NCBI GenBank assembly: GCA_002842925.1
Contig: PHEL01000035.1
Location: 1 to 59,536 of the forward strand
Origin: Alphaproteobacteria bacterium HGW-Alphaproteobacteria-14
GTDB taxonomy: Bacteria > Pseudomonadota > Alphaproteobacteria > Sphingomonadales > Sphingomonadaceae
Direction: 5' to 3'
Length of the DNA: 59,536 nt
Shown here: positions 1 to 59,536 of the stretch, piece after piece
Layout of the letters: the number at the start of each line of letters is the position of its first letter
How positions within the stretch are numbered: the first letter of the stretch is position 1
Translations under genes and position numbers: made by a program
Notes under the pieces: model-generated
The model's input: the letters and a program-made list of their open reading frames with translations, nothing else
What the model was told of the DNA's origin: nothing
Database searches by the model: none

Positions 1-414
1 ATTCAGCGCCACTGCCGAGCCAAAACTGTGGGCAGCCACGATGGGTTTTCGGTCATGACCGAAAAGGCCCAATGCTTCGGCAACCCCAATCATCTCGCGT
101 CCGCGCGCCGCCATGTCGCAGTCCGGGCGCACGTCACTGTCGCCCATGCCCGAAAGGTCATAGGCGACCACGTGGTAATCGCGGGCGAGAAACGGGGCGA
201 CAAACGCGAAGCAGCGGGCGTGCGAAAGGAAGCCGTGAGTCATCAGCACCGGCGGCGCGGCCGGATTACCCCATCGGAAGTAGTGCATACGCACGCCATC
301 GACGGTTACGAAACCTTCCTCGCGCGGAACAGCCATGGCGTCGACAAACCAGCCTGGCAGGACCGACGGGTCAGGCGCCCAATCCGGCATGATGTCGGAT
401 GTAGTCAGGTTCAT
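1..414 (-). CDS. alpha/beta hydrolase, N-terminal part (runs off the window edge)
   Basis: Minus-strand translation MNLTTSDIMPDWAPDPSVLPGWFVDAMAVPREEGFVTVDGVRMHYFRWGNPAAPVLMTHGFLSHARCF... has an HG-type oxyanion motif and continues past base 1. Confidence 0.75.
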   Translation of the reverse strand, partial: MNLTTSDIMPDWAPDPSVLPGWFVDAMAVPREEGFVTVDGVRMHYFRWGNPAAPPVLMTHGFLSHARCFAFVAPFLARDYHVVAYDLSGMGDSDVRPDCDMAARGREMIGVAEALGLFGHDRKPIVAAHSFGSAVALN

Positions 415-431
415 CGGTCTTGGTTCCTCGT

Positions 432-2051
432 TCATGTCAGTGTGAAGCCGCGGTATCCGTCCGCTGCCACTTCGTCGCAGATCATGGCGAAGCCAACGAC
501 GCTTGGATAATTGAGCAACTGGCGCGGCTTGCCAGGAATGTTGTCGCCCATGTACCAGGACTTTGCTCGGGGAAAGAGCGTCATGGCCCCGATCGCTGCA
601 ACGCTCTCGGTCCATTCGCGCTCCGCGGCTATGTCCGCCTCGAAACGCGTGAAGTTGTCTTCGCGCAGCTTCACCAGAAGGTCGCAGACCCAATCGCCCT
701 GGATTTCTGCCGCGGTCGGACCGTTGGAAAAGCCCGAAGGGCTGAGCGGTCCGTACAGATAGGCCATGTTGGGAAATCCATGCACGGCATAGCCGAGATA
801 GGCGGTCACCTCGTCATGCCAGGCAGCGGCCAGGCTGCGACCGTCCCGCCCCCTGATCCCGGTTTGCGTCAGCCCGCCGCGTCCGGCGTCGAAGCCGGTG
901 GCAAACACGATAAGATCGCATTCGATCAACCCATCGGCGATTTCGATCCCCTCGGGCACGATCCGCTGAATCGGCGCCTGCGCGAGATCGACCAGCGTGA
1001 CATTGTCCTGGCTAAAGATCTCGTAATAGTTCCGCTCGAGCGAAGGGCGCTTGGTTCCAAAGGGGTGCGGCGGCTCACTCGGCGCCAGCATCTCGCGCAA
1101 GGCCGGATTGGCGATCCGCGCCCTGGTTTTGTCGCGCCAAAAATCGTAGGCATGACGGTTGGCACGCTCGTCGGTCAGCAAATCAGCGAAATTGGCGTAC
1201 CAGAAGCGCAAACCTCCGGCCTGCCACTGCTTTTCGAACAGACGGTGCCGTTCTTCCTCGTCGACTTCGAGCGCCGAAGCGTCGATGCTGCCCGTATCGA
1301 AGCCGCCGGCAGACTGGAGACGGGCGGCAAAGATCGCCGGGTAATCTGCTTTCTCCCGCTCCTGCTGTTCATCAGTCAGCGATTCCTGCCGCATCGGCAA
1401 CGCGAGAATCGGCGTGCGTTGCAGCAAGGTGATCTGGGCCGCTTCTGCTGCGGCTTCCTGCGCCACTTGGACACCGCTGGCTCCGGTACCAATAATCGCC
1501 ACCTTGCGCCCGGCCATGGACAGCCCTTGCTGCGGCCAGTGGGCCGTGTGGTGCCATTCGCCCGCAAAGGTCTCCAGTCCGGCGATTTCGGGCACATGGG
1601 CTTTTGCGGCAAAGCCGAGACAGGGCAGCAGATAGTGCGCCGTAATTGTTTCGCCGCTTCCGGTCGTGACCCGCCACTTGCGCTGACCTTCATCCCACTC
1701 GGCGCCCGCCATACGGGTCCCCATGGTCATGTGGGGCCAAAGCGCAAGGCGGTCACAGACATGGCAGAAATAGTCGCGCAGTTCGCGCCATCCGGGATAG
1801 CGTTCGCTCCAGGTCCAGTCGCGCCAAAGTTCGGGCAGCGAAAGTTCGTACAGCGGAACCTGCGAATCGACGCGCGCGCCGGGGTAGCAATTCCAGTACC
1901 AGATGCCGCCCGGCTCTTCGGCCGCGTCGATCAACCTGGCGTCGAAGCCGGCCTCGCGCAGGCGGTGAAGCAGATAAACCCCGCTGAAGCCAGCACCGAC
2001 GATCAGCGCCTCGCAGTCACTAACCGCCCCTCCGTTCGTGCTGTCGCTCAC
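432..2051 (-). CDS. flavin-containing / Baeyer-Villiger-type monooxygenase (NAD(P)/FAD dependent)
   Basis: 539 aa; N-terminal Rossmann GAGFSGVYLLHRLREAGF, second GTGASGVQVAQEAA, WYWNCYPGARVD motif. Confidence 0.85.
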   Translation of the reverse strand: MSDSTNGGAVSDCEALIVGAGFSGVYLLHRLREAGFDARLIDAAEEPGGIWYWNCYPGARVDSQVPLYELSLPELWRDWTWSERYPGWRELRDYFCHVCDRLALWPHMTMGTRMAGAEWDEGQRKWRVTTGSGETITAHYLLPCLGFAAKAHVPEIAGLETFAGEWHHTAHWPQQGLSMAGRKVAIIGTGASGVQVAQEAAAEAAQITLLQRTPILALPMRQESLTDEQQEREKADYPAIFAARLQSAGGFDTGSIDASALEVDEEERHRLFEKQWQAGGLRFWYANFADLLTDERANRHAYDFWRDKTRARIANPALREMLAPSEPPHPFGTKRPSLERNYYEIFSQDNVTLVDLAQAPIQRIVPEGIEIADGLIECDLIVFATGFDAGRGGLTQTGIRGRDGRSLAAAWHDEVTAYLGYAVHGFPNMAYLYGPLSPSGFSNGPTAAEIQGDWVCDLLVKLREDNFTRFEADIAAEREWTESVAAIGAMTLFPRAKSWYMGDNIPGKPRQLLNYPSVVGFAMICDEVAADGYRGFTLT

Positions 2052-3661
2052 GCCGCCGCGCCCTGACCTATCGCGAAGTCTCTCACTGCGGCGTAGTCAG
2101 CCTTGCCGTTCGATGCGCGCAGCGCGATACCGGCCCGATAGACCACCTTGGGGGTCTTGTAACCGGCCAGCTGTCGGCGGACATGGGCCTTGAGTTCGGC
2201 CTCGTCGAAGGTGGCGTTGTCCTCCAGGCAGACCACCGCGGTCACGGCCTGGCCCCATTTCTCGTCCGGCACGCCAACGACGAGAGCATCGGCCACAGAC
2301 GGGTGGGTCTTGAGCACTTCCTCGACTTCTTCGGGATAGACCTTTTCCCCGGCTGTGTTGATGCAGACGCTGCCCCGGCCGAGCAGGGTCAGGCTGCCGT
2401 CAGCCTCCACCAGGCACCAGTCGCCGGGGATCGAGTAGCGCACGCCGCCGATAGTCCGGAACGTTTTCGCAGACTTTTCCGGATCCTTGTAATAGCCCAC
2501 TGGAATGGCACCCTTTCGGGCAATGAAGCCGGGGATCCCGCTGCCGGCTTCCACCTTTGCATCGCTTTCGTCGAACACGTCGCAATGCTCGCCGATCACG
2601 AACTTGGCGGTCTGGACGGACCCTTGCGCGGTGGTCACCGACAAGCCATAGCCAAGCCCCTCTGATGCACCGAAGGCGTCCATCAGCGCCACCTGCGGAA
2701 TGTGCCGTATCAGCCCATCCTTGACCTCGCGGCTCCACATCACTCCTGACGAAAGGATCGAGATCAGACTCGATGTGTCGCAGCTCCGGGGTGCATTGTC
2801 GAGCGCAGCAAGCATCGGTTTGGCGAAAGCATCGCCGACGATTGCGACCGACTGCACCCGGTGCCTCTCGACAACGCGCCATAACTCGTCGGCGTCGAAC
2901 GACGGGTTCTCAAGCGTTACGATGCAGCCTCCCCCCATCAGCGTGCCAAGGGCAGAGAGGAGTCCTGTACCATGCATCATCGGACAGGCGGGGAGGAACA
3001 CCCGGCCAGGTCCGTCAGTACGGATCATCGTGACGGTTTCGTCCATATCCTGCGGCGCTGGACCAAGCAGGCCGGCGGAATCGAGCTGCGCCCGCCGCAG
3101 GTCATCGTGGCGCCACATCACCCCCTTGGGCATGCCGGTGGTCCCACCTGTGTAGATGAACAGCATGTCGTCAGGCGAACGGGCTATGCCCAGCGGCGAA
3201 CCGTCGCCTTGCGCCGCCAACGCCTCGTAGGGTTCGGCAAATGGCGCGATCGCCGCCGGATCGCCGATTTCGACAAAGATCCGGGCCTTCCCCAGCCGGT
3301 CCTTCAATTCGACAATGCAATCGCGGAATTCGCTGCTGTAGACAATCGCCTCGGCATCGGAATCATCGAAAATGTAAAGCACCTCGTCCGGTTTGTAACG
3401 GTAGTTGATATTGACGTGGGTCAGCCGGGCCTTGAAACAGGCGACCATCGACTCGCCGTATTCCGGCCGGTTGCGCATGTAGAAGGCTACCTTGGCCCCG
3501 TGTTCAAGCCCCCTGGCACGCAGCGCGCGGGCAAGATTGTTGGACCGCGCGGCCATTTCAGGCCAGTTGATCCGCCGATCTCCGTGGATCAGCGCCGGGG
3601 CATCGCGAGGAAGCGCCGCTTCGATCGCATCCAGTATGTCGCCGAAATTCCAATCGGTCAT
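2048..3661 (-). CDS. acyl-CoA synthetase (AMP-forming)
   Basis: 537 aa; FIYTGGTTGMPKGVMW AMP-binding motif, C-terminal GYKTPKVVYRAGIALRASNGKADY; 4-bp overlap with upstream gene. Confidence 0.88.
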   Translation of the reverse strand: MTDWNFGDILDAIEAALPRDAPALIHGDRRINWPEMAARSNNLARALRARGLEHGAKVAFYMRNRPEYGESMVACFKARLTHVNINYRYKPDEVLYIFDDSDAEAIVYSSEFRDCIVELKDRLGKARIFVEIGDPAAIAPFAEPYEALAAQGDGSPLGIARSPDDMLFIYTGGTTGMPKGVMWRHDDLRRAQLDSAGLLGPAPQDMDETVTMIRTDGPGRVFLPACPMMHGTGLLSALGTLMGGGCIVTLENPSFDADELWRVVERHRVQSVAIVGDAFAKPMLAALDNAPRSCDTSSLISILSSGVMWSREVKDGLIRHIPQVALMDAFGASEGLGYGLSVTTAQGSVQTAKFVIGEHCDVFDESDAKVEAGSGIPGFIARKGAIPVGYYKDPEKSAKTFRTIGGVRYSIPGDWCLVEADGSLTLLGRGSVCINTAGEKVYPEEVEEVLKTHPSVADALVVGVPDEKWGQAVTAVVCLEDNATFDEAELKAHVRRQLAGYKTPKVVYRAGIALRASNGKADYAAVRDFAIGQGAAA

Positions 3662-3685
3662 CTTCTTCTCTCCCGACCCGTCGTT

Positions 3686-4777
3686 CTATGTCGTTGCGGT
3701 CAATCCCTGTAGCTGCGCTGCGTCGGACCTTACTCGCTCCGGCCCGCCAAGAACTTGGCGGTCGAATCCGATCCGCTTGAACCAGAAGTGCAGTCCAAGC
3801 AGGTCGGTAAAGCCCATCCCGCCGTGCACCTCCGTCGCGGTTCGCGCCACGAAGCGGTGAACCTCGCCAGTGAGCGATTTTGCGTGGCAGGCCACCAGCG
3901 CCGCCTCCTCGGGAATGGTGTCGAAGGCGTGCGCGGCATACCACACCAGCGCCCGGCAAGGTTCGTGCCGAGCGGCCATTTCTGCGCACATATGCTTGAC
4001 CGCCTGGAAGCTGCCGATGACCCGCCCGAACTGCTCGCGCTCTCCGGCATAGGCGACCGCCTTCTCGATCATCGCTTCGCCCGCCCCAAGACTGTCTGCC
4101 GCGAGCAAGACGCGCCCAGCATCGCGCAGCCGCCGCGCCGCAAGGCCGCCATCGTCGGCAAGGGGTTCGGCGATTGCGCCGGTCAGCCGTAACTCGCCGA
4201 TGCTGCGAGTCGTATCGATGGTCTGCAAGGCTATCCGCTCGACTCCGGTCGATGTGGCGGCCAGCAGATGGAGCCTCCCCGAAACATCGCCGACAATGAA
4301 ATAATCCGCCCCCACAAAATCTAACGCAAACAGCGCGGTGCCGGTCAGTCTGCCGCCTTCGGCCCGGACTCTCACTCCGTCGCGCTCCTCGACGATGCCC
4401 GCGATCGCGACGCCGAAGCGTACCGCGCCGGAAGCAATCCGGGGCAGCCATTCAGCCTGCTGCGCGGCCGAGCCCGCCAGCATCAGCGCCAGCGGGGCGA
4501 GCACGCTGCGCGCCAGGAACGGCGCAGGGGCCACAGCCCGGCCAAGCTGCTCGGCCACCACCGCTGCATCGAGCAGCGTCATCCCTAGCCCGCCATGCAC
4601 TTCGGGCACCAACAGGCCGGTCAGCCCGATATCATGTAGCGCAGCCACGACCTGATCGCTGACCGCGCTGCCTGTTTCCGAGCAGGAGCGCACATGATCG
4701 AGCGGGCAGGTTTCCGCAAGGCAGCGCCCGACCGTGTCCCTGAGCATTTCTTGTTCCGGGGAAAGACCGAAATCCAT
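3686..4777 (-). CDS. acyl-CoA dehydrogenase family protein
   Basis: Start MDFGLSPEQEMLRDTVGRCLAETCPLDHVR; C-terminal TATEVHGGMGFTDLLGLHFWFKR. Confidence 0.87.
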   Translation of the reverse strand: MDFGLSPEQEMLRDTVGRCLAETCPLDHVRSCSETGSAVSDQVVAALHDIGLTGLLVPEVHGGLGMTLLDAAVVAEQLGRAVAPAPFLARSVLAPLALMLAGSAAQQAEWLPRIASGAVRFGVAIAGIVEERDGVRVRAEGGRLTGTALFALDFVGADYFIVGDVSGRLHLLAATSTGVERIALQTIDTTRSIGELRLTGAIAEPLADDGGLAARRLRDAGRVLLAADSLGAGEAMIEKAVAYAGEREQFGRVIGSFQAVKHMCAEMAARHEPCRALVWYAAHAFDTIPEEAALVACHAKSLTGEVHRFVARTATEVHGGMGFTDLLGLHFWFKRIGFDRQVLGGPERVRSDAAQLQGLTATT

Positions 4778-6000
4778 CAGGCGACTTCCTTCCGGCTCTG
4801 GGCGGCGTCCAGCGCAAGCCGCGGCTCGCGCGGCATGTTGAGGCCGCGTTCGGCGATGATGTTCTTCTGGATCTGCGCGGTGCCGCCGCCGATGATCAGC
4901 CCCAACTGGAACATATAGTTCCATTGCCAGACGCCCCCCTCGCGCTCACGCGGGCTTTCGGCATAGAGGATGCCCATTTCGCCCATCGCATCGATCGCCA
5001 GGGCCGAGATCTGGTGTGCCAGTTCGCAGCTCTGCAGCTTGACGATCAGCTTGGCCATACCCCCTGATTCACCCTTGAGCTGGTTCGAAAGCAAGCGCAT
5101 CCCGTTGTATTTCATCGCTGCGACTTCCGCCTGCAGAGCGACAAGACGGTCGCGCAGCACGGGATTGTCAATAGCGCGAGCCGACCCGATCTGCTCCTCC
5201 TGCATTAGCCTGATCAGCGCCAACAGGCGGTTTTCCAGCGCATCGGGATCGCCAAGCATCCCGCGCTCGTGGCCGAGCGTCGCATTGGCGACGAACCAGC
5301 CCTGGCCGCGCTGCCCGACGATCTGATCGACCGGCACCCGCACGTCGGTGAAGAACGTTTCGTTGAATTCAGCGTGCCCGGTCATTGTCTTGAGCGGGCG
5401 AACCTCGATCCCCGGCAAGTCCATCGAGAAGATCAGATAGGAAATGCCCGCGTGCTTGGGTGCCTCGGTCTCGGTCCGCACCAGGCAGAAGATCATGTCG
5501 GCCTGCCGCGCGGTGCTGGTCCAGATCTTCTGTCCGTTGATCACGAAGTGGCCGTTTTCCTCGCGCGCGCTAGTGCGCAGACTGGCCAGATCCGAGCCCG
5601 CGCCGGGTTCCGAATAGCCCTGGCACCAGACGATCTCACCGCGCAGGGTGGGCTCGATCCAGCGGCGCTTCTGCTCTTCGGTGCCGAGTTCGAGCAGGGT
5701 CGGAACCAGCATCGAGACGCCTTGGTTGGACAGCCCCCCAGGCACGCCAGCACGGGCAAATTCCTCGGCGATGATCCGCGCTTCAAGGATGTCTGGCTCA
5801 GCGCCGTAGCCGCCATATTCGCGCGGAATGGTCCGCGCGGTGTAGCCATGTTCCAGCAGCAGGTTCTGCCAGGCGACCGCGTCGGTCGTCGGGCGCGCCG
5901 CACGCTGTGCCGATTCCGGCGCACGCTTGCCATTGCGGGCCAGAAAATCGCGCACTTCGGCGCGGAAGCGCTCGTATTTGGGGCCATATTCGAGGTTCAT
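4777..6000 (-). CDS. acyl-CoA dehydrogenase family protein (second, adjacent subunit)
   Basis: [20 protein letters not shown]..., WCQGYSEPGAGSDLASLRTSA, NGQKIWTSTARQADMIF. Confidence 0.88.
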   Translation of the reverse strand: MNLEYGPKYERFRAEVRDFLARNGKRAPESAQRAARPTTDAVAWQNLLLEHGYTARTIPREYGGYGAEPDILEARIIAEEFARAGVPGGLSNQGVSMLVPTLLELGTEEQKRRWIEPTLRGEIVWCQGYSEPGAGSDLASLRTSAREENGHFVINGQKIWTSTARQADMIFCLVRTETEAPKHAGISYLIFSMDLPGIEVRPLKTMTGHAEFNETFFTDVRVPVDQIVGQRGQGWFVANATLGHERGMLGDPDALENRLLALIRLMQEEQIGSARAIDNPVLRDRLVALQAEVAAMKYNGMRLLSNQLKGESGGMAKLIVKLQSCELAHQISALAIDAMGEMGILYAESPREREGGVWQWNYMFQLGLIIGGGTAQIQKNIIAERGLNMPREPRLALDAAQSRKEVA

Positions 6001-6473
6001 GGTGCGTGCTCTCCACTCGCGACCGGCCGGAACACCGGCAGCCGAAAATCGTCCCCCAGCGGCTCGAAGGTCAGTTCGACCGGCATTTCGAGTTTGACCC
6101 GGTCCTGAGTGCATTCGATCAGCCGGGTCGCCATACGCACCCCTTCCTCCAGCTCTACTACGGCCGCAATGAACGGGATTTCGTGGGCAAATGCCGGGTG
6201 TAGGGCCTGGTGCGTGATGGTCCACGTGAACAACGTGCCCCTGCCGGTGCTGGGCTCCCAGGCGAACTCGGGAGAACCGCAGCGGGCGCACATGTAGCGC
6301 GGCAGATGGCGCCAGGTGCCGCAGAAGGAGCAACGCTGGAAATGCAGATGACCATCCTGGCACAGCCGCCAGAATTCCTGCTCTACGGGGTCCTGCGGAC
6401 GCGGACGCGGCTTGGCAGGCGGGGTTTGAGCCTCCTGCCGCTGCTTGGGAGGAAGTTCTGCATCGTGGCTCAT
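5997..6473 (-). CDS. Zn-ribbon/OB-fold (DUF35) protein
   Basis: 158 aa; [38 protein letters not shown]; overlaps neighbours on both sides; adjacent to thiolase-like gene. Confidence 0.85.
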
Positions 6474-7681
6474 GTGAACCTCCGCAAGATGGCGATGCTG
6501 CCGTCGCCCAAATCGCCCCAGCCCGTGACCAAGCCGGTCTGGGCGTTCTCGACCTGCCGATCGCCGCAGTCGTGACGCAGTTGTCGGACCGCCTCGACCA
6601 CATGATTGAGGCCCCAGACATGCGCCTCACTGAGCAACCCGCCGTGAGTGTTTAGCGGATAGCGCCCACCAAGTTCAATTTGCCCGTCCCGGACGAAATC
6701 GAGTTGACCTCCTGGCTCGCAGTAACCCAGAGCTTCCAGCTGCAGCAGCACCACGTAGGTGAAACAGTCGTAGATCTGCAGGAAGTCCATGTTCTCACAG
6801 GTAACTCCAGCCATCTCGAAGGCTTTCGGAGCGGCGTAGGAAAGCCCGATCTTGAACGGATCGGGACGCGAGGGAATGTCGTCGGCCGGATATGGGTGCC
6901 CTTCCGCAGCCCCGGCAATCGTCACCGGCACGTGGGGCATGTCACGCGCCTTGTCGATGCGCGAGACCACCACCGCGCAGGCTCCGTCGGTTTCAAGGCA
7001 ACAGTCGTAAAGCCGGAATGGCTCAGAAATCCAGCGTGATGTGGCATAGGTATCCCAGTCGAGTGGACGACCGCAGGTGAAGGCCTTGGGGTTTAGCTGG
7101 GCGTGCTTGCGACAGGCCATCGCTACCGCGCCCATTGCTTCTGGTCCAACCCCGAACAGCTGGGAGTGACGTGTCGCCAGCCAAGCATACATCTGCACCG
7201 GCAGAAAAACGCCGTAGGGTATATAATAGCCTTGGATCGTGTTGGTCAGCGTGGTCATGTTCATCGACCGCGTCGCCGGCGCGCCGGGCTTGGGGCGCAG
7301 CGCGGAGAACCCGTTCCAACCAAGGGTGACAAGGACATGGTCGCACAGGCCCGCGGCGATAGCCATGGCCGCGTTTTGCAACGCAGTCGTCGGACTTGCA
7401 CCGCCCATGTGGACCGTCGCGGCATAGCGCAGCACATCGATCCCAAGGTTGGCGGCCAACTCTTCGGACGTCGTATAAATCGGCGGCGGGATCATGCCGT
7501 CGATATCGCCCGGCTTCAATCCCGCATCGGCGATCGCGCGGCGCGAGGCTTCCAGCATCATGTCAACCGCGCTGCGTTCGGTGCCCTTGACAAAATCTGT
7601 CTCGCCAATTCCGGTTATTGCGGCTTTGTCGGAAAATCCGGTCATGCGTGACGCCCCCGGATCAGCGGAAACGGCTGGCAA
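6470..7681 (-). CDS. thiolase-like (SCP-x/acetyl-CoA acetyltransferase family) protein
   Basis: 403 aa; [65 protein letters not shown]. Confidence 0.85.
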
Positions 7682-8801
7682 GCGCGAGTGCGCGTTCGGC
7701 TTCGGAAACCAGGTCGGCCATTACTGCGGCGGCGGGGCGCACCGCGTGGATCAGGCCGATCCCCTGTCCGGCGAAGCCGGGAAGGATATCCTTGCGCCTG
7801 GCCTCGATTCCGGCAGCCATGACCGGGCCTGAAATCATCGACTGATAAGGCATTGGCAGCGGTTCCTTGCCCGCGTCAACCCACGCGTCGGCCCATTTGT
7901 TGCGGATCATCCGCGCCGGCTTGCCGGTAATCGAGCGGCTGACCACGGTATCGGCATCTCCGCCCTCGACGATCGCTTCCTTTTGGAAGCCCTCGATGCC
8001 CGCTTCTTCGGTAGCAAGGAACGCGGTGCCGACCCAGGCCCCTTCCGCGCCCAGCATGAAGGCAGCGGCCACCCCGCGTCCGTCGGAAATGCCGCCCGCG
8101 CCCAGCACCGGCACACGGTCGCCCACGGCATCGACCACCTGCGGGATCAGCGAGATTGTCCCGATCGGTGAATTGTGTCCGCCACCGTCATGGCCTTGGG
8201 CGACGATCACGTCGATCCCGTTTTCGACCACCTGCTGCGCGTGCTTGACCTTGCCGACCACGGCCATGACGATCGTACCGTTGGCATGGAGACGGTCCAT
8301 CCACGGGCCGGGATTGCCAAGTCCGGCGGCATAGACCGGCACCTTCTCCTCGATTACCACTTCCATCTGCGCTTCGAAGAATTCCTTCGAGAACAGCGGC
8401 GGGCCGCCCTCGGCATCGCGTCCGCCAGTGGCACGCCTTGCCGCCTCGCCGTCAGCCCTCACCAGCCCTTCGCGGGCCATGAAATCCTCCGCGAACTGGC
8501 GGTATTCGGCCGCCAGTCCCATGGGATCGGCGGGCGCGGTACCGCTTTGCGGAGACTTGCCCAGGCGCACAGAGGCCGGCAGCAGGGTATCGACCCCAAA
8601 CGGCTTATCGGTCAGTTCGCGGGTTTGGCGGATCCATTCCCGCAGTCGTTCTGGCGCGCAGGCTGCGGCGCCCAGAACGCCTAGACCACCGGCATTGGAA
8701 ACCGCAGCCGCCAGCGCCGGAACGCTCGCCCCGCCCATTCCGGCAAGGACGATCGGGTATTCGATTTTCAGCAGATCACAAATGCGGCTGGTCAAGGCCA
8801 T
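7662..8801 (-). CDS. nitronate monooxygenase / 2-nitropropane dioxygenase-like protein
   Basis: 379 aa; [81 protein letters not shown]. Confidence 0.87.
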
Positions 8802-8815
8802 TGTCTTTCTCCCAT

Positions 8816-9601
8816 TCAGGCTTCCCGGTTTGCGTTCCCCCAGCGGACCTTTTGCGCGAGCAATGCAGGACTACGCTCTGCCAGATACTGGGTCGATCCA
8901 TCGGTCAGCCGCTCCATCTGGCGCCGGGCACCCACAGCATCGCGCATCCGCACGGCCTGCAGCACGCGACCGAGGCACCGCAACTGGGTTTCGCGCTCCT
9001 GCGCCGAATAGCCCAGACCTTCCGACATGCTGCGGGTCAACAGGTGCAAAGCGGAGACCAGCAGGCCGAAGGTCGAGTTTCCGCTGGCCCAGCCCAGCAG
9101 ATCGTGAAACCGACGATTGGTTTCCTCGAATTCCGGACCTTCCCGCTCGCGCTCGAGCCGTGCCAGGCATGCCTCGAGCGCAGCAAGATCGGCGACGGTG
9201 GCCATTTCCGCGGCCCGCGCCGCAACCGTCGGGGCAATCGCTTCGCGCAGTTCGAGCAGCGCTCGAAGGTCGGTATCCATGAATTGCAGAATCAGCGCCA
9301 TCGAACTGGCGAAATCGGCTGTCTGCGGACGGGTGATAACCGGCCCACCACCCCGACCCTGAGTGAGATGGATCACACCCTGCAATTCGAGAAAACGCAG
9401 CGCCTCACGCAGCGTAGCACGCGCCACGTCATAGCGCGCCAGCATGGCATCCTCGTGGGGAAGCCGGTCACCCGGTCCCTGCGCATTGCTCTCGATATCC
9501 TCGACAATCTCGCGGGCCAGCACCAGGGCGCGCTTGACCTTGGTCTGGCCAAGGTTAGCGGCAGGCTCCGCAGGGAGGACATGTCTTGGGCCGGATCTCA
9601 T
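8816..9601 (-). CDS. FCD-domain GntR-family transcriptional regulator
   Basis: Start taken at MRSGPRHVL (ORF open to 9661); GDRLPHEDAMLARYDVARATLREALRFLELQGVI wHTH and FCD-like C-terminus. Confidence 0.82.
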   Translation of the reverse strand: MRSGPRHVLPAEPAANLGQTKVKRALVLAREIVEDIESNAQGPGDRLPHEDAMLARYDVARATLREALRFLELQGVIHLTQGRGGGPVITRPQTADFASSMALILQFMDTDLRALLELREAIAPTVAARAAEMATVADLAALEACLARLEREREGPEFEETNRRFHDLLGWASGNSTFGLLVSALHLLTRSMSEGLGYSAQERETQLRCLGRVLQAVRMRDAVGARRQMERLTDGSTQYLAERSPALLAQKVRWGNANREA

Positions 9602-9670
9602 GATAATCTGATAAGAATTAAGTGAAATGCTGTCAATGCTCCCGCAAAAACTATCGCACACTGGAGGGTT

Positions 9671-9724
9671 CTGGATAAACTCTTATACTATTTATTGACG
9701 AATCGGTGATCTGCCCTTATCCAG
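9671..9724. promoter_or_regulatory. divergent regulator/P450 intergenic region with 8-bp inverted repeat
   Basis: ctggataa (9671-9678) and ttatccag (9717-9724) are exact inverted copies in the AT-richer gap between 8816 (-) and 9758 (+). Confidence 0.35.
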
Positions 9725-9757
9725 CCCAGGAGCAGACCGAACTTGAGGGAGGTGACG

Positions 9758-11035
9758 ATGGCCACGCAAGCAATTCCGCAGGAACTGGACGGTGCCGAGC
9801 TTGCCCGGGCTGTTGCCGGCATCCCGCTTGCTGAGATCGACGTTGCTCGCCCAAGCCTGTTTCAGAGCGACAAGGTCGGGACCTTCTTCGAGCGGCTGCG
9901 ACGTGAGGATCCGGTCCACTACTGCGCCGAAAGCGCCTATGGCCCCTACTGGTCGATCACCAGATACAACGACATCATGGCGGTCGACACCAATCACAAG
10001 GTCTATTCATCCGAAGCCAAGCTGGGCGGGATTGCGATCCAAGACATGCACAGCGACCAGAGCAATCTCGAACTCGAGATGTTCATCGCCATGGACCAGC
10101 CCAAGCATGACGCGCAGCGCAAGGCGGTCACTCCGGCAGTGGCGCCTTCGAACCTGCTGCTGCTCGAACCCGTGATCCGCGAACGTGCCGGAGAAATTCT
10201 TGATTCGTTGCCGGTCGGCGAGGAGATCGACTGGGTCAAAAGCGTTTCGGTCGAGCTGACCACGATGACGCTGGCGACACTGTTCGATTTCCCTTGGGAA
10301 GAGCGAGCCCGCCTGACCCGCTGGTCCGACGTCACGACCGCCATACCTGGGGCGGGAATAGTCGATTCCTTCGAGCAGCGCCGCGATGAGTTGATCGAAT
10401 GTGCGATGTATTTCAAAGGACTCTGGGACCAGCGGATCGACCAGGCAGGGGGTAACGACCTGATCTCGATGATGGCGAATTCGCCCGCCACGCGCGAAAT
10501 GCCGTTCCTCGAATTTCTGGGCAACCTGCTGCTGCTGATCGTTGGTGGAAACGATACCACCCGCAATTCGATCAGCGGCGGAGTCCTGGCGCTGAACCGG
10601 CATCCCGATCAATATGACAAATTGCGGAGCGATCCCGCCCTGATCGGCAATATGGTTCCTGAAATCATCCGCTGGCAGACCCCGCTCACCCACATGCGCC
10701 GAACCGCGTTGGAAGACAGCGAGATCGGTGGGAAGCGCATCGCCAAGGGTGACAAAGTCGTCATGTGGTATCTTTCGGGCAACCGCGACGAAACGGTGAT
10801 CGACCGGCCCGAGGAATTCATCATCGACCGGAAGAGCCCGCGCCAACACCTTTCGTTCGGCTATGGCATCCATCGCTGCATGGGCAACCGCCTGGCCGAA
10901 TTGCAGCTTCGGATTATCTGGGAGGAAATCCAGAAGCGCTTCCACTTCGTGGAGGTCGTTGGCGAGCCCGAGCGCCTGCTTTCCAATCTCGTTCGCGGAA
11001 TCACCCGCCTGCCAGTCAAACTTCACGCGCATTGA
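9758..11035 (+). CDS. cytochrome P450
   Basis: I-helix LLLIVGGNDTTRNSISGG, ExxR EIIRWQTPLTHMRRTA, heme-binding HLSFGYGIHRCMGNRLAELQ. Confidence 0.93.
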   Translation: MATQAIPQELDGAELARAVAGIPLAEIDVARPSLFQSDKVGTFFERLRREDPVHYCAESAYGPYWSITRYNDIMAVDTNHKVYSSEAKLGGIAIQDMHSDQSNLELEMFIAMDQPKHDAQRKAVTPAVAPSNLLLLEPVIRERAGEILDSLPVGEEIDWVKSVSVELTTMTLATLFDFPWEERARLTRWSDVTTAIPGAGIVDSFEQRRDELIECAMYFKGLWDQRIDQAGGNDLISMMANSPATREMPFLEFLGNLLLLIVGGNDTTRNSISGGVLALNRHPDQYDKLRSDPALIGNMVPEIIRWQTPLTHMRRTALEDSEIGGKRIAKGDKVVMWYLSGNRDETVIDRPEEFIIDRKSPRQHLSFGYGIHRCMGNRLAELQLRIIWEEIQKRFHFVEVVGEPERLLSNLVRGITRLPVKLHAH

Positions 11036-11064
11036 TTTACGCGCCAAGGGAAAGTTGCAGTTCT

Positions 11065-11391
11065 ATGGTCAAGGTCACCTTTGTTGCCCATGATGGTCGC
11101 CGGTTTCCCGTTGAAATCGTATCCGGAATGACAGCGCGCGAAGCGGCACTGTTCAACGATGTTCCGGGAATCGACGGCGATTGTGGTGGCCAATGCGCTT
11201 GTGCCACATGTCACGTCCATGTCGATCCCTCATGGATCGACCGGGTCGGATGCCTTTCCGATGGGAGCATGGAGGCCGATTTGCTTCAGTTTGCCGAAGG
11301 GACCACGGAAGAAAGTCGGCTCGCTTGCCAGATCACGCTTGATGATCGGCTTGACGGGCTTGTTCTCCATGTCCCGGAGCAGCAGTACTGA
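11065..11391 (+). CDS. [2Fe-2S] ferredoxin
   Basis: MVKVTFVAHDGRRFPVEIVSGMTAREAALFNDVPGIDGDCGGQCACATCHVHVDPSW: CxxxxxCxxC cluster motif, directly downstream of P450. Confidence 0.92.
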   Translation: MVKVTFVAHDGRRFPVEIVSGMTAREAALFNDVPGIDGDCGGQCACATCHVHVDPSWIDRVGCLSDGSMEADLLQFAEGTTEESRLACQITLDDRLDGLVLHVPEQQY

Positions 11392-11559
11392 CGGCGCGGT
11401 TATGGCGAGAGCTAGGTTTGCCGAATACACCGCATCCGGCGGGTGATATCGCCATGGCAGCATAACTTAAACCAAATGGCCTCCGGCAATCCCGGGACGG
11501 TTCAGAAGGCGAAAACATCACGCTACTGGCATCGCAATTGCTCGACCGAAGGCGAATGC

Positions 11560-11949
11560 TCACCTGACGAGCTGCAACTCAACTCCAATGTCAGGCGGCA
11601 GCCCTCCCCATGCGCGATCGCATGTCAATGCTGGCAGCGCCAGAGAGCGGGCCAGAGCAAGACAGCACCTGTCGCCGAGCGATAACCCCTTGTCAGCCGT
11701 AAGCGGGCGAAGCGCACTCGCTTGATAAGCCTGATCTTCATCGAGCGGCACAATGCGAATTGGCAGCTCGCGTAATGCAAGCTCAACCTCGTCAGCGGGC
11801 ATGCCGCCATGGATGAACGTTGTCGCGACCTCCGCCAGATTGATGGCAGACATTACGGAGGTCGGCATCAGCTGCCTGACAGCGCTGCCGCCGGGCTCAT
11901 CTTTTAGAAATGCGAGCAGCGCGGACGCGTCGAGCACAACCTCGCTCAT
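11560..11949 (-). CDS. PIN-domain toxin (VapC-like)
   Basis: 129 aa; MSEVVLDASALLAFLKDEPGG..., SLGDRCCLALARSLALPALTCDRAW. Confidence 0.88.
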   Translation of the reverse strand: MSEVVLDASALLAFLKDEPGGSAVRQLMPTSVMSAINLAEVATTFIHGGMPADEVELALRELPIRIVPLDEDQAYQASALRPLTADKGLSLGDRCCLALARSLALPALTCDRAWGGLPPDIGVELQLVR

Positions 11950-12188
11950 TCACCGCTCTCCGCGCGCCTGTTCGCCAGAAAGTCATCGACCGACGTGCCC
12001 GGCAAATCGGCATATTTGGCAAAGGTCGCCTTCACTTTGTCGAGCACCTGCTCAACGGAACGAAGCGTTACCTCCTCGTCGCCTACCTCTACGATCACTG
12101 TTCCGCCCTTTTCGAGGCCGAGCCGCTTCCGGATGGCAGCTGGCAGGACCATTCGGCCATTTTCCATTACTCTGACCTCGACGCCCAT
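11946..12188 (-). CDS. AbrB/MazE-type antitoxin (VapB-like)
   Basis: MGVEVRVMENGRMVLPAAIRKRLGLEKGGTVIVEVGDEEVTLRSVEQ; 4-bp overlap with the PIN gene. Confidence 0.87.
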   Translation of the reverse strand: MGVEVRVMENGRMVLPAAIRKRLGLEKGGTVIVEVGDEEVTLRSVEQVLDKVKATFAKYADLPGTSVDDFLANRRAESGE

Positions 12189-12423
12189 AAATGTCACTCC
12201 AAAGGCTTGATGACACGAATTGCTCGATAGCACATTGTCCCGCGAGTGCCAATGAATCTCAGTTATGACTGTTCTTTGCTGATGATGCGCCGCGGCGCCA
12301 TTTTTCACATTGTCCGAAAGGGATCGGGTCAGATCCCCCTCCCCTCCACGAATCCGGCTTGCCCCGCTCTCTCATTAAGGTGGTACGCTTTATTTTCTCA
12401 CACAGGGGCCTCATCCGTTACAA

Positions 12424-12710
12424 ATGACCAACACCCTCATCGGATATGCTCGCTGCTCGACCGACAAGCAGGATCTCACCGCCCAGCGCCAGGCGCTCAT
12501 CGAGCTCGGCGTACCCGAGGATCGCATCTACACCGACCTTGGATCAACCTCCCGCGACCGCCCCGGCCTTGCCCAGCCGGTAGCGGCAGTGCGCGTCGGC
12601 GAGACAATGGTCGTACCACAGCAGGCTCGTATCGCCTGATCCGCACCGGATGCCCGAGCGATCGCTGACAAGTCGGAAAATCACGGCGTGAGACTCTCGT
12701 CGGGCGAGCA
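12424..12710 (+). pseudogene. truncated and frameshifted serine recombinase (Tn3-family resolvase/invertase)
   Basis: MTNTLIGYARCSTDKQDLTAQRQALIELGVPEDRIYTDLGSTSRDRPGLAQPVAAVRVGETMVVPQ is a resolvase N-terminus; homologous text PDARAIADKSENHGVRLSSG resumes after a disruption, then ends. Confidence 0.75.
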
Positions 12711-12794
12711 AGTCGAGAGATCAGCAGTTTTGTGGTAGAAGCGGTGCCCCTGCTTCCGAAGCCCGACCAGCTCACCGCCTTTGCGATCCCCGGA

Positions 12795-12945
12795 CGCAAC
12801 AAGACCCTCACCGGTTTCCCGGGGAGGGTCTTGTGAATACAGAAGCCTTTGTATCAATGCTTCAACAAGGAATTTCCCTTTCGGGATGATCCTTCACAGT
12901 GAAGCTCTGTTACCGTGGCTTCCCTACCGATTTGCCGAAATCATG
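12795..12945 (-). ncRNA. candidate tracrRNA (type II-C)
   Basis: Minus strand carries anti-repeat GGCAAATCGGTAGGGAAGCCACGG (12913-12936), 23/24 match to the CRISPR repeat, followed by hairpins CTTCA-CTG-TGAAG, CCC-GAAA-GGG, GAAGC...GCTTC and a terminal 11-bp stem ACAAGACCCTC/GAGGGTCTTGT (12799-12834). Confidence 0.85.
12799..12834 (-). terminator. terminal hairpin of the candidate tracrRNA
   Basis: 11-bp perfect stem plus inner CCGG/CCGG pairing; no clear U-tract follows. Confidence 0.6.
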
Positions 12946-12953
12946 ATTGCCGA

Positions 12954-12990
12954 TTGACCTAGCCGGGTCAAGGCGCTTCTTTCGAAAGAA
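12954..12990. promoter_or_regulatory. two palindromes in the divergent tracrRNA/cas9 intergenic region
   Basis: TTGACC-N6-GGTCAA (12954-12971) and perfect 14-bp TTCTTTCGAAAGAA (12977-12990) just upstream of the cas9 ATG at 13002. Confidence 0.5.
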
Positions 12991-13001
12991 AGGGGAAAGT
13001 A

Positions 13002-16000
13002 ATGAGCGGCCTCGTTTTTGGTATCGATCTGGGCATTGCATCTTGCGGGTGGGCCGTGCTGCGCCACCCTACCCCGGGCGATCCATCCGGCGAGATCGTC
13101 GCCATGGGATCGTGGATGTTCGATGTTCCAGAGACCGACAAAGAACGGACGCCAACCAACCAGATCAGGCGCGGCAATCGCCTGCTGCGCCGGGTGATCC
13201 GCCGCCGTGCACAACGGATGGGAGAAATCCGCCGCATATTTGCCCAGCACGGGTTGCTGGCCGGCAACGAACCGGATGCGCTGAAGCGCGCCGGGCTTGA
13301 TCCTTGGGAATTGCGCGCGCGAGGGCTGGATAAGCCACTGTCGTCCGCCGAATTCGCCGTTGCCCTGGGCCACATCGCCAAGCGACGTGGGTTCAAGTCG
13401 GCCAGAAAGGGCAAGGAGGCGAACACCGCCGGTGACGATCAGAAGATGCTCAAGGCGCTGGAGGCGACCCGCGAGCGGCTCGGCCGCTATCGAACCGTTG
13501 GCGAGATGTTTGGCCGCGATGCAGATTTCCGTGACCGCAAGCGCAATCGCGATGGCCTGTTCGACCGCACCCAAAGCCGTGATGATCTGATCCACGAGGT
13601 TGCAAAGCTGTTCGAGGCACAACGCCGTCTGGGCAATGATACGGCTTCAGCAGCCCTTGAAGCTGAGTTCACCGCCATCGCCTTTCGCCAGCTGGAGATG
13701 CAGGACAGCGAAAAGCTGGTTGGCATGTGCCAGTTTGAGCCCAAGGAAAAGCGCGCCGCCAGATTTGCCCCGTCGTTCGAGAAGTTCCGCCTGCTCGGCA
13801 AACTGGTGAACCTGCGCATTACCGCGCCGGAGGGCGAGCGCCCGCTCACGCCGGACGAAATCAGACTGGCGGCGGGCGATCTCGGAAAGTCGGCCAAGCT
13901 CTCCGTCAAGGAGGTGCGGAAACGGATCGGCCTGCCAGCGGATCAGCGCTTCACCGTGTTCAAACCAGAGGAAGAGACGCAGGACATCGCCGCTCGTACA
14001 GGCGAAGCGATGCACGGCACCAAGAAGCTGCGTGATGCACTTGGGGAGGTGCTGTGGGCGGACTTGCAAACGCGACCGGCGCAGCTCGACCAGATCGCGC
14101 ATGTCATCAGCTTTCACGAAACTGCCGACAAGATCGGCGAGGAGTTGGCCAAGCTCGGCCTTCCGGCCGGAGCGGTGGACTCGCTGCTTGACAATCTGAA
14201 GGGGTTCTCGCGATTCAAGGGAGCTGGCCATATCTCTGCAAAGGCGGCGCGCGCGCTGATCCCGCACCTCGAAGCAGGGCTGCGTTACGATCAGGCATGC
14301 GAGGCCGCTGGGTATGACCACGCGGCGTCCCGCTGGAGCAAGCGCGAGCAGGTGGCGGACAAGGCTGGGTTCAATGCGCTGGTGCAATCGATGGGCGACG
14401 AAATCGCCAATCCCGTCGCGCGGAAATCCCTTACCGAAGGGCTGAAGCAGCTTTGGGCGATGCGCAATCGCTGGGGTTTGCCAGATGCCGTGCACATCGA
14501 GATGGCGCGCGATGTCGGCAACAGCCTCGAAAAGCGCAACGAGATCAAGCGCGGCATCGACAAGAATACTGCAGAGCGCGAACGTCAGCGCAATGAAGTC
14601 CGTGAACTGCTGGGCATCGAGGACGTGAACGGCGATACGTTGCTGCGCTACCGTCTATGGAAGGAACAGGCCGGACGCTGCCCCTACACGGACAAGGCGA
14701 TTCCAGCGACCGCGATCATTGCCACCGACAATAGCTATCAGGTCGACCATATCCTTCCATGGTCGCGGTTCGGGGATGACAGCTACGCCAACAAGGTGCT
14801 TTGCACCGCGCGGGCAAATCAAGAGAAGAAAGGGCAAACACCCTTCGAATGGTTCATGTCTTCCCAAGGCGAAGATGCCTGGAATACCTTCCTGGCCCGG
14901 ATCGAAGGTAACACCGCGTTCCGGGGCGCAAAGAAGCGCAATTATGTCCTAAAGAACGCGAAGGAAGCGGAAGAACGCTTCCGCACCCGCAACCTCAACG
15001 ACACCCGCTATGCAGCGCGGCTTCTCGCCGAAGCAGTGAAGCTGTTTTACCCGGAAGGTGACCGGCAGGAAAAAGGCGGCAACCGCCGTGTGTTCACGAG
15101 ACCGGGCGGGCTGACTTCGGCGCTGCGTCATGCTTGGGGCGTCGAATCACTGAAAAAGGTTGACGGCAAGCGGGTCGAGGATGCCCGCCACCACGCTCTC
15201 GATGCACTTGTCGTTGCTGCGATCGGAGAATGGGAAGTGCAGCGGCTCACCCGGTCCTATCAGGAATGGGAACAGAAAGGCCTTGCCCGGCCGCTGCGGC
15301 AGGTTGATCCGCCGTGGGGCGATGCCGCCAGCTTCCGGCGGGAGGTCAAGGAGGCCTATGACAATATTTTTGTCGCGAGGCCGGAACGGAGACGTGCGCG
15401 TGGCGAGGGTCACGCCGCGACCATCCGTCAGGTAAAGGAGCGCGATGGCGCGCTTGTCGTCTATGAACGGAAGTCGATCACCGACCTTACCGAAAAACGA
15501 TTGCAAGACATCAAAGATCCGGAACGAAATCAGGGCGTAATCGAGGCGATCCGGGAATGGATCGCGAATGGAAGGCCTGCGGACAGTCTGCCGCGCTCCC
15601 CTGCCGGAGATGAAATCCGCAAGGTTCGGCTTCGGACAAAAGGAAAACCTGCCGTGCATGTCAGGGGCGGCACGGCAGATCGCGGCGAGATCGTACGGGT
15701 CGATGTGTTTGCGCGGCCCAACAAGCGGGGCAAGGACGAGTTCTACCTTGTGCCGATTTACCCTCATCACGTGATGAACAAGCGTGACTGGCCTACGCCG
15801 CCTGAGAGGTCTGTCGTCGCATACAAGGATGAGGACGAATGGACGCTGATCGATGACCGCTACAAGTTCAAGTTCAGCCTCCATCCAAGAAGCTATATCG
15901 AGGTGACAAAGCCCACGGGTGAATTGCTGGCTGGATACTTCCAGGGACTGAATAGGTCGACCGGTGCTATCAATCTCTCGAACCCGAGAGACCCCCGCTT

Positions 16001-16163
16001 GTTAGCCGATGACAATGGCAATTCGATGCAAAGCATTGGCGCAAAAACTTTGTTAACCATGAAAAAGTACAATGTGGATCGCTTCGGCGTTTGTTCCGAA
16101 GTGAAATCCGAGGTCCGCACATGGCATGGCGTGGTCTGCACATCTCCAATCCCGCCAGACTGA
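13002..16163 (+). CDS. cas9: CRISPR-associated endonuclease Cas9, compact type II-C (1053 aa)
   Basis: RuvC-I MSGLVFGIDLGIASCGWAVL; arginine-rich bridge helix NRLLRRVIRRRAQRMGEIRRIF; RuvC-II DAVHIEMARDVGNS; HNH YQVDHILPWSRFGDDSYANKVLCTARANQEKKGQTPFEW; RuvC-III DARHHALDALVVAA. Confidence 0.98.
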   Translation: MSGLVFGIDLGIASCGWAVLRHPTPGDPSGEIVAMGSWMFDVPETDKERTPTNQIRRGNRLLRRVIRRRAQRMGEIRRIFAQHGLLAGNEPDALKRAGLDPWELRARGLDKPLSSAEFAVALGHIAKRRGFKSARKGKEANTAGDDQKMLKALEATRERLGRYRTVGEMFGRDADFRDRKRNRDGLFDRTQSRDDLIHEVAKLFEAQRRLGNDTASAALEAEFTAIAFRQLEMQDSEKLVGMCQFEPKEKRAARFAPSFEKFRLLGKLVNLRITAPEGERPLTPDEIRLAAGDLGKSAKLSVKEVRKRIGLPADQRFTVFKPEEETQDIAARTGEAMHGTKKLRDALGEVLWADLQTRPAQLDQIAHVISFHETADKIGEELAKLGLPAGAVDSLLDNLKGFSRFKGAGHISAKAARALIPHLEAGLRYDQACEAAGYDHAASRWSKREQVADKAGFNALVQSMGDEIANPVARKSLTEGLKQLWAMRNRWGLPDAVHIEMARDVGNSLEKRNEIKRGIDKNTAERERQRNEVRELLGIEDVNGDTLLRYRLWKEQAGRCPYTDKAIPATAIIATDNSYQVDHILPWSRFGDDSYANKVLCTARANQEKKGQTPFEWFMSSQGEDAWNTFLARIEGNTAFRGAKKRNYVLKNAKEAEERFRTRNLNDTRYAARLLAEAVKLFYPEGDRQEKGGNRRVFTRPGGLTSALRHAWGVESLKKVDGKRVEDARHHALDALVVAAIGEWEVQRLTRSYQEWEQKGLARPLRQVDPPWGDAASFRREVKEAYDNIFVARPERRRARGEGHAATIRQVKERDGALVVYERKSITDLTEKRLQDIKDPERNQGVIEAIREWIANGRPADSLPRSPAGDEIRKVRLRTKGKPAVHVRGGTADRGEIVRVDVFARPNKRGKDEFYLVPIYPHHVMNKRDWPTPPERSVVAYKDEDEWTLIDDRYKFKFSLHPRSYIEVTKPTGELLAGYFQGLNRSTGAINLSNPRDPRLLADDNGNSMQSIGAKTLLTMKKYNVDRFGVCSEVKSEVRTWHGVVCTSPIPPD

Positions 16164-17023
16164 CGCATCGCAGCCGTCAGATCGTTGTCGATCCCGAAGG
16201 GAGCGATGAGGCGCTGACCTTCCCGGTCGAAGACATCGCCTGGATAATTCTCGATACCCCGCAAGTCTCCGTAAGCGGCTCCCTGCTCAGCGCCTTGGCG
16301 GAAAACGGTGTTGCGATGGTGGTGCCAGACGCGAAACACCATCCAGCCGGAATGCTCATGTCATTCCACCAGCATCATGCGCAAGCCGCCATCGCTCACG
16401 CTCAGATCGGGATGAGCCAGCCGCTGAAAAAGCGGCTTTGGCAAAAGCTGGTTTCAGCCAAGATCGAAAATCAAGCCGCCGTCCTGCGCGGGATCGGCAG
16501 TGATCATGCAACCGCTCTATCCGCCATGGCGGGGCGAGTTGGCTCGGGCGATCCTGACAACCTGGAGGCCCAGGCTGCCCGCGCTTATTGGCAGCGCCTG
16601 TTTGAAGGATTCCGGCGCCATGACGAAGACCGGCGCAATGGTCTGCTTAACTACGGATATGCTGTGGTCCGCGCGGCTCTTGCGCGGTCCTGCGCTGCAT
16701 CCGGCTTGCTTCCCGCCTTCGGCATTCATCACAGATCCAGAACAAACCCATTCAATCTTGTCGATGATCTCATTGAACCATTCCGACCGGTCGTCGATCA
16801 AATGGCCCGTGCACGGGTAACCGCCGAAGAACGAGACGAGATGGACGTCGAGGATCGCCGCCATATGGCGGGCATCCTGAGCGAGAACATCTCGATCGGC
16901 GAAGAGCGCTTGACGATTCTTGCAGCAACAGAGGCGGTCGCCGCCAGCCTGGTCAGATCGATCGAAGCCGGCAACGCCACACCGCTGAACACACCGGCGC
17001 TTCCGCTGGCCCGGCGCAACTAA
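16121..17023 (+). CDS. cas1: CRISPR-associated endonuclease Cas1 (type II)
   Basis: MAWRGLHISNPARLTHRSRQIVVD...; NGVAMVVPDAKHHPAGMLMSFHQHHAQAAIAHAQIGMSQPLKKRLWQKLVSAKIENQA; overlaps the cas9 3' end by 43 bp. Confidence 0.96.
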   Translation: MAWRGLHISNPARLTHRSRQIVVDPEGSDEALTFPVEDIAWIILDTPQVSVSGSLLSALAENGVAMVVPDAKHHPAGMLMSFHQHHAQAAIAHAQIGMSQPLKKRLWQKLVSAKIENQAAVLRGIGSDHATALSAMAGRVGSGDPDNLEAQAARAYWQRLFEGFRRHDEDRRNGLLNYGYAVVRAALARSCAASGLLPAFGIHHRSRTNPFNLVDDLIEPFRPVVDQMARARVTAEERDEMDVEDRRHMAGILSENISIGEERLTILAATEAVAASLVRSIEAGNATPLNTPALPLARRN

Positions 17024-17025
17024 GC

Positions 17026-17355
17026 ATGGAGGCCGACGAGGTACGCTTCATGTGGTTGATGGTATTCTTCGACCTGCCGGTGAAAACAAAACCGCAGAGA
17101 CGGCGTGCCAGCCAATTTCGCCAGTTCCTCAAGAAGGACGGCTACATGATGCTGCAACTTTCGGTTTACGCGAGGGTCTGCCGGGGGCAAGATGCTGTGG
17201 ATAAGCATGTCCGCCGGGTGCGAAGCAGCCTGCCCAAGGAAGGCAGCGTGAGGACGCTCCAGGTTACGGACAAGCAGTATGGCAGAATGGAATTGATGCT
17301 AGGGACCGCGCCAAAAACTGAACAAGTCGGGCCATCCCAGATGGTTCTGCTGTGA
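17026..17355 (+). CDS. cas2: CRISPR-associated endoribonuclease Cas2
   Basis: FMWLMVFFDLPVKTKPQRRRASQFRQFLKKDGYMMLQLSVYARVCRGQDAVDKH. Confidence 0.96.
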   Translation: MEADEVRFMWLMVFFDLPVKTKPQRRRASQFRQFLKKDGYMMLQLSVYARVCRGQDAVDKHVRRVRSSLPKEGSVRTLQVTDKQYGRMELMLGTAPKTEQVGPSQMVLL

Positions 17356-17389
17356 TTTCGGCGGAATATCTCCGCGAAAATCACAGCAG
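17347..17389. other. near-perfect 19-bp inverted repeat over the cas2 stop codon
   Basis: ctgctgtgatttcggcgga (17347-17365) / tccgcgaaaatcacagcag (17371-17389): 17 of 19 positions pair, 5-nt loop. Confidence 0.75.
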
Positions 17390-17412
17390 TTCCAATCCGT
17401 TACCGTCGAGCT

Positions 17413-18056
17413 GTCCTACCATGGGCAAATCGGTAGGGAAACCACGGCCTCGGCGCGCGTCTGCCGGGCGGGACGCAAGTCCTACCATGGGCAAATCGGT
17501 AGGGAAACCACGGTAGGGAAACCACGGCATGAAGGTGCTGTCTCCTGCCGCGCTTGCAGTCCTACCATGGGCAAATCGGTAGGGAAACCACGGCGCTCTG
17601 GCGATTGTAGAGCACCCTGCCGCAGTCCTACCATGGGCAAATCGGTAGGGAAACCACGGCGCTGATATCGAAGTCGCGTTGATCACCCTTGTCCTACCAT
17701 GGGCAAATCGGTAGGGAAACCACGGCCGCCAGTGTCAAATTATCGTTGAGTGCGAGGTCCTACCATGGGCAAATCGGTAGGGAAACCACGGCACGGTCGA
17801 TTGCGCACCTGCACCCTCACCGGTCCTACCATGGGCAAATCGGTAGGGAAACCACGGCAAATGAGCCGGTCATTCGTCAATATCCTTTGTCCTACCATGG
17901 GCAAATCGGTAGGGAAACCACGGCTGAAGTTGTGTGTGCTTGACATGCCCTGCAGTCCTACCATGGGCAAATCGGTAGGGAAACCACGGCCTCGGCGCGC
18001 GTCTGCCGGGCGGGACGCAAGTCCTACCATGGGCAAATCGGTAGGGAAACCACAGG
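17413..18056. CRISPR. CRISPR array: 10 repeats, 9 spacers of 30 nt; + strand repeat GTCCTACCATGGGCAAATCGGTAGGGAAACCACGGC (36 nt)
   Basis: Repeats start at 17413, 17479 (50 nt, internal 14-bp duplication), 17559, 17625, 17691, 17757, 17823, 17889, 17955 and 18021 (degenerate 3' end). Every spacer is exactly 30 nt. Orientation of crRNA inferred as minus strand from the tracrRNA anti-repeat. Confidence 0.98.
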
Positions 18057-18097
18057 CCCAAATGGGCCTGTCAGGTCGATCGGCGCGGAACGCGCCG
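18053..18097. other. two GC-rich hairpins at the right edge of the array
   Basis: CAGGCCC-AAAT-GGGCCTG (18053-18070) and CGGCGCG-GAA-CGCGCCG (18081-18097). Confidence 0.6.
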
Positions 18098-18163
18098 AAA
18101 TGCTGCCAGGAGGATACATCGGGATCGGACGCGCGGTTTCTCAGACGACTGCGTCGAGCTCCC

Positions 18164-18463
18164 TTACGTTCGATTATCGAAAGTAGCCGCAGCGCTCGCC
18201 CCCGGCCTCTTGTTCCCTCGCTCCCAATCAGGATCATGCTTCTTGGATAGATTGAGATAGCGCGCAAAGACTGGCTGCGCGACGGCCTGTGCTTCACGGA
18301 TCGCTTTGATTTCTTCGGCTGCGAGCGGCACCGCAGGAGCAAGGCAAGCCTCGTCGAATTCCCGCAAGGTCTGCTTGTCGATGGCGCCAGCCTCATGGAG
18401 CCCTTCCATCATCTCATGGACGGCTGCTAGCGCCTCGCTTTTATAGGTTCTGGGCATCGTCAT
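18164..18463 (-). pseudogene. HigA/XRE-type antitoxin relic, frameshifted
   Basis: MPRTYKSEALAAVHEMMEGLHEAGAIDKQTLREFDEACLAPAVPLAAEEIKAIREAQAVAQPVFARYLNLSK...DWERGNKRPGASA; the expected ALRLLSIIERKG tail is in another frame. Confidence 0.7.
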
Positions 18464-18785
18464 TCACCTCGAACAATCTTCCCTCATGAACTTCTGCCTC
18501 AATCTGCGCCTGCGTCAGGCCGAGCATAATTCCGGCGACCCGCCTGTAGGTCCGCAATTCGATCGCATTGAGGTTGGCTATGCCGCTCTTGGCGAAGCCA
18601 AAGGCGAACACCGCCCTATCCTCGTGACGAAAGAAGAGCAGCGTGCGGTAACCGCCCGATTTTCCTTCTCCTTGGCGCGCGACACGCTGCTTGATGAGGC
18701 CGCCGCCAAGGTCGGCGTCGATTAAGCCTCGTTTTGCCTGATCGATGGACGCAACTAGTTTCGCGTCACTTATGCCATCATTTCC
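18441..18785 (-). pseudogene. RelE/HigB-like toxin relic lacking its N-terminus and start codon
   Basis: Minus-strand frame reads GNDGISDAKLVASIDQAKRGLIDADLGGGLIKQRVARQGEGKSGGYRTLLFFRHEDRAVFAFGFAKSGIANLNAIELRTYRRVAGIMLGLTQAQIEAEVHEGRLFEVNDDAQNL; an in-frame stop (18786-18788) sits just upstream with no ATG between. Confidence 0.7.
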
Positions 18786-18795
18786 TTATCGACAG

Positions 18796-19302
18796 CTACG
18801 CGAGCGACCTGTTCTGCTCGGCCCGGGCTGCTTGTTCGCGCAGCTGCTTTCGATAGGCGCGCTCCCCATGGAGCTGCCGTACCTCGCGGAAGATCATGGC
18901 AAGCTGGAAAACGGTCATCGGCACGCGCCAGTAGCGGTTTGAGAGCCGTCCCTCGATCTCAGCGAGCAAGTGAGGCCGTTCCCGGTCGGTTGCAGCGACC
19001 AGGGCTGCAGCAATATCGCGGCCGCTGGCAATGCTGTGCATGCGCGCGACGAGTGGGAAGATGGCTGCACCAATAGCTGTCAGGCTGATCGCAGCGACAC
19101 CGGGGATGAACACCTCCCTGCGTTCGGGCGCGACGTCGAGGACGAACGCGGCGAGGGTTGCGATCCCGAATGCGATAATGACGGCCAGCGGCACTGCAAC
19201 CGCGATCGGGTGGCGGCTTGCGAAGAACCGGGCGCGGCTGATGGGACCTGGGTGCGGCAATCCAGCGATAGGCTGGGTATTTGCGGACTGATTGTCGATC
19301 AT
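18796..19302 (-). CDS. small membrane protein, unknown function
   Basis: 168 aa with two hydrophobic segments (IAVAVPLAVIIAFGIATLAAFVLDV; EVFIPGVAAISLTAIGAAIFPLVA). Confidence 0.6.
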   Translation of the reverse strand: MIDNQSANTQPIAGLPHPGPISRARFFASRHPIAVAVPLAVIIAFGIATLAAFVLDVAPERREVFIPGVAAISLTAIGAAIFPLVARMHSIASGRDIAAALVAATDRERPHLLAEIEGRLSNRYWRVPMTVFQLAMIFREVRQLHGERAYRKQLREQAARAEQNRSLA

Positions 19303-19368
19303 GGTGATTCCCTTGTTTGAAGCATCCGGAAGACAGTGCTGATCATGCGCATGATTGAGCGGCGGGCA

Positions 19369-19692
19369 TCAATCGCCCCGCGTGTGATCGAACCCGCCGG
19401 CGCCGGTGCCCGACCATTGATCGAAGCTGCTGCCGGTCGACCCGAAATCATGGTGGTGATGGTCATGACGGTGATGATGGTCGTGGTGGCTGTGGCTGTG
19501 GTGAGTGTGGTGGTCGTCCCGGCGGTCCAGATTCAGGCCGAAGGGGTTGCCTCCCACATCGACACCGCCGATGCCGGGAGTGATCATGGGAAGGCCGGTG
19601 GCGGGGTTGATTCTGGGCCCCTCGTCGATGGGGGAGCTTGGCGGGGTGCTCGAGCTGGTGAACAGGCCGGTCAGCCATTGGAACCGTCGCAT
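19369..19692 (-). CDS. His-rich small protein, unknown function
   Basis: 107 aa; INPATGLPMITPGIGGVDVGGNPFG then DDHHTHHSHSHHDHHHRHDHHHHDFG. Confidence 0.6.
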   Translation of the reverse strand: MRRFQWLTGLFTSSSTPPSSPIDEGPRINPATGLPMITPGIGGVDVGGNPFGLNLDRRDDHHTHHSHSHHDHHHRHDHHHHDFGSTGSSFDQWSGTGAGGFDHTRGD

Positions 19693-19748
19693 GGATATCT
19701 CCTGTCATTGAAGGGCTGTTGCACCACGAGCCCTTGGGATGGCGCCTA

Positions 19749-19760
19749 CATGTTCACATG
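19749..19760. repeat. CATGTTCACATG motif, cluster 1
   Basis: Contains TGTTCACATG, repeated at 20165 and 20815; more related GTTCAC words nearby. Confidence 0.6.
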
Positions 19761-19849
19761 TTCACACGTTCACATGGGCATAGTCTCACATTCTCACTTC
19801 AACTCATACCCCTCAAAATCCTGTCTTTTCTCTTGTTCCCCGGGATCGA

Positions 19850-20113
19850 CTAGCGGCCGATAGGGCTCTCGCCATACTTGCGCAGGACGTCGTCGAAGGC
19901 TTCGGCCATCAGGTCCTGAAGGCTGAGACCATGGCGGCGGGCACAGGTGTGCAGGGCAAGCGACAGCTCGGGCGAGAAATAGCCGGAGATCGCCTTGCGG
20001 CCGACGCGGCTCGGCGGGGTCGGAACCTGGGCGACGGATGATGGCGAGGCAGGCGCGGCGGCCTTTGCCTCATCCTTGGGCGTGCGGTCGGCAAGGTTGG
20101 CAAAGCGGTTCAT
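19850..20113 (-). CDS. ribbon-helix-helix-like partner of ParA
   Basis: 87 aa; [44 protein letters not shown]; overlaps parA. Confidence 0.72.
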
Positions 20114-20799
20114 GCGGATTTCCTCTCATGGGCCTGAGACTGTGAGCGTGTGGACATGTGGAGCTGTTCACATGCCCACATGTGCAGATGTTCGATCTCG
20201 CAGGCTGCCTTGCCGCCCGCATCGAGCTCAAACACTGTCTGACCGGCTGCGACCGCGTGGCGATAGGCCGCGCGGTCCGGCAGGATGATGGGGCAGGTCT
20301 GGCCGCCGAACCCGGCCACCAGCTCGCGGGCATCGGCATAGATGTGCGGAGCATGGGGCGGCCCGGCGGTGAACACTACGAAGGCGGGACGCGCCAGCAG
20401 CTCGACCAGACGGATGGTCGTGCGCATCGCGACGAGGTCGAAGGCGCTGGGGCGGCAGGGGATCAGCACGAGGTCGGCGCACTCGGCAGCCTTACTGGCG
20501 GCAAGATCGGCGTGCGGCGGCGTGTCGATCACGATCAGCTCAGCACCCTGCTGGGCAGCCGCCGCGATCTTGGCCGGGATGCGCGGCGGGGCGCTGTCGA
20601 TCACCTCCGGCGGCGCGCCTTGCCGCCACTCAGCCCATTGCGAGGCGCTGGCCTGCGGATCGGTGTCGATCAGCAGGCTGATGCGCCCTGTACGGGCGGC
20701 CGCAGTTGCCAGGTGGATCGCCAGCGTGGTCTTACCCGCACCACCCTTCTGGCTGATGATCGCAATTGTTTGGGTGTGAGGATGTGGAGGCGTGGTCAT
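20110..20799 (-). CDS. parA: ParA-family partition ATPase
   Basis: [48 protein letters not shown] (deviant Walker A), [35 protein letters not shown]. Confidence 0.93.
20165..20174. repeat. TGTTCACATG motif, cluster 2 (parA 3' end)
   Basis: gctgttcacatgcccacatgtgcagatgttc. Confidence 0.55.
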
Positions 20800-20814
20800 G
20801 TGCGGTGGTCCTCA

Positions 20815-20824
20815 TGTTCACATG
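20815..20824. repeat. TGTTCACATG motif, cluster 3 (upstream of parA)
   Basis: cctcatgttcacatgtgggcatg. Confidence 0.6.
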
Positions 20825-20889
20825 TGGGCATGTAAGGCCGTGGAATGGTGGGGACGTGCGGGCGTAGGGATCCGGGGGCATCATCGCGG

Positions 20890-23862
20890 TCACATCCCGA
20901 AGTCGTAGTCGCGATCGCGCGACAGATCTGGTCCGCTGGACCCGCGCCCCGGTTCGCTGCGCTCGGGCATCCTTTCGAGGGCCAGTTCGCGGTCCTCGTT
21001 TTTGATCGCAGCGTGCAGGTCCTGGCCATTTTCTCGAGCGGTCTCGATCGCACTGCTTTTCTCGCCGGTGCGGGTCTCCACCTGCCGCTCGACGCCTGAT
21101 GGGTTGTCGGTCACCAGGGTCGCGTTCTCCGCGATCCGGGTCACCGCGACCAGGAACGAGGCAGAAGTATTGAGCATCCGCTCGCGCTCGGACATCATGA
21201 TGATGCCGTCCTTGGCGGTCATGCCTTGCGCGACATGGACGTTGATGGCGTAGGCAAGGTCGAGCCGCTCGAGCATCGGATCGCCGCGCGGCAGATCGTG
21301 GAGCTGGCCGTCGCCTGCCTTCACGGTGATCGTGTTGTCGTTGTCATCGATGCGGGCAACATGGGCGATGTCGCCGTTGAGCAAGCCGCGCTCTGCGTCC
21401 TTGGCGGTCCAGCGGATGCGGTCACCCTCGTTCAGGTCGATCTGCTTGCGCTCGAAGATGGTGACCGCGTCGTGCTTGAGGTTGCGGGGTAAGCGATCAG
21501 GATCGAAGCGTCGGATCTCGCCGTCGGGCATGGCGAGTTCGACCTTGCCGTCCTTGATGCCGATAACCGTGCCGCGTTCGCCGCGGGCAAAGCCTTGCGC
21601 GCGCAAGTTGGTCTCGATGGCAACGATGCGCCCGTCCTGATAGCCCTTTAACTGCCGCGCACCCTCGCGGGTGATGGTGACCCGGTCGAGCACCTCCAGC
21701 GTCACCCCACGCTCGCTGATCTCGCCGCGTTCGATCAACGCTTGTTGCGCGGCGGCATTGCCCGCGCTGCGCATCGCACGCCCGGCGGCAAGCAGGATGG
21801 TGTTGTCGCGATCCTCCTTGGGGAGATTGGCCCACATGGCAGCGGCGGCATCGGGGATCTTGCCTGAAGGCACCTCGGTCGTGGCAGGCTGCAGAACCGC
21901 GAAGGCTTCGCCGATATCGCCCTGTTCTAGCGCGCGGTTGATTGCGACCATCTGCGAGGTCTGCGCGCGCAGGTTCTCAGTGATTTTGCTTTTGCCGAGA
22001 TCCTGCTGCTGCAATTGCGCGAACGGCTTGCCCGCTTCGATGGCCGGCAGCTGCTTGATGTCCCCGGCGAGCACCAGCTTACCCACGTCCATCTGGTTGG
22101 CGAGGGTGATGAGCCGCGCGAGCCGGTCTGTGCCGATCTGACTCGCCTCATCCACCATAACCAGCGCACCGGACAGCTCCGCCCTAGTCGCTGCCACCTT
22201 ATCTGCGCTGGCACTGCCATCGATGACACGCCCGTACCGGGCCAAAAACGCATCAACGGTTGATGCCGGACTGGCCGTCTTCTCCCCAAACTCCCGCGCG
22301 ATGCGGCCCACTTGGGACAGCGCCACCACCTGCCGCCCCTCCTCCCGCGCAATGGCTGCAATCGGAGCCAGCGCCGCCGACTTCCCCACACCCGCGCCGC
22401 CCTGTACCAGATGCACGCGGTCTTTGGAGGTGAGGATCGCGACGCCCGCCTGCTCCTGCCCGGCATTGAGGCGACGTAGGCCAATCGCCCGCGCCTGTTC
22501 CTGTAGCCGCGCTACCACACCGTCAGGCGCCGCAATGGGCTGAACGCTGTCTTTGCCCGCCTGCGCCAGGGCGATGACCTTTGTCTCCATGGCCAGGGCC
22601 TGCTCGGTGGTCAGCATGCGGTCGCGATCCGCTGGTCCGCTGCCGACCAGCAAACCGCGCTCCTGCAATAGGTCGATCCGCGCTTCGATCATATCGACGG
22701 TAATCGGTCCCTGCCGTTCGAGGGCTGTCCGGATCAGATCATTGCGGGAGAAGGCTGCCTCGCGCTCGCCAAGTTCCCGGGCGGCCGAGGCAACCGCCTG
22801 CGCCGCGGCAAAGGCTTTGGGTTCGAGCCGCCCAAGCCGCTCTGGAACCATGGGATCCCCATCTTTCGGGGTCAGGCCCATGGCACCGGCGATTGCCATG
22901 CCGCGCTCGCCGATGCCGCGAAGGCCGTCGACGACGCGCGACCAGACAGTCTGCTCCCCCGCAGCACGAGCCATGGCGCTCTCGATCAGCCGCGCAGGAT
23001 CAAAGCCGATGGCGCGGGCTGTCTCCTTCCACGCAGCGACCTGTCGCGCTGCATCGGGCTCCAGTTCCTTCCCGCGCCGCGTGGAAAGCGCCGCCAACTC
23101 GCGTTCTCGGGCACTGCCCCGATCCTCCTTGGCAAGCTCGGCCAGGATCTCGGCGCGGCGGGTTGAGAAGGCTTCGACCGCTTCCCGCGTGACGCCTTTG
23201 ATCTCGAAAGCGCCATCGATGGAATTGCGGGCAGGAACCGTTTCGTAGCCCAAAGCCTCGACACGGCTGCGCAGCTCGGCATTGTGGACTGCCGACAACA
23301 CGTGCTGGGCGCGGTAGAGCTCGTCATTGCGCACCGCATGCCATTTGCCGTCCGAGGCCTTGGTCGCGTTGGCGATGACAGCATGGATGTGGAGCTGCGG
23401 TTCGCCGTTCCTGTTCACATCATGCAGAAAGGTCGCGGCGATCAGGTTGCCGGTGCGTTCGGGCACCTGTCGCCCTAGAGCTGCATCCCAGACCCGGGCT
23501 TCGACAACGTTCTTCTCCGCCCAGCGCAGGGTTGCTGCCACGGAGTCCTTCAAGGCTTCGACCAGACGCTTGTCGCCGCCGAGCATCGCCACCAGCGACA
23601 CGGACTTCGAGGCCGAGAAGGTGAGATCAACGCCGGGGCGGTGAACGCCGTCTCTCCCGGCAATCACCGATCCGTCGGGCAGCCTGCCCTCGAGCACGGC
23701 GGCAAAGGCCGCTTCTTCGACCTTGCCGGTCAGGCCCAACGCCTCGGCACCCCTGCCGAACCACGCGCTGGCATCCTGTGTCTGGTCAGCGGTGTAGTAG
23801 TTGTCGGCCGCGTAATACTCCGCCGCCGATGAGGCCGATCCGACCGAAGCGAGCGTAATCAT
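20890..23862 (-). CDS. MobF-family conjugative relaxase/helicase (TrwC/TraI-like)
   Basis: 990 aa; N-terminal SAAEYYAADNYYTADQTQDASAWFG; HRPGVDLTFSASKSVSL; HxHxH motif EPQLHIHAVIANAT; helicase VHLVQGGAGVGKSAALAPIA. Confidence 0.93.
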   Translation of the reverse strand: MITLASVGSASSAAEYYAADNYYTADQTQDASAWFGRGAEALGLTGKVEEAAFAAVLEGRLPDGSVIAGRDGVHRPGVDLTFSASKSVSLVAMLGGDKRLVEALKDSVAATLRWAEKNVVEARVWDAALGRQVPERTGNLIAATFLHDVNRNGEPQLHIHAVIANATKASDGKWHAVRNDELYRAQHVLSAVHNAELRSRVEALGYETVPARNSIDGAFEIKGVTREAVEAFSTRRAEILAELAKEDRGSARERELAALSTRRGKELEPDAARQVAAWKETARAIGFDPARLIESAMARAAGEQTVWSRVVDGLRGIGERGMAIAGAMGLTPKDGDPMVPERLGRLEPKAFAAAQAVASAARELGEREAAFSRNDLIRTALERQGPITVDMIEARIDLLQERGLLVGSGPADRDRMLTTEQALAMETKVIALAQAGKDSVQPIAAPDGVVARLQEQARAIGLRRLNAGQEQAGVAILTSKDRVHLVQGGAGVGKSAALAPIAAIAREEGRQVVALSQVGRIAREFGEKTASPASTVDAFLARYGRVIDGSASADKVAATRAELSGALVMVDEASQIGTDRLARLITLANQMDVGKLVLAGDIKQLPAIEAGKPFAQLQQQDLGKSKITENLRAQTSQMVAINRALEQGDIGEAFAVLQPATTEVPSGKIPDAAAAMWANLPKEDRDNTILLAAGRAMRSAGNAAAQQALIERGEISERGVTLEVLDRVTITREGARQLKGYQDGRIVAIETNLRAQGFARGERGTVIGIKDGKVELAMPDGEIRRFDPDRLPRNLKHDAVTIFERKQIDLNEGDRIRWTAKDAERGLLNGDIAHVARIDDNDNTITVKAGDGQLHDLPRGDPMLERLDLAYAINVHVAQGMTAKDGIIMMSERERMLNTSASFLVAVTRIAENATLVTDNPSGVERQVETRTGEKSSAIETARENGQDLHAAIKNEDRELALERMPERSEPGRGSSGPDLSRDRDYDFGM

Positions 23863-24668
23863 CGCCGATCCTCATGGGCGATGACGCGCAGGCCGAGATC
23901 GCGCTCCTGCTGGGGCACGCGGCAATCGGTGGTGGCGTATTCCGCTTCGATCAGGCGACACATCTCTGCCGGGCTATCGATCAGCCTGGCAGCCTGCCAC
24001 ACAGACCAGCTGTCCCACAGGTTCGGTGCCATGAGGCCGACAAGGAAACCGAAGACAATCGCCAAGCCTCCGCACGCTGACAGAAACCTGAGCGACAGCA
24101 TGCGATCATCGCCGAGGTAGACTGCGCGTATCTGGCGCGGCTCGCTCGCGAGTGCGATCGACTTGTCGAGCTGTTCGGAGATCTTTGCGAGGTGCGGTTC
24201 GAGCGCCTCGATGAGCCTGGGCTCCAGCGTTTCGAAACCGGCAAGCAGCTTCTCGACCTGCTGGTAGAAGGCCGAGTAAGCCTCCGAGTTGCGTTGCCGG
24301 ATTTGGTTGGCAATGTTCTCATGGGCACGTTGGCTAGCTGCTTCGCCGCCATTCCAGTCCGCCACGAGCTTCCCGAACAGCCGAGCGTTCTCGTTCTGCG
24401 CCCGGTCGAGCTCGACCACGAGGTCACGCAGCTCATGAACAAGAAAGCTGACCGTGGTGTCGAGGCGCGGTGCAGCCTCCTTCTGGAACAGGGCACGGCC
24501 AGCATCGGCGGCCTCAATGAATTCGACGGCCAGATCCCTGAGCAGGGCCGCGTTCGACAGACTCCGTTCGGCCGCGATGGCGCTGAACCGGGTGTAGATG
24601 TCAGATGAGACGCTGGTGTTGAGCTGTTCAAGCTTGGCCACTGGAACCTCCTTTGATGACAGAGGCAA
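23859..24668 (-). CDS. relaxase-associated protein: RHH-like N-terminus, coiled coil, C-terminal TM segment
   Basis: 269 aa (possibly starting at VAKLEQLNTSVSSDIYTRFSAIAAERSLSNAALLRDLAVEF); TM FLSACGGLAIVFGFLVGLMA; 4-bp overlap with the relaxase gene. Confidence 0.65.
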   Translation of the reverse strand: MPLSSKEVPVAKLEQLNTSVSSDIYTRFSAIAAERSLSNAALLRDLAVEFIEAADAGRALFQKEAAPRLDTTVSFLVHELRDLVVELDRAQNENARLFGKLVADWNGGEAASQRAHENIANQIRQRNSEAYSAFYQQVEKLLAGFETLEPRLIEALEPHLAKISEQLDKSIALASEPRQIRAVYLGDDRMLSLRFLSACGGLAIVFGFLVGLMAPNLWDSWSVWQAARLIDSPAEMCRLIEAEYATTDCRVPQQERDLGLRVIAHEDRR

Positions 24669-24719
24669 GAGGCGACCGTCTAGAAATCAACCTGTTGAAA
24701 TATGGCGGTTCTATAGACT

Positions 24720-24750
24720 GGCTATAGACCGATTGTGCTGCTGGGGCAGC
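24720..24750 (-). other. candidate oriT/nic region
   Basis: Minus strand GCTGC-CCCA-GCAGC hairpin (24737-24750), 11 nt, then GGTCTATAGCC (24720-24730), which matches the core GTCT/ATAGCC of the R388 nic site from memory; a second GTCTATAG follows. Confidence 0.6.
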
Positions 24751-24823
24751 TTTCCCGGCGCGATTATGACCCTGTCTAGAGCCTAGAATGGCGGATTTCT
24801 GCGGGTCTTTGCCCGCCCAGACC

Positions 24824-24847
24824 ACACCGCCACGTAGCGTGGAGTGT
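24824..24847. other. inverted repeat upstream of oriT candidate
   Basis: ACAC-cg-CCACG-tag-CGTGG-a-GTGT. Confidence 0.45.
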
Positions 24848-24968
24848 GTAATTCTATTTTCCCCGCCGAGCCCTTGTGCCGTCCTGATTTCCGAATTCCA
24901 TGATGGTCTGGAATTCCCGTTGAGACCGCCCCGGCAGGGGGCGCAACAGGCTGATAAGCGGCACCTGG

Positions 24969-26183
24969 TCATTGCTCGGCCCCCCTCATGCGATGTCCAC
25001 GATCTTCTCCGACAAAGGTCCGGAGAGCTGCCTGACAGGCCATCGCGAAGCTCTGCCCGGCGTCCTGGCGGGATGGAGCGACTTCGAACGGACGGTCAGG
25101 CACGGTCCCACCCGCAAAGCCCTTTGCAGCCGCGATCATGGGCGCGAGGCTCGCGGTGTTGCGCATCAGCCCGGCCAGACATTTCCGGCCTGATCGGGCG
25201 CGGTATCGGTGCTCTGCCGGAAGCCGCGCGTTGCGGTCGATGACGAGCACCGACAGTGCCGCTCGCTCGCGGCCCATCCTATCGCAGGCTGCAGCCCAGG
25301 CGGGCTGGGAGATGCCATGCCACAGGCACGCGATGGCGGCCGCGTCCACGATATCTGGCCAGCCCGGTGGCCGCACGGATGGGAGCAGAGCCCGATAATC
25401 CTCGCTCGCCAGACTTGCCGCCATGGCTGGCGTGATCTCAATCGCGCGGTCAGTCGCGCTTTGTGCGGCGGGCGCGCGGGTACAGTTTTTCGATGAGTCT
25501 TGGATAGGTATATTGGGTGCGAAGATTTCTTCCGTCCGGACGGAAGATTTCGTGTCACCGGACGGAAGATCCAGCTGCACCATCAGCGCCTCCAGCGACG
25601 CTTTCAGGGCCTCAAGCTTCTCGATGGACTCGATGCGGGACACCCGGCCCCGGGGCAGAATGCGATCTGCTTGCTCGACAGCCTCCACCGCCTCGCTTGC
25701 CCTGATCTGACGACCGAGCATGACCACCTCATGCCGCAGTGAAGCCACCGCACGCTCATGCAGCTCCATGGCCTCAAGCCGAGCCATCCACCGATGGTAG
25801 CCATCGATGACCGGACGAAGGCTGATCCCTGCGAGGCTGACGATGACACCGCCTCGACGCTGGCCAGTGCGGCGCGCATGCGGAACATGGGTCCTCTCGA
25901 TAAACCCGCCGCGTTCAAGCTCGGCTTCGGCGTTGTGCAGAACCTTCGTCGAAATCCGCAGCGTTTGAGCCGTGGTCTGCGGTTGCTCCCACACACCGCA
26001 AATCTTTCCTGACTCAAAGTCGGACGATCGGCAGCCGAGCAGATAGTGCTTCAGGACACGCACTGCGGTCGCCGACAGGCGTTCCTCGCGACAAGACCCC
26101 GACGCGATCTTCTCGATCAGATCAGCCAGGCTGAAGTGGGTAACGCCTGGCGGCAAGCCACCATGGGCCAATGAGGCGCTCAT
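24969..26183 (-). CDS. repC: RepC-family plasmid replication initiator
   Basis: 404 aa; LSATAVRVLKHYLLGCRSSDFESGKICGVWEQPQTTAQTLRISTKVLHNAEAELERGGFIERT; YRALLPSVRPPGWPDIVDAAAIACLWHGISQPAWAAACDRMGRERAALSVLVIDRN. Confidence 0.88.
   Translation of the reverse strand: MSASLAHGGLPPGVTHFSLADLIEKIASGSCREERLSATAVRVLKHYLLGCRSSDFESGKICGVWEQPQTTAQTLRISTKVLHNAEAELERGGFIERTHVPHARRTGQRRGGVIVSLAGISLRPVIDGYHRWMARLEAMELHERAVASLRHEVVMLGRQIRASEAVEAVEQADRILPRGRVSRIESIEKLEALKASLEALMVQLDLPSGDTKSSVRTEEIFAPNIPIQDSSKNCTRAPAAQSATDRAIEITPAMAASLASEDYRALLPSVRPPGWPDIVDAAAIACLWHGISQPAWAAACDRMGRERAALSVLVIDRNARLPAEHRYRARSGRKCLAGLMRNTASLAPMIAAAKGFAGGTVPDRPFEVAPSRQDAGQSFAMACQAALRTFVGEDRGHRMRGAEQ
25528..25570. repeat. palindrome plus repeat inside repC (candidate oriV/iteron)
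   Basis: Perfect 20-bp palindrome TCTTCCGTCCGGACGGAAGA (25528-25547) and a further copy ccggacggaagat ~12 bp downstream. Confidence 0.55.
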
Positions 26184-26470
26184 TTTGCACCTCCGGCAAG
26201 GTTTGTCCTTGCACCCGATTCTTCGGTCGCGTAGATGAGAGAAATAGCCGCAACGCTATTGAAATGACCGCTGTGAAGGGTGCCAGCCCTTCCGGCGGTT
26301 TTTCGTAGGCGGTCTGGCGGCCTGCCTACCGGCTTCCCAACGCGGTAATTCCGACCAGACATGCGCGTTTCCGAGGGCCTCAAAGTGCCCGCTCGTACAA
26401 ATCGCGTACAGTCAGCCCCGTACAGAAGGCAGATTCTACAAAGAAAACATCTGACTATCTGATTTGGCTG

Positions 26471-26521
26471 GCTCCCTTCACACGGGTGGGGTCACAGGTT
26501 CAATCCCTGTCGCGCCCACCA
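26471..26521 (+). other. 3' fragment of a tRNA-Val(CAC) gene (candidate att site)
   Basis: gctcccttCACacgggtggggtcACAGGttcaatcCCTGTcgcgcccacca: anticodon loop TTCACAC, perfect T-stem, CCA end; no acceptor/D-arm upstream. Confidence 0.8.
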
Positions 26522-26668
26522 TCTTTTCAATGACTTAGGAAAGATGGCGCCGGTGTCCATGAAAAATTGAGAAGGCGTGCGGCGCGGGCGTGCTGAGCGC
26601 GCTTTGTGATTATGCCGCTGCGATCCGCATCGCCAGCGCTTGCCGAGCAATCGGCTTCGCCCGAACCC

Positions 26669-27346
26669 TCAGGCGCGCGCCCACATTCGCAACAGATTGG
26701 CGATAGTCTTGTCGAGCGTCAGCAGTTCGGCCGATTGCAGGGGCAGCGTCTGGCGCAGCGCGGTGCGCAGGTTTTCAAGATCGAACAGCATGTCGCGTTG
26801 CGCCTGATCAGCGATCAGGCTTTCTATCCAGCCGACGCACACGATCCTTGTCCCGCGGATGACCGGCTTGACCTCATGAATGCTGGCCGAAGGATACAAC
26901 GCCAGATAGCCCGCATCACCCTTCACTTCCTGGGTCATGCCTGCCGCATGGATCACCAGCTCGCCGCCGTCATATTCGCCGGGCGGGGTGAGAAACAATG
27001 TAAACGACAGGTCTGTGCGCAGGCGCGCGGTGCCTTTACCCATCAGCGCATTATCGACATGCGCGCCGTAATGCCCGCCAACCTCGGTCTTGCTGATAAG
27101 CAGTGGGGAGAACCGCCGGGGCTGGGCTGCGGCTTTGATCACAGCGTTTTCGGCGATGATCGGCAGCAATTCATCCTGCACCCGGCGACCGGCGGCAGTA
27201 TCCATCGCGGCTTGCAGGTTGCGTTTCACCTGACGCGCAACCCCACCCGCCGTCTCACGCCCGTCGCGCCATTCGAGCAGGTCGATCCGCGTGCGCAGGG
27301 CGGAAAGGTGTTCAGCATCGCTGAGCGCATTGATAACAAGGGTCAT
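26669..27346 (-). CDS. PKHD-type Fe(II)/2-oxoglutarate hydroxylase (PiuC family)
   Basis: 225 aa; SPLLISKTEVGGHYGAHVDNALMG, RTDLSFTLFLTPPGEYDGGELVIH, LALYPSASIHEVKPVIRGTR. Confidence 0.9.
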   Translation of the reverse strand: MTLVINALSDAEHLSALRTRIDLLEWRDGRETAGGVARQVKRNLQAAMDTAAGRRVQDELLPIIAENAVIKAAAQPRRFSPLLISKTEVGGHYGAHVDNALMGKGTARLRTDLSFTLFLTPPGEYDGGELVIHAAGMTQEVKGDAGYLALYPSASIHEVKPVIRGTRIVCVGWIESLIADQAQRDMLFDLENLRTALRQTLPLQSAELLTLDKTIANLLRMWARA

Positions 27347-27408
27347 GGGAAGCAGGCCTAGCGCCAGACATGCAGCATGAAAAGCGCACGGCGAGCGCTG
27401 CCATGGCT

Positions 27409-28077
27409 TCAGCGGCGCCGGATGTCCTCAGGCAGCGGGCGAGCGATGCCGTGTTGCAGAATGTCTCGGGTTAGATCGGGAATCATATCAATCCGGTCCC
27501 CATCGCGCGCCCACACCGCATAGCGCAACCCGAGAAACACGGCCATGCCCATCATCGCCCAAGCGTGCCCCTCGCTTAACCCTTCGCGCAAATCGCCCCG
27601 TTCAATTCCTTTGCATAGTCGCTCAAAAATTCTCGTAGCTGTCGTTTCGTAATGCTTGCGATAACAGTCGGGCGCGACGAATTTGGATTCGTCGATGATT
27701 TGATAGATTTCGGCAAATTCACGCGCAAAATCGAGGAAAGAGGAAAAGGCTGCCACTTCTTTGTCGACCGAAGTTGCATTCCCTTTAGTTTCAATCTTTT
27801 CCACGCCTTGAATGGCAACCAGTTTCACCCGCTCGCTCATGTCCTGAACCAGCGCCCTGAACAAAGCCTCCTTGGAATCAAAATAGGTATAAAAACTGCC
27901 TAGCGCCACACCCGCACGGCGGGTGATCGAACTGACCGAGGCTTCGTGAAAGCCCTTCTCGCCAAACTCTTCTGCTGCCGCATCAAACAGTTTGCGTAGC
28001 GTTCGACGACCTCGTTCGGTGCGCGGGGTCTTGGCATCTGGCACAGCGCTTTTGGTCAGCACGTCCTCACACTCCAT
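27409..28077 (-). CDS. TetR-family transcriptional regulator
   Basis: 222 aa; RRTLRKLFDAAAEEFGEKGFHEASVSSITRRAGVALGSFYTYFDSKEALF. Confidence 0.9.
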   Translation of the reverse strand: MECEDVLTKSAVPDAKTPRTERGRRTLRKLFDAAAEEFGEKGFHEASVSSITRRAGVALGSFYTYFDSKEALFRALVQDMSERVKLVAIQGVEKIETKGNATSVDKEVAAFSSFLDFAREFAEIYQIIDESKFVAPDCYRKHYETTATRIFERLCKGIERGDLREGLSEGHAWAMMGMAVFLGLRYAVWARDGDRIDMIPDLTRDILQHGIARPLPEDIRRR

Positions 28078-28228
28078 GCTCTTGCGGTCTTTGGGTCGCT
28101 CTCGTGACTGTTGCGCATTAGCTACTACCTCTCCTCAATCGCTACGCTTGCACCGCCCAGCATACAAGTCCAAACTTGAAACATGGTTCAACTTTCAATA
28201 TCAGGGCGACTATAGAGGGCCAGAGAGG

Positions 28229-30559
28229 ATGAACCCGATGATCAATACACTTTGCCGTCGCGCATGGCTGCTTGCTGGATGCGCTGGGATTGCCACTTTT
28301 GCCGCTCCTGCCCACGCGCAAGAAGCGGTCGATAATGTTACCAGCGCAAGTGATCAAGCCGAAGACGGCGCAATCATCGTCACCGCTCGCCGTCGCGAAG
28401 AACGTCTGATCGATGTGCCACTGTCGATCACCGCGCTGACTGGGGAATCGCTGGAGCAGCAAGGCATTCAAGATCTCACCCAGATCGGCCAGCAAGTGCC
28501 CAACATAACTCTGGAGGTCAGCCGCGGCACCAACACCACGCTCACCGCCTTCATCCGCGGCGTCGGTCAGCAGGATCCGGTTGGCGGGTTCGAGGCCGGT
28601 GTGGGGCTCTATGTTGACGACGTGTATCTGAACCGCCCACAGGCTGCCGTGCTCGACGTCTACGAAGTCGAACGCATCGAAGTGCTGCGCGGGCCGCAGG
28701 GCACGCTCTATGGCCGCAACACCATCGGCGGCGCGATCAAATATGTCACCGCCAAATTGCCCGATGATACCAGCGTGAAGATTCGCGGCACCTATGGATC
28801 GTATGATCAGGCCGATCTGATTATCACCGCCTCAACCCCGATTTCCGATAATCTCAAGATCGGAGCGAGCGGCGCGCGGCTATCGCGCGGCGGGTTTGGT
28901 GACAACCTCACGCTTGGCACCGAAAATTACAACAAGGACGTGTGGGCCGCACGTGGCACCATTGAATTCGACAATGGCCCATTGATGGTGCGCCTTACCG
29001 GTGATTACATCAAAGACAATTCAGAAGCACGCGGTGGCCATCGACTGATCCCTGGGCTGCTGACTGGGGCGCCCGTTCTCGATGATGTCTTCGATACGCG
29101 AGGTGGCCTGAATGTCGTTGATCAAGAAGTCGAAGCCTATGGCGGTGCGCTCAATATCGCAGTGGAAGTCAGCGACACGATAACCCTCAAATCGATCACC
29201 GGCTATCGTGAGGACCATTCATCCAGCCCGATCGATTTTGATGCCTTGCCTGCAGTCGATCTCGACGTCCCCGCGCTCAATGACAACGACCAGTTCAGCC
29301 AGGAATTTCAGCTGCTTTATGAAAGTGACAAGCTGTCCGGCGTGCTGGGCTTCTACTACCTTGATGCCAGCGCTTTCACCGCGTTTGACGTGGCGCTGTT
29401 CACCACCCTGCCCGGCCTGACCGCGCAGACGCTGGGCGATGTCGATACCGAAACCTGGTCGGTGTTCGGCGATTTTACCTATGACCTGACCGATACGGTC
29501 AGCGTGTCAGTGGGCGGGCGTTATACCAATGACAAACGCACCAGCCGGGTGCTGCGCACCACCTTCCTCGGCGGGTTTTCCGATCTGTTCGATGGCGCAG
29601 GCTTTCCCATTGCAGTGACCAGCGATTTTAATGGCAGCCGGACGTTTGAAGATTTCAACCCGCGCGCTTCGATCAGCTGGCAGCCCAACGCCAATCACAA
29701 CCTTTATTTCACCTATTCGCAAGGGTTCAAGGGCGGCGGGTTTGATCCGCGCGGCCAGTCCACGGCTTGCCGGAACAGCGCCGGTGGGGCCTGCACCGAG
29801 CAGGAGGTGTTCGATTTCATGGGCTTCGAGCCGGAGACGGTCGACAGCTTTGAACTGGGCTGGAAAGCATCCTTGTTCGATAACCGCGTGAACATCAGCA
29901 TCGCCGGGTTCCTCGGCCAGTATGATAATGTCCAGATCCCCGGATCGGTCGGGTTCGACAGCAATGGCGATGGCACCAATGACAGCTTCATCGGGATCAC
30001 TTCCAACGCTGCCAGTGCCGATGTCAACGGGCTTGAATTTGAAGGCAATGCACTGATCGGCAGGGATTTTGCCGGGGAAGGCAGCCGATTCAGCATCAAC
30101 TGGTCGCTGGGCTATCTCGATGCCAAGTTCAACACCTTCATCGACGCATTCGGCGTGGACGTTGCCGACCAGCGCGTGTTCCAGAACACCCCCGACGTCA
30201 CAGCGCATATGGGGTTCAACATGGGCGTGCCGGTGGCCAGCGGGATGGTTGACCTGATCGGGCTTGCCTCGCTGCGGTCGGATGCCAGCCAGTTTGAAAC
30301 GCCCAATCCGTTCCTCGATCAGGATGGGTTCGTACTGGTCGACGCCAGCGTGGTTTACACGGCGGATAGCGGATTATTCTCCATCGGCGTTCACGGCAAA
30401 AACCTGTTCGACAAGGAATATATCGTTTCCGGCTACAACTTTGTCGCAGGCGGGGTTGGCGGCGCGCCGTTCATCCCGACGTTGGGCCAGGAAGGCACTC
30501 TGACCGGGTTCTTCGGCGACCCACGCCGGATATTCGTGACCGCGCAGGTCAATTTCTAA
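28229..30559 (+). CDS. TonB-dependent receptor
   Basis: Signal MNPMINTLCRRAWLLAGCAGIATFAAPAHA, plug IIVTARRREERLIDVPLSITALTGESL, YEVERIEVLRGPQGTLYGRNTIGGAI, C-terminal FVTAQVNF; upstream part of the ORF from 27992 judged non-coding. Confidence 0.92.
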   Translation: MNPMINTLCRRAWLLAGCAGIATFAAPAHAQEAVDNVTSASDQAEDGAIIVTARRREERLIDVPLSITALTGESLEQQGIQDLTQIGQQVPNITLEVSRGTNTTLTAFIRGVGQQDPVGGFEAGVGLYVDDVYLNRPQAAVLDVYEVERIEVLRGPQGTLYGRNTIGGAIKYVTAKLPDDTSVKIRGTYGSYDQADLIITASTPISDNLKIGASGARLSRGGFGDNLTLGTENYNKDVWAARGTIEFDNGPLMVRLTGDYIKDNSEARGGHRLIPGLLTGAPVLDDVFDTRGGLNVVDQEVEAYGGALNIAVEVSDTITLKSITGYREDHSSSPIDFDALPAVDLDVPALNDNDQFSQEFQLLYESDKLSGVLGFYYLDASAFTAFDVALFTTLPGLTAQTLGDVDTETWSVFGDFTYDLTDTVSVSVGGRYTNDKRTSRVLRTTFLGGFSDLFDGAGFPIAVTSDFNGSRTFEDFNPRASISWQPNANHNLYFTYSQGFKGGGFDPRGQSTACRNSAGGACTEQEVFDFMGFEPETVDSFELGWKASLFDNRVNISIAGFLGQYDNVQIPGSVGFDSNGDGTNDSFIGITSNAASADVNGLEFEGNALIGRDFAGEGSRFSINWSLGYLDAKFNTFIDAFGVDVADQRVFQNTPDVTAHMGFNMGVPVASGMVDLIGLASLRSDASQFETPNPFLDQDGFVLVDASVVYTADSGLFSIGVHGKNLFDKEYIVSGYNFVAGGVGGAPFIPTLGQEGTLTGFFGDPRRIFVTAQVNF

Positions 30560-30666
30560 GAAGCTCTCCTGAAGGGGCGGCGGCCTCTCACGATATCACC
30601 GCCGCCCCTGTTCTTCTGGCCCTTCCCTCTTTCCTTGATCCGCCTGAGCGGGCATAGCGCCACGCC

Positions 30667-31847
30667 ATGCATGATATCCGCTTTATCCGAGAGAATCCCG
30701 AAGGTTTCGATGCCGCCTTGGCGCGGCGCGGGGCCGATCCGTTGGCGAAGGCGCTGATCGCGCTCGACGAAGAACGCCGCGCGGTGACGACGCAGGTGCA
30801 GGTCGCGCAATGCCCGCATTGGAAGCGCGCGCCGATGAACTGGCAGCGAGGCTTAAGGCTGCTCTGGAGATCATCCCCAACCTGCCCGCTGACGATGTGC
30901 CCAACGGCGCGGGCGAGGAGGATAATGTCGAGGTAGCCCGCTGGGGCACCCCGCGCAGCTTCGACTTCGCGCCCAAGGAACACGCCGACATCGCGCCCGC
31001 GCTCGGCATGGATTTTGAAACCGGCACGCGACTGTCGGGCGCGCGCTTTACCTTCCTGCGCGGCGATATGGCGCGGCTGCACCGTGCGCTCGGCCAGTTC
31101 ATGCTCGACGTGCAGACCGGCGAGCATGGCTATGAGGAATGCAATCCGCCGGTGCTGGTGGGCGATGATGCCATGTATGGCACCGACAAGCTGCCAAAGT
31201 TTGCCGAGGACAGTTTCTGCACCACCAACGAGCGCTGGCTCATCCCCACCAGCGAAGTCCCTCTCACCGCCAGCGTCATGGGCGAATTGCTCGATGAAAG
31301 CGCGCTGCCGATGCGCCTCACCGCGCTTACGCTATGCTTCCGTTCCGAAGCGGGCGCGGCGGGGCGCGATACGCGGGGGTTCATCCGTCAGCACCAATTC
31401 GAAAAGTGCGAACTCGTCAGCATCGTGCGGCCGGAAGATTCCGAGGCTGAACACCAGCGCATGACCCGCGCTGCGGAAACCATCCTCGAAAAGCTGAACC
31501 TGCCCTATCGCAAGCTGCTGCTATGCACCGGCGACATGGGTTTTGGCGCGCGCAAGACCTATGATCTTGAAGTGTGGCTGCCGGGCCAAGACGCATTCCG
31601 CGAGATCAGTTCTTGCTCGAACACCGGCGATTTTCAGGCGCGCCGTATGAACACCCGCTACCGCGTAGCAGGCGAGCAGAAGTCCACCCAGTTCGTCCAC
31701 ACCCTCAACGGATCGGGCCTCGCGGTCGGACGCACACTGGTCGCGGTAATCGAGAATTATCAGAACAAGGATGGCTCCGTTACCGTGCCTGACGCATTGC
31801 TGCCTTATATGGGCGGCGTGGCCACACTTAACCCCCGTTCGTCCTGA
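30667..31847 (+). CDS. serS: seryl-tRNA synthetase with an apparent internal deletion/frameshift in the N-terminal tRNA-binding arm
   Basis: [48 protein letters not shown] (frame of 30667) then [42 protein letters not shown]... in a different frame from 30810; catalytic part intact ([38 protein letters not shown]). Confidence 0.85.
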
Positions 31848-31925
31848 GCTTGTCGAAGGACCGTCCGTCTTCCTCCCTCGCGCAATCAAAGGAATTACAG
31901 TGCTTCGACAAGCTCAGCACGAACG
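31842..31925. repeat. REP-like inverted pair between serS and surE
   Basis: ccgttcgtcctgagcttgtcgaaggac ... gtgcttcgacaagctcagcacgaacgg. Confidence 0.75.
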
Positions 31926-31943
31926 GTTAGAGGTGGTTGCGCC

Positions 31944-32708
31944 ATGAGAATCCTCCTCACCAATGACGACGGCGTCCACGCCCCCGGATTGAAGGTGCTG
32001 GAGGAAATTGCCCGCCAGTTTTCCGACGATATCTGGATCTGCGCCCCGTCCGAGGAGCAATCGGGCGCGGGCCATTCGCTTACACTCACCCGCCCGGTCC
32101 GGCTCAACAAGCTGGGCGATCGGCGCTTTGCCGTTACCGGCACGCCGACCGACAGCGTCATGATGGCGCTGCGCACGGTAATGGATTCGCCCCCCGACCT
32201 GATCCTGTCGGGCGTTAATCGCGGGGCGAACCTTGGCGATGACATCACTTACTCCGGCACCGTCTCCGCCGCGATCGAAGGCGCGCTGGCGGGTATCCGA
32301 TCGGTCGCCTTCAGTCAGGTCTATGCCCGAGAAGGCATGGGCGATGACGTGCCGTTCGGCGCGGCGCGCGAATGGGGGGCAAAGGTGCTTGCGCCCCTGA
32401 TCGAGGCCCCGTTGGCCGAACGCACGCTGATCAACGTCAATTTCCCCGCGCTCCCGCCAGAACAGGTCAAGGGCATCCGCGTGGTGCGCCAAGGCTTCCA
32501 CGACTATTCGCGCGGCAGCATCGTCGAAGGGCGCGACCCGCGCGGCTATCGTTATTTCTGGTTCGGACTTGATCCGATCGAACATACGATGGATCACGGC
32601 ACTGATCTGGAAGCGATTGATGATGGTTATGTCGCGGTGACGCCGTTGCAGCTTGACCTGACCCATTATTCGACCATCGGCATCCTTGCCGAACGGTTCG
32701 CGGATTAA
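31944..32708 (+). CDS. surE: 5'/3'-nucleotidase SurE
   Basis: MRILLTNDDGVHAPGLKVLEEIARQFSDDIWICAPSEEQSGAGHSLTLTRPVR. Confidence 0.96.
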   Translation: MRILLTNDDGVHAPGLKVLEEIARQFSDDIWICAPSEEQSGAGHSLTLTRPVRLNKLGDRRFAVTGTPTDSVMMALRTVMDSPPDLILSGVNRGANLGDDITYSGTVSAAIEGALAGIRSVAFSQVYAREGMGDDVPFGAAREWGAKVLAPLIEAPLAERTLINVNFPALPPEQVKGIRVVRQGFHDYSRGSIVEGRDPRGYRYFWFGLDPIEHTMDHGTDLEAIDDGYVAVTPLQLDLTHYSTIGILAERFAD

Positions 32709-32724
32709 AGGCAGGGGCGGGCCG

Positions 32725-33807
32725 ATGGCTGCGGACAAACCGACGCGCAACCCGTTCAAGCGCAAGGCAAAGCTGGCTGATCAGTTTCAGCCGCTGCGGC
32801 GCGCGGTCAGGATCCCTGTTTGGGGCGATGTCGGCCTGAGACTTGGTCTGGCATTCGGGCTGCTGGGGATGGTCATCCTGATCCACTGGCTGGACCGCGA
32901 CGGGCTGGTTGACCATGTCGATGGCCACATCAGCTTTCTCGATGTGGTCTATTTCACCATGATATCGGTCACCACCACGGGCTTTGGTGACATTGCCCCG
33001 GTCAGCGATTCGGCGCGGCTGGTCGAGGCGGTGATCGTCACCCCGGTGCGGATCGCGGTGCTGTTCATCTTCGTGGGCGCGGCCTACGATTTCGTTATCA
33101 AACGCAGCTGGGAGAAATGGCGTATGGCCCGCATACAGGAACAGCTGAGCAATCATGTGGTGGTGCTGGGCTACGGCATATCAGGATCGCAGAGCGTGGG
33201 TGAGCTGATTGAACGCGGCATCGACCCGCGCCGGATCGTGGTGGTCGAACCGAGCGCGGATCGGCTGGCCGAGGCTGAGAAGCTTGGCGTGAACGTGATG
33301 GCCGCCGATGCGACGCGCGACGAAACGCTGAAAGCGGTGCGTATCGCCGAGGCGCAGAGCGTGCTGGTATCAGCCGGGCGCGATGATACCTCGATCCTGA
33401 TCGTGCTGACTGTGCGCCACCTCGCGCCCGATGTGCCGATCAGCGTGGTGGTGCGGGCGGATGACAATGAATTGCTGGCCCGGCAGGCAGGCGCAAACAA
33501 TGTCATCAACCCGGTGCGATTCACGGGTCTGCTGCTGGCGGGCAGCGTCAAAGGCGCACATATTGCCGATTATCTCGCCGATCTCGCCAGTGTTAGCGGG
33601 CGGGTGCAACTGGTCGAACGGGTGGTGAGCGAGGCTGAGTGCGGATTGCCGATTACCGATCTGAAAAGCGGTGGTCAGGGTCTGCGCATCTACCGCAATG
33701 GCCGTGCCATCGGCTTCTGGGAAAATGAATGTCAAACGCTCCAGCCGGGTGATGTGGTGGTGGAAATCGTCCCGACCATTGGCAATGAAGGTGATGACCA
33801 GCTCTGA
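32725..33807 (+). CDS. potassium channel protein with TrkA-N domain
   Basis: Filter-like MISVTTTGFGDIAPVSDSARLVEAV; VVVLGYGISGSQSVGELIERGIDPRRIVVVEPSADR. Confidence 0.9.
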   Translation: MAADKPTRNPFKRKAKLADQFQPLRRAVRIPVWGDVGLRLGLAFGLLGMVILIHWLDRDGLVDHVDGHISFLDVVYFTMISVTTTGFGDIAPVSDSARLVEAVIVTPVRIAVLFIFVGAAYDFVIKRSWEKWRMARIQEQLSNHVVVLGYGISGSQSVGELIERGIDPRRIVVVEPSADRLAEAEKLGVNVMAADATRDETLKAVRIAEAQSVLVSAGRDDTSILIVLTVRHLAPDVPISVVVRADDNELLARQAGANNVINPVRFTGLLLAGSVKGAHIADYLADLASVSGRVQLVERVVSEAECGLPITDLKSGGQGLRIYRNGRAIGFWENECQTLQPGDVVVEIVPTIGNEGDDQL

Positions 33808-33814
33808 TCTAACC

Positions 33815-34216
33815 TCAGCGAAACAGCAGAAACGCTCCGCCCATCGCTGCCATGCCGACCAGAAAATGACCGGCATCAATCACGAACAGCGCCAGCGGCT
33901 TTCTCAGATAAAGATAATTGATTCCGATTGCCGGGATCATTACCCCCACCGCAAAGCCCGCCGACATCATCATCACCACATGCGGCGGCGGATCGGTGCG
34001 CGCAATCAGGTGCCACAGCACCATCGCGATCAGCACTTCAAACGCGAAGGTCAGCGCGAAGATCACGCCCATATTGCCAGTTTTGAGCTGGGTGTTGGAT
34101 AGCCCCGCCGCACGCTGCCACGGCTTGGCAAAGATCACCCCATACCAAAGCGCTCCAACCGCGAAAAACGCGGCCGCTCCTGTCAGGACTGGCCGGGCAA
34201 AGTCACTCATTGGCAT
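33815..34216 (-). CDS. DUF1761-like membrane protein
   Basis: 133 aa; LWYGVIFAKPWQRAAGLSNTQL... with several TM segments. Confidence 0.65.
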   Translation of the reverse strand: MPMSDFARPVLTGAAAFFAVGALWYGVIFAKPWQRAAGLSNTQLKTGNMGVIFALTFAFEVLIAMVLWHLIARTDPPPHVVMMMSAGFAVGVMIPAIGINYLYLRKPLALFVIDAGHFLVGMAAMGGAFLLFR

Positions 34217-34236
34217 TCTCCTGGCTGCGGGCCGGC

Positions 34237-34476
34237 TCAGATCACGTAGTTGAATTCCTCGGCGTCGGGCGAAGGCTTGCGGCCACGCATTTCCGCGTCA
34301 AGCTGCACAACGGTGCGGCTGGCCGTCTTGACGAACAGGCTCGGAACCACGGCATGAGCCATGCAGGCAAACCCGCCGATTACCATCCGCCAGCCAAAGC
34401 TCATCGCGGTGCGGGCGTGCTGGCCATAGGTTTCGCCGATGGAACGCGGATGTTCGGTAAAGAGCTTGGTGATCAT
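34237..34476 (-). CDS. small hypothetical protein
   Basis: 79 aa MITKLFTEHPRSIGETYGQHARTAMSFGWRMVIGGFACMAHAVVPSLFVKTASRTV. Confidence 0.6.
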   Translation of the reverse strand: MITKLFTEHPRSIGETYGQHARTAMSFGWRMVIGGFACMAHAVVPSLFVKTASRTVVQLDAEMRGRKPSPDAEEFNYVI

Positions 34477-34707
34477 GCTCCTTCAATGCCCGTTGAACCC
34501 GATCGCCGTCAAGCCTGCGAATTTGCGGAACGCTGGCTTTATACCAGCGCGCTGAGATGCTGACGCATCACGCGCTGGAAATGCTCAAGCGCCGCACGGG
34601 CTTAACCAAAGCGCGATGAGTAAGGATCATCGAGCTTTGGTATTAGGGCCGCAAGAGCGAGGATATTCTGGCGCGATGCGCGCACAAGGTGTAGGGGCGC
34701 GCCGCAT

Positions 34708-36093
34708 ATGACCACAGCTCCCATCACAAAGCCCACGGTTTTGGCTGAACAGAAGCGCATCGGCATGGTCAGCCTCGGCTGCCCCAAGGCGCTCGTCGAT
34801 TCCGAACGCATCCTCACCCGGCTGCGCGCCGATGGCTATGCGATGAGCGTGGATTATGCCGGCGCCGACGTGGTGTTGGTCAACACCTGCGGGTTCCTCG
34901 ATTCAGCCAAGGAAGAAAGCCTTGCCGCGATTGGCGAGGCCATCGCTGAAAATGGCCGCGTGATCGTGACCGGCTGCATGGGCGAGGAAGCCGACGCGAT
35001 CCGTGCCGCGCATCCGAGCGTGTTGGCGATAACCGGCGCGCACCAATACGAAGCCGTGGTCGAAGCCGTGCACACCCACGCCCCGCCCAGCCAAGGCCCG
35101 TTCATCGACCTGATCCCCCAACCCGATATAAAACTTACGCCAAGGCATTACAGCTACCTCAAGATTTCCGAGGGCTGCAATCACTCCTGCGCCTTCTGCA
35201 TTATCCCGCAATTGCGCGGAAAACTCGCCAGCCGACGGATCGATGCCTGCCTGCGCGAGGCGGAAAAGCTGGTCGCGGCGGGCACCCGCGAACTGTTGGT
35301 GATCAGTCAGGATACCAGCGCCTACGGCGTCGATACCCGCCACGAACCGCACACCTGGAAGGGCCGCGAGGTGCGCGCGCACATGACCGATCTTGCGCGC
35401 GAACTGGGCGGGCTGCGCACCCCCGAAGGCGCCGCGCCGTGGGTGCGGCTGCACTATGTCTATCCCTACCCGCACGTCGATCAGGTTATCCCCCTGATGG
35501 CAGAGGGGCTGCTGACGCCCTATCTCGACATCCCGTTCCAACACGCTGCGCCCAAGGTGTTGAAAGCGATGAAACGCCCTGCGAATGAGGCCAAGGTGCT
35601 CGAACGGTTGAAATCATGGCGCGAAATCTGCCCGGACATTGCGATCCGCAGCTCATTCGTGGTCGGTTTCCCCGGAGAGACCGAAGATGATTTCCGATAC
35701 CTGCTCGATTGGTTGGAGGAAGCCCAGCTTGACCGAGTCGGCGCGTTCCGGTTTGAACCGGTGGCGGGCGCAGCGGCAAATGATCTGCCCGATCCTGTAC
35801 CCGAAAGCGTCAAGGAAGAACGATACGCCCGAATCATGGCAGTGAGCGAGCGGATCAGCGCCGCCAAGCTCGCCGCCAAGGTGGGCCGGACGCTGCCGGT
35901 CATCATCGACGAGGTTGGCGAACCCGACGACGATGGCGATATCGGGGCCACTGGCCGCAGTCAGGCGGACGCGCCCGAGATCGACGGTGCGGTTTATTTG
36001 CGCAACGTGCCCGGAAGCCTCGCACCGGGCGATATTGTTCAGGCGGTGATCGAGGACGCCGACGCGCACGACCTGTTCGGCGTGATTGGCTGA
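34708..36093 (+). CDS. rimO: ribosomal protein uS12 methylthiotransferase RimO
   Basis: 461 aa; [68 protein letters not shown]. Confidence 0.95.
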
Positions 36094-36196
36094 ACGCGGT
36101 TTCGGGCATTAACCCCCAACCCCGCGCCGTCCCTCCAAGGGACGCGGGATGGTTAACCTCTGGTAACGTTGCGGATAAGGCGGCATAATCGCGGGC

Positions 36197-36955
36197 ATGA
36201 AGACGATTCTTGCTCTACCCCTCGCTCTGACTGTTGTTGCCGCACTGCCCGTGCTCGCTGCGCCGCAGACCAGCGCGGATCGGGCGGCCGGAACCGCGCA
36301 ACTGATTGCCGCGCGCGCTTCGGATGCGTTTGAACGGATCGATCCCGATGCCGAAATGCCGCTTGGCGATGACAGCGTGACGGCCAGCCAGCCCGCAGCC
36401 CCGCGCGGTGCAGCGGTGCGGATGATCGCCAGCGAGATAGTGCAGCCGCTTCCCAAACCAGCGGCCGCTCCTGCTGCAGCCAGCAAAAACGATTCCTTTG
36501 TCATCAAATCGATCCTGCCGATCGAAGGTTCGATCCGCTATGGCGACTGGTTCTGGGATGAAAGCGCTGCGCCCACTGCGGGCAAACTGGTGATCACGGT
36601 CGATCTGGAAGCACGCGTGATCAGCGCGTTCCGCAATGGACACGAAATCGGCACGGCGGTGGCGCTGCTCGGCACGCAGTCGCACCCCACACCGCTCGGC
36701 ACCTTCCCGATCCTGACTAAGGAAAAGGACAATATTTCGGAAAAATACAACAACGCCCCTATGCCGCACACCTTGCGGCTGACGTGGGACGGGATTGCCA
36801 TCCACGGTTCGCCGGTGATGAACGGCTATGCCAGCCACGGCTGCGTCGCCGTGCCCGATGAATTCGCCGCCAAACTTTTCGCTGCGGCCAAGCGCGGGGA
36901 CAAGGTCATCATCACGCGCGGCAAGATGGTGAGCGTGGGCGACAAGGTGCTTTAA
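36197..36955 (+). CDS. L,D-transpeptidase (YkuD) family protein
   Basis: 252 aa; IAIHGSPVMNGYASHGCVAVPDEFAAKLF. Confidence 0.9.
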   Translation: MKTILALPLALTVVAALPVLAAPQTSADRAAGTAQLIAARASDAFERIDPDAEMPLGDDSVTASQPAAPRGAAVRMIASEIVQPLPKPAAAPAAASKNDSFVIKSILPIEGSIRYGDWFWDESAAPTAGKLVITVDLEARVISAFRNGHEIGTAVALLGTQSHPTPLGTFPILTKEKDNISEKYNNAPMPHTLRLTWDGIAIHGSPVMNGYASHGCVAVPDEFAAKLFAAAKRGDKVIITRGKMVSVGDKVL

Positions 36956-37965
36956 TTGACGCTGCGCGGTGGTTCCGGGCGGAAGTGCCATACCCGCATC
37001 ATCACCCCGACTTTCTCGACCCGCTCAACGCCAGCCTGGGCCAGCACACCGCCGATAGAGGCATTGTTGCCCTGCCATAGCCGGTCCCACGCCCGCGCGG
37101 CTTCGGCCCGTGTGGCATGGCCGCCCAGCGCGGCGATGATCCGCACAATCGTTTCAATCCCCACCACCCGCGGTGCATTGGCGCAATAGGTATAGCCCAG
37201 CGCGCCGGGCGCAGTGTCATCGCGCATCACCATCTCATGCCAATCGCATTCCGCATACCAATCGAGCGCCTGCCAGCTTTCGGCCAAATGTGCCGCGCTC
37301 GCTGCCAGTTGCACCGGATCGAGCCAGTCCGCCGCCTCTGCCAGACGTGTGCGCATCTGCACCCGATCAAAATCGGGATTGGCGTTGGAGGGATCGCTGG
37401 CCGGGGTGATCCCGCCAACTGCCACCACCTGTGCCAACTCCGCCTTGCGCCAACCCAGCAACGGGCGCAGCAGCGTCACCTCGCTGCCAACAATCGTAGT
37501 GCGGGCGCGCACCCCGGCTAGCCCCGCCAGCCCGCTTCCGCGGTTGAGCCGCATCAGCAGGGTTTCGGCCTGATCATCGGCGTGGTGCGCGGTGGCGATT
37601 GCACCCATCCCCATATTCCGCGCCCAGCCTGCCAGCGCGGCATAACGCGCCTCGCGCGCACGGGCCTGCACATTGCCGGGGGCAAGTTCGACCCGCAGCG
37701 CAGTGAAAGGAACCTCTCGCTCGCGCGCGATGCGCTCTACCAGTGCCACCTCACCTGCCGCTTCGGGCCGCAATCCGTGGTCGATGCTGGCTACCGCGAT
37801 CTGACCGGGCAAGGCCGCATGGGCGAGCAGCAACAGCGCCAGACTGTCCGGCCCGCCCGACACCGCCAACCCCAGCGGGCCATCACGCTCTGCCTCGGGC
37901 CACAGCACCGCCAGATCAGCAAGGAACCGGGCGGTTAGCGTTGGCGCGGGTTCGCTTAGTTGCAC
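36952..37965 (-). CDS. tilS: tRNA(Ile)-lysidine synthetase
   Basis: 337 aa; GLAVSGGPDSLALLLLAHAAL (SGGxDS), ATAHHADDQAETLLMRLNRGSGLAGLAG. Confidence 0.94.
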   Translation of the reverse strand: MQLSEPAPTLTARFLADLAVLWPEAERDGPLGLAVSGGPDSLALLLLAHAALPGQIAVASIDHGLRPEAAGEVALVERIAREREVPFTALRVELAPGNVQARAREARYAALAGWARNMGMGAIATAHHADDQAETLLMRLNRGSGLAGLAGVRARTTIVGSEVTLLRPLLGWRKAELAQVVAVGGITPASDPSNANPDFDRVQMRTRLAEAADWLDPVQLAASAAHLAESWQALDWYAECDWHEMVMRDDTAPGALGYTYCANAPRVVGIETIVRIIAALGGHATRAEAARAWDRLWQGNNASIGGVLAQAGVERVEKVGVMMRVWHFRPEPPRSVN

Positions 37966-38951
37966 GTCACCTTGGCGCGGTTGGCCTGATACGCATCTGC
38001 CAGTCGCCCGGAAGCGACCAGCGGATATGTTTCGGCAAATTCAGCCAACGCGATACAGGCCCGCTTGGTATCCTTCATCGCGATCATCGACGCGCCGAGA
38101 TATAACAGGCTGTCAGCCGCGCGGTCGCCGTTCTTGTTCGCCTGATAGTTGCGCAGGAACCAGCGCGCGGCATCTTCGGGCAGGTTGTCATCGAGGAACG
38201 CGCGGCCCAGCAAGTTGCGGCCAAAGCTGATGCGCGAATGGGTGGGGTATTGCTCGACGAATTTGGTCAGTTGCTGTCGCGCTTCGGGATAGAAGCCCGC
38301 GCTCCACAGGCGGAAGCCATAGGAATATTCGTCATCACCGGCATCATCGGTCTGCGGTTTGGCAATTTCCTGCACGGCGGCCAGGCGGCTTGCGCTGGGC
38401 GCGGCCACGGGGGGCGACGCCGCTGGAGCCGAAACTGTTGGTGCCGAAACTGTTGGTGCCGAAACTCTGGGGGACGAAGCCGCCGGGGTCGGAACCGGTG
38501 GGATCATAACGGTGGTTCCAGCCGTCGAAGCCGGAGCCGGAAGGTTCATTGGCGCGCCCGCCGCCGTCTCGATCATCGCGAGCCGTGTTTCCATCTGCGA
38601 CAGCGCATTAGCCTGTTCTTCGGAGCGCGCGGTAAGTGTCCGCAGCTGGCCTTCCAACGCATCGAGCCGCACCAGAATATCGGTCACCGCAGTGGTCGCG
38701 GGAGCGCCGATGTTCGACGCAGTAACAGCACCTCCCTCAGTTCCCGGCGCAATCTGCGGTTCAAAAAACCGACCATCGGCACCGGGGAACACCTTGCGCT
38801 GCAAGGCGCGCACTTCGGACTCGATCTTGCGGATGCGCGCCTCTGCCGCATTATCCTGCGCCATAACGGGCACGGGCGCGGTTACGATCATCGCCGCAGC
38901 AAGTGCCACGCTGGCAAGGCGCAATGGGAATATCCGGAACGCGGTGGTCAT
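37956..38951 (-). CDS. tol-pal associated TPR protein (CpoB/YbgF-like)
   Basis: 331 aa; signal peptide, coiled coil, YSYGFRLWSAGFYPEARQQLTKFVEQYPTHSRISFGRNLLGRAFLDD. Confidence 0.85.
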   Translation of the reverse strand: MTTAFRIFPLRLASVALAAAMIVTAPVPVMAQDNAAEARIRKIESEVRALQRKVFPGADGRFFEPQIAPGTEGGAVTASNIGAPATTAVTDILVRLDALEGQLRTLTARSEEQANALSQMETRLAMIETAAGAPMNLPAPASTAGTTVMIPPVPTPAASSPRVSAPTVSAPTVSAPAASPPVAAPSASRLAAVQEIAKPQTDDAGDDEYSYGFRLWSAGFYPEARQQLTKFVEQYPTHSRISFGRNLLGRAFLDDNLPEDAARWFLRNYQANKNGDRAADSLLYLGASMIAMKDTKRACIALAEFAETYPLVASGRLADAYQANRAKVTCN

Positions 38952-39093
38952 GGCTCGTCAGGCTCCCTGGTAATAGCCGCGCGGGTTTGCAGCGCCGCGC
39001 ATGAACAGATGCGGAATCCTTGCCCCGTCCCGACCGCCAAGTCGAGGGCGCGTTAACCCCTAATCAACGAGAAAATGCGACGCAGTGCGATGG

Positions 39094-40089
39094 TCAGTCG
39101 GGCGTGGCCCCGCCATTACCGTTATCCGAAGGCTCCGGCGCCGGGGCAGGCGTATTAACGGGCGCAGGCGCTGCCGTGACTGCTGGAACCTCCGAACTGC
39201 GCGATGTGGTGACGCGTGCAGGCCGCGACGGTGCGCTGCGTATCGCAGCAGGCGCGCTGCCTGCGGCGGCCATATCGGGGACAACCACTTGCGCCGATGG
39301 CTTGCGCGCCAGCAGCGCTGCGGCCGAAACCGGCGCGTTTGACAGGGTCATCGACCGGTCAGCCAGTTTGGCGGCCGGCTTACCGCCGACAGTAATATCC
39401 AGCGCATCGGGGCGTCCGGTGTTGATCCGGGGATCGGTAGCGGTGGCCGGAACGGTCACAGACTCGCCCCGCTGCAACGTGCGTTCGAGCAGCCGCTCCC
39501 CGCCTTCCTCGTATAGTCGCAGCCACACGCCGTCTTCGAGCGCGGTCAGCACCACGGCCGCGTCCGGATCAGGCGAAGTCATCGCCGTGCCCGTTGTGGC
39601 GACGGGTGCAGGCGCAGGATCTGGGGCCGGAGTGAGCAGCGGGCCTGGTTCGGTTCCCGCGCCGAAATAGGAATTGTAGAATGCAAACGCTCCGACCGCG
39701 AGCACAAGCGCCGCGATCGCCCCAGCCCACGCCAGCCCTGCCGAAGGCAGCCGCGCCGGATCGCCCGGCTCCATTCCCGATCCAGGCACCGTGCGGCGCA
39801 TCGTGCCATCGGCAAGCTCCGATCGTACCGCATCGGTGATCTTGACTGCGTCCAGACCTACGGCTTTGGCAAAGGTGCGTGAAAAGCCGATCGCATAAGC
39901 CCGCGAAGGCAATGCCTCGAACTTCCCTGCCTCTATAGCTTCGAGGTGGCGCACGGGAATGCGGGTTTCTGCCGCGACTTGCGCCAGATCGACCCGCAAC
40001 GCTTCACGCGCGGCGCGCAATTGCTGCCCTGCCCCTACGTTGGGGGTTTCGCCTGCGCCATCCGCGCTTTCGTCGTGCTCGCTGTCCAT
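39094..40089 (-). CDS. helix-turn-helix/DUF4115 protein (RodZ-like)
   Basis: 331 aa; GQQLRAAREALRVDLAQVAAETRIPVRHLEAIEAGKFEALPSRAYAIGFSRTFAKAVGLD, one TM, C-terminal DUF4115-like region. Confidence 0.83.
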   Translation of the reverse strand: MDSEHDESADGAGETPNVGAGQQLRAAREALRVDLAQVAAETRIPVRHLEAIEAGKFEALPSRAYAIGFSRTFAKAVGLDAVKITDAVRSELADGTMRRTVPGSGMEPGDPARLPSAGLAWAGAIAALVLAVGAFAFYNSYFGAGTEPGPLLTPAPDPAPAPVATTGTAMTSPDPDAAVVLTALEDGVWLRLYEEGGERLLERTLQRGESVTVPATATDPRINTGRPDALDITVGGKPAAKLADRSMTLSNAPVSAAALLARKPSAQVVVPDMAAAGSAPAAIRSAPSRPARVTTSRSSEVPAVTAAPAPVNTPAPAPEPSDNGNGGATPD

Positions 40090-40235
40090 GACCCGAATCC
40101 CGCGCCTTCTGCCGAGGCTTTAGTTGTGAATGTGCATGATTTGCCCTTTGACGGGACTCGCCTGTTGCGGGGGGGTCTGTCAAGCGCTGCGCAAGCGGGA
40201 CGGCCCGCGCAGCACTCGCTCAGCCGCATCAGCGA

Positions 40236-42506
40236 TCAATCATACTCGATTTCGCGCGCATCGGCCCATGCTGACAGTTCTGTGCGCAGGTTGCAGCCGG
40301 GGTCAGCCAGCCAGCCGGTCATCGCCGCAGACAGTTCGGCAAGATCGATCTTGCGCACCAATTCCTTGATCGGGCCAACCGCCGCCGGGGTGATCGACAG
40401 ACGGCGATATCCGATCGCCATCAACGCAAGCGCCTCCAGCCTGCGCCCGCCCATTTCGCCGCAGACCCCGATATCAACGCCGCTGCCGATGCTCGATTGC
40501 ATAACCCGCCGCAGGAAGCGGATGATCGAGGTGCTGAGCCAGTCGTAGCGTTCGGCCAGTTTGGGATTGGCACGGTCGGCGGCAAACAGGAACTGGGTGA
40601 GATCATTGGTGCCGATCGACAGAAAGCTAAGGCGCGGCAGCAGCAGATCGAGCACTTCCGCCAGCGCCGGAACTTCCAGCATCGCGCCAAAGTGAATGCG
40701 TTCGGGCAACAGTTTCTTTTTCGAGCGCAGGTAAGCGAGTTGTTCGTTGAACACTGCCTTGGCGGCGTCAAACTCCCACGGCTCGGAAACCATCGGGAAC
40801 ATCACGTAGAGCGACCGTCCAGCCGATGCCTCGATCAGCGAACGCGCCTGCACCTTCATCAACCCTTCGCGTTCCAGCGCGAGCCGCAGCGCGCGCCAGC
40901 CCATCGCCGGGTTTTCATCCTGAGCGGCGATTTCCGAAGCGAGATAGGGCACCGACTTGTCGCCCCCGATATCAACCGTGCGGAAGATCACCGGCTTGTC
41001 GCCAGCCGCCTCCAGCACGTCACGATAAAGCCGGGTCTGGCGGTCGCGCTGCGGCAACGTGGCAGATACGAGGAACTGGAATTCGGTGCGGAACAGGCCG
41101 ACACCGTCGGCACCGGTCATCGCGAGCGAGCTCATATCATCGCGCAGGCCAGCGTTTATCATCACCTGAATGCGCGTGCCGCAGCGGGTAAAGGGTTCGA
41201 CATCACGCAGCGACGCATACGCCGCCTGCTTTTCGCGCGATTTGGCAAACCGCGCCTGAAATGCATCGGCAATCTGCGGTAGTGGGCGCACGATGGCATT
41301 GCCCGCACCTGCATCAAGCAGGATCTCGTCACCTTCGCGGATGGTAGCGCGCACACCTTTCGCACGTCCGATTACCGGCACGTTCATGGCGCGAGCGACG
41401 ATCACCACGTGCGCGGTAAGCGAGCCTTCTTCAAGGATCACGCCCTTCAATCGCCGCTTGTCGTATTCGAGCAATTCCGCCGGGCCAAGATTGCGCGCGA
41501 TCAGGATGGTATCACGGCGCAGCCCTTGTGATGCGGCTGTGCCGACCTGTCCCGAAACCGTGCGCAACAGGCGGTTCGCGAGATCTTCGAGATCGTGCAT
41601 CCGGTCTGCCAGCAACGGATCGTCGATCTCGCGCATCCGCATCCGGGTGTGCTGCTGCACGCGTTCAATCGCTGCCTCGGCGGTCAGGCCGCTATCGATC
41701 GCCTCGTTGATGCGGCGCGACCAGCCTTCGTCATAGGCGAACATCTTGTAGGTTTCGAGCACCTCTTCGTGTTCGCCGCCGACCCCAAATTCGGCCTGGC
41801 TGGCCAGCGTGTCGATCTGTTCGCGCATCCGGTCAAACGCGCGGTAAACCCGTTGGCGTTCGGCCTCGGTGTCCTCGGCCATGACCTGGGTGATCTCGAC
41901 ACGTGGTTGATGATAGACCGCAAACCCGGCCCCCAGCCCTTTCACCAAAGTCAGGCCGGTCAGAGTCTGCGGCCCGGTCTGTTCCTGCGTTAGCCCGCGC
42001 GCTTCTTCTTCATCGACCAGTTCCGCATTGGTGATCAGTTCGGACAGCACCATTGCTGTGGTCTGGAGCGCCTCGATTTCGATGTCTTCATAGCGGCGCG
42101 GCTCGACATGCTGGACGCACAAGACGCCCACCGCGCGCTCGCGGTAAACAATCGGTACGCCCGCAAAGGAGTGGAACTTGTCCTCCCCGGTTTCAGGGCG
42201 GAAGAGGAAGTCAGGGTGTGCCTTTGCTTCAGCCAGGTTGAGCGTATCGACCTTCTGCGCGATCACACCGGTCAGCCCCTCGCCAACGGCCATGCGGGTC
42301 ACGTGCACCGCGCCCTGATTCAGGCCGCGGGTAGCGAAGAGTTCGAGCATGCCTTCGCGCAGCAGGTAAATCGAGCAAACCTCGCTCGACAGGCATTCGC
42401 CGATGATTTCGACCACCTGATCCAGCTTGGCCTGCGCGTGCAGGCGCGATGCCATGACTTCGGTCAGGCGGGTAAGGATCTGGCGGGCGGCAGCGGCAGC
42501 AGTCAT
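40236..42506 (-). CDS. ptsP: phosphoenolpyruvate-protein phosphotransferase PtsP (GAF + EI)
   Basis: 756 aa; N-terminal GAF, EGSLTAHVVIVARAMNVPVIG, GVGLFRTEFQFL, FGAMLEVPALAEVLDLLLPRLSFLSIGTNDLTQFLFAADR. Confidence 0.94.
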   Translation of the reverse strand: MTAAAAARQILTRLTEVMASRLHAQAKLDQVVEIIGECLSSEVCSIYLLREGMLELFATRGLNQGAVHVTRMAVGEGLTGVIAQKVDTLNLAEAKAHPDFLFRPETGEDKFHSFAGVPIVYRERAVGVLCVQHVEPRRYEDIEIEALQTTAMVLSELITNAELVDEEEARGLTQEQTGPQTLTGLTLVKGLGAGFAVYHQPRVEITQVMAEDTEAERQRVYRAFDRMREQIDTLASQAEFGVGGEHEEVLETYKMFAYDEGWSRRINEAIDSGLTAEAAIERVQQHTRMRMREIDDPLLADRMHDLEDLANRLLRTVSGQVGTAASQGLRRDTILIARNLGPAELLEYDKRRLKGVILEEGSLTAHVVIVARAMNVPVIGRAKGVRATIREGDEILLDAGAGNAIVRPLPQIADAFQARFAKSREKQAAYASLRDVEPFTRCGTRIQVMINAGLRDDMSSLAMTGADGVGLFRTEFQFLVSATLPQRDRQTRLYRDVLEAAGDKPVIFRTVDIGGDKSVPYLASEIAAQDENPAMGWRALRLALEREGLMKVQARSLIEASAGRSLYVMFPMVSEPWEFDAAKAVFNEQLAYLRSKKKLLPERIHFGAMLEVPALAEVLDLLLPRLSFLSIGTNDLTQFLFAADRANPKLAERYDWLSTSIIRFLRRVMQSSIGSGVDIGVCGEMGGRRLEALALMAIGYRRLSITPAAVGPIKELVRKIDLAELSAAMTGWLADPGCNLRTELSAWADAREIEYD

Positions 42507-43113
42507 GGAAATATTGGCTTAGGCACTCCGCTGGGTAAATGCAAAAGCGCAGATCACGTCTGCCGCCGCTTGGGCTGAAGTGCAGCGATCAGTGGCTGGC
42601 AATTTCTTCCTTCAATCGCAATTTCTGCTTCTTGATCGCCTGGATCATCGCGGTGTCGGGCACAGGCCTTGCCATTTCATTGGGAAGACACTGCGGTCGA
42701 TGCCATATTGCGTTCTCCTTGCATGCGGGGGGATCCCCCCGAAACAGGCGACTCGGCATAAGCACGGCCGGGCCGCAGAAACCATTGAAACCATATTGAG
42801 CCAGCCTTGCAAAGCCCTGATGGACTGCAAATCGAAGCGACCGCGCCGGACTGATACCAAAGCACGATGAGACTGACTTGGCGCGCTCAGGTCAAGCCCG
42901 TTCGGCGCTTGTGCAATTCCAGCGCCAGAGGCGTCAGCATCTCGGCGCGCTGGAATGAGAAGAACCGGAAGTTGGCCAACAATGCCGCCGCGTGGTGAAA
43001 ATATTGCAAGGCACCTTATCGAATCACACGCGAGCGCGTAGCGGGGCCAATGATTTCGTGAATGCTGTGCCAGCGGGCCGGCGCAGCGCATAAGGCGCAG
43101 AAAGGGATTAAGG

Positions 43114-43323
43114 ATGACTGAGCAGGAACTCAGGAAAAATCTTGAGCTGCTCAAGACCGAGCACCGCGACCTTGACGCCGCGATTGCCGCCTTGACCGAG
43201 GCTGCGCTTGGCAGCTCATCTGCCGATCAGTTGCAGATTGCCCGCCTGAAGAAGCGCAAGCTGCGGCTGAGAGATCAGATCGCGATCATCGAAGACACGC
43301 TGCTGCCCGACATTATTGCGTGA
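43114..43323 (+). CDS. DUF465 (YdcH) family protein
   Basis: 69 aa; LKTEHRDLDAAIAALTEAALGSSSADQLQIARLKKRKLRLRDQIAIIED. Confidence 0.88.
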   Translation: MTEQELRKNLELLKTEHRDLDAAIAALTEAALGSSSADQLQIARLKKRKLRLRDQIAIIEDTLLPDIIA

Positions 43324-43454
43324 TCGCCGTTGCCGGCAGTATGGTTACCAAGTGGTGAAAATTGTTCCGTGTCGGGACGTTTGCAAAAATTGCTTGGAAA
43401 GTAACCATAACCCAGTGGCGGGCCGCCGTTACCAGGCGTAATCTGGCGCACACC

Positions 43455-43919
43455 ATGACCCGAACCACCAGTCTGTCCCGCCCGATCATCGAGGCGCTTT
43501 ATACCGAAGCACTTGTGCTTGCTGATGAAGTCCGCGCGGTGTTTGCCTGCGGCACGCGCCCTGCGGCAATTGGCGAGGACACATATATCCGCCTCGCGCT
43601 GTCCACCGAAGGGTTGAAAACCACCACCCGGATGATGCATCTGCTGGCGTGGCTACTGAATCAACGCGCGCTGATTTCAGGCGAACTCAGCGAAAATCAG
43701 GTGCGACTGCACGGCGCATTACCGCCCGACCGCGGTTCGGACGAGAACCAGCTCGCATTGCTCGAACCCGAAACCCGCGAACTGATCGCCGATACCCAAA
43801 AGCTGCACCAACGCATCGCCCGGCTCGACGAGGCGTGGCGGCAACATTTTGAACTGGCCTCACCCGCGCGCGCGTTTCAGGAACGGATCGGGCGCGAATT
43901 CGGGCGCAATATCGGGTAG
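43455..43919 (+). CDS. DUF1465 family protein (RcdA-like, regulator of CtrA degradation)
   Basis: MTRTTSLSRPIIEALYTEALVLADEVRAVF..., LSTEGLKTTTRMMHLLAWLLNQRAL. Confidence 0.82.
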   Translation: MTRTTSLSRPIIEALYTEALVLADEVRAVFACGTRPAAIGEDTYIRLALSTEGLKTTTRMMHLLAWLLNQRALISGELSENQVRLHGALPPDRGSDENQLALLEPETRELIADTQKLHQRIARLDEAWRQHFELASPARAFQERIGREFGRNIG

Positions 43920-43938
43920 GTCAGTTAGGGTCAGGGCC

Positions 43939-45411
43939 CTAAGCGGCAGCGATCGCTGTTCGCCACCGCTTCAGCCGTTCCTCGCGCACCCCGGCTGCCA
44001 GCTGAGGTGTAAACCGGGCAAGCTGGCCGCGCATCGTCTCTGCCGCCACATCAAGGCTGGGATATAGCCCCACCCCTGTCGCCGCCAGCATTGCTGCGCC
44101 GAGCGCGGTCGTCTCGACAAAGTCGGGCCGCTCAACCGTGATCCCCAGCATATCAGCCAGATCCTGCGCTATCCAACTATTGGCCGCCATGCCGCCATCA
44201 ATCCGCAGGGCTTGCCACGCCGCGCCATCCGCAGCGAAGGCGGTGGCAAGATCATGCGTCTGATGCGCCATCGCCTCCAATGCCGCGCGGGCCAGATGCG
44301 CCTTGCCGCTGGAAAAACTCAGGCCCGCAATCACCCCGCGCGCATCCGCCCGCCAATGTGGCGCGCCAAGCCCTGACAAAGCGGGCACAATCACCACGCC
44401 GCCGCTATCGGGGATCGACCGGGCGAGCGCCTCGGTCTCTGCCGCAAAATCAACAATGCCGAGCGAATCGCGCAGCCATTGCACCAGACTGCCCGCGACA
44501 AATACCGATCCTTCGATGGCATAGGTGCGCTTGCCGTCCAGCTGCGTCAGCACCGTTCCCAGCAGGCGATTGGACGAACGCGGGATGGCTTCACCCTGAC
44601 AGGTCAGCACGAAGGCGCCGGTGCCATAGGTCGCCTTGGTTTGACCGGGCGCAAGGCAGGCCTGCCCGATGGTCGCAGCCTGCTGATCGCCCGCAAAGCC
44701 GGTGATCGGAATGGCGCTTCCGAACAGCGCCGGGTCGGTAGCGATATGATTGCTGGCGCAGTCGATCACCTGCGGCAGCGCGGCGTGCGGCACACCGATG
44801 AGATCGCACAGCCCGGTATCAAACTGCGCGCCCTCCAGCTCCATCAGCAGCGTGCGGCTGGCGTTGGTCGCGTCCGATACGTGGTGAGCACCGCCGGTCA
44901 GCTTGTAAGTCAGCCAGCTTTCAACTGTCCCGAAGGCGAGCGTCCCGCGCTCCGCCGCGCCGCGCACATCGGGCACATTGTCGAGCATCCAACGCATCTT
45001 GGTGCCCGAAAAATAAGGATCCAGCAGCAGCCCGGTGCGGCGCTGCACTTCGGCCTCGTGCCCGGCATCGCGCAGGGCTGCGCAAAATGGTTCGGTGCGG
45101 CGATCCTGCCAGACGATGGCATTGGTGAGCGGCTCGCCGGTCTGGCGATCCCATGCCACCACTGTTTCGCGCTGGTTGGTGATGCCGATGCAGGCGATGC
45201 TGGCCGCGCCGCCTGCCTTGCGGATCACCGCCCGCGCGCAAGCCAGGCTCTTGTCCCAGATTTCGCGCGGGTCATGTTCAACCCAGCCCGATTGCGGATA
45301 ATGTTGAGTCAGCGGCTCCTGCGCGCTCGTCACCAGTGCGCCATCGGCTGTGAACAGCATCGCGCGGGTGGAGGTGGTGCCTTCGTCGAGCACCAAGATG
45401 TAGTCAGCCAT
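43939..45411 (-). CDS. glpK: glycerol kinase
   Basis: 490 aa; YILVLDEGTTSTRAMLFTADG, QHYPQSGWVEHDPREIW, GITNQRETVVAWDRQTGEPLTNAIVWQDRRT. Confidence 0.96.
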   Translation of the reverse strand: MADYILVLDEGTTSTRAMLFTADGALVTSAQEPLTQHYPQSGWVEHDPREIWDKSLACARAVIRKAGGAASIACIGITNQRETVVAWDRQTGEPLTNAIVWQDRRTEPFCAALRDAGHEAEVQRRTGLLLDPYFSGTKMRWMLDNVPDVRGAAERGTLAFGTVESWLTYKLTGGAHHVSDATNASRTLLMELEGAQFDTGLCDLIGVPHAALPQVIDCASNHIATDPALFGSAIPITGFAGDQQAATIGQACLAPGQTKATYGTGAFVLTCQGEAIPRSSNRLLGTVLTQLDGKRTYAIEGSVFVAGSLVQWLRDSLGIVDFAAETEALARSIPDSGGVVIVPALSGLGAPHWRADARGVIAGLSFSSGKAHLARAALEAMAHQTHDLATAFAADGAAWQALRIDGGMAANSWIAQDLADMLGITVERPDFVETTALGAAMLAATGVGLYPSLDVAAETMRGQLARFTPQLAAGVREERLKRWRTAIAAA

Positions 45412-45620
45412 TTTTGTTGCGCTACCGCTTCGCTACTTGAGCGCGAGGGGCCCTGCGCTCTTCTGTGCGACTTAGTCCTAATCGGTTGCGAAGAAACCGC
45501 AAGGGCGACCGCCCGCCCGCAGCGATGCGACCTTCAGACCGTATGAGCGAGGATTGCCAAGCGCGCGGATGCGCGCGCCGGCGCTTGAGGCGCAAACAAA
45601 AGGCGCTCATATGCTAGGGC

Positions 45621-46511
45621 ATGGTAACGATCCCTCCCCAACCCTGGCCCACCGGCATGGCCGAAGCGGTCGAACCGCTGGTGCGCCGCATACTGGCGCC
45701 CAACCCTTCGCCCTATACCTTCACCGGCACCCAGACCTATGTCGTGGGAGAGCCGCAGGGGCCAGACTGTGCGGTGATCGATCCCGGCCCGAATGAGGCT
45801 GCACATATTGATGCGATCATCGCCGCGATTGCCGGTCGGCGGGTGCTGGCGATCATGTGCACTCACACCCACCGCGACCATTCGCCCGCAGCAGCGCCGC
45901 TGGCCGCGCAGACGGGCGCGCCGATTGTCGGCTGCGCGCCATTGGTGCTCGCATCTAACCTGCCGCGCGCGGACGAAGCCTTTGATCCCACCTACGCGCC
46001 TGACCGGGTGCTCGTGGATGGCGAGGGGATGCGCGGCACGGGGTGGACGCTGACTGCGGTAGCCACCCCCGGACACACCTCGAACCACCTGTGCTACGCG
46101 CTGGAAGAAAGCGGCGCGCTGTTCACCGGCGATCACGTGATGGGCTGGTCAACCAGCGTGGTGATCCCGCCCGATGGCGACATGGGCGATTACATGGCGA
46201 GCCTCGACAAGCTGATGATGCGCGATGATGTGCGCTACCATTCCGCCCACGGCGCGGCGATTGAAAAGCCGCGGCAACTGGTGCGCGGCATGATCGGCCA
46301 CCGCCGCCAGCGTGAAGCGCAGATCCTGCGCTTGCTTGGCGAGAGCGCGCGGCCCGTCAGCGACTTCATCCCCGCGATGTACAAAGGCCTCGACCCGCGC
46401 CTGATCCCAGCTGCCGAGATGAGCGTCACCGCGCATCTGATCGATCTGGAAATGCGCGGGCTGGCATCGCGTGAAAGCGCCAGGCAGGACAGTGTCTGGC
46501 GGGTGGCATAA
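45621..46511 (+). CDS. MBL-fold metallo-hydrolase
   Basis: 296 aa; IMCTHTHRDHSPAAAPLAAQTGAPIVG, ALFTGDHVMGWSTSVVIPPDGDMGDYMASL. Confidence 0.92.
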   Translation: MVTIPPQPWPTGMAEAVEPLVRRILAPNPSPYTFTGTQTYVVGEPQGPDCAVIDPGPNEAAHIDAIIAAIAGRRVLAIMCTHTHRDHSPAAAPLAAQTGAPIVGCAPLVLASNLPRADEAFDPTYAPDRVLVDGEGMRGTGWTLTAVATPGHTSNHLCYALEESGALFTGDHVMGWSTSVVIPPDGDMGDYMASLDKLMMRDDVRYHSAHGAAIEKPRQLVRGMIGHRRQREAQILRLLGESARPVSDFIPAMYKGLDPRLIPAAEMSVTAHLIDLEMRGLASRESARQDSVWRVA

Positions 46512-46564
46512 CCACGCCCGCGCCCCTATATCCCCCGCAACTCTCCACGACCGGGATTTGACCG

Positions 46565-47554
46565 ATGAGCATTGTCACCAAAAACCCGACCGGCGCCGAT
46601 CTGCTGGCCGAAATTAACCGTTTGCGCAAAGAGCGTAACGCGGTGATCCTCGCGCATTATTACCAGACGCCGGACATTCAGGACATTGCCGACTTCGTGG
46701 GCGATTCACTGGAGCTGTCGCGCAAGGCAGCGGCAACCGATGCGGACGTGATCCTGTTTTGCGGGGTCAAGTTCATGGCCGATACGGCCAAAATCCTCAG
46801 CCCCCAGAAAACCGTCATCCTGCCCGACATGGACGCCGGGTGCAGCCTTGAGGATTCCTGCCCGCCCGAGAAATTCCGCGCGTTTCGTGAAGCCCACCCC
46901 GATCACATCGCGCTGACCTACATCAATTGTTCGACCGAGGTGAAAGCCCTGTCCGACGTGATCGTAACCAGCTCCAGCGCTGAGACGATCCTTGCGCAGA
47001 TCCCGCCCGAACAGAAGATCATCTTTGGCCCTGACCGGCACCTTGGCGGATACCTTGCCCGCAAGTTCAACCGCGAAATGCTGCTGTGGCCGGGCGTGTG
47101 CATTGTCCACGAAGCCTTCAGTGAGACCGAACTGCTCAAGCTGAAAGAACAGCACCCCGGCGCGCCGGTTGCCGCGCACCCGGAGTGTCCACCGTCGATC
47201 ATCGACCACGCGGACTATGTCGGATCGACCAGCGGCATCCTGGCCTTTGCCAAGGATTTTGAAGGCGACACCCTGATCGTTGCGACAGAACCGCACATCA
47301 TCCACCAGATGGAAAAGGCGCTGCCCGAAAAGACCTTCATCGGCGCGCCGGGGGCGGACGGCAACTGTTCGTGCAACATCTGCCCCTACATGGCGCTCAA
47401 CACGATGGAGAAGATGTACACCGCGCTGCGCGACCTTTCCCCGCAGATCGAGATCGAGGAAGGCATCCGCCTGAAAGCCAAGCGCAGCCTCGACCGGATG
47501 CTCGAAATGGCGAGCGGGACTGTGGGATTGGGCGATCTGGGGGCAAAGACATGA
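46565..47554 (+). CDS. nadA: quinolinate synthase
   Basis: 329 aa; VILAHYYQTPDIQDIADFVGDSLELSRKA, DMDAGCSLEDSCPPEKF, YINCSTEVKALSD, GADGNCSCNICPYMALNTMEKM. Confidence 0.96.
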   Translation: MSIVTKNPTGADLLAEINRLRKERNAVILAHYYQTPDIQDIADFVGDSLELSRKAAATDADVILFCGVKFMADTAKILSPQKTVILPDMDAGCSLEDSCPPEKFRAFREAHPDHIALTYINCSTEVKALSDVIVTSSSAETILAQIPPEQKIIFGPDRHLGGYLARKFNREMLLWPGVCIVHEAFSETELLKLKEQHPGAPVAAHPECPPSIIDHADYVGSTSGILAFAKDFEGDTLIVATEPHIIHQMEKALPEKTFIGAPGADGNCSCNICPYMALNTMEKMYTALRDLSPQIEIEEGIRLKAKRSLDRMLEMASGTVGLGDLGAKT

Positions 47555-48459
47555 TTCCGGATTTTCAGACGTTAATGTTGCCCGTATTGCGGCTCGCGGC
47601 GGAGGGTGAGGCGAGCATTAGTTCTGCGACTGAGATCCTTTCAGACCAATTTTCGCTTACGCCAATCGAGCGCGACACACTACTGCCTAGCGGAAAGCTG
47701 AAAGTGATCCGTAGCCGGATTCATTGGGCCAAAGCATATCTTAAACAAGCCGGACTGGTTGAACCTACTAAGCGCGGACATTTCCGCATAACCGACAGGG
47801 GTCGGACCGTGCTGCAAAATCCGCCAACACGGATTGACATCGCATTTCTGGACCAGTTCCAGGAGTTCCGCGAGTTCAAGGCGCGCGGCAAGCAAACCGA
47901 AGGACATGACGCGGCTCCGCAATCGCAAACCGATCCTTCCGCTTCGCCCGAAGATGTACTGACCGGGGCCTATCAGCAGATCACCGATGCTTTCATTGCC
48001 GAACTGATCGACCGGCTGCTTGGCGGCACTCCGGCCTTTTTCGAGAAGGCGATCGTGGAGCTATTGCTGGCCATGGGCTATGGCGGCAGTACTGAAGAGG
48101 CAGGTCGCGCAATTGGCAAGGCGGGAGACGATGGGGTGGACGGCGTGATAGATCAGGATCCGCTGGGAGTGGATCAGATTTACATTCAGGCCAAGCGCTA
48201 CAATGCGGGCAATACCGTGGGGCCTGCTGCTATCCGCGAATTCTATGGCGCGCTCAGTATGAAGAAGGCGCAGAAGGGCATTTTTGTCACCACTTCAGGC
48301 TTCACCAAGAGTGCGCTTGATACAGCCAGCCAGATCGGCGGGCGCATCGTGCTGATCGACGGGCAACAACTTGGCCGATTGATGGTCCGCTACAATGTCG
48401 GTTGCCGCGACAAATACACCTTGCACGTTAAGGACTTCGACGAAGATTTCTTCGACTGA
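47551..48459 (+). CDS. Mrr-like restriction endonuclease
   Basis: Start MIPDFQTLMLPVLRLAAEGEASISS; C-terminal FEKAIVELLLAMGYGGS...GDDGVDGVIDQDPLGVDQIYIQAKRYNAGNTVGPAAIREFYGAL; ATGA overlap with nadA. Confidence 0.92.
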   Translation: MIPDFQTLMLPVLRLAAEGEASISSATEILSDQFSLTPIERDTLLPSGKLKVIRSRIHWAKAYLKQAGLVEPTKRGHFRITDRGRTVLQNPPTRIDIAFLDQFQEFREFKARGKQTEGHDAAPQSQTDPSASPEDVLTGAYQQITDAFIAELIDRLLGGTPAFFEKAIVELLLAMGYGGSTEEAGRAIGKAGDDGVDGVIDQDPLGVDQIYIQAKRYNAGNTVGPAAIREFYGALSMKKAQKGIFVTTSGFTKSALDTASQIGGRIVLIDGQQLGRLMVRYNVGCRDKYTLHVKDFDEDFFD

Positions 48460-48460
48460 T

Positions 48461-48496
48461 CGCCCGAGATGCCAGCTTTCGCTGGCATGACGGATT
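48461..48496. terminator. hairpin between convergent genes
   Basis: atgccagc-tttc-gctggcat, 8-bp perfect stem. Confidence 0.5.
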
Positions 48497-49406
48497 ACGC
48501 CCTCGCCCGCGACACCGCCAGCGCCGCGCCGACCAGCAGCATCCCCGCAATATCCAGCCCGCTCAGCACTTCTCCGAACGCCAGCCAGCCATACAGCGAG
48601 GCCACCGCAGGCTGGGTCAGCAGCGCGAGGCCGATCACCAGCGGCGGGAAATATCGCAGGGCATAGACCATCAGCCCCTGGCCCAGCAATTGGCTGACGA
48701 TAAACAGCCCCACCACAGGCGTCCAGTCGGTCGGCCACACCGGCTCCCCCAGCAAAAGCGCGATGCCGAGCAGCACCGGGCTGCCAAAGATGCATACCCA
48801 CACCAGCAGGCTCCACGAACCGAACACCCCGCGTGCCCGCTGCAAGGTCAGCAGGTAAACCGCGTATAGCAGCCCGGCGGCCAGACAGAACAGATCGCCA
48901 ACCAGCGTTGCGGTTGAGATTTCAAGGCTGCGGCCCATCAGTATCGCTGCGCCCGCCAGCGCGAACACAATCGCCAGCCACTCAAGCCCTTTGGGCAGCA
49001 TCCGCGCGGCGATGAAGCCCCAGAACAGCAGCACGATTGATCCCGCATTGCCAAACAGTGTCGCGTTGCCCAGCCGGGTCATGCCGATGCCGATGTGCCA
49101 GCTCGCCAGATCGAGCGCGAAGGTCACCGCGCCCAATGCCACCAGCGCCAGTGTTTTTGCTCCCATGCCGCCCAGCCGCTGACCGTTCGCTCGTGCCAGC
49201 ATCACCAGAAACGGCAGCGCAAGAAACAGCCGCCAGAATCCGGCGGAAACCGGCCCGGTATCGGCCTCGCGCACAAACCACGGCCCCAGTGCCAACGCGA
49301 TATTGCCGCCCAGCAGCGCGGCCAGCAGCAGCCAGCCCGCCGGGCGCAGCGGCGTGGTCACAAGGTCGGCGCTGACGTCTTCTTCTGGGGCCGCAACATT
49401 TTCCAT
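48495..49406 (-). CDS. DMT/EamA family transporter
   Basis: 303 aa with ~10 TM segments; GALTFALDLASWHIGIGMTRLGNATLFGNAGSIVLLFWGF. Confidence 0.87.
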   Translation of the reverse strand: MENVAAPEEDVSADLVTTPLRPAGWLLLAALLGGNIALALGPWFVREADTGPVSAGFWRLFLALPFLVMLARANGQRLGGMGAKTLALVALGAVTFALDLASWHIGIGMTRLGNATLFGNAGSIVLLFWGFIAARMLPKGLEWLAIVFALAGAAILMGRSLEISTATLVGDLFCLAAGLLYAVYLLTLQRARGVFGSWSLLVWVCIFGSPVLLGIALLLGEPVWPTDWTPVVGLFIVSQLLGQGLMVYALRYFPPLVIGLALLTQPAVASLYGWLAFGEVLSGLDIAGMLLVGAALAVSRARA

Positions 49407-49476
49407 CCTTGCGCACTAGCCTTGCGCGCCCCAAGTGGATAGCCAATCGAAACTGGTTCGAAAGGATTACCCACAC

Positions 49477-50589
49477 ATGCACGACGTCTTGTTCCAACCG
49501 CTCCAGATGGGCGCGCTGACCGCCAAGAACCGTATTTTCATGGCTCCGCTGACGCGCGGGCGCGCGGCTGATCCGATGTTCACCCCAAACGATCTGATGG
49601 CGACCTATTACCGCCAGCGCGCCGGTGCGGGCATGATCCTGACCGAAGCGACCGGCATCAGCCGCGAAGGATTGGGCTGGCCCTCTGCGCCGGGCATCTG
49701 GAGCGATGAACAGACCGAAGCGTGGAAAGTCACCACCAAGGCGGTGCACGACGAAGGCGGCATGATCGTGATGCAGCTGTGGCACATGGGCCGGATCGTC
49801 CACCCGGTGTTCCTCGATGGCCAGCCGCCGGTTTCGGCCAGCGCCACCACCGCTCCCGGCGATGCCCACACCCCGCAGGGCAAGCAGCCCTATGCCGAAG
49901 CGCGGGCGATGACGCATGAAGACATCAAACGCACGATTGGCGATTACCGCCGTGCGGCAGAAAACGCCAAGAAGGCGGGCTTTGACGGGGTGCAGCTGCA
50001 CGGCGCGAATGGCTATCTGGTCGACCAGTTCCTGCGCGACAACACCAACCTGCGCACCGATGAATATGGCGGCTCACCCGAAAACCGCACCCGCTTCATG
50101 CGCGAAGTGCTCGAAGCGCTGATCGACGTGTGGGGCGCCGATCGCGTCGGCATCCGCCTGTCGCCCAACGGCGATTCGCAGGGCACCGATGACAGCAATC
50201 CGGCGGCAACGTTCGGCGCGGCGGCCAAGGTTTGCGAAGAATTGGGCCTCGCCTTTGTCGAACTGCGCGAGCCCGGCCCCAACGGCACTTTCGGCCAGAC
50301 CGACGTGCCCAAGCAAAGCCCGCTGATCCGCCAGATCTATACCGGGGCGCTGATCCTCAACAGCGACTACACCGCCGAGGAAGCCGTGGCCGATGTCGAA
50401 TCCGGCAAGTGCGATGCGGTCAGCTTTGGCCGCCCGTATATCTCCAACCCCGATCTCGAAAAGCGGATCGCAGCAGGCGCGCACTGGAACCCGAACAAGG
50501 ACGTGCCCAAAAGCTGGTATTTCCCGATCCCCGAAGGCTATGTCGATTACCCGACACTGGCCGAAGAACAGGCCGAAGCCGCCGAATAG
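49477..50589 (+). CDS. old yellow enzyme / alkene reductase
   Basis: MHDVLFQPLQMGALTAKNRIFMAPLTRGRA, GFDGVQLHGANGYLVDQFLRDNTNLRTDEYGGSPENRTRF. Confidence 0.95.
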   Translation: MHDVLFQPLQMGALTAKNRIFMAPLTRGRAADPMFTPNDLMATYYRQRAGAGMILTEATGISREGLGWPSAPGIWSDEQTEAWKVTTKAVHDEGGMIVMQLWHMGRIVHPVFLDGQPPVSASATTAPGDAHTPQGKQPYAEARAMTHEDIKRTIGDYRRAAENAKKAGFDGVQLHGANGYLVDQFLRDNTNLRTDEYGGSPENRTRFMREVLEALIDVWGADRVGIRLSPNGDSQGTDDSNPAATFGAAAKVCEELGLAFVELREPGPNGTFGQTDVPKQSPLIRQIYTGALILNSDYTAEEAVADVESGKCDAVSFGRPYISNPDLEKRIAAGAHWNPNKDVPKSWYFPIPEGYVDYPTLAEEQAEAAE

Positions 50590-50877
50590 TTACTCGGCAG
50601 GTGCGATTTCAGGGGCCGGGGCAGCGGGAGCTGCTTCGGCCTCTTCGCTTGAAACATCAGGCTGCTCGGCATCCAGGTCTGCAGCCGACTGCGCGGCGCG
50701 CGGCGCAAGTGGGGCCTGCGATGTAAGCTGTTCCAACGGGATCATCGCGTCGCTGATGTCGCCGCCCAGCACTTCGCCAGCCGCTTTGCCGCCGCTTTCG
50801 GCAGGGGTGGCAGGATCATCGGTGCAGGCCGCAACCAGCAGCATCAGGGCGAGCAGGGCAAGGCGTTTCATCCGCAC
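50590..50877 (-). CDS. small lipoprotein-like protein
   Basis: 95 aa; [28 protein letters not shown] (LVAAC lipobox). Confidence 0.7.
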
Positions 50878-51557
50878 GCCTTTCGCGCAGGCCCGCCTAG
50901 CGCGTCAAGAAAATCATCGCTGGCAGCGATCAGGGCCGCATCCCATTGCCCGGCCGAAACGTTCAGCCCCAGCCGCGCCAGACTGGTCACACCATATTCG
51001 GCAATCCCGCAAGGCACGATCCCGCCGAAGTGACTGAGGTCAGGATCAAGGTTGACCGAAAACCCGTGCATCGTCACCCAGCGCCGCACCCTCACCCCAA
51101 TCGCGCCAATCTTGGCCTCGGAGCCGTCAACATCGCGCGTCCAGATGCCGACCCGGCCTTCCGCGCGCCAGCTTTCGACCCCGAAGCTGGCAAGTGCCGC
51201 GATCACCCAGCCTTCGATGGCGTGGACGAAACAGCGCACGTCTCGCCCGCGCTTGCCCAGGTCTAGAACCAGATAGCCCACCCGTTGACCCGGCCCGTGA
51301 TAGGTGTAGCGCCCGCCGCGCCCGGCCTCGACCACCTCGAACCGCGGATCGACCAGCTCTGCCGGATTGGCGCTGGTGCCTGCCGTATAGACCGGCGGGT
51401 GTTCGAGCAGCCAGATCAGCTCCGCCGCTTCGCCTGCCGCTACCGCCGCGTTGCGCGCCTCCATATCTGCCAGCGCCTGCGCATAGGGCACCTGCGCGAC
51501 TTCGCGCCGCCATTCAATCGGCAACCCCGATACAGGTGCAGGAGCAGTGCTTGCCAT
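50868..51557 (-). CDS. lipB: lipoyl(octanoyl) transferase
   Basis: 229 aa; [75 protein letters not shown]. Confidence 0.95.
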
Positions 51558-51639
51558 GACGCATCGGTGGGGGCATTGAGCGGCGAGATCAAGAGGCGAT
51601 TGCGCGTCGCCTCTTCAGCCACGGAACGGGACGCAGCAT

Positions 51640-52488
51640 ATGGCACATCACAAACTTGATATGGGCAAGGCATGGACGCAGGCGACCGGCCTGATCGGCA
51701 GCAACCGCGATACAATCGGCGCGATTGCCGGGCTGTTTTTCTTGCTGCCCGCGCTGGCGCTGGCACTGTTCGCGCCCGAGCTGGCCAATCCTGAAGCCGG
51801 TCCACCGCCGAGCGCCGATCCACAGGTCGCCATGCAGGCGATTTTGGATCAGATGGCCCAAGCCTATGCCGATAACTGGCCACTAATTTCTGCGGTATCA
51901 GTGTTGCAATTCATCGGCTCGCTCAGCTTGCTGGCACTGCTGACTGATCGCGGGCGGCCCACCGTGCGCGAGGCACTGAGCAACGGGCTGGGCAGCACGC
52001 CATCATATTTTGCCGCACAGGTGTTAGCCGCCTTTGCCGTGGCGCTGGCAATCGGCCTGCCCGTGGGGCTAATCGCTGCCGCAGGGTCGCCGGTCGCAGC
52101 GGTGCTGGTAGGGATCGTGCTGGCGGTGGCTGGTATTTATGTGTTTATCAAATTTTCGCTGATCGCGCCGGTAATCGCGATTGAAGGTGTCCGCAATCCC
52201 ATCACCGCGTTGGCGCGTTCATGGCACCTTACCAAAGGCAACAGCCTGCGCATATTCGGTTTTTTCATTCTGCTATTTCTCACAATCGGTATCATCGCCG
52301 CTTTGGTGACTGGCATTTTCGCAGTGGTGTTTTCCGCGTTCGATTCGCAGATTGCCAGCATTGGCAATGGGTTGGTGGGCGCGGTGATCAATAGCGGCCT
52401 TACTGTGCTCTTCCTGGTCGTGATCGCCGCAGTCCATCGCCAGCTCGCCGGGCAATCGCCCGAAGGCCTCGTGGCGACCTTCGAATAG
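51640..52488 (+). CDS. membrane protein (glycerophosphodiester phosphodiesterase membrane-domain-like)
   Basis: 282 aa, ~6 TM; NPITALARSWHLTKGNSLRIFGFFILLFL. Confidence 0.65.
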   Translation: MAHHKLDMGKAWTQATGLIGSNRDTIGAIAGLFFLLPALALALFAPELANPEAGPPPSADPQVAMQAILDQMAQAYADNWPLISAVSVLQFIGSLSLLALLTDRGRPTVREALSNGLGSTPSYFAAQVLAAFAVALAIGLPVGLIAAAGSPVAAVLVGIVLAVAGIYVFIKFSLIAPVIAIEGVRNPITALARSWHLTKGNSLRIFGFFILLFLTIGIIAALVTGIFAVVFSAFDSQIASIGNGLVGAVINSGLTVLFLVVIAAVHRQLAGQSPEGLVATFE

Positions 52489-52506
52489 AGGCCATGCAAA
52501 CACACC

Positions 52507-53883
52507 ATGGCTGAAACCGGTCCCGAAATAGCCCGCATTGCGCAAGGCACCAAGGCTGCGGGCGTGATTCCGCCGGGGCGCATGGCGTTGCTGTTCACGG
52601 TGATGCTGGTAACCGCAGCAGGCAACACCGCGATGCAATCGGTGATGCCGTCAATCGGCACCGCCTTGCAGGTGGACGACGTGTGGATCAGCCTGGCCTA
52701 TAGCTGGTCGGCGCTGCTTTGGGTGGTGTGTGCGCCGTTCTGGGCGCGGCGATCGGATCGGCGTGGGCGCAAGGCGATGATGGCGCTGGGGCTGGTCGGG
52801 TTCATCGTGTCGATGCTCTTATGCGGGTTGGCGCTCTATGCCGGTCTGTCGGGCTGGCTGACGGCGGTGTCGGCGCTGATCGCCTTTGCGGCTGCGCGCA
52901 GCCTGTATGGCGGGTTCGGCAGCGCCGCGCCGCCAGCGGTGCAGGCCTATGTCGCATCGCGCACGCCGCGTTCCGAACGCACGCAGGCATTGTCGCTGAT
53001 CGCATCCAGTTTTGGGCTGGGCACGGTGATTGGCCCGGCGCTGGCCCCGCTGATGGTAATGCCGCTGCTGGGGTTCGGGCTGACCGGCCCGTTCGTCTGG
53101 TTCGCGGTGATCGGAATGGCGGCGCTGGTGTTGCTGCGCTGGCGCCTGCCTGATGATGAGCCGCAATTTGCAGCGCGCGGGCTGGCCGCCACCTATTCGA
53201 GCGGATCGGGCGCACCGAGCGACCCGCAGGCCGCGCTCGACCCTGAGGAGGAGGCCGCAAGGATGGGCGAGCCGCCGCGCCTGAGATGGCTTGATGCGCG
53301 ACTGCGCCCGTGGGTCATCGCGGGCTTAGTCGGCGGTCATGCGCAGGCGATGGTACTGGGGATTTCGGGCTTTCTGGTGCTCGACCGGCTGGGGCTGCGC
53401 GATACGCCGACCGAGGGGGCCGGGCCGGTGGGGTTGGTGTTGATGAGCGGGGCAATTGCCACGCTGCTGGCGCAATGGGGACTGATCCCGCGCTTCAACC
53501 TCGGCCCGCGCGCGGCGACCTTGTGGGGGATCGCAACGGCGGCGCTGGGCACAGTGATCCTTGGCGTGGCGGGCGATCTGCACACGATTGCGCTGGGCTA
53601 TGCGATTGCATCGCTGGGCTTTGGGCTGTTCCGGCCCGGCACCACGGCAGGCACATCGCTGGCGGTAACCCGCGCCGAACAGGGGCAGGCTTCGGGCATC
53701 GTCGCATCACTGGCGGGGGCGAGCTACATTTACGCCCCGGCGCTGGGCGTATGGCTTTATGGCCATTCGGACTGGCTGGGGTTTGGCCTGATCGTGGCAC
53801 TGTGCGCTGCGGTGCTTGCGCATGGCTGGTTCACCTTGCAGGCCGATGCTTCCCTGACTGCCGAACGCGAGACGTTTGAATAA
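52507..53883 (+). CDS. MFS transporter
   Basis: 458 aa; WVVCAPFWARRSDRRGRKAMMALGLVGF, AYVASRTPRSERTQALSLIASSFGLGTVIGPALA. Confidence 0.92.
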   Translation: MAETGPEIARIAQGTKAAGVIPPGRMALLFTVMLVTAAGNTAMQSVMPSIGTALQVDDVWISLAYSWSALLWVVCAPFWARRSDRRGRKAMMALGLVGFIVSMLLCGLALYAGLSGWLTAVSALIAFAAARSLYGGFGSAAPPAVQAYVASRTPRSERTQALSLIASSFGLGTVIGPALAPLMVMPLLGFGLTGPFVWFAVIGMAALVLLRWRLPDDEPQFAARGLAATYSSGSGAPSDPQAALDPEEEAARMGEPPRLRWLDARLRPWVIAGLVGGHAQAMVLGISGFLVLDRLGLRDTPTEGAGPVGLVLMSGAIATLLAQWGLIPRFNLGPRAATLWGIATAALGTVILGVAGDLHTIALGYAIASLGFGLFRPGTTAGTSLAVTRAEQGQASGIVASLAGASYIYAPALGVWLYGHSDWLGFGLIVALCAAVLAHGWFTLQADASLTAERETFE

Positions 53884-53901
53884 GCGCCTTGCGCGGGCGG
53901 T

Positions 53902-54246
53902 CTACAATATCTCCAGAACCACATCCTGCGGTCGGCACAGCCGCACACCCTTTTCGGTTTCAACCAAGGGGCGTTCGATCAGGATCGGATCGGCCACCAT
54001 CGCCGCGAGCACGGTCGCATCATCGGCTTCGGGCAACCCGCGATCCACCGCATTGGTGCCGCGCAGTCGCAGGCCTTGCTGCGGCGTGATCCCGGCATCG
54101 CGATAAAGCTGCGCGAGCTTTTGCACGCTTGGCGGATGGCTGAGATACTCCACCACCGTCACTTCGACCTGGCTAAGGTTATCAAGGATTGCCAGGGTCT
54201 TGCGCGATGTTCCGCAAGCCGGATTATGCCAGATTGTCGCCTTCAT
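53902..54246 (-). CDS. arsC: arsenate reductase (ArsC/Spx family)
   Basis: MKATIWHNPACGTSRKTLAILDNLSQVEVTVVEYLSHPPS. Confidence 0.92.
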   Translation of the reverse strand: MKATIWHNPACGTSRKTLAILDNLSQVEVTVVEYLSHPPSVQKLAQLYRDAGITPQQGLRLRGTNAVDRGLPEADDATVLAAMVADPILIERPLVETEKGVRLCRPQDVVLEIL

Positions 54247-54313
54247 TTCGGTATGCCTCCTGCTGCGCGCACTGCGAGAACCTACGTTCAAAGCGGCACA
54301 AATGCTACAGTTT

Positions 54314-54333
54314 GATGATTATCAATCGCAGTT
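54314..54333. promoter_or_regulatory. possible Fur-type iron box
   Basis: gatgattatcaatcgcagtt upstream of a siderophore-type TonB receptor resembles half of the Fur consensus. Confidence 0.35.
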
Positions 54334-54377
54334 CTGTTTTCCGGTTGTAATTGCGAATAAGTTGCAATAGCCAGCCG

Positions 54378-56561
54378 ATGACCACGGAAAGGCACTCAAT
54401 GATTCACTCCTTCGCGCGCGCCACCCTGCTGCTGGGCTGCGCCAGTATCGCATTACCCGCTTTGGCCGAAACCGCACCCGAAGCAGCCGCTGTGGCTGAC
54501 GTAAGCGCCGCTGATGATGCCGGAGACCGTAGCCCAAACATCATCGTTACTGGCGGCGTTCTTTATAACAATCAGCTGAACGCGCTGAAAACGCCAACCC
54601 CTATCATCGACGTGCCGCAATCGCTTTCGATCACTACCGCCGATCAGATCGTGCGACAGGGCTTCGACAGCATCGGCGATATTGTGCTCTATACCCCCGG
54701 CGTCACCAACTCGCAGGGCGAAGGCCACCGCGATTCGGTGGTGTTTCGCGGGGTGCGTTCGACCGCAGGGTTTTTCGTCGACGGGGTGCGCGATGATGTG
54801 GAATATTATCGCGGGCTCTATAACCTTGAACAGGTCGAAATCCTGCGCGGCCCCAACGCACTGCTGTTCGGGCGCGGCGGCACCGGGGGTATCCTCAACC
54901 GCGTGACCAAGAAAGGGGTGGTGGGCGAAACTTTCACCGGATACCGCGCTGCGGTCGATACTTTCGGCGCTAACGACATCTGGGCCGATCTCAACCTTGC
55001 AACCGGCGACAATTCGGCGCTGCGCATCAACGCTGCCTACGAAAATCTCAACAACCACCGCGACCTGTTCGATGGTGAACAGATCAGCGTAAACCCGGTT
55101 TTCCGCACCGAATTTGGCACGGCAACCACGATCGACCTGTCTTACGAATATGTCGATCACGATCGCTTCATCGATCGCGGCATCCCCAGCGATGACAGCG
55201 GCAATCCGGCGCGCGCGCTGCGGCGCATCACTTTCGGCGATGCGGAAAACAACTTCACCACGTTCCGCGCCCATGTGCTGCGCGCCGCAGTGCAGCACAC
55301 CTTTTCGGATAGCCTCAAGGGCAACCTTACCGCGTCGTGGGGCGATTACGACAAGGCTTATTCGAACTTCTTCCCGGTCGGCTACAATCCGGCGACCAAT
55401 GTGGTGGCGATTGATGGTTATATCGACACCAACCAGCGACAGAACCTGGTGCTGTCGGGCAACCTGATCAGCGAGTTTGAAACCAGCGGGATCGGCCACA
55501 CGCTGATTGTGGGCGGCGAATTCATCGATACCAGCAACAACAACGATCGGTTCAACGCGGTGTTTGATACTGCTGTTGCCGATGGCCGCCGCGCGGATGT
55601 GGAGTTCTTTTCAGCGACGCGCCCGTTTACCCTGCGCGGCAACACCGGGACGCTGGCTGACGGTCGCGCCACCAATGTCGCGTTCAGCGCGCTCAATGAT
55701 GATACCGAGGCTGATGTTACGGTTTATTCGGCCTATCTTCAGGATGAGATCAAGCTGGCCGACTGGCTGCGGGTGGTGATTGGCGCGCGGTTTGATTCGT
55801 TCAAGATCACCGTGCTCGATAATCGCAATGGCGCGGTGCGCACCCGCAAGGACGACAAGGTCAGCCCGCGCCTCGGCCTGATCATCAAACCGCAGCCGAA
55901 CCTGTCAATCTACACCAGCTATTCCGAAACCTTTCTGCCGCGTTCGGGCGAACAGTTTGCTGACATCAACCCGCCCAATGATGCGCTGGATCCGGACACC
56001 TACTCCAACCTCGAAGCGGGGGTGAAGTGGGACATCCGCCCCGGCCTCGCGCTGACCGGCGCGGTGTTCGAGATCGAGCAAAGCTCGCCGCAGGTGGCGG
56101 ATAGCAATCCCGATACGCTCGACGTGATCGATTCCAGAATCCGCGGGTTCGAAGCGCAATTGCAAGGGCAAATTGCCGATGGCTGGTTCCTGACGACCGG
56201 TTATTCCTATCTCGATGGCAAACAGCAGAGCCGCACTGGCCCGACCAATCTGCGCTTGCGCGAATTGCCTGAACACATGTTTTCGATCTGGAACAATTTT
56301 CAGGCGACTGACCGGATTGGCTTCGGCCTTGGCCTGACTGCGCAGGATGATAGCTTTGCCGATAATGGCAATTTCGCCACCCTGCCCGCCTATGCGCGGG
56401 TCGATGTCGCCGCGTCCTATGACGTAAGTGATAATGTCCGCGTGCAGGTGAACATCGAAAACCTGTTCGACGAACTCTATTTCCCCAACGCCCATTCAGC
56501 GAACGAGGTGACCGTGGGCGCGCCGTTCAATGCGCGGTTCACGATCACGGGGCGGTTCTGA
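54378..56561 (+). CDS. TonB-dependent siderophore receptor
   Basis: TPTPIIDVPQSLSITTADQIVRQGFDSIGDIVLYTPGVTNSQGEGHRDSVVFRG, YNLEQVEILRGPNALLFGRGGTGGILNRVTK. Confidence 0.94.
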   Translation: MTTERHSMIHSFARATLLLGCASIALPALAETAPEAAAVADVSAADDAGDRSPNIIVTGGVLYNNQLNALKTPTPIIDVPQSLSITTADQIVRQGFDSIGDIVLYTPGVTNSQGEGHRDSVVFRGVRSTAGFFVDGVRDDVEYYRGLYNLEQVEILRGPNALLFGRGGTGGILNRVTKKGVVGETFTGYRAAVDTFGANDIWADLNLATGDNSALRINAAYENLNNHRDLFDGEQISVNPVFRTEFGTATTIDLSYEYVDHDRFIDRGIPSDDSGNPARALRRITFGDAENNFTTFRAHVLRAAVQHTFSDSLKGNLTASWGDYDKAYSNFFPVGYNPATNVVAIDGYIDTNQRQNLVLSGNLISEFETSGIGHTLIVGGEFIDTSNNNDRFNAVFDTAVADGRRADVEFFSATRPFTLRGNTGTLADGRATNVAFSALNDDTEADVTVYSAYLQDEIKLADWLRVVIGARFDSFKITVLDNRNGAVRTRKDDKVSPRLGLIIKPQPNLSIYTSYSETFLPRSGEQFADINPPNDALDPDTYSNLEAGVKWDIRPGLALTGAVFEIEQSSPQVADSNPDTLDVIDSRIRGFEAQLQGQIADGWFLTTGYSYLDGKQQSRTGPTNLRLRELPEHMFSIWNNFQATDRIGFGLGLTAQDDSFADNGNFATLPAYARVDVAASYDVSDNVRVQVNIENLFDELYFPNAHSANEVTVGAPFNARFTITGRF

Positions 56562-56564
56562 TGG

Positions 56565-57122
56565 TTATTCTGACTTCACAACACGCAGTGCCGGGACGGC
56601 CTTCGCCGCATCTTCGGCGCTGATGCCGGGGGCGGGCGCGGCGCTGATGCTTTCGCGGCGCTGCGCCACCCGCCCGGCCTGCTCGACCGCGCGGATCAGC
56701 CGCGGATAGACCCCGCAGCGGCAGATATTGGGGATCGCGGCTTCGATATCCTCGCGCGTGGGCGCAGGGTTACGCTGGAGCAGCGCGGCGGCTGAGATGA
56801 CGATCCCCGGCGTGCAATATCCGCACTGAATCGCGGCCTGCGCCACCATCGCCTGTTGCACCGGATGCGACCGGTCAGCCGACAGCCCTTCGATCGTGGT
56901 TATGATCCGCCCCTCGGCCTCGGCCAGTGTGATCCTGCATGATCGCAGCGCCACCCCGTCGACCAGCACCATGCAAGCCCCGCCGCAGTCCCCGCCGCCG
57001 CCAGAGCCGCCACACGCCTTGGTGCCTGTAAGGTTCATCGCCTCGCGCAGGGCGAACAATAGCGGCATCCGGGGATCAAGGTCGAACTCGATCGGCCGTT
57101 CGTTGACGGTCATGCGCGGCAT
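56565..57122 (-). CDS. (2Fe-2S)-binding subunit, xanthine dehydrogenase/isoquinoline oxidoreductase family
   Basis: 185 aa; GTKACGGSGGGGDCGGACMVLVDG, AAIQCGYCTPGIVISAAALLQRNPAPTREDIEAAIPNICRCGVYPRLIRAV. Confidence 0.9.
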   Translation of the reverse strand: MPRMTVNERPIEFDLDPRMPLLFALREAMNLTGTKACGGSGGGGDCGGACMVLVDGVALRSCRITLAEAEGRIITTIEGLSADRSHPVQQAMVAQAAIQCGYCTPGIVISAAALLQRNPAPTREDIEAAIPNICRCGVYPRLIRAVEQAGRVAQRRESISAAPAPGISAEDAAKAVPALRVVKSE

Positions 57123-57143
57123 GGGCGGTTCCTGTGAGGGGGC

Positions 57144-57914
57144 TTACTGGCGCCAGCTATCGTCGATCTTGTCGACCCGGCGCTTCCACGCTTCGAAATC
57201 GAACATCCCGGCCCCGCCCTGCCCGCTCATCACTGCCAAATCGCGCTGGTGCACGTCAACCACGGCCTGCGGGACAAGATTGGGGTTGCCCATACTCAAC
57301 GTCGCCACCTGAATCTCGCACGCGCGTTGCAATGCCCACATTTTCACGAACATTCCCTGGATGGTCTTGTCCATCACCACAGGGCCATGATTGCGCAGCA
57401 TCAAGATGGTATGATTGCCCAGATTCCGCACCAACCGCTCGCCTTCTTCCGCGCGCACGGTGATGCCTTCGAAGTCGTGATAGCCGATCTGGCCTTCGAA
57501 ATTGCAGGCGTAGAAATTGGTCGGCACCAGCCCGTCCTTGTGGCTGGCGACCGCCATGGTCGCGGTGGTGTGGACGTGGCAGATCGCGTCAGCGCGGCTG
57601 CCCAGATGCTTGTGGAAATAGGCGTGCTGGGTGAAGCCCGCCTTGTTCACCATATAGGGCGAACCACCGACATTATTGCCCTCGACATCGATCTTGACGA
57701 GGTTCGATGCGGTGACTTCGCTATACAGCAGCCCGAACGGGTTGATCAGGAAGGTGTCTTCCTCCCCCGGCACCTTCAGCGAAATGTGGTTGTAGATCGA
57801 TTCCGACCAGCCAAGGTGATCGAAGATACGATAACACGCCGCCAGATCCAGCCGCGCCTGCCATTCTTCCTTGCTGCATTCGATACCGGGTTTGAGCTGG
57901 GTCGCCATGTGCAA
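57144..57914 (-). CDS. class II aldolase/adducin family protein
   Basis: 256 aa; CYRIFDHLGWSESIYNHISLKVPGEEDTFLINPFGLLYSEVTASNLVKID, HVHTTATMAVA, MLRNHGPVV. Confidence 0.92.
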   Translation of the reverse strand: MHMATQLKPGIECSKEEWQARLDLAACYRIFDHLGWSESIYNHISLKVPGEEDTFLINPFGLLYSEVTASNLVKIDVEGNNVGGSPYMVNKAGFTQHAYFHKHLGSRADAICHVHTTATMAVASHKDGLVPTNFYACNFEGQIGYHDFEGITVRAEEGERLVRNLGNHTILMLRNHGPVVMDKTIQGMFVKMWALQRACEIQVATLSMGNPNLVPQAVVDVHQRDLAVMSGQGGAGMFDFEAWKRRVDKIDDSWRQ

Positions 57915-58001
57915 TTCCTCTCGGTCTGTCCTCAGGATTTGCTATCGCACGCACAGGGAATGCTTTGCAAGCTGCCTGCACCACGGCTACGCCCGGCGGC
58001 A

Positions 58002-59381
58002 ATGGACGCGCCCGGATCACCTTCTGCAAAACTGATCAGCGGCAGCATCCCGGGCCACCTTGTCAGCCAGACCATGCCGATGGTGATCGGGGTGGCAGCG
58101 ATCATGTCGATCGGGATTGTGGACGCTTTTTTCATCGGCCAGTTGGGCCGCGATGCTTTGGCGGCGATATCGTTCATCTTTCCGGTCTCGGTCGCGATCA
58201 CGTCGCTCGGCGTCGGGATCATGGTGGGGATCAATTCGGTGGTCGCCCGCGCCTTGGGCGAAGGGGATCATGAACGGGCCGCCCGGCGCGCCAATTTCGG
58301 GATCGTGTTTGCGGCAGGCTGCGGCGCGTTGATGGGGGCCGCGCTGTGGCTGCTGATCGACCCGATCTTTGCCGCGATGAATGCGCCTGCGCATCTGATG
58401 CCGCTGATCCGCGCCTATATGCAGCCCTATGCGATGGGCTTTCCGCTGATGCTGATCATCATGGGTTTCAACGGCGTGCTGCGCGGACAGGGGGAGGCGC
58501 GGCGGACGAGCACGATCAGCATCGCCTATGCCGCCGCCAACTGGGTGCTCGATCCGTTGCTGATTACCGGCGTGCCGGGACTTTTTGGCGGATTCGACGG
58601 ATTCGGCATGGCAGGCGCGGCCTATGCTTCGGTGATCGGTTGGGGAATCGGAGTGGGGGTTGCCTTGTGGCTGATCCGTAACACCGCGCTGCCGCTCAGC
58701 CTGGCGCTGGTGAGGGAATGCCGGCTGATTGAATCGGCGAAGGCAATTATCAAGGTCGCACTGCCCGCAGCATTCTCGAACGCGATCAATCCATTGGGCC
58801 TTTCGATCCTGACCGCGCTGGCGGCGCTGGAGGGCGAGGCGGCGGTTGCCGGGTTCGGCGCGGCGGGGCGGCTGCAAAGCTTCGTGATCGTCCCGCTGCT
58901 CGGATTGTCGGGCGCGATTGGCGGGATCGTCGGGCAGAACTGGGGCGCAGGCCGGATTGACCGGGCGCGCGAGGCGGCGCTGTGGGCGGCAGGATTCTGT
59001 GTGCTGTGGGGGCTGGTGGTGGCGATTGCGATGGTCTTTGCGGGCGAACAGTTTGCCCGCCTTTTCACCGATGATCCGGCGGTTATCGCGGAGTTTGCGC
59101 TCTATCTGGAAATCGCGGCATGGGGCTATGCCGGGTTCGGCCTGCTGATCGTTGGCAATGGCATCATGAACGCAGTCGACAGGGCGACTTTCGCGCTGGT
59201 GCAATCGGTGGCGCGGGTGTTTCTGGTGATGCTGCCAGTGGCGTTGATCATGCAGCCGGGGATGGGCAGCGCGGCGATCTACACCGCTGAACTCGCCGCC
59301 AATCTGTTCGGCGCGGTGTCTGCGGTGCTGATCGTTCGTTACATCTTCATGCAGCGCGCCCCGGCATGGGCGGCGCGCTAG
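58002..59381 (+). CDS. MATE family efflux transporter
   Basis: Start MDAPGSPSAKLISGSIPGHLVSQTMPMVIGVAAIMSIGIVDAFFIGQLG; 57249-58001 extension rejected. Confidence 0.9.
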   Translation: MDAPGSPSAKLISGSIPGHLVSQTMPMVIGVAAIMSIGIVDAFFIGQLGRDALAAISFIFPVSVAITSLGVGIMVGINSVVARALGEGDHERAARRANFGIVFAAGCGALMGAALWLLIDPIFAAMNAPAHLMPLIRAYMQPYAMGFPLMLIIMGFNGVLRGQGEARRTSTISIAYAAANWVLDPLLITGVPGLFGGFDGFGMAGAAYASVIGWGIGVGVALWLIRNTALPLSLALVRECRLIESAKAIIKVALPAAFSNAINPLGLSILTALAALEGEAAVAGFGAAGRLQSFVIVPLLGLSGAIGGIVGQNWGAGRIDRAREAALWAAGFCVLWGLVVAIAMVFAGEQFARLFTDDPAVIAEFALYLEIAAWGYAGFGLLIVGNGIMNAVDRATFALVQSVARVFLVMLPVALIMQPGMGSAAIYTAELAANLFGAVSAVLIVRYIFMQRAPAWAAR

Positions 59382-59440
59382 GCCATTATTAACCAACTCT
59401 GCGCATAGAGTGTCCTGAAAGACAAAAGGGCGCATAGTGC

Positions 59441-59536
59441 ATGGATGATCTGCTGGCGGAATTCATCGCCGAGACTCGTGAAATGCTGGAGGCTTCAAGC
59501 GGCGAAATCGTCGCTTGGGAGGCCGATCCGGCCGAT
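59441..59536 (+). CDS. cheA: chemotaxis histidine kinase CheA N-terminus (runs off the window edge)
   Basis: MDDLLAEFIAETREMLEASSGEIVAWEADPAD, Hpt-like N-terminus. Confidence 0.7.
   Translation, partial: MDDLLAEFIAETREMLEASSGEIVAWEADPAD

Follow-up and report, generated by a model that had tools for sequence, protein, structure and literature searches.

A sphingomonad-type bacterium with a complete type II-C CRISPR-Cas locus, and an apparent exchange of the PAM-interacting segment in a related Cas9

Gene content and classification of the locus

The window, the whole stretch of 59,536 nucleotides that was analysed, contains a 5.3-kb module consisting of a predicted tracrRNA gene (12797..12936, minus strand), cas9 (13002..16163, plus strand), cas1 (16121..17023, plus strand), cas2 (17026..17355, plus strand), and an array of 10 repeats. 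The cas9 product (1053 aa) matched TIGR01865 of NCBIfam (E 2e-188), with additional matches to HNH_4 and RuvC_III. The 300-aa Cas1 was assigned to the type II subfamily (TIGR03639, E 3e-85), and the 109-aa Cas2 matched TIGR01573 (E 2e-22) and PF09827. The start of cas1 was best placed at the ATG at 16121, inside cas9, so that the two genes share 43 nt. Between cas2 and the array, no further gene was detected; a conserved intergenic stretch there (17356..17412) marks the probable acquisition end. Neither csn2 nor cas4 was found beside the operon, and the 2.75-Mb genome of the host contained a single cas1.

The window Cas9 possesses the split RuvC and the HNH that type II requires. By motif position, D9, E500, H731, and D734 of RuvC and D582, H583, and N606 of HNH were all present, and we take their catalytic roles from established knowledge of Cas9. 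The Cas1 motifs E149, H203/H204, and E219 were also present. The best solved relative was NmeCas9 (E 5e-126; PDB ID: 8ja0 and 6jdv), which is a II-C enzyme; the window Cas9 was therefore grouped with II-C on its closest solved structure, our tree being one without II-A or II-B references. The two proteins share the II-C domain order but are distant from each other, and their PAMs presumably differ.

These data bear out a preliminary description of the locus in several respects. Family matches for the three cas genes, the array, and the anti-repeat duplex support its completeness, and the type II Cas1, the lack of csn2 and cas4 by the operon, and the proximity to NmeCas9 support the assignment to II-C. 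The catalytic motifs described as intact and the overlap of cas1 with cas9 were likewise recovered, and the span given (12795-18056) agrees within 2 bases with the block homologous to relatives (12797 to about 18058).

Organization of the CRISPR array

The array (17413..18056, probably minus strand) comprises ten 36-nt repeats and nine spacers, of which eight are distinct. Repeats start every 66 nt except in one 80-nt unit, a regularity far beyond chance. The preliminary count of 10 repeats and nine spacers was correct, but not the uniform spacer length of 30 nt: eight spacers have this length, and spacer 2 nominally measures 44 nt, the excess being a 14-nt duplication of the repeat end (AGGGAAACCACGGC) at 17515..17528. 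This duplication should separate spacer 2 from its tracr-pairing repeat by a spurious insert, and likely disables the spacer 2 crRNA. The outermost spacers 1 and 9 are identical (30/30). Both anomalies could stem from decay of the array or from faulty assembly.

In the far-end repeat (18021-18056), mutation has replaced GCCGTGG by CCTGTGG; altered far-end repeats were seen in three relatives as well (L027, L030, and L033). Folding predicted a hairpin, CAGGCCC-ATTT-GGGCCTG (18053..18070, minus strand), which overlaps this mutated, first-transcribed (extra) repeat. A 2025 study of II-C arrays described repeat mutations and hairpins as means of silencing the extra crRNA made from the oldest end (PMC12080349), with spacers entering opposite the extra-crRNA end (PMC12080349; see also PMC12638026). 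The hairpin and the mutated repeat of the window resemble these silencing features. Moreover, the cas2-side flank of the array was strongly conserved in eight loci, and the far end was not. The conserved cas2-side flank and the mutated far-end repeat would fit acquisition at the cas2-proximal end, the 3' end of the array as transcribed. The 3' end of the repeat, TGGTAGGAC, is a weak extended -10, and a promoter scan found no in-repeat promoter; with such a poor -10, the in-repeat promoter of other II-C arrays is not evident here.

Relatives of the window Cas9 and predicted sharing of guide RNA

Besides the host, four of the 399 family genomes encoded a full-length Cas9 of the same clade (67-93% identity), and others of these genomes had II-C-like Cas9s with about 30% identity. 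Among 114 congeners, the host alone carried an intact system of this clade; congener G224 (L011, contig 12) contained, at a contig end, remnants of cas9 (105 aa, 79%) and cas2 belonging to it. In the genome collection, members were found in Croceicoccus, Novosphingobium, Stakelama, Eilatimonas, Brucella endophytica, Bombella, and others, and a plasmid collection added Tistrella pTM3. The phylogenetic tree grouped the window with Croceicoccus and Novosphingobium MD-1 (support 100/99) and placed a Caulobacteraceae contig (MAG) and a Kordiimonadaceae isolate among the sphingomonads, placements that suggest horizontal spread.

Gene order and repeat were common to about a dozen relatives; their spacers differ, and the clade therefore appears to acquire spacers. 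An identical or nearly identical repeat accompanied by a conserved tracrRNA was found in Croceicoccus, Novosphingobium, Stakelama, Eilatimonas, Tistrella, and others, and Brucella and Bombella also carry nearly the repeat and anti-repeat of the window. With the repeat identical or nearly so and the tracrRNA conserved, guides should be interchangeable between the window Cas9 and its clade. The repeat had been described as unusual and the Cas9 as a candidate orthogonal enzyme. Neither holds within this alphaproteobacterial II-C clade, where nearly the same repeat and anti-repeat occur and the tracrRNA is conserved. The repeat and tracrRNA of NmeCas9 differ from those of the window. A literature search by repeat sequence returned no match.

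Among the closest systems was that of Croceicoccus ponticola GM-16 (L021, NZ_RXOL01000001), which has the same repeat, nearly the same tracrRNA, a Cas9 with 93% and a Cas1 with 98% identity, but three different spacers and different flanking DNA. Novosphingobium sp. MD-1 (L023, NZ_BBXA01000027) resembles the window in its Cas9 core (94%), Cas1 (98.7%), repeat, and nearly identical tracrRNA, and is unlike it in the PAM-interacting segment (42% identical), in having 31 repeats, and in its flanks. Two adjacent identical 31-nt spacers were noted in the MD-1 array (about 11087-11221). Plasmid pTM3 of Tistrella mobilis (L038) shares the layout and the mobile setting, with a repeat differing at a few positions, whereas its DNA identity is 67.6% and its tracrRNA hairpins are longer. 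Bombella-group II-C systems (L031 and L033; PMC12282179) share the layout and repeat core, although their Cas9s are 57-59% identical and their nexus is different (see below). EHCas9 (PMC10281378), compared by description only, is likewise a II-C enzyme of alphaproteobacterial kin encoded with cas9-cas1-cas2 and an upstream tracrRNA gene; it differs in its length of 1070 aa and is described with an NGG PAM. The window locus is thus an ordinary II-C immune locus of a sphingomonad-type bacterium, and about a dozen alphaproteobacteria harbour close relatives whose guide RNA is almost unchanged. It enlarges a little-characterised alphaproteobacterial II-C clade by an intact compact Cas9 whose guide can be predicted.

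Genomic setting and mobility

Homology to Croceicoccus and MD-1 extended from 12797 to about 18058, outside which the flanks differ, and these ends of a shared block indicate that it moves as a unit. To its left lies a truncated and frame-broken serine recombinase gene (12424-12714), cut where homology to congeners ends; the recombinase is intact in congeners (191-203 aa). To its right are genes for ParA (20110-20799), a TrwC/MobF relaxase (20890-23862), and a RepC-like protein (24969-26183), followed by a 49-bp stretch that copies the 3' half of tRNA-Val(CAC) with 96% identity; the intact tRNA gene lies on another contig. Several congeners that lack this cas9 carry the relaxase at 86-92% identity, and further copies of the tRNA-Val insertion site were found in many congeners. 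The stretch from ParA to the tRNA-Val copy (20110-26522) reads as one terminus of an integrative element that inserted at tRNA-Val, and the CRISPR block is probably cargo on or next to this element, for which no left end was found. An empty site of the block was not found among the congeners, which match on the left only to 12714 and on the right only from 18791.

Immediately after the array, 18143-18779 is 76-78% identical to the Novosphingobium megaplasmids pTHN and KACC 22771 unnamed1. On the other side of the block, 11560-12308 (minus strand) encodes a PIN-domain toxin with a MazE/AbrB-type antitoxin, a pair that congeners G401 and G426 share at 89-91% DNA identity. Positions 1-11391, with acyl-CoA dehydrogenases, a thiolase, an AMP-binding ligase, a cytochrome P450, and a ferredoxin-like ORF, probably constitute a degradation gene cluster.

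Spacer targets and predicted function

The window spacers were searched as a joined query, supplemented by a search of the 21-22-nt PAM-side words of all eight against viral contigs. The eight distinct spacers had no convincing protospacer in phages, plasmids, viral contigs, the host's own genome, the 114 congeners, or the 399 family genomes, and no self-targeting match was found in the own genome beyond the array. Weak, scattered partial matches were judged to be due to chance. In the related locus of N. mangrovi (L022), spacer 7 matched traC of rhizobial conjugative plasmids (29/30 in pTi), and because of this match the clade probably targets conjugative plasmids. The 3' flanks of the L022 matches were TGTTTCAG in rhizobial plasmids and TGCCGCAC in Xanthobacter, and a match in a phage record (28/30) was flanked by AGCTTGAG; these matches are too few to yield a PAM.

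We consider it very probable that the locus is a complete type II-C adaptive immune system. Gene content, intact motifs, RNA pairing, conservation, and block boundaries are read directly from the sequence, and the predicted expression, processing, acquisition polarity, cutting, and PAM reading follow from it by inference. Cas1-Cas2 would add spacers to the array on the side that faces cas2, and the array would be transcribed on the minus strand, toward cas2. Upstream of cas9, the minus strand would yield a ~140-nt tracrRNA to which each crRNA pairs by the first ~24 nt of its repeat portion, and host RNase III would presumably process the duplex. The RNA-bound Cas9 would then cut spacer-matching DNA whose PAM is read by the C-terminal domain. 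The 5.3-kb module would move between alphaproteobacteria as a block, lying here beside the relaxase-bearing integrative element at tRNA-Val.

Alternatively, the locus might be II-C by descent with acquisition and interference lost, a fossil beside a degrading mobile element. The identical spacers at both ends, the 14-nt aberrant repeat, the targets not found, the truncated serine recombinase, and the fragments of cas9 and cas2 in G224 are in line with such decay. However, none of the three genes is interrupted or shortened, the catalytic residues are intact, and the high identity of the Croceicoccus Cas9 and Cas1 points to purifying selection, which renders loss of function unlikely.

Apparent exchange of the PAM-interacting segment in Novosphingobium MD-1

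Comparison of the window Cas9 with that of MD-1 showed 94% identity over aa 1-820 and 42% over aa 826-1018; the WED/PAM-interacting segment spans about aa 829-1021 (15488..16065, plus strand). Identity returned to 93% over the final 33 residues, which are encoded partly by the stretch shared with the beginning of cas1. DNA identity fell from 91% to 67-42% near 15437-15488 and was back to 95% after about 16065. Croceicoccus showed no such step relative to the window (92% in the core and 97% in the PAM-interacting region). The MD-1 segment was 30-42% identical to those of all other clade members and had relatives at 51-52% in other alphaproteobacteria; because it is unlike the rest of the clade and has relatives elsewhere, MD-1 Cas9, and not the window Cas9, looks like a recombinant generated by natural domain exchange. 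We predict that MD-1 reads a different PAM with the same guide.

The low C-terminal identity might instead reflect fast divergence or an assembly chimera, given that PAM-interacting regions are in general the least conserved part of Cas9 (PMC7606464). The sharp steps of DNA identity at both ends of the segment and its relatives in other alphaproteobacteria argue against this, as do all other clade members, even those with core identities of 57-87%, whose PAM-interacting regions are nearer to that of the window than is that of MD-1; we regard this explanation as improbable. For domain exchange as a route of change in the clade, we lean, by a modest degree, towards the view that homologous exchange of the WED/PAM-interacting segment changes the PAM in one step, with guide, core, and adaptation genes kept near constant. 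If so, the window, Croceicoccus, and MD-1 systems would represent a natural before-and-after set. That the PAM-interacting domain varies naturally between close Cas9s has been described before (PMC9433092 and work cited there), and the MD-1 exchange would be a new instance of it, not a new principle. The pair of window and MD-1 would allow a direct natural test of whether exchange of the segment alone shifts the PAM.

Predicted structure and direction of the tracrRNA

The tracrRNA gene comprises an anti-repeat (12912-12936, minus strand) and, downstream of it, three hairpins: the nexus, a second one, and a strong terminal one (12799-12834, minus strand) whose arms are 94% complementary. The first 25 nt of the minus-strand repeat, GCCGTGGTTTCCCTACCGATTTGCCCATGGTAGGAC, pair with the anti-repeat in a 25-bp duplex (-51.4 kcal/mol). 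A predicted promoter, TTGACC-17-AATCAT (12943..12971, minus strand), ends just upstream of the anti-repeat and was the single sigma-70-like site in 12700-13060, where 0.1 is expected. No Rfam match was found in the window.

Given the minus-side anti-repeat pairing, the conserved hairpins, and the promoter-like site, tracrRNA and array most likely run opposite to the cas genes, from the minus strand. The layout in the preliminary description stands, with the strand of both elements corrected to minus. For EHCas9, tracrRNA and array were also argued to share one direction (PMC10281378). A plus-strand reading of both, co-directional with the cas genes, is very improbable: the complementary strands pair too (-47.2 kcal/mol), but the covarying and terminal hairpins lie 3' of the anti-repeat on the minus strand in relatives, it is to the 5' part of the minus-strand repeat that the anti-repeat corresponds, an arrangement shared with known type II systems, and the minus strand also carries the promoter-like site.

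The arrangement of anti-repeat and hairpins was conserved in 16 relatives. Three pairs with double-sided changes among 13 sequences lent modest covariation support. The second hairpin varied in length and sequence with its pairing kept, and the nexus hairpin was ACAG/CTGT in sphingomonads versus ACATGG/CCATGT in Bombella.
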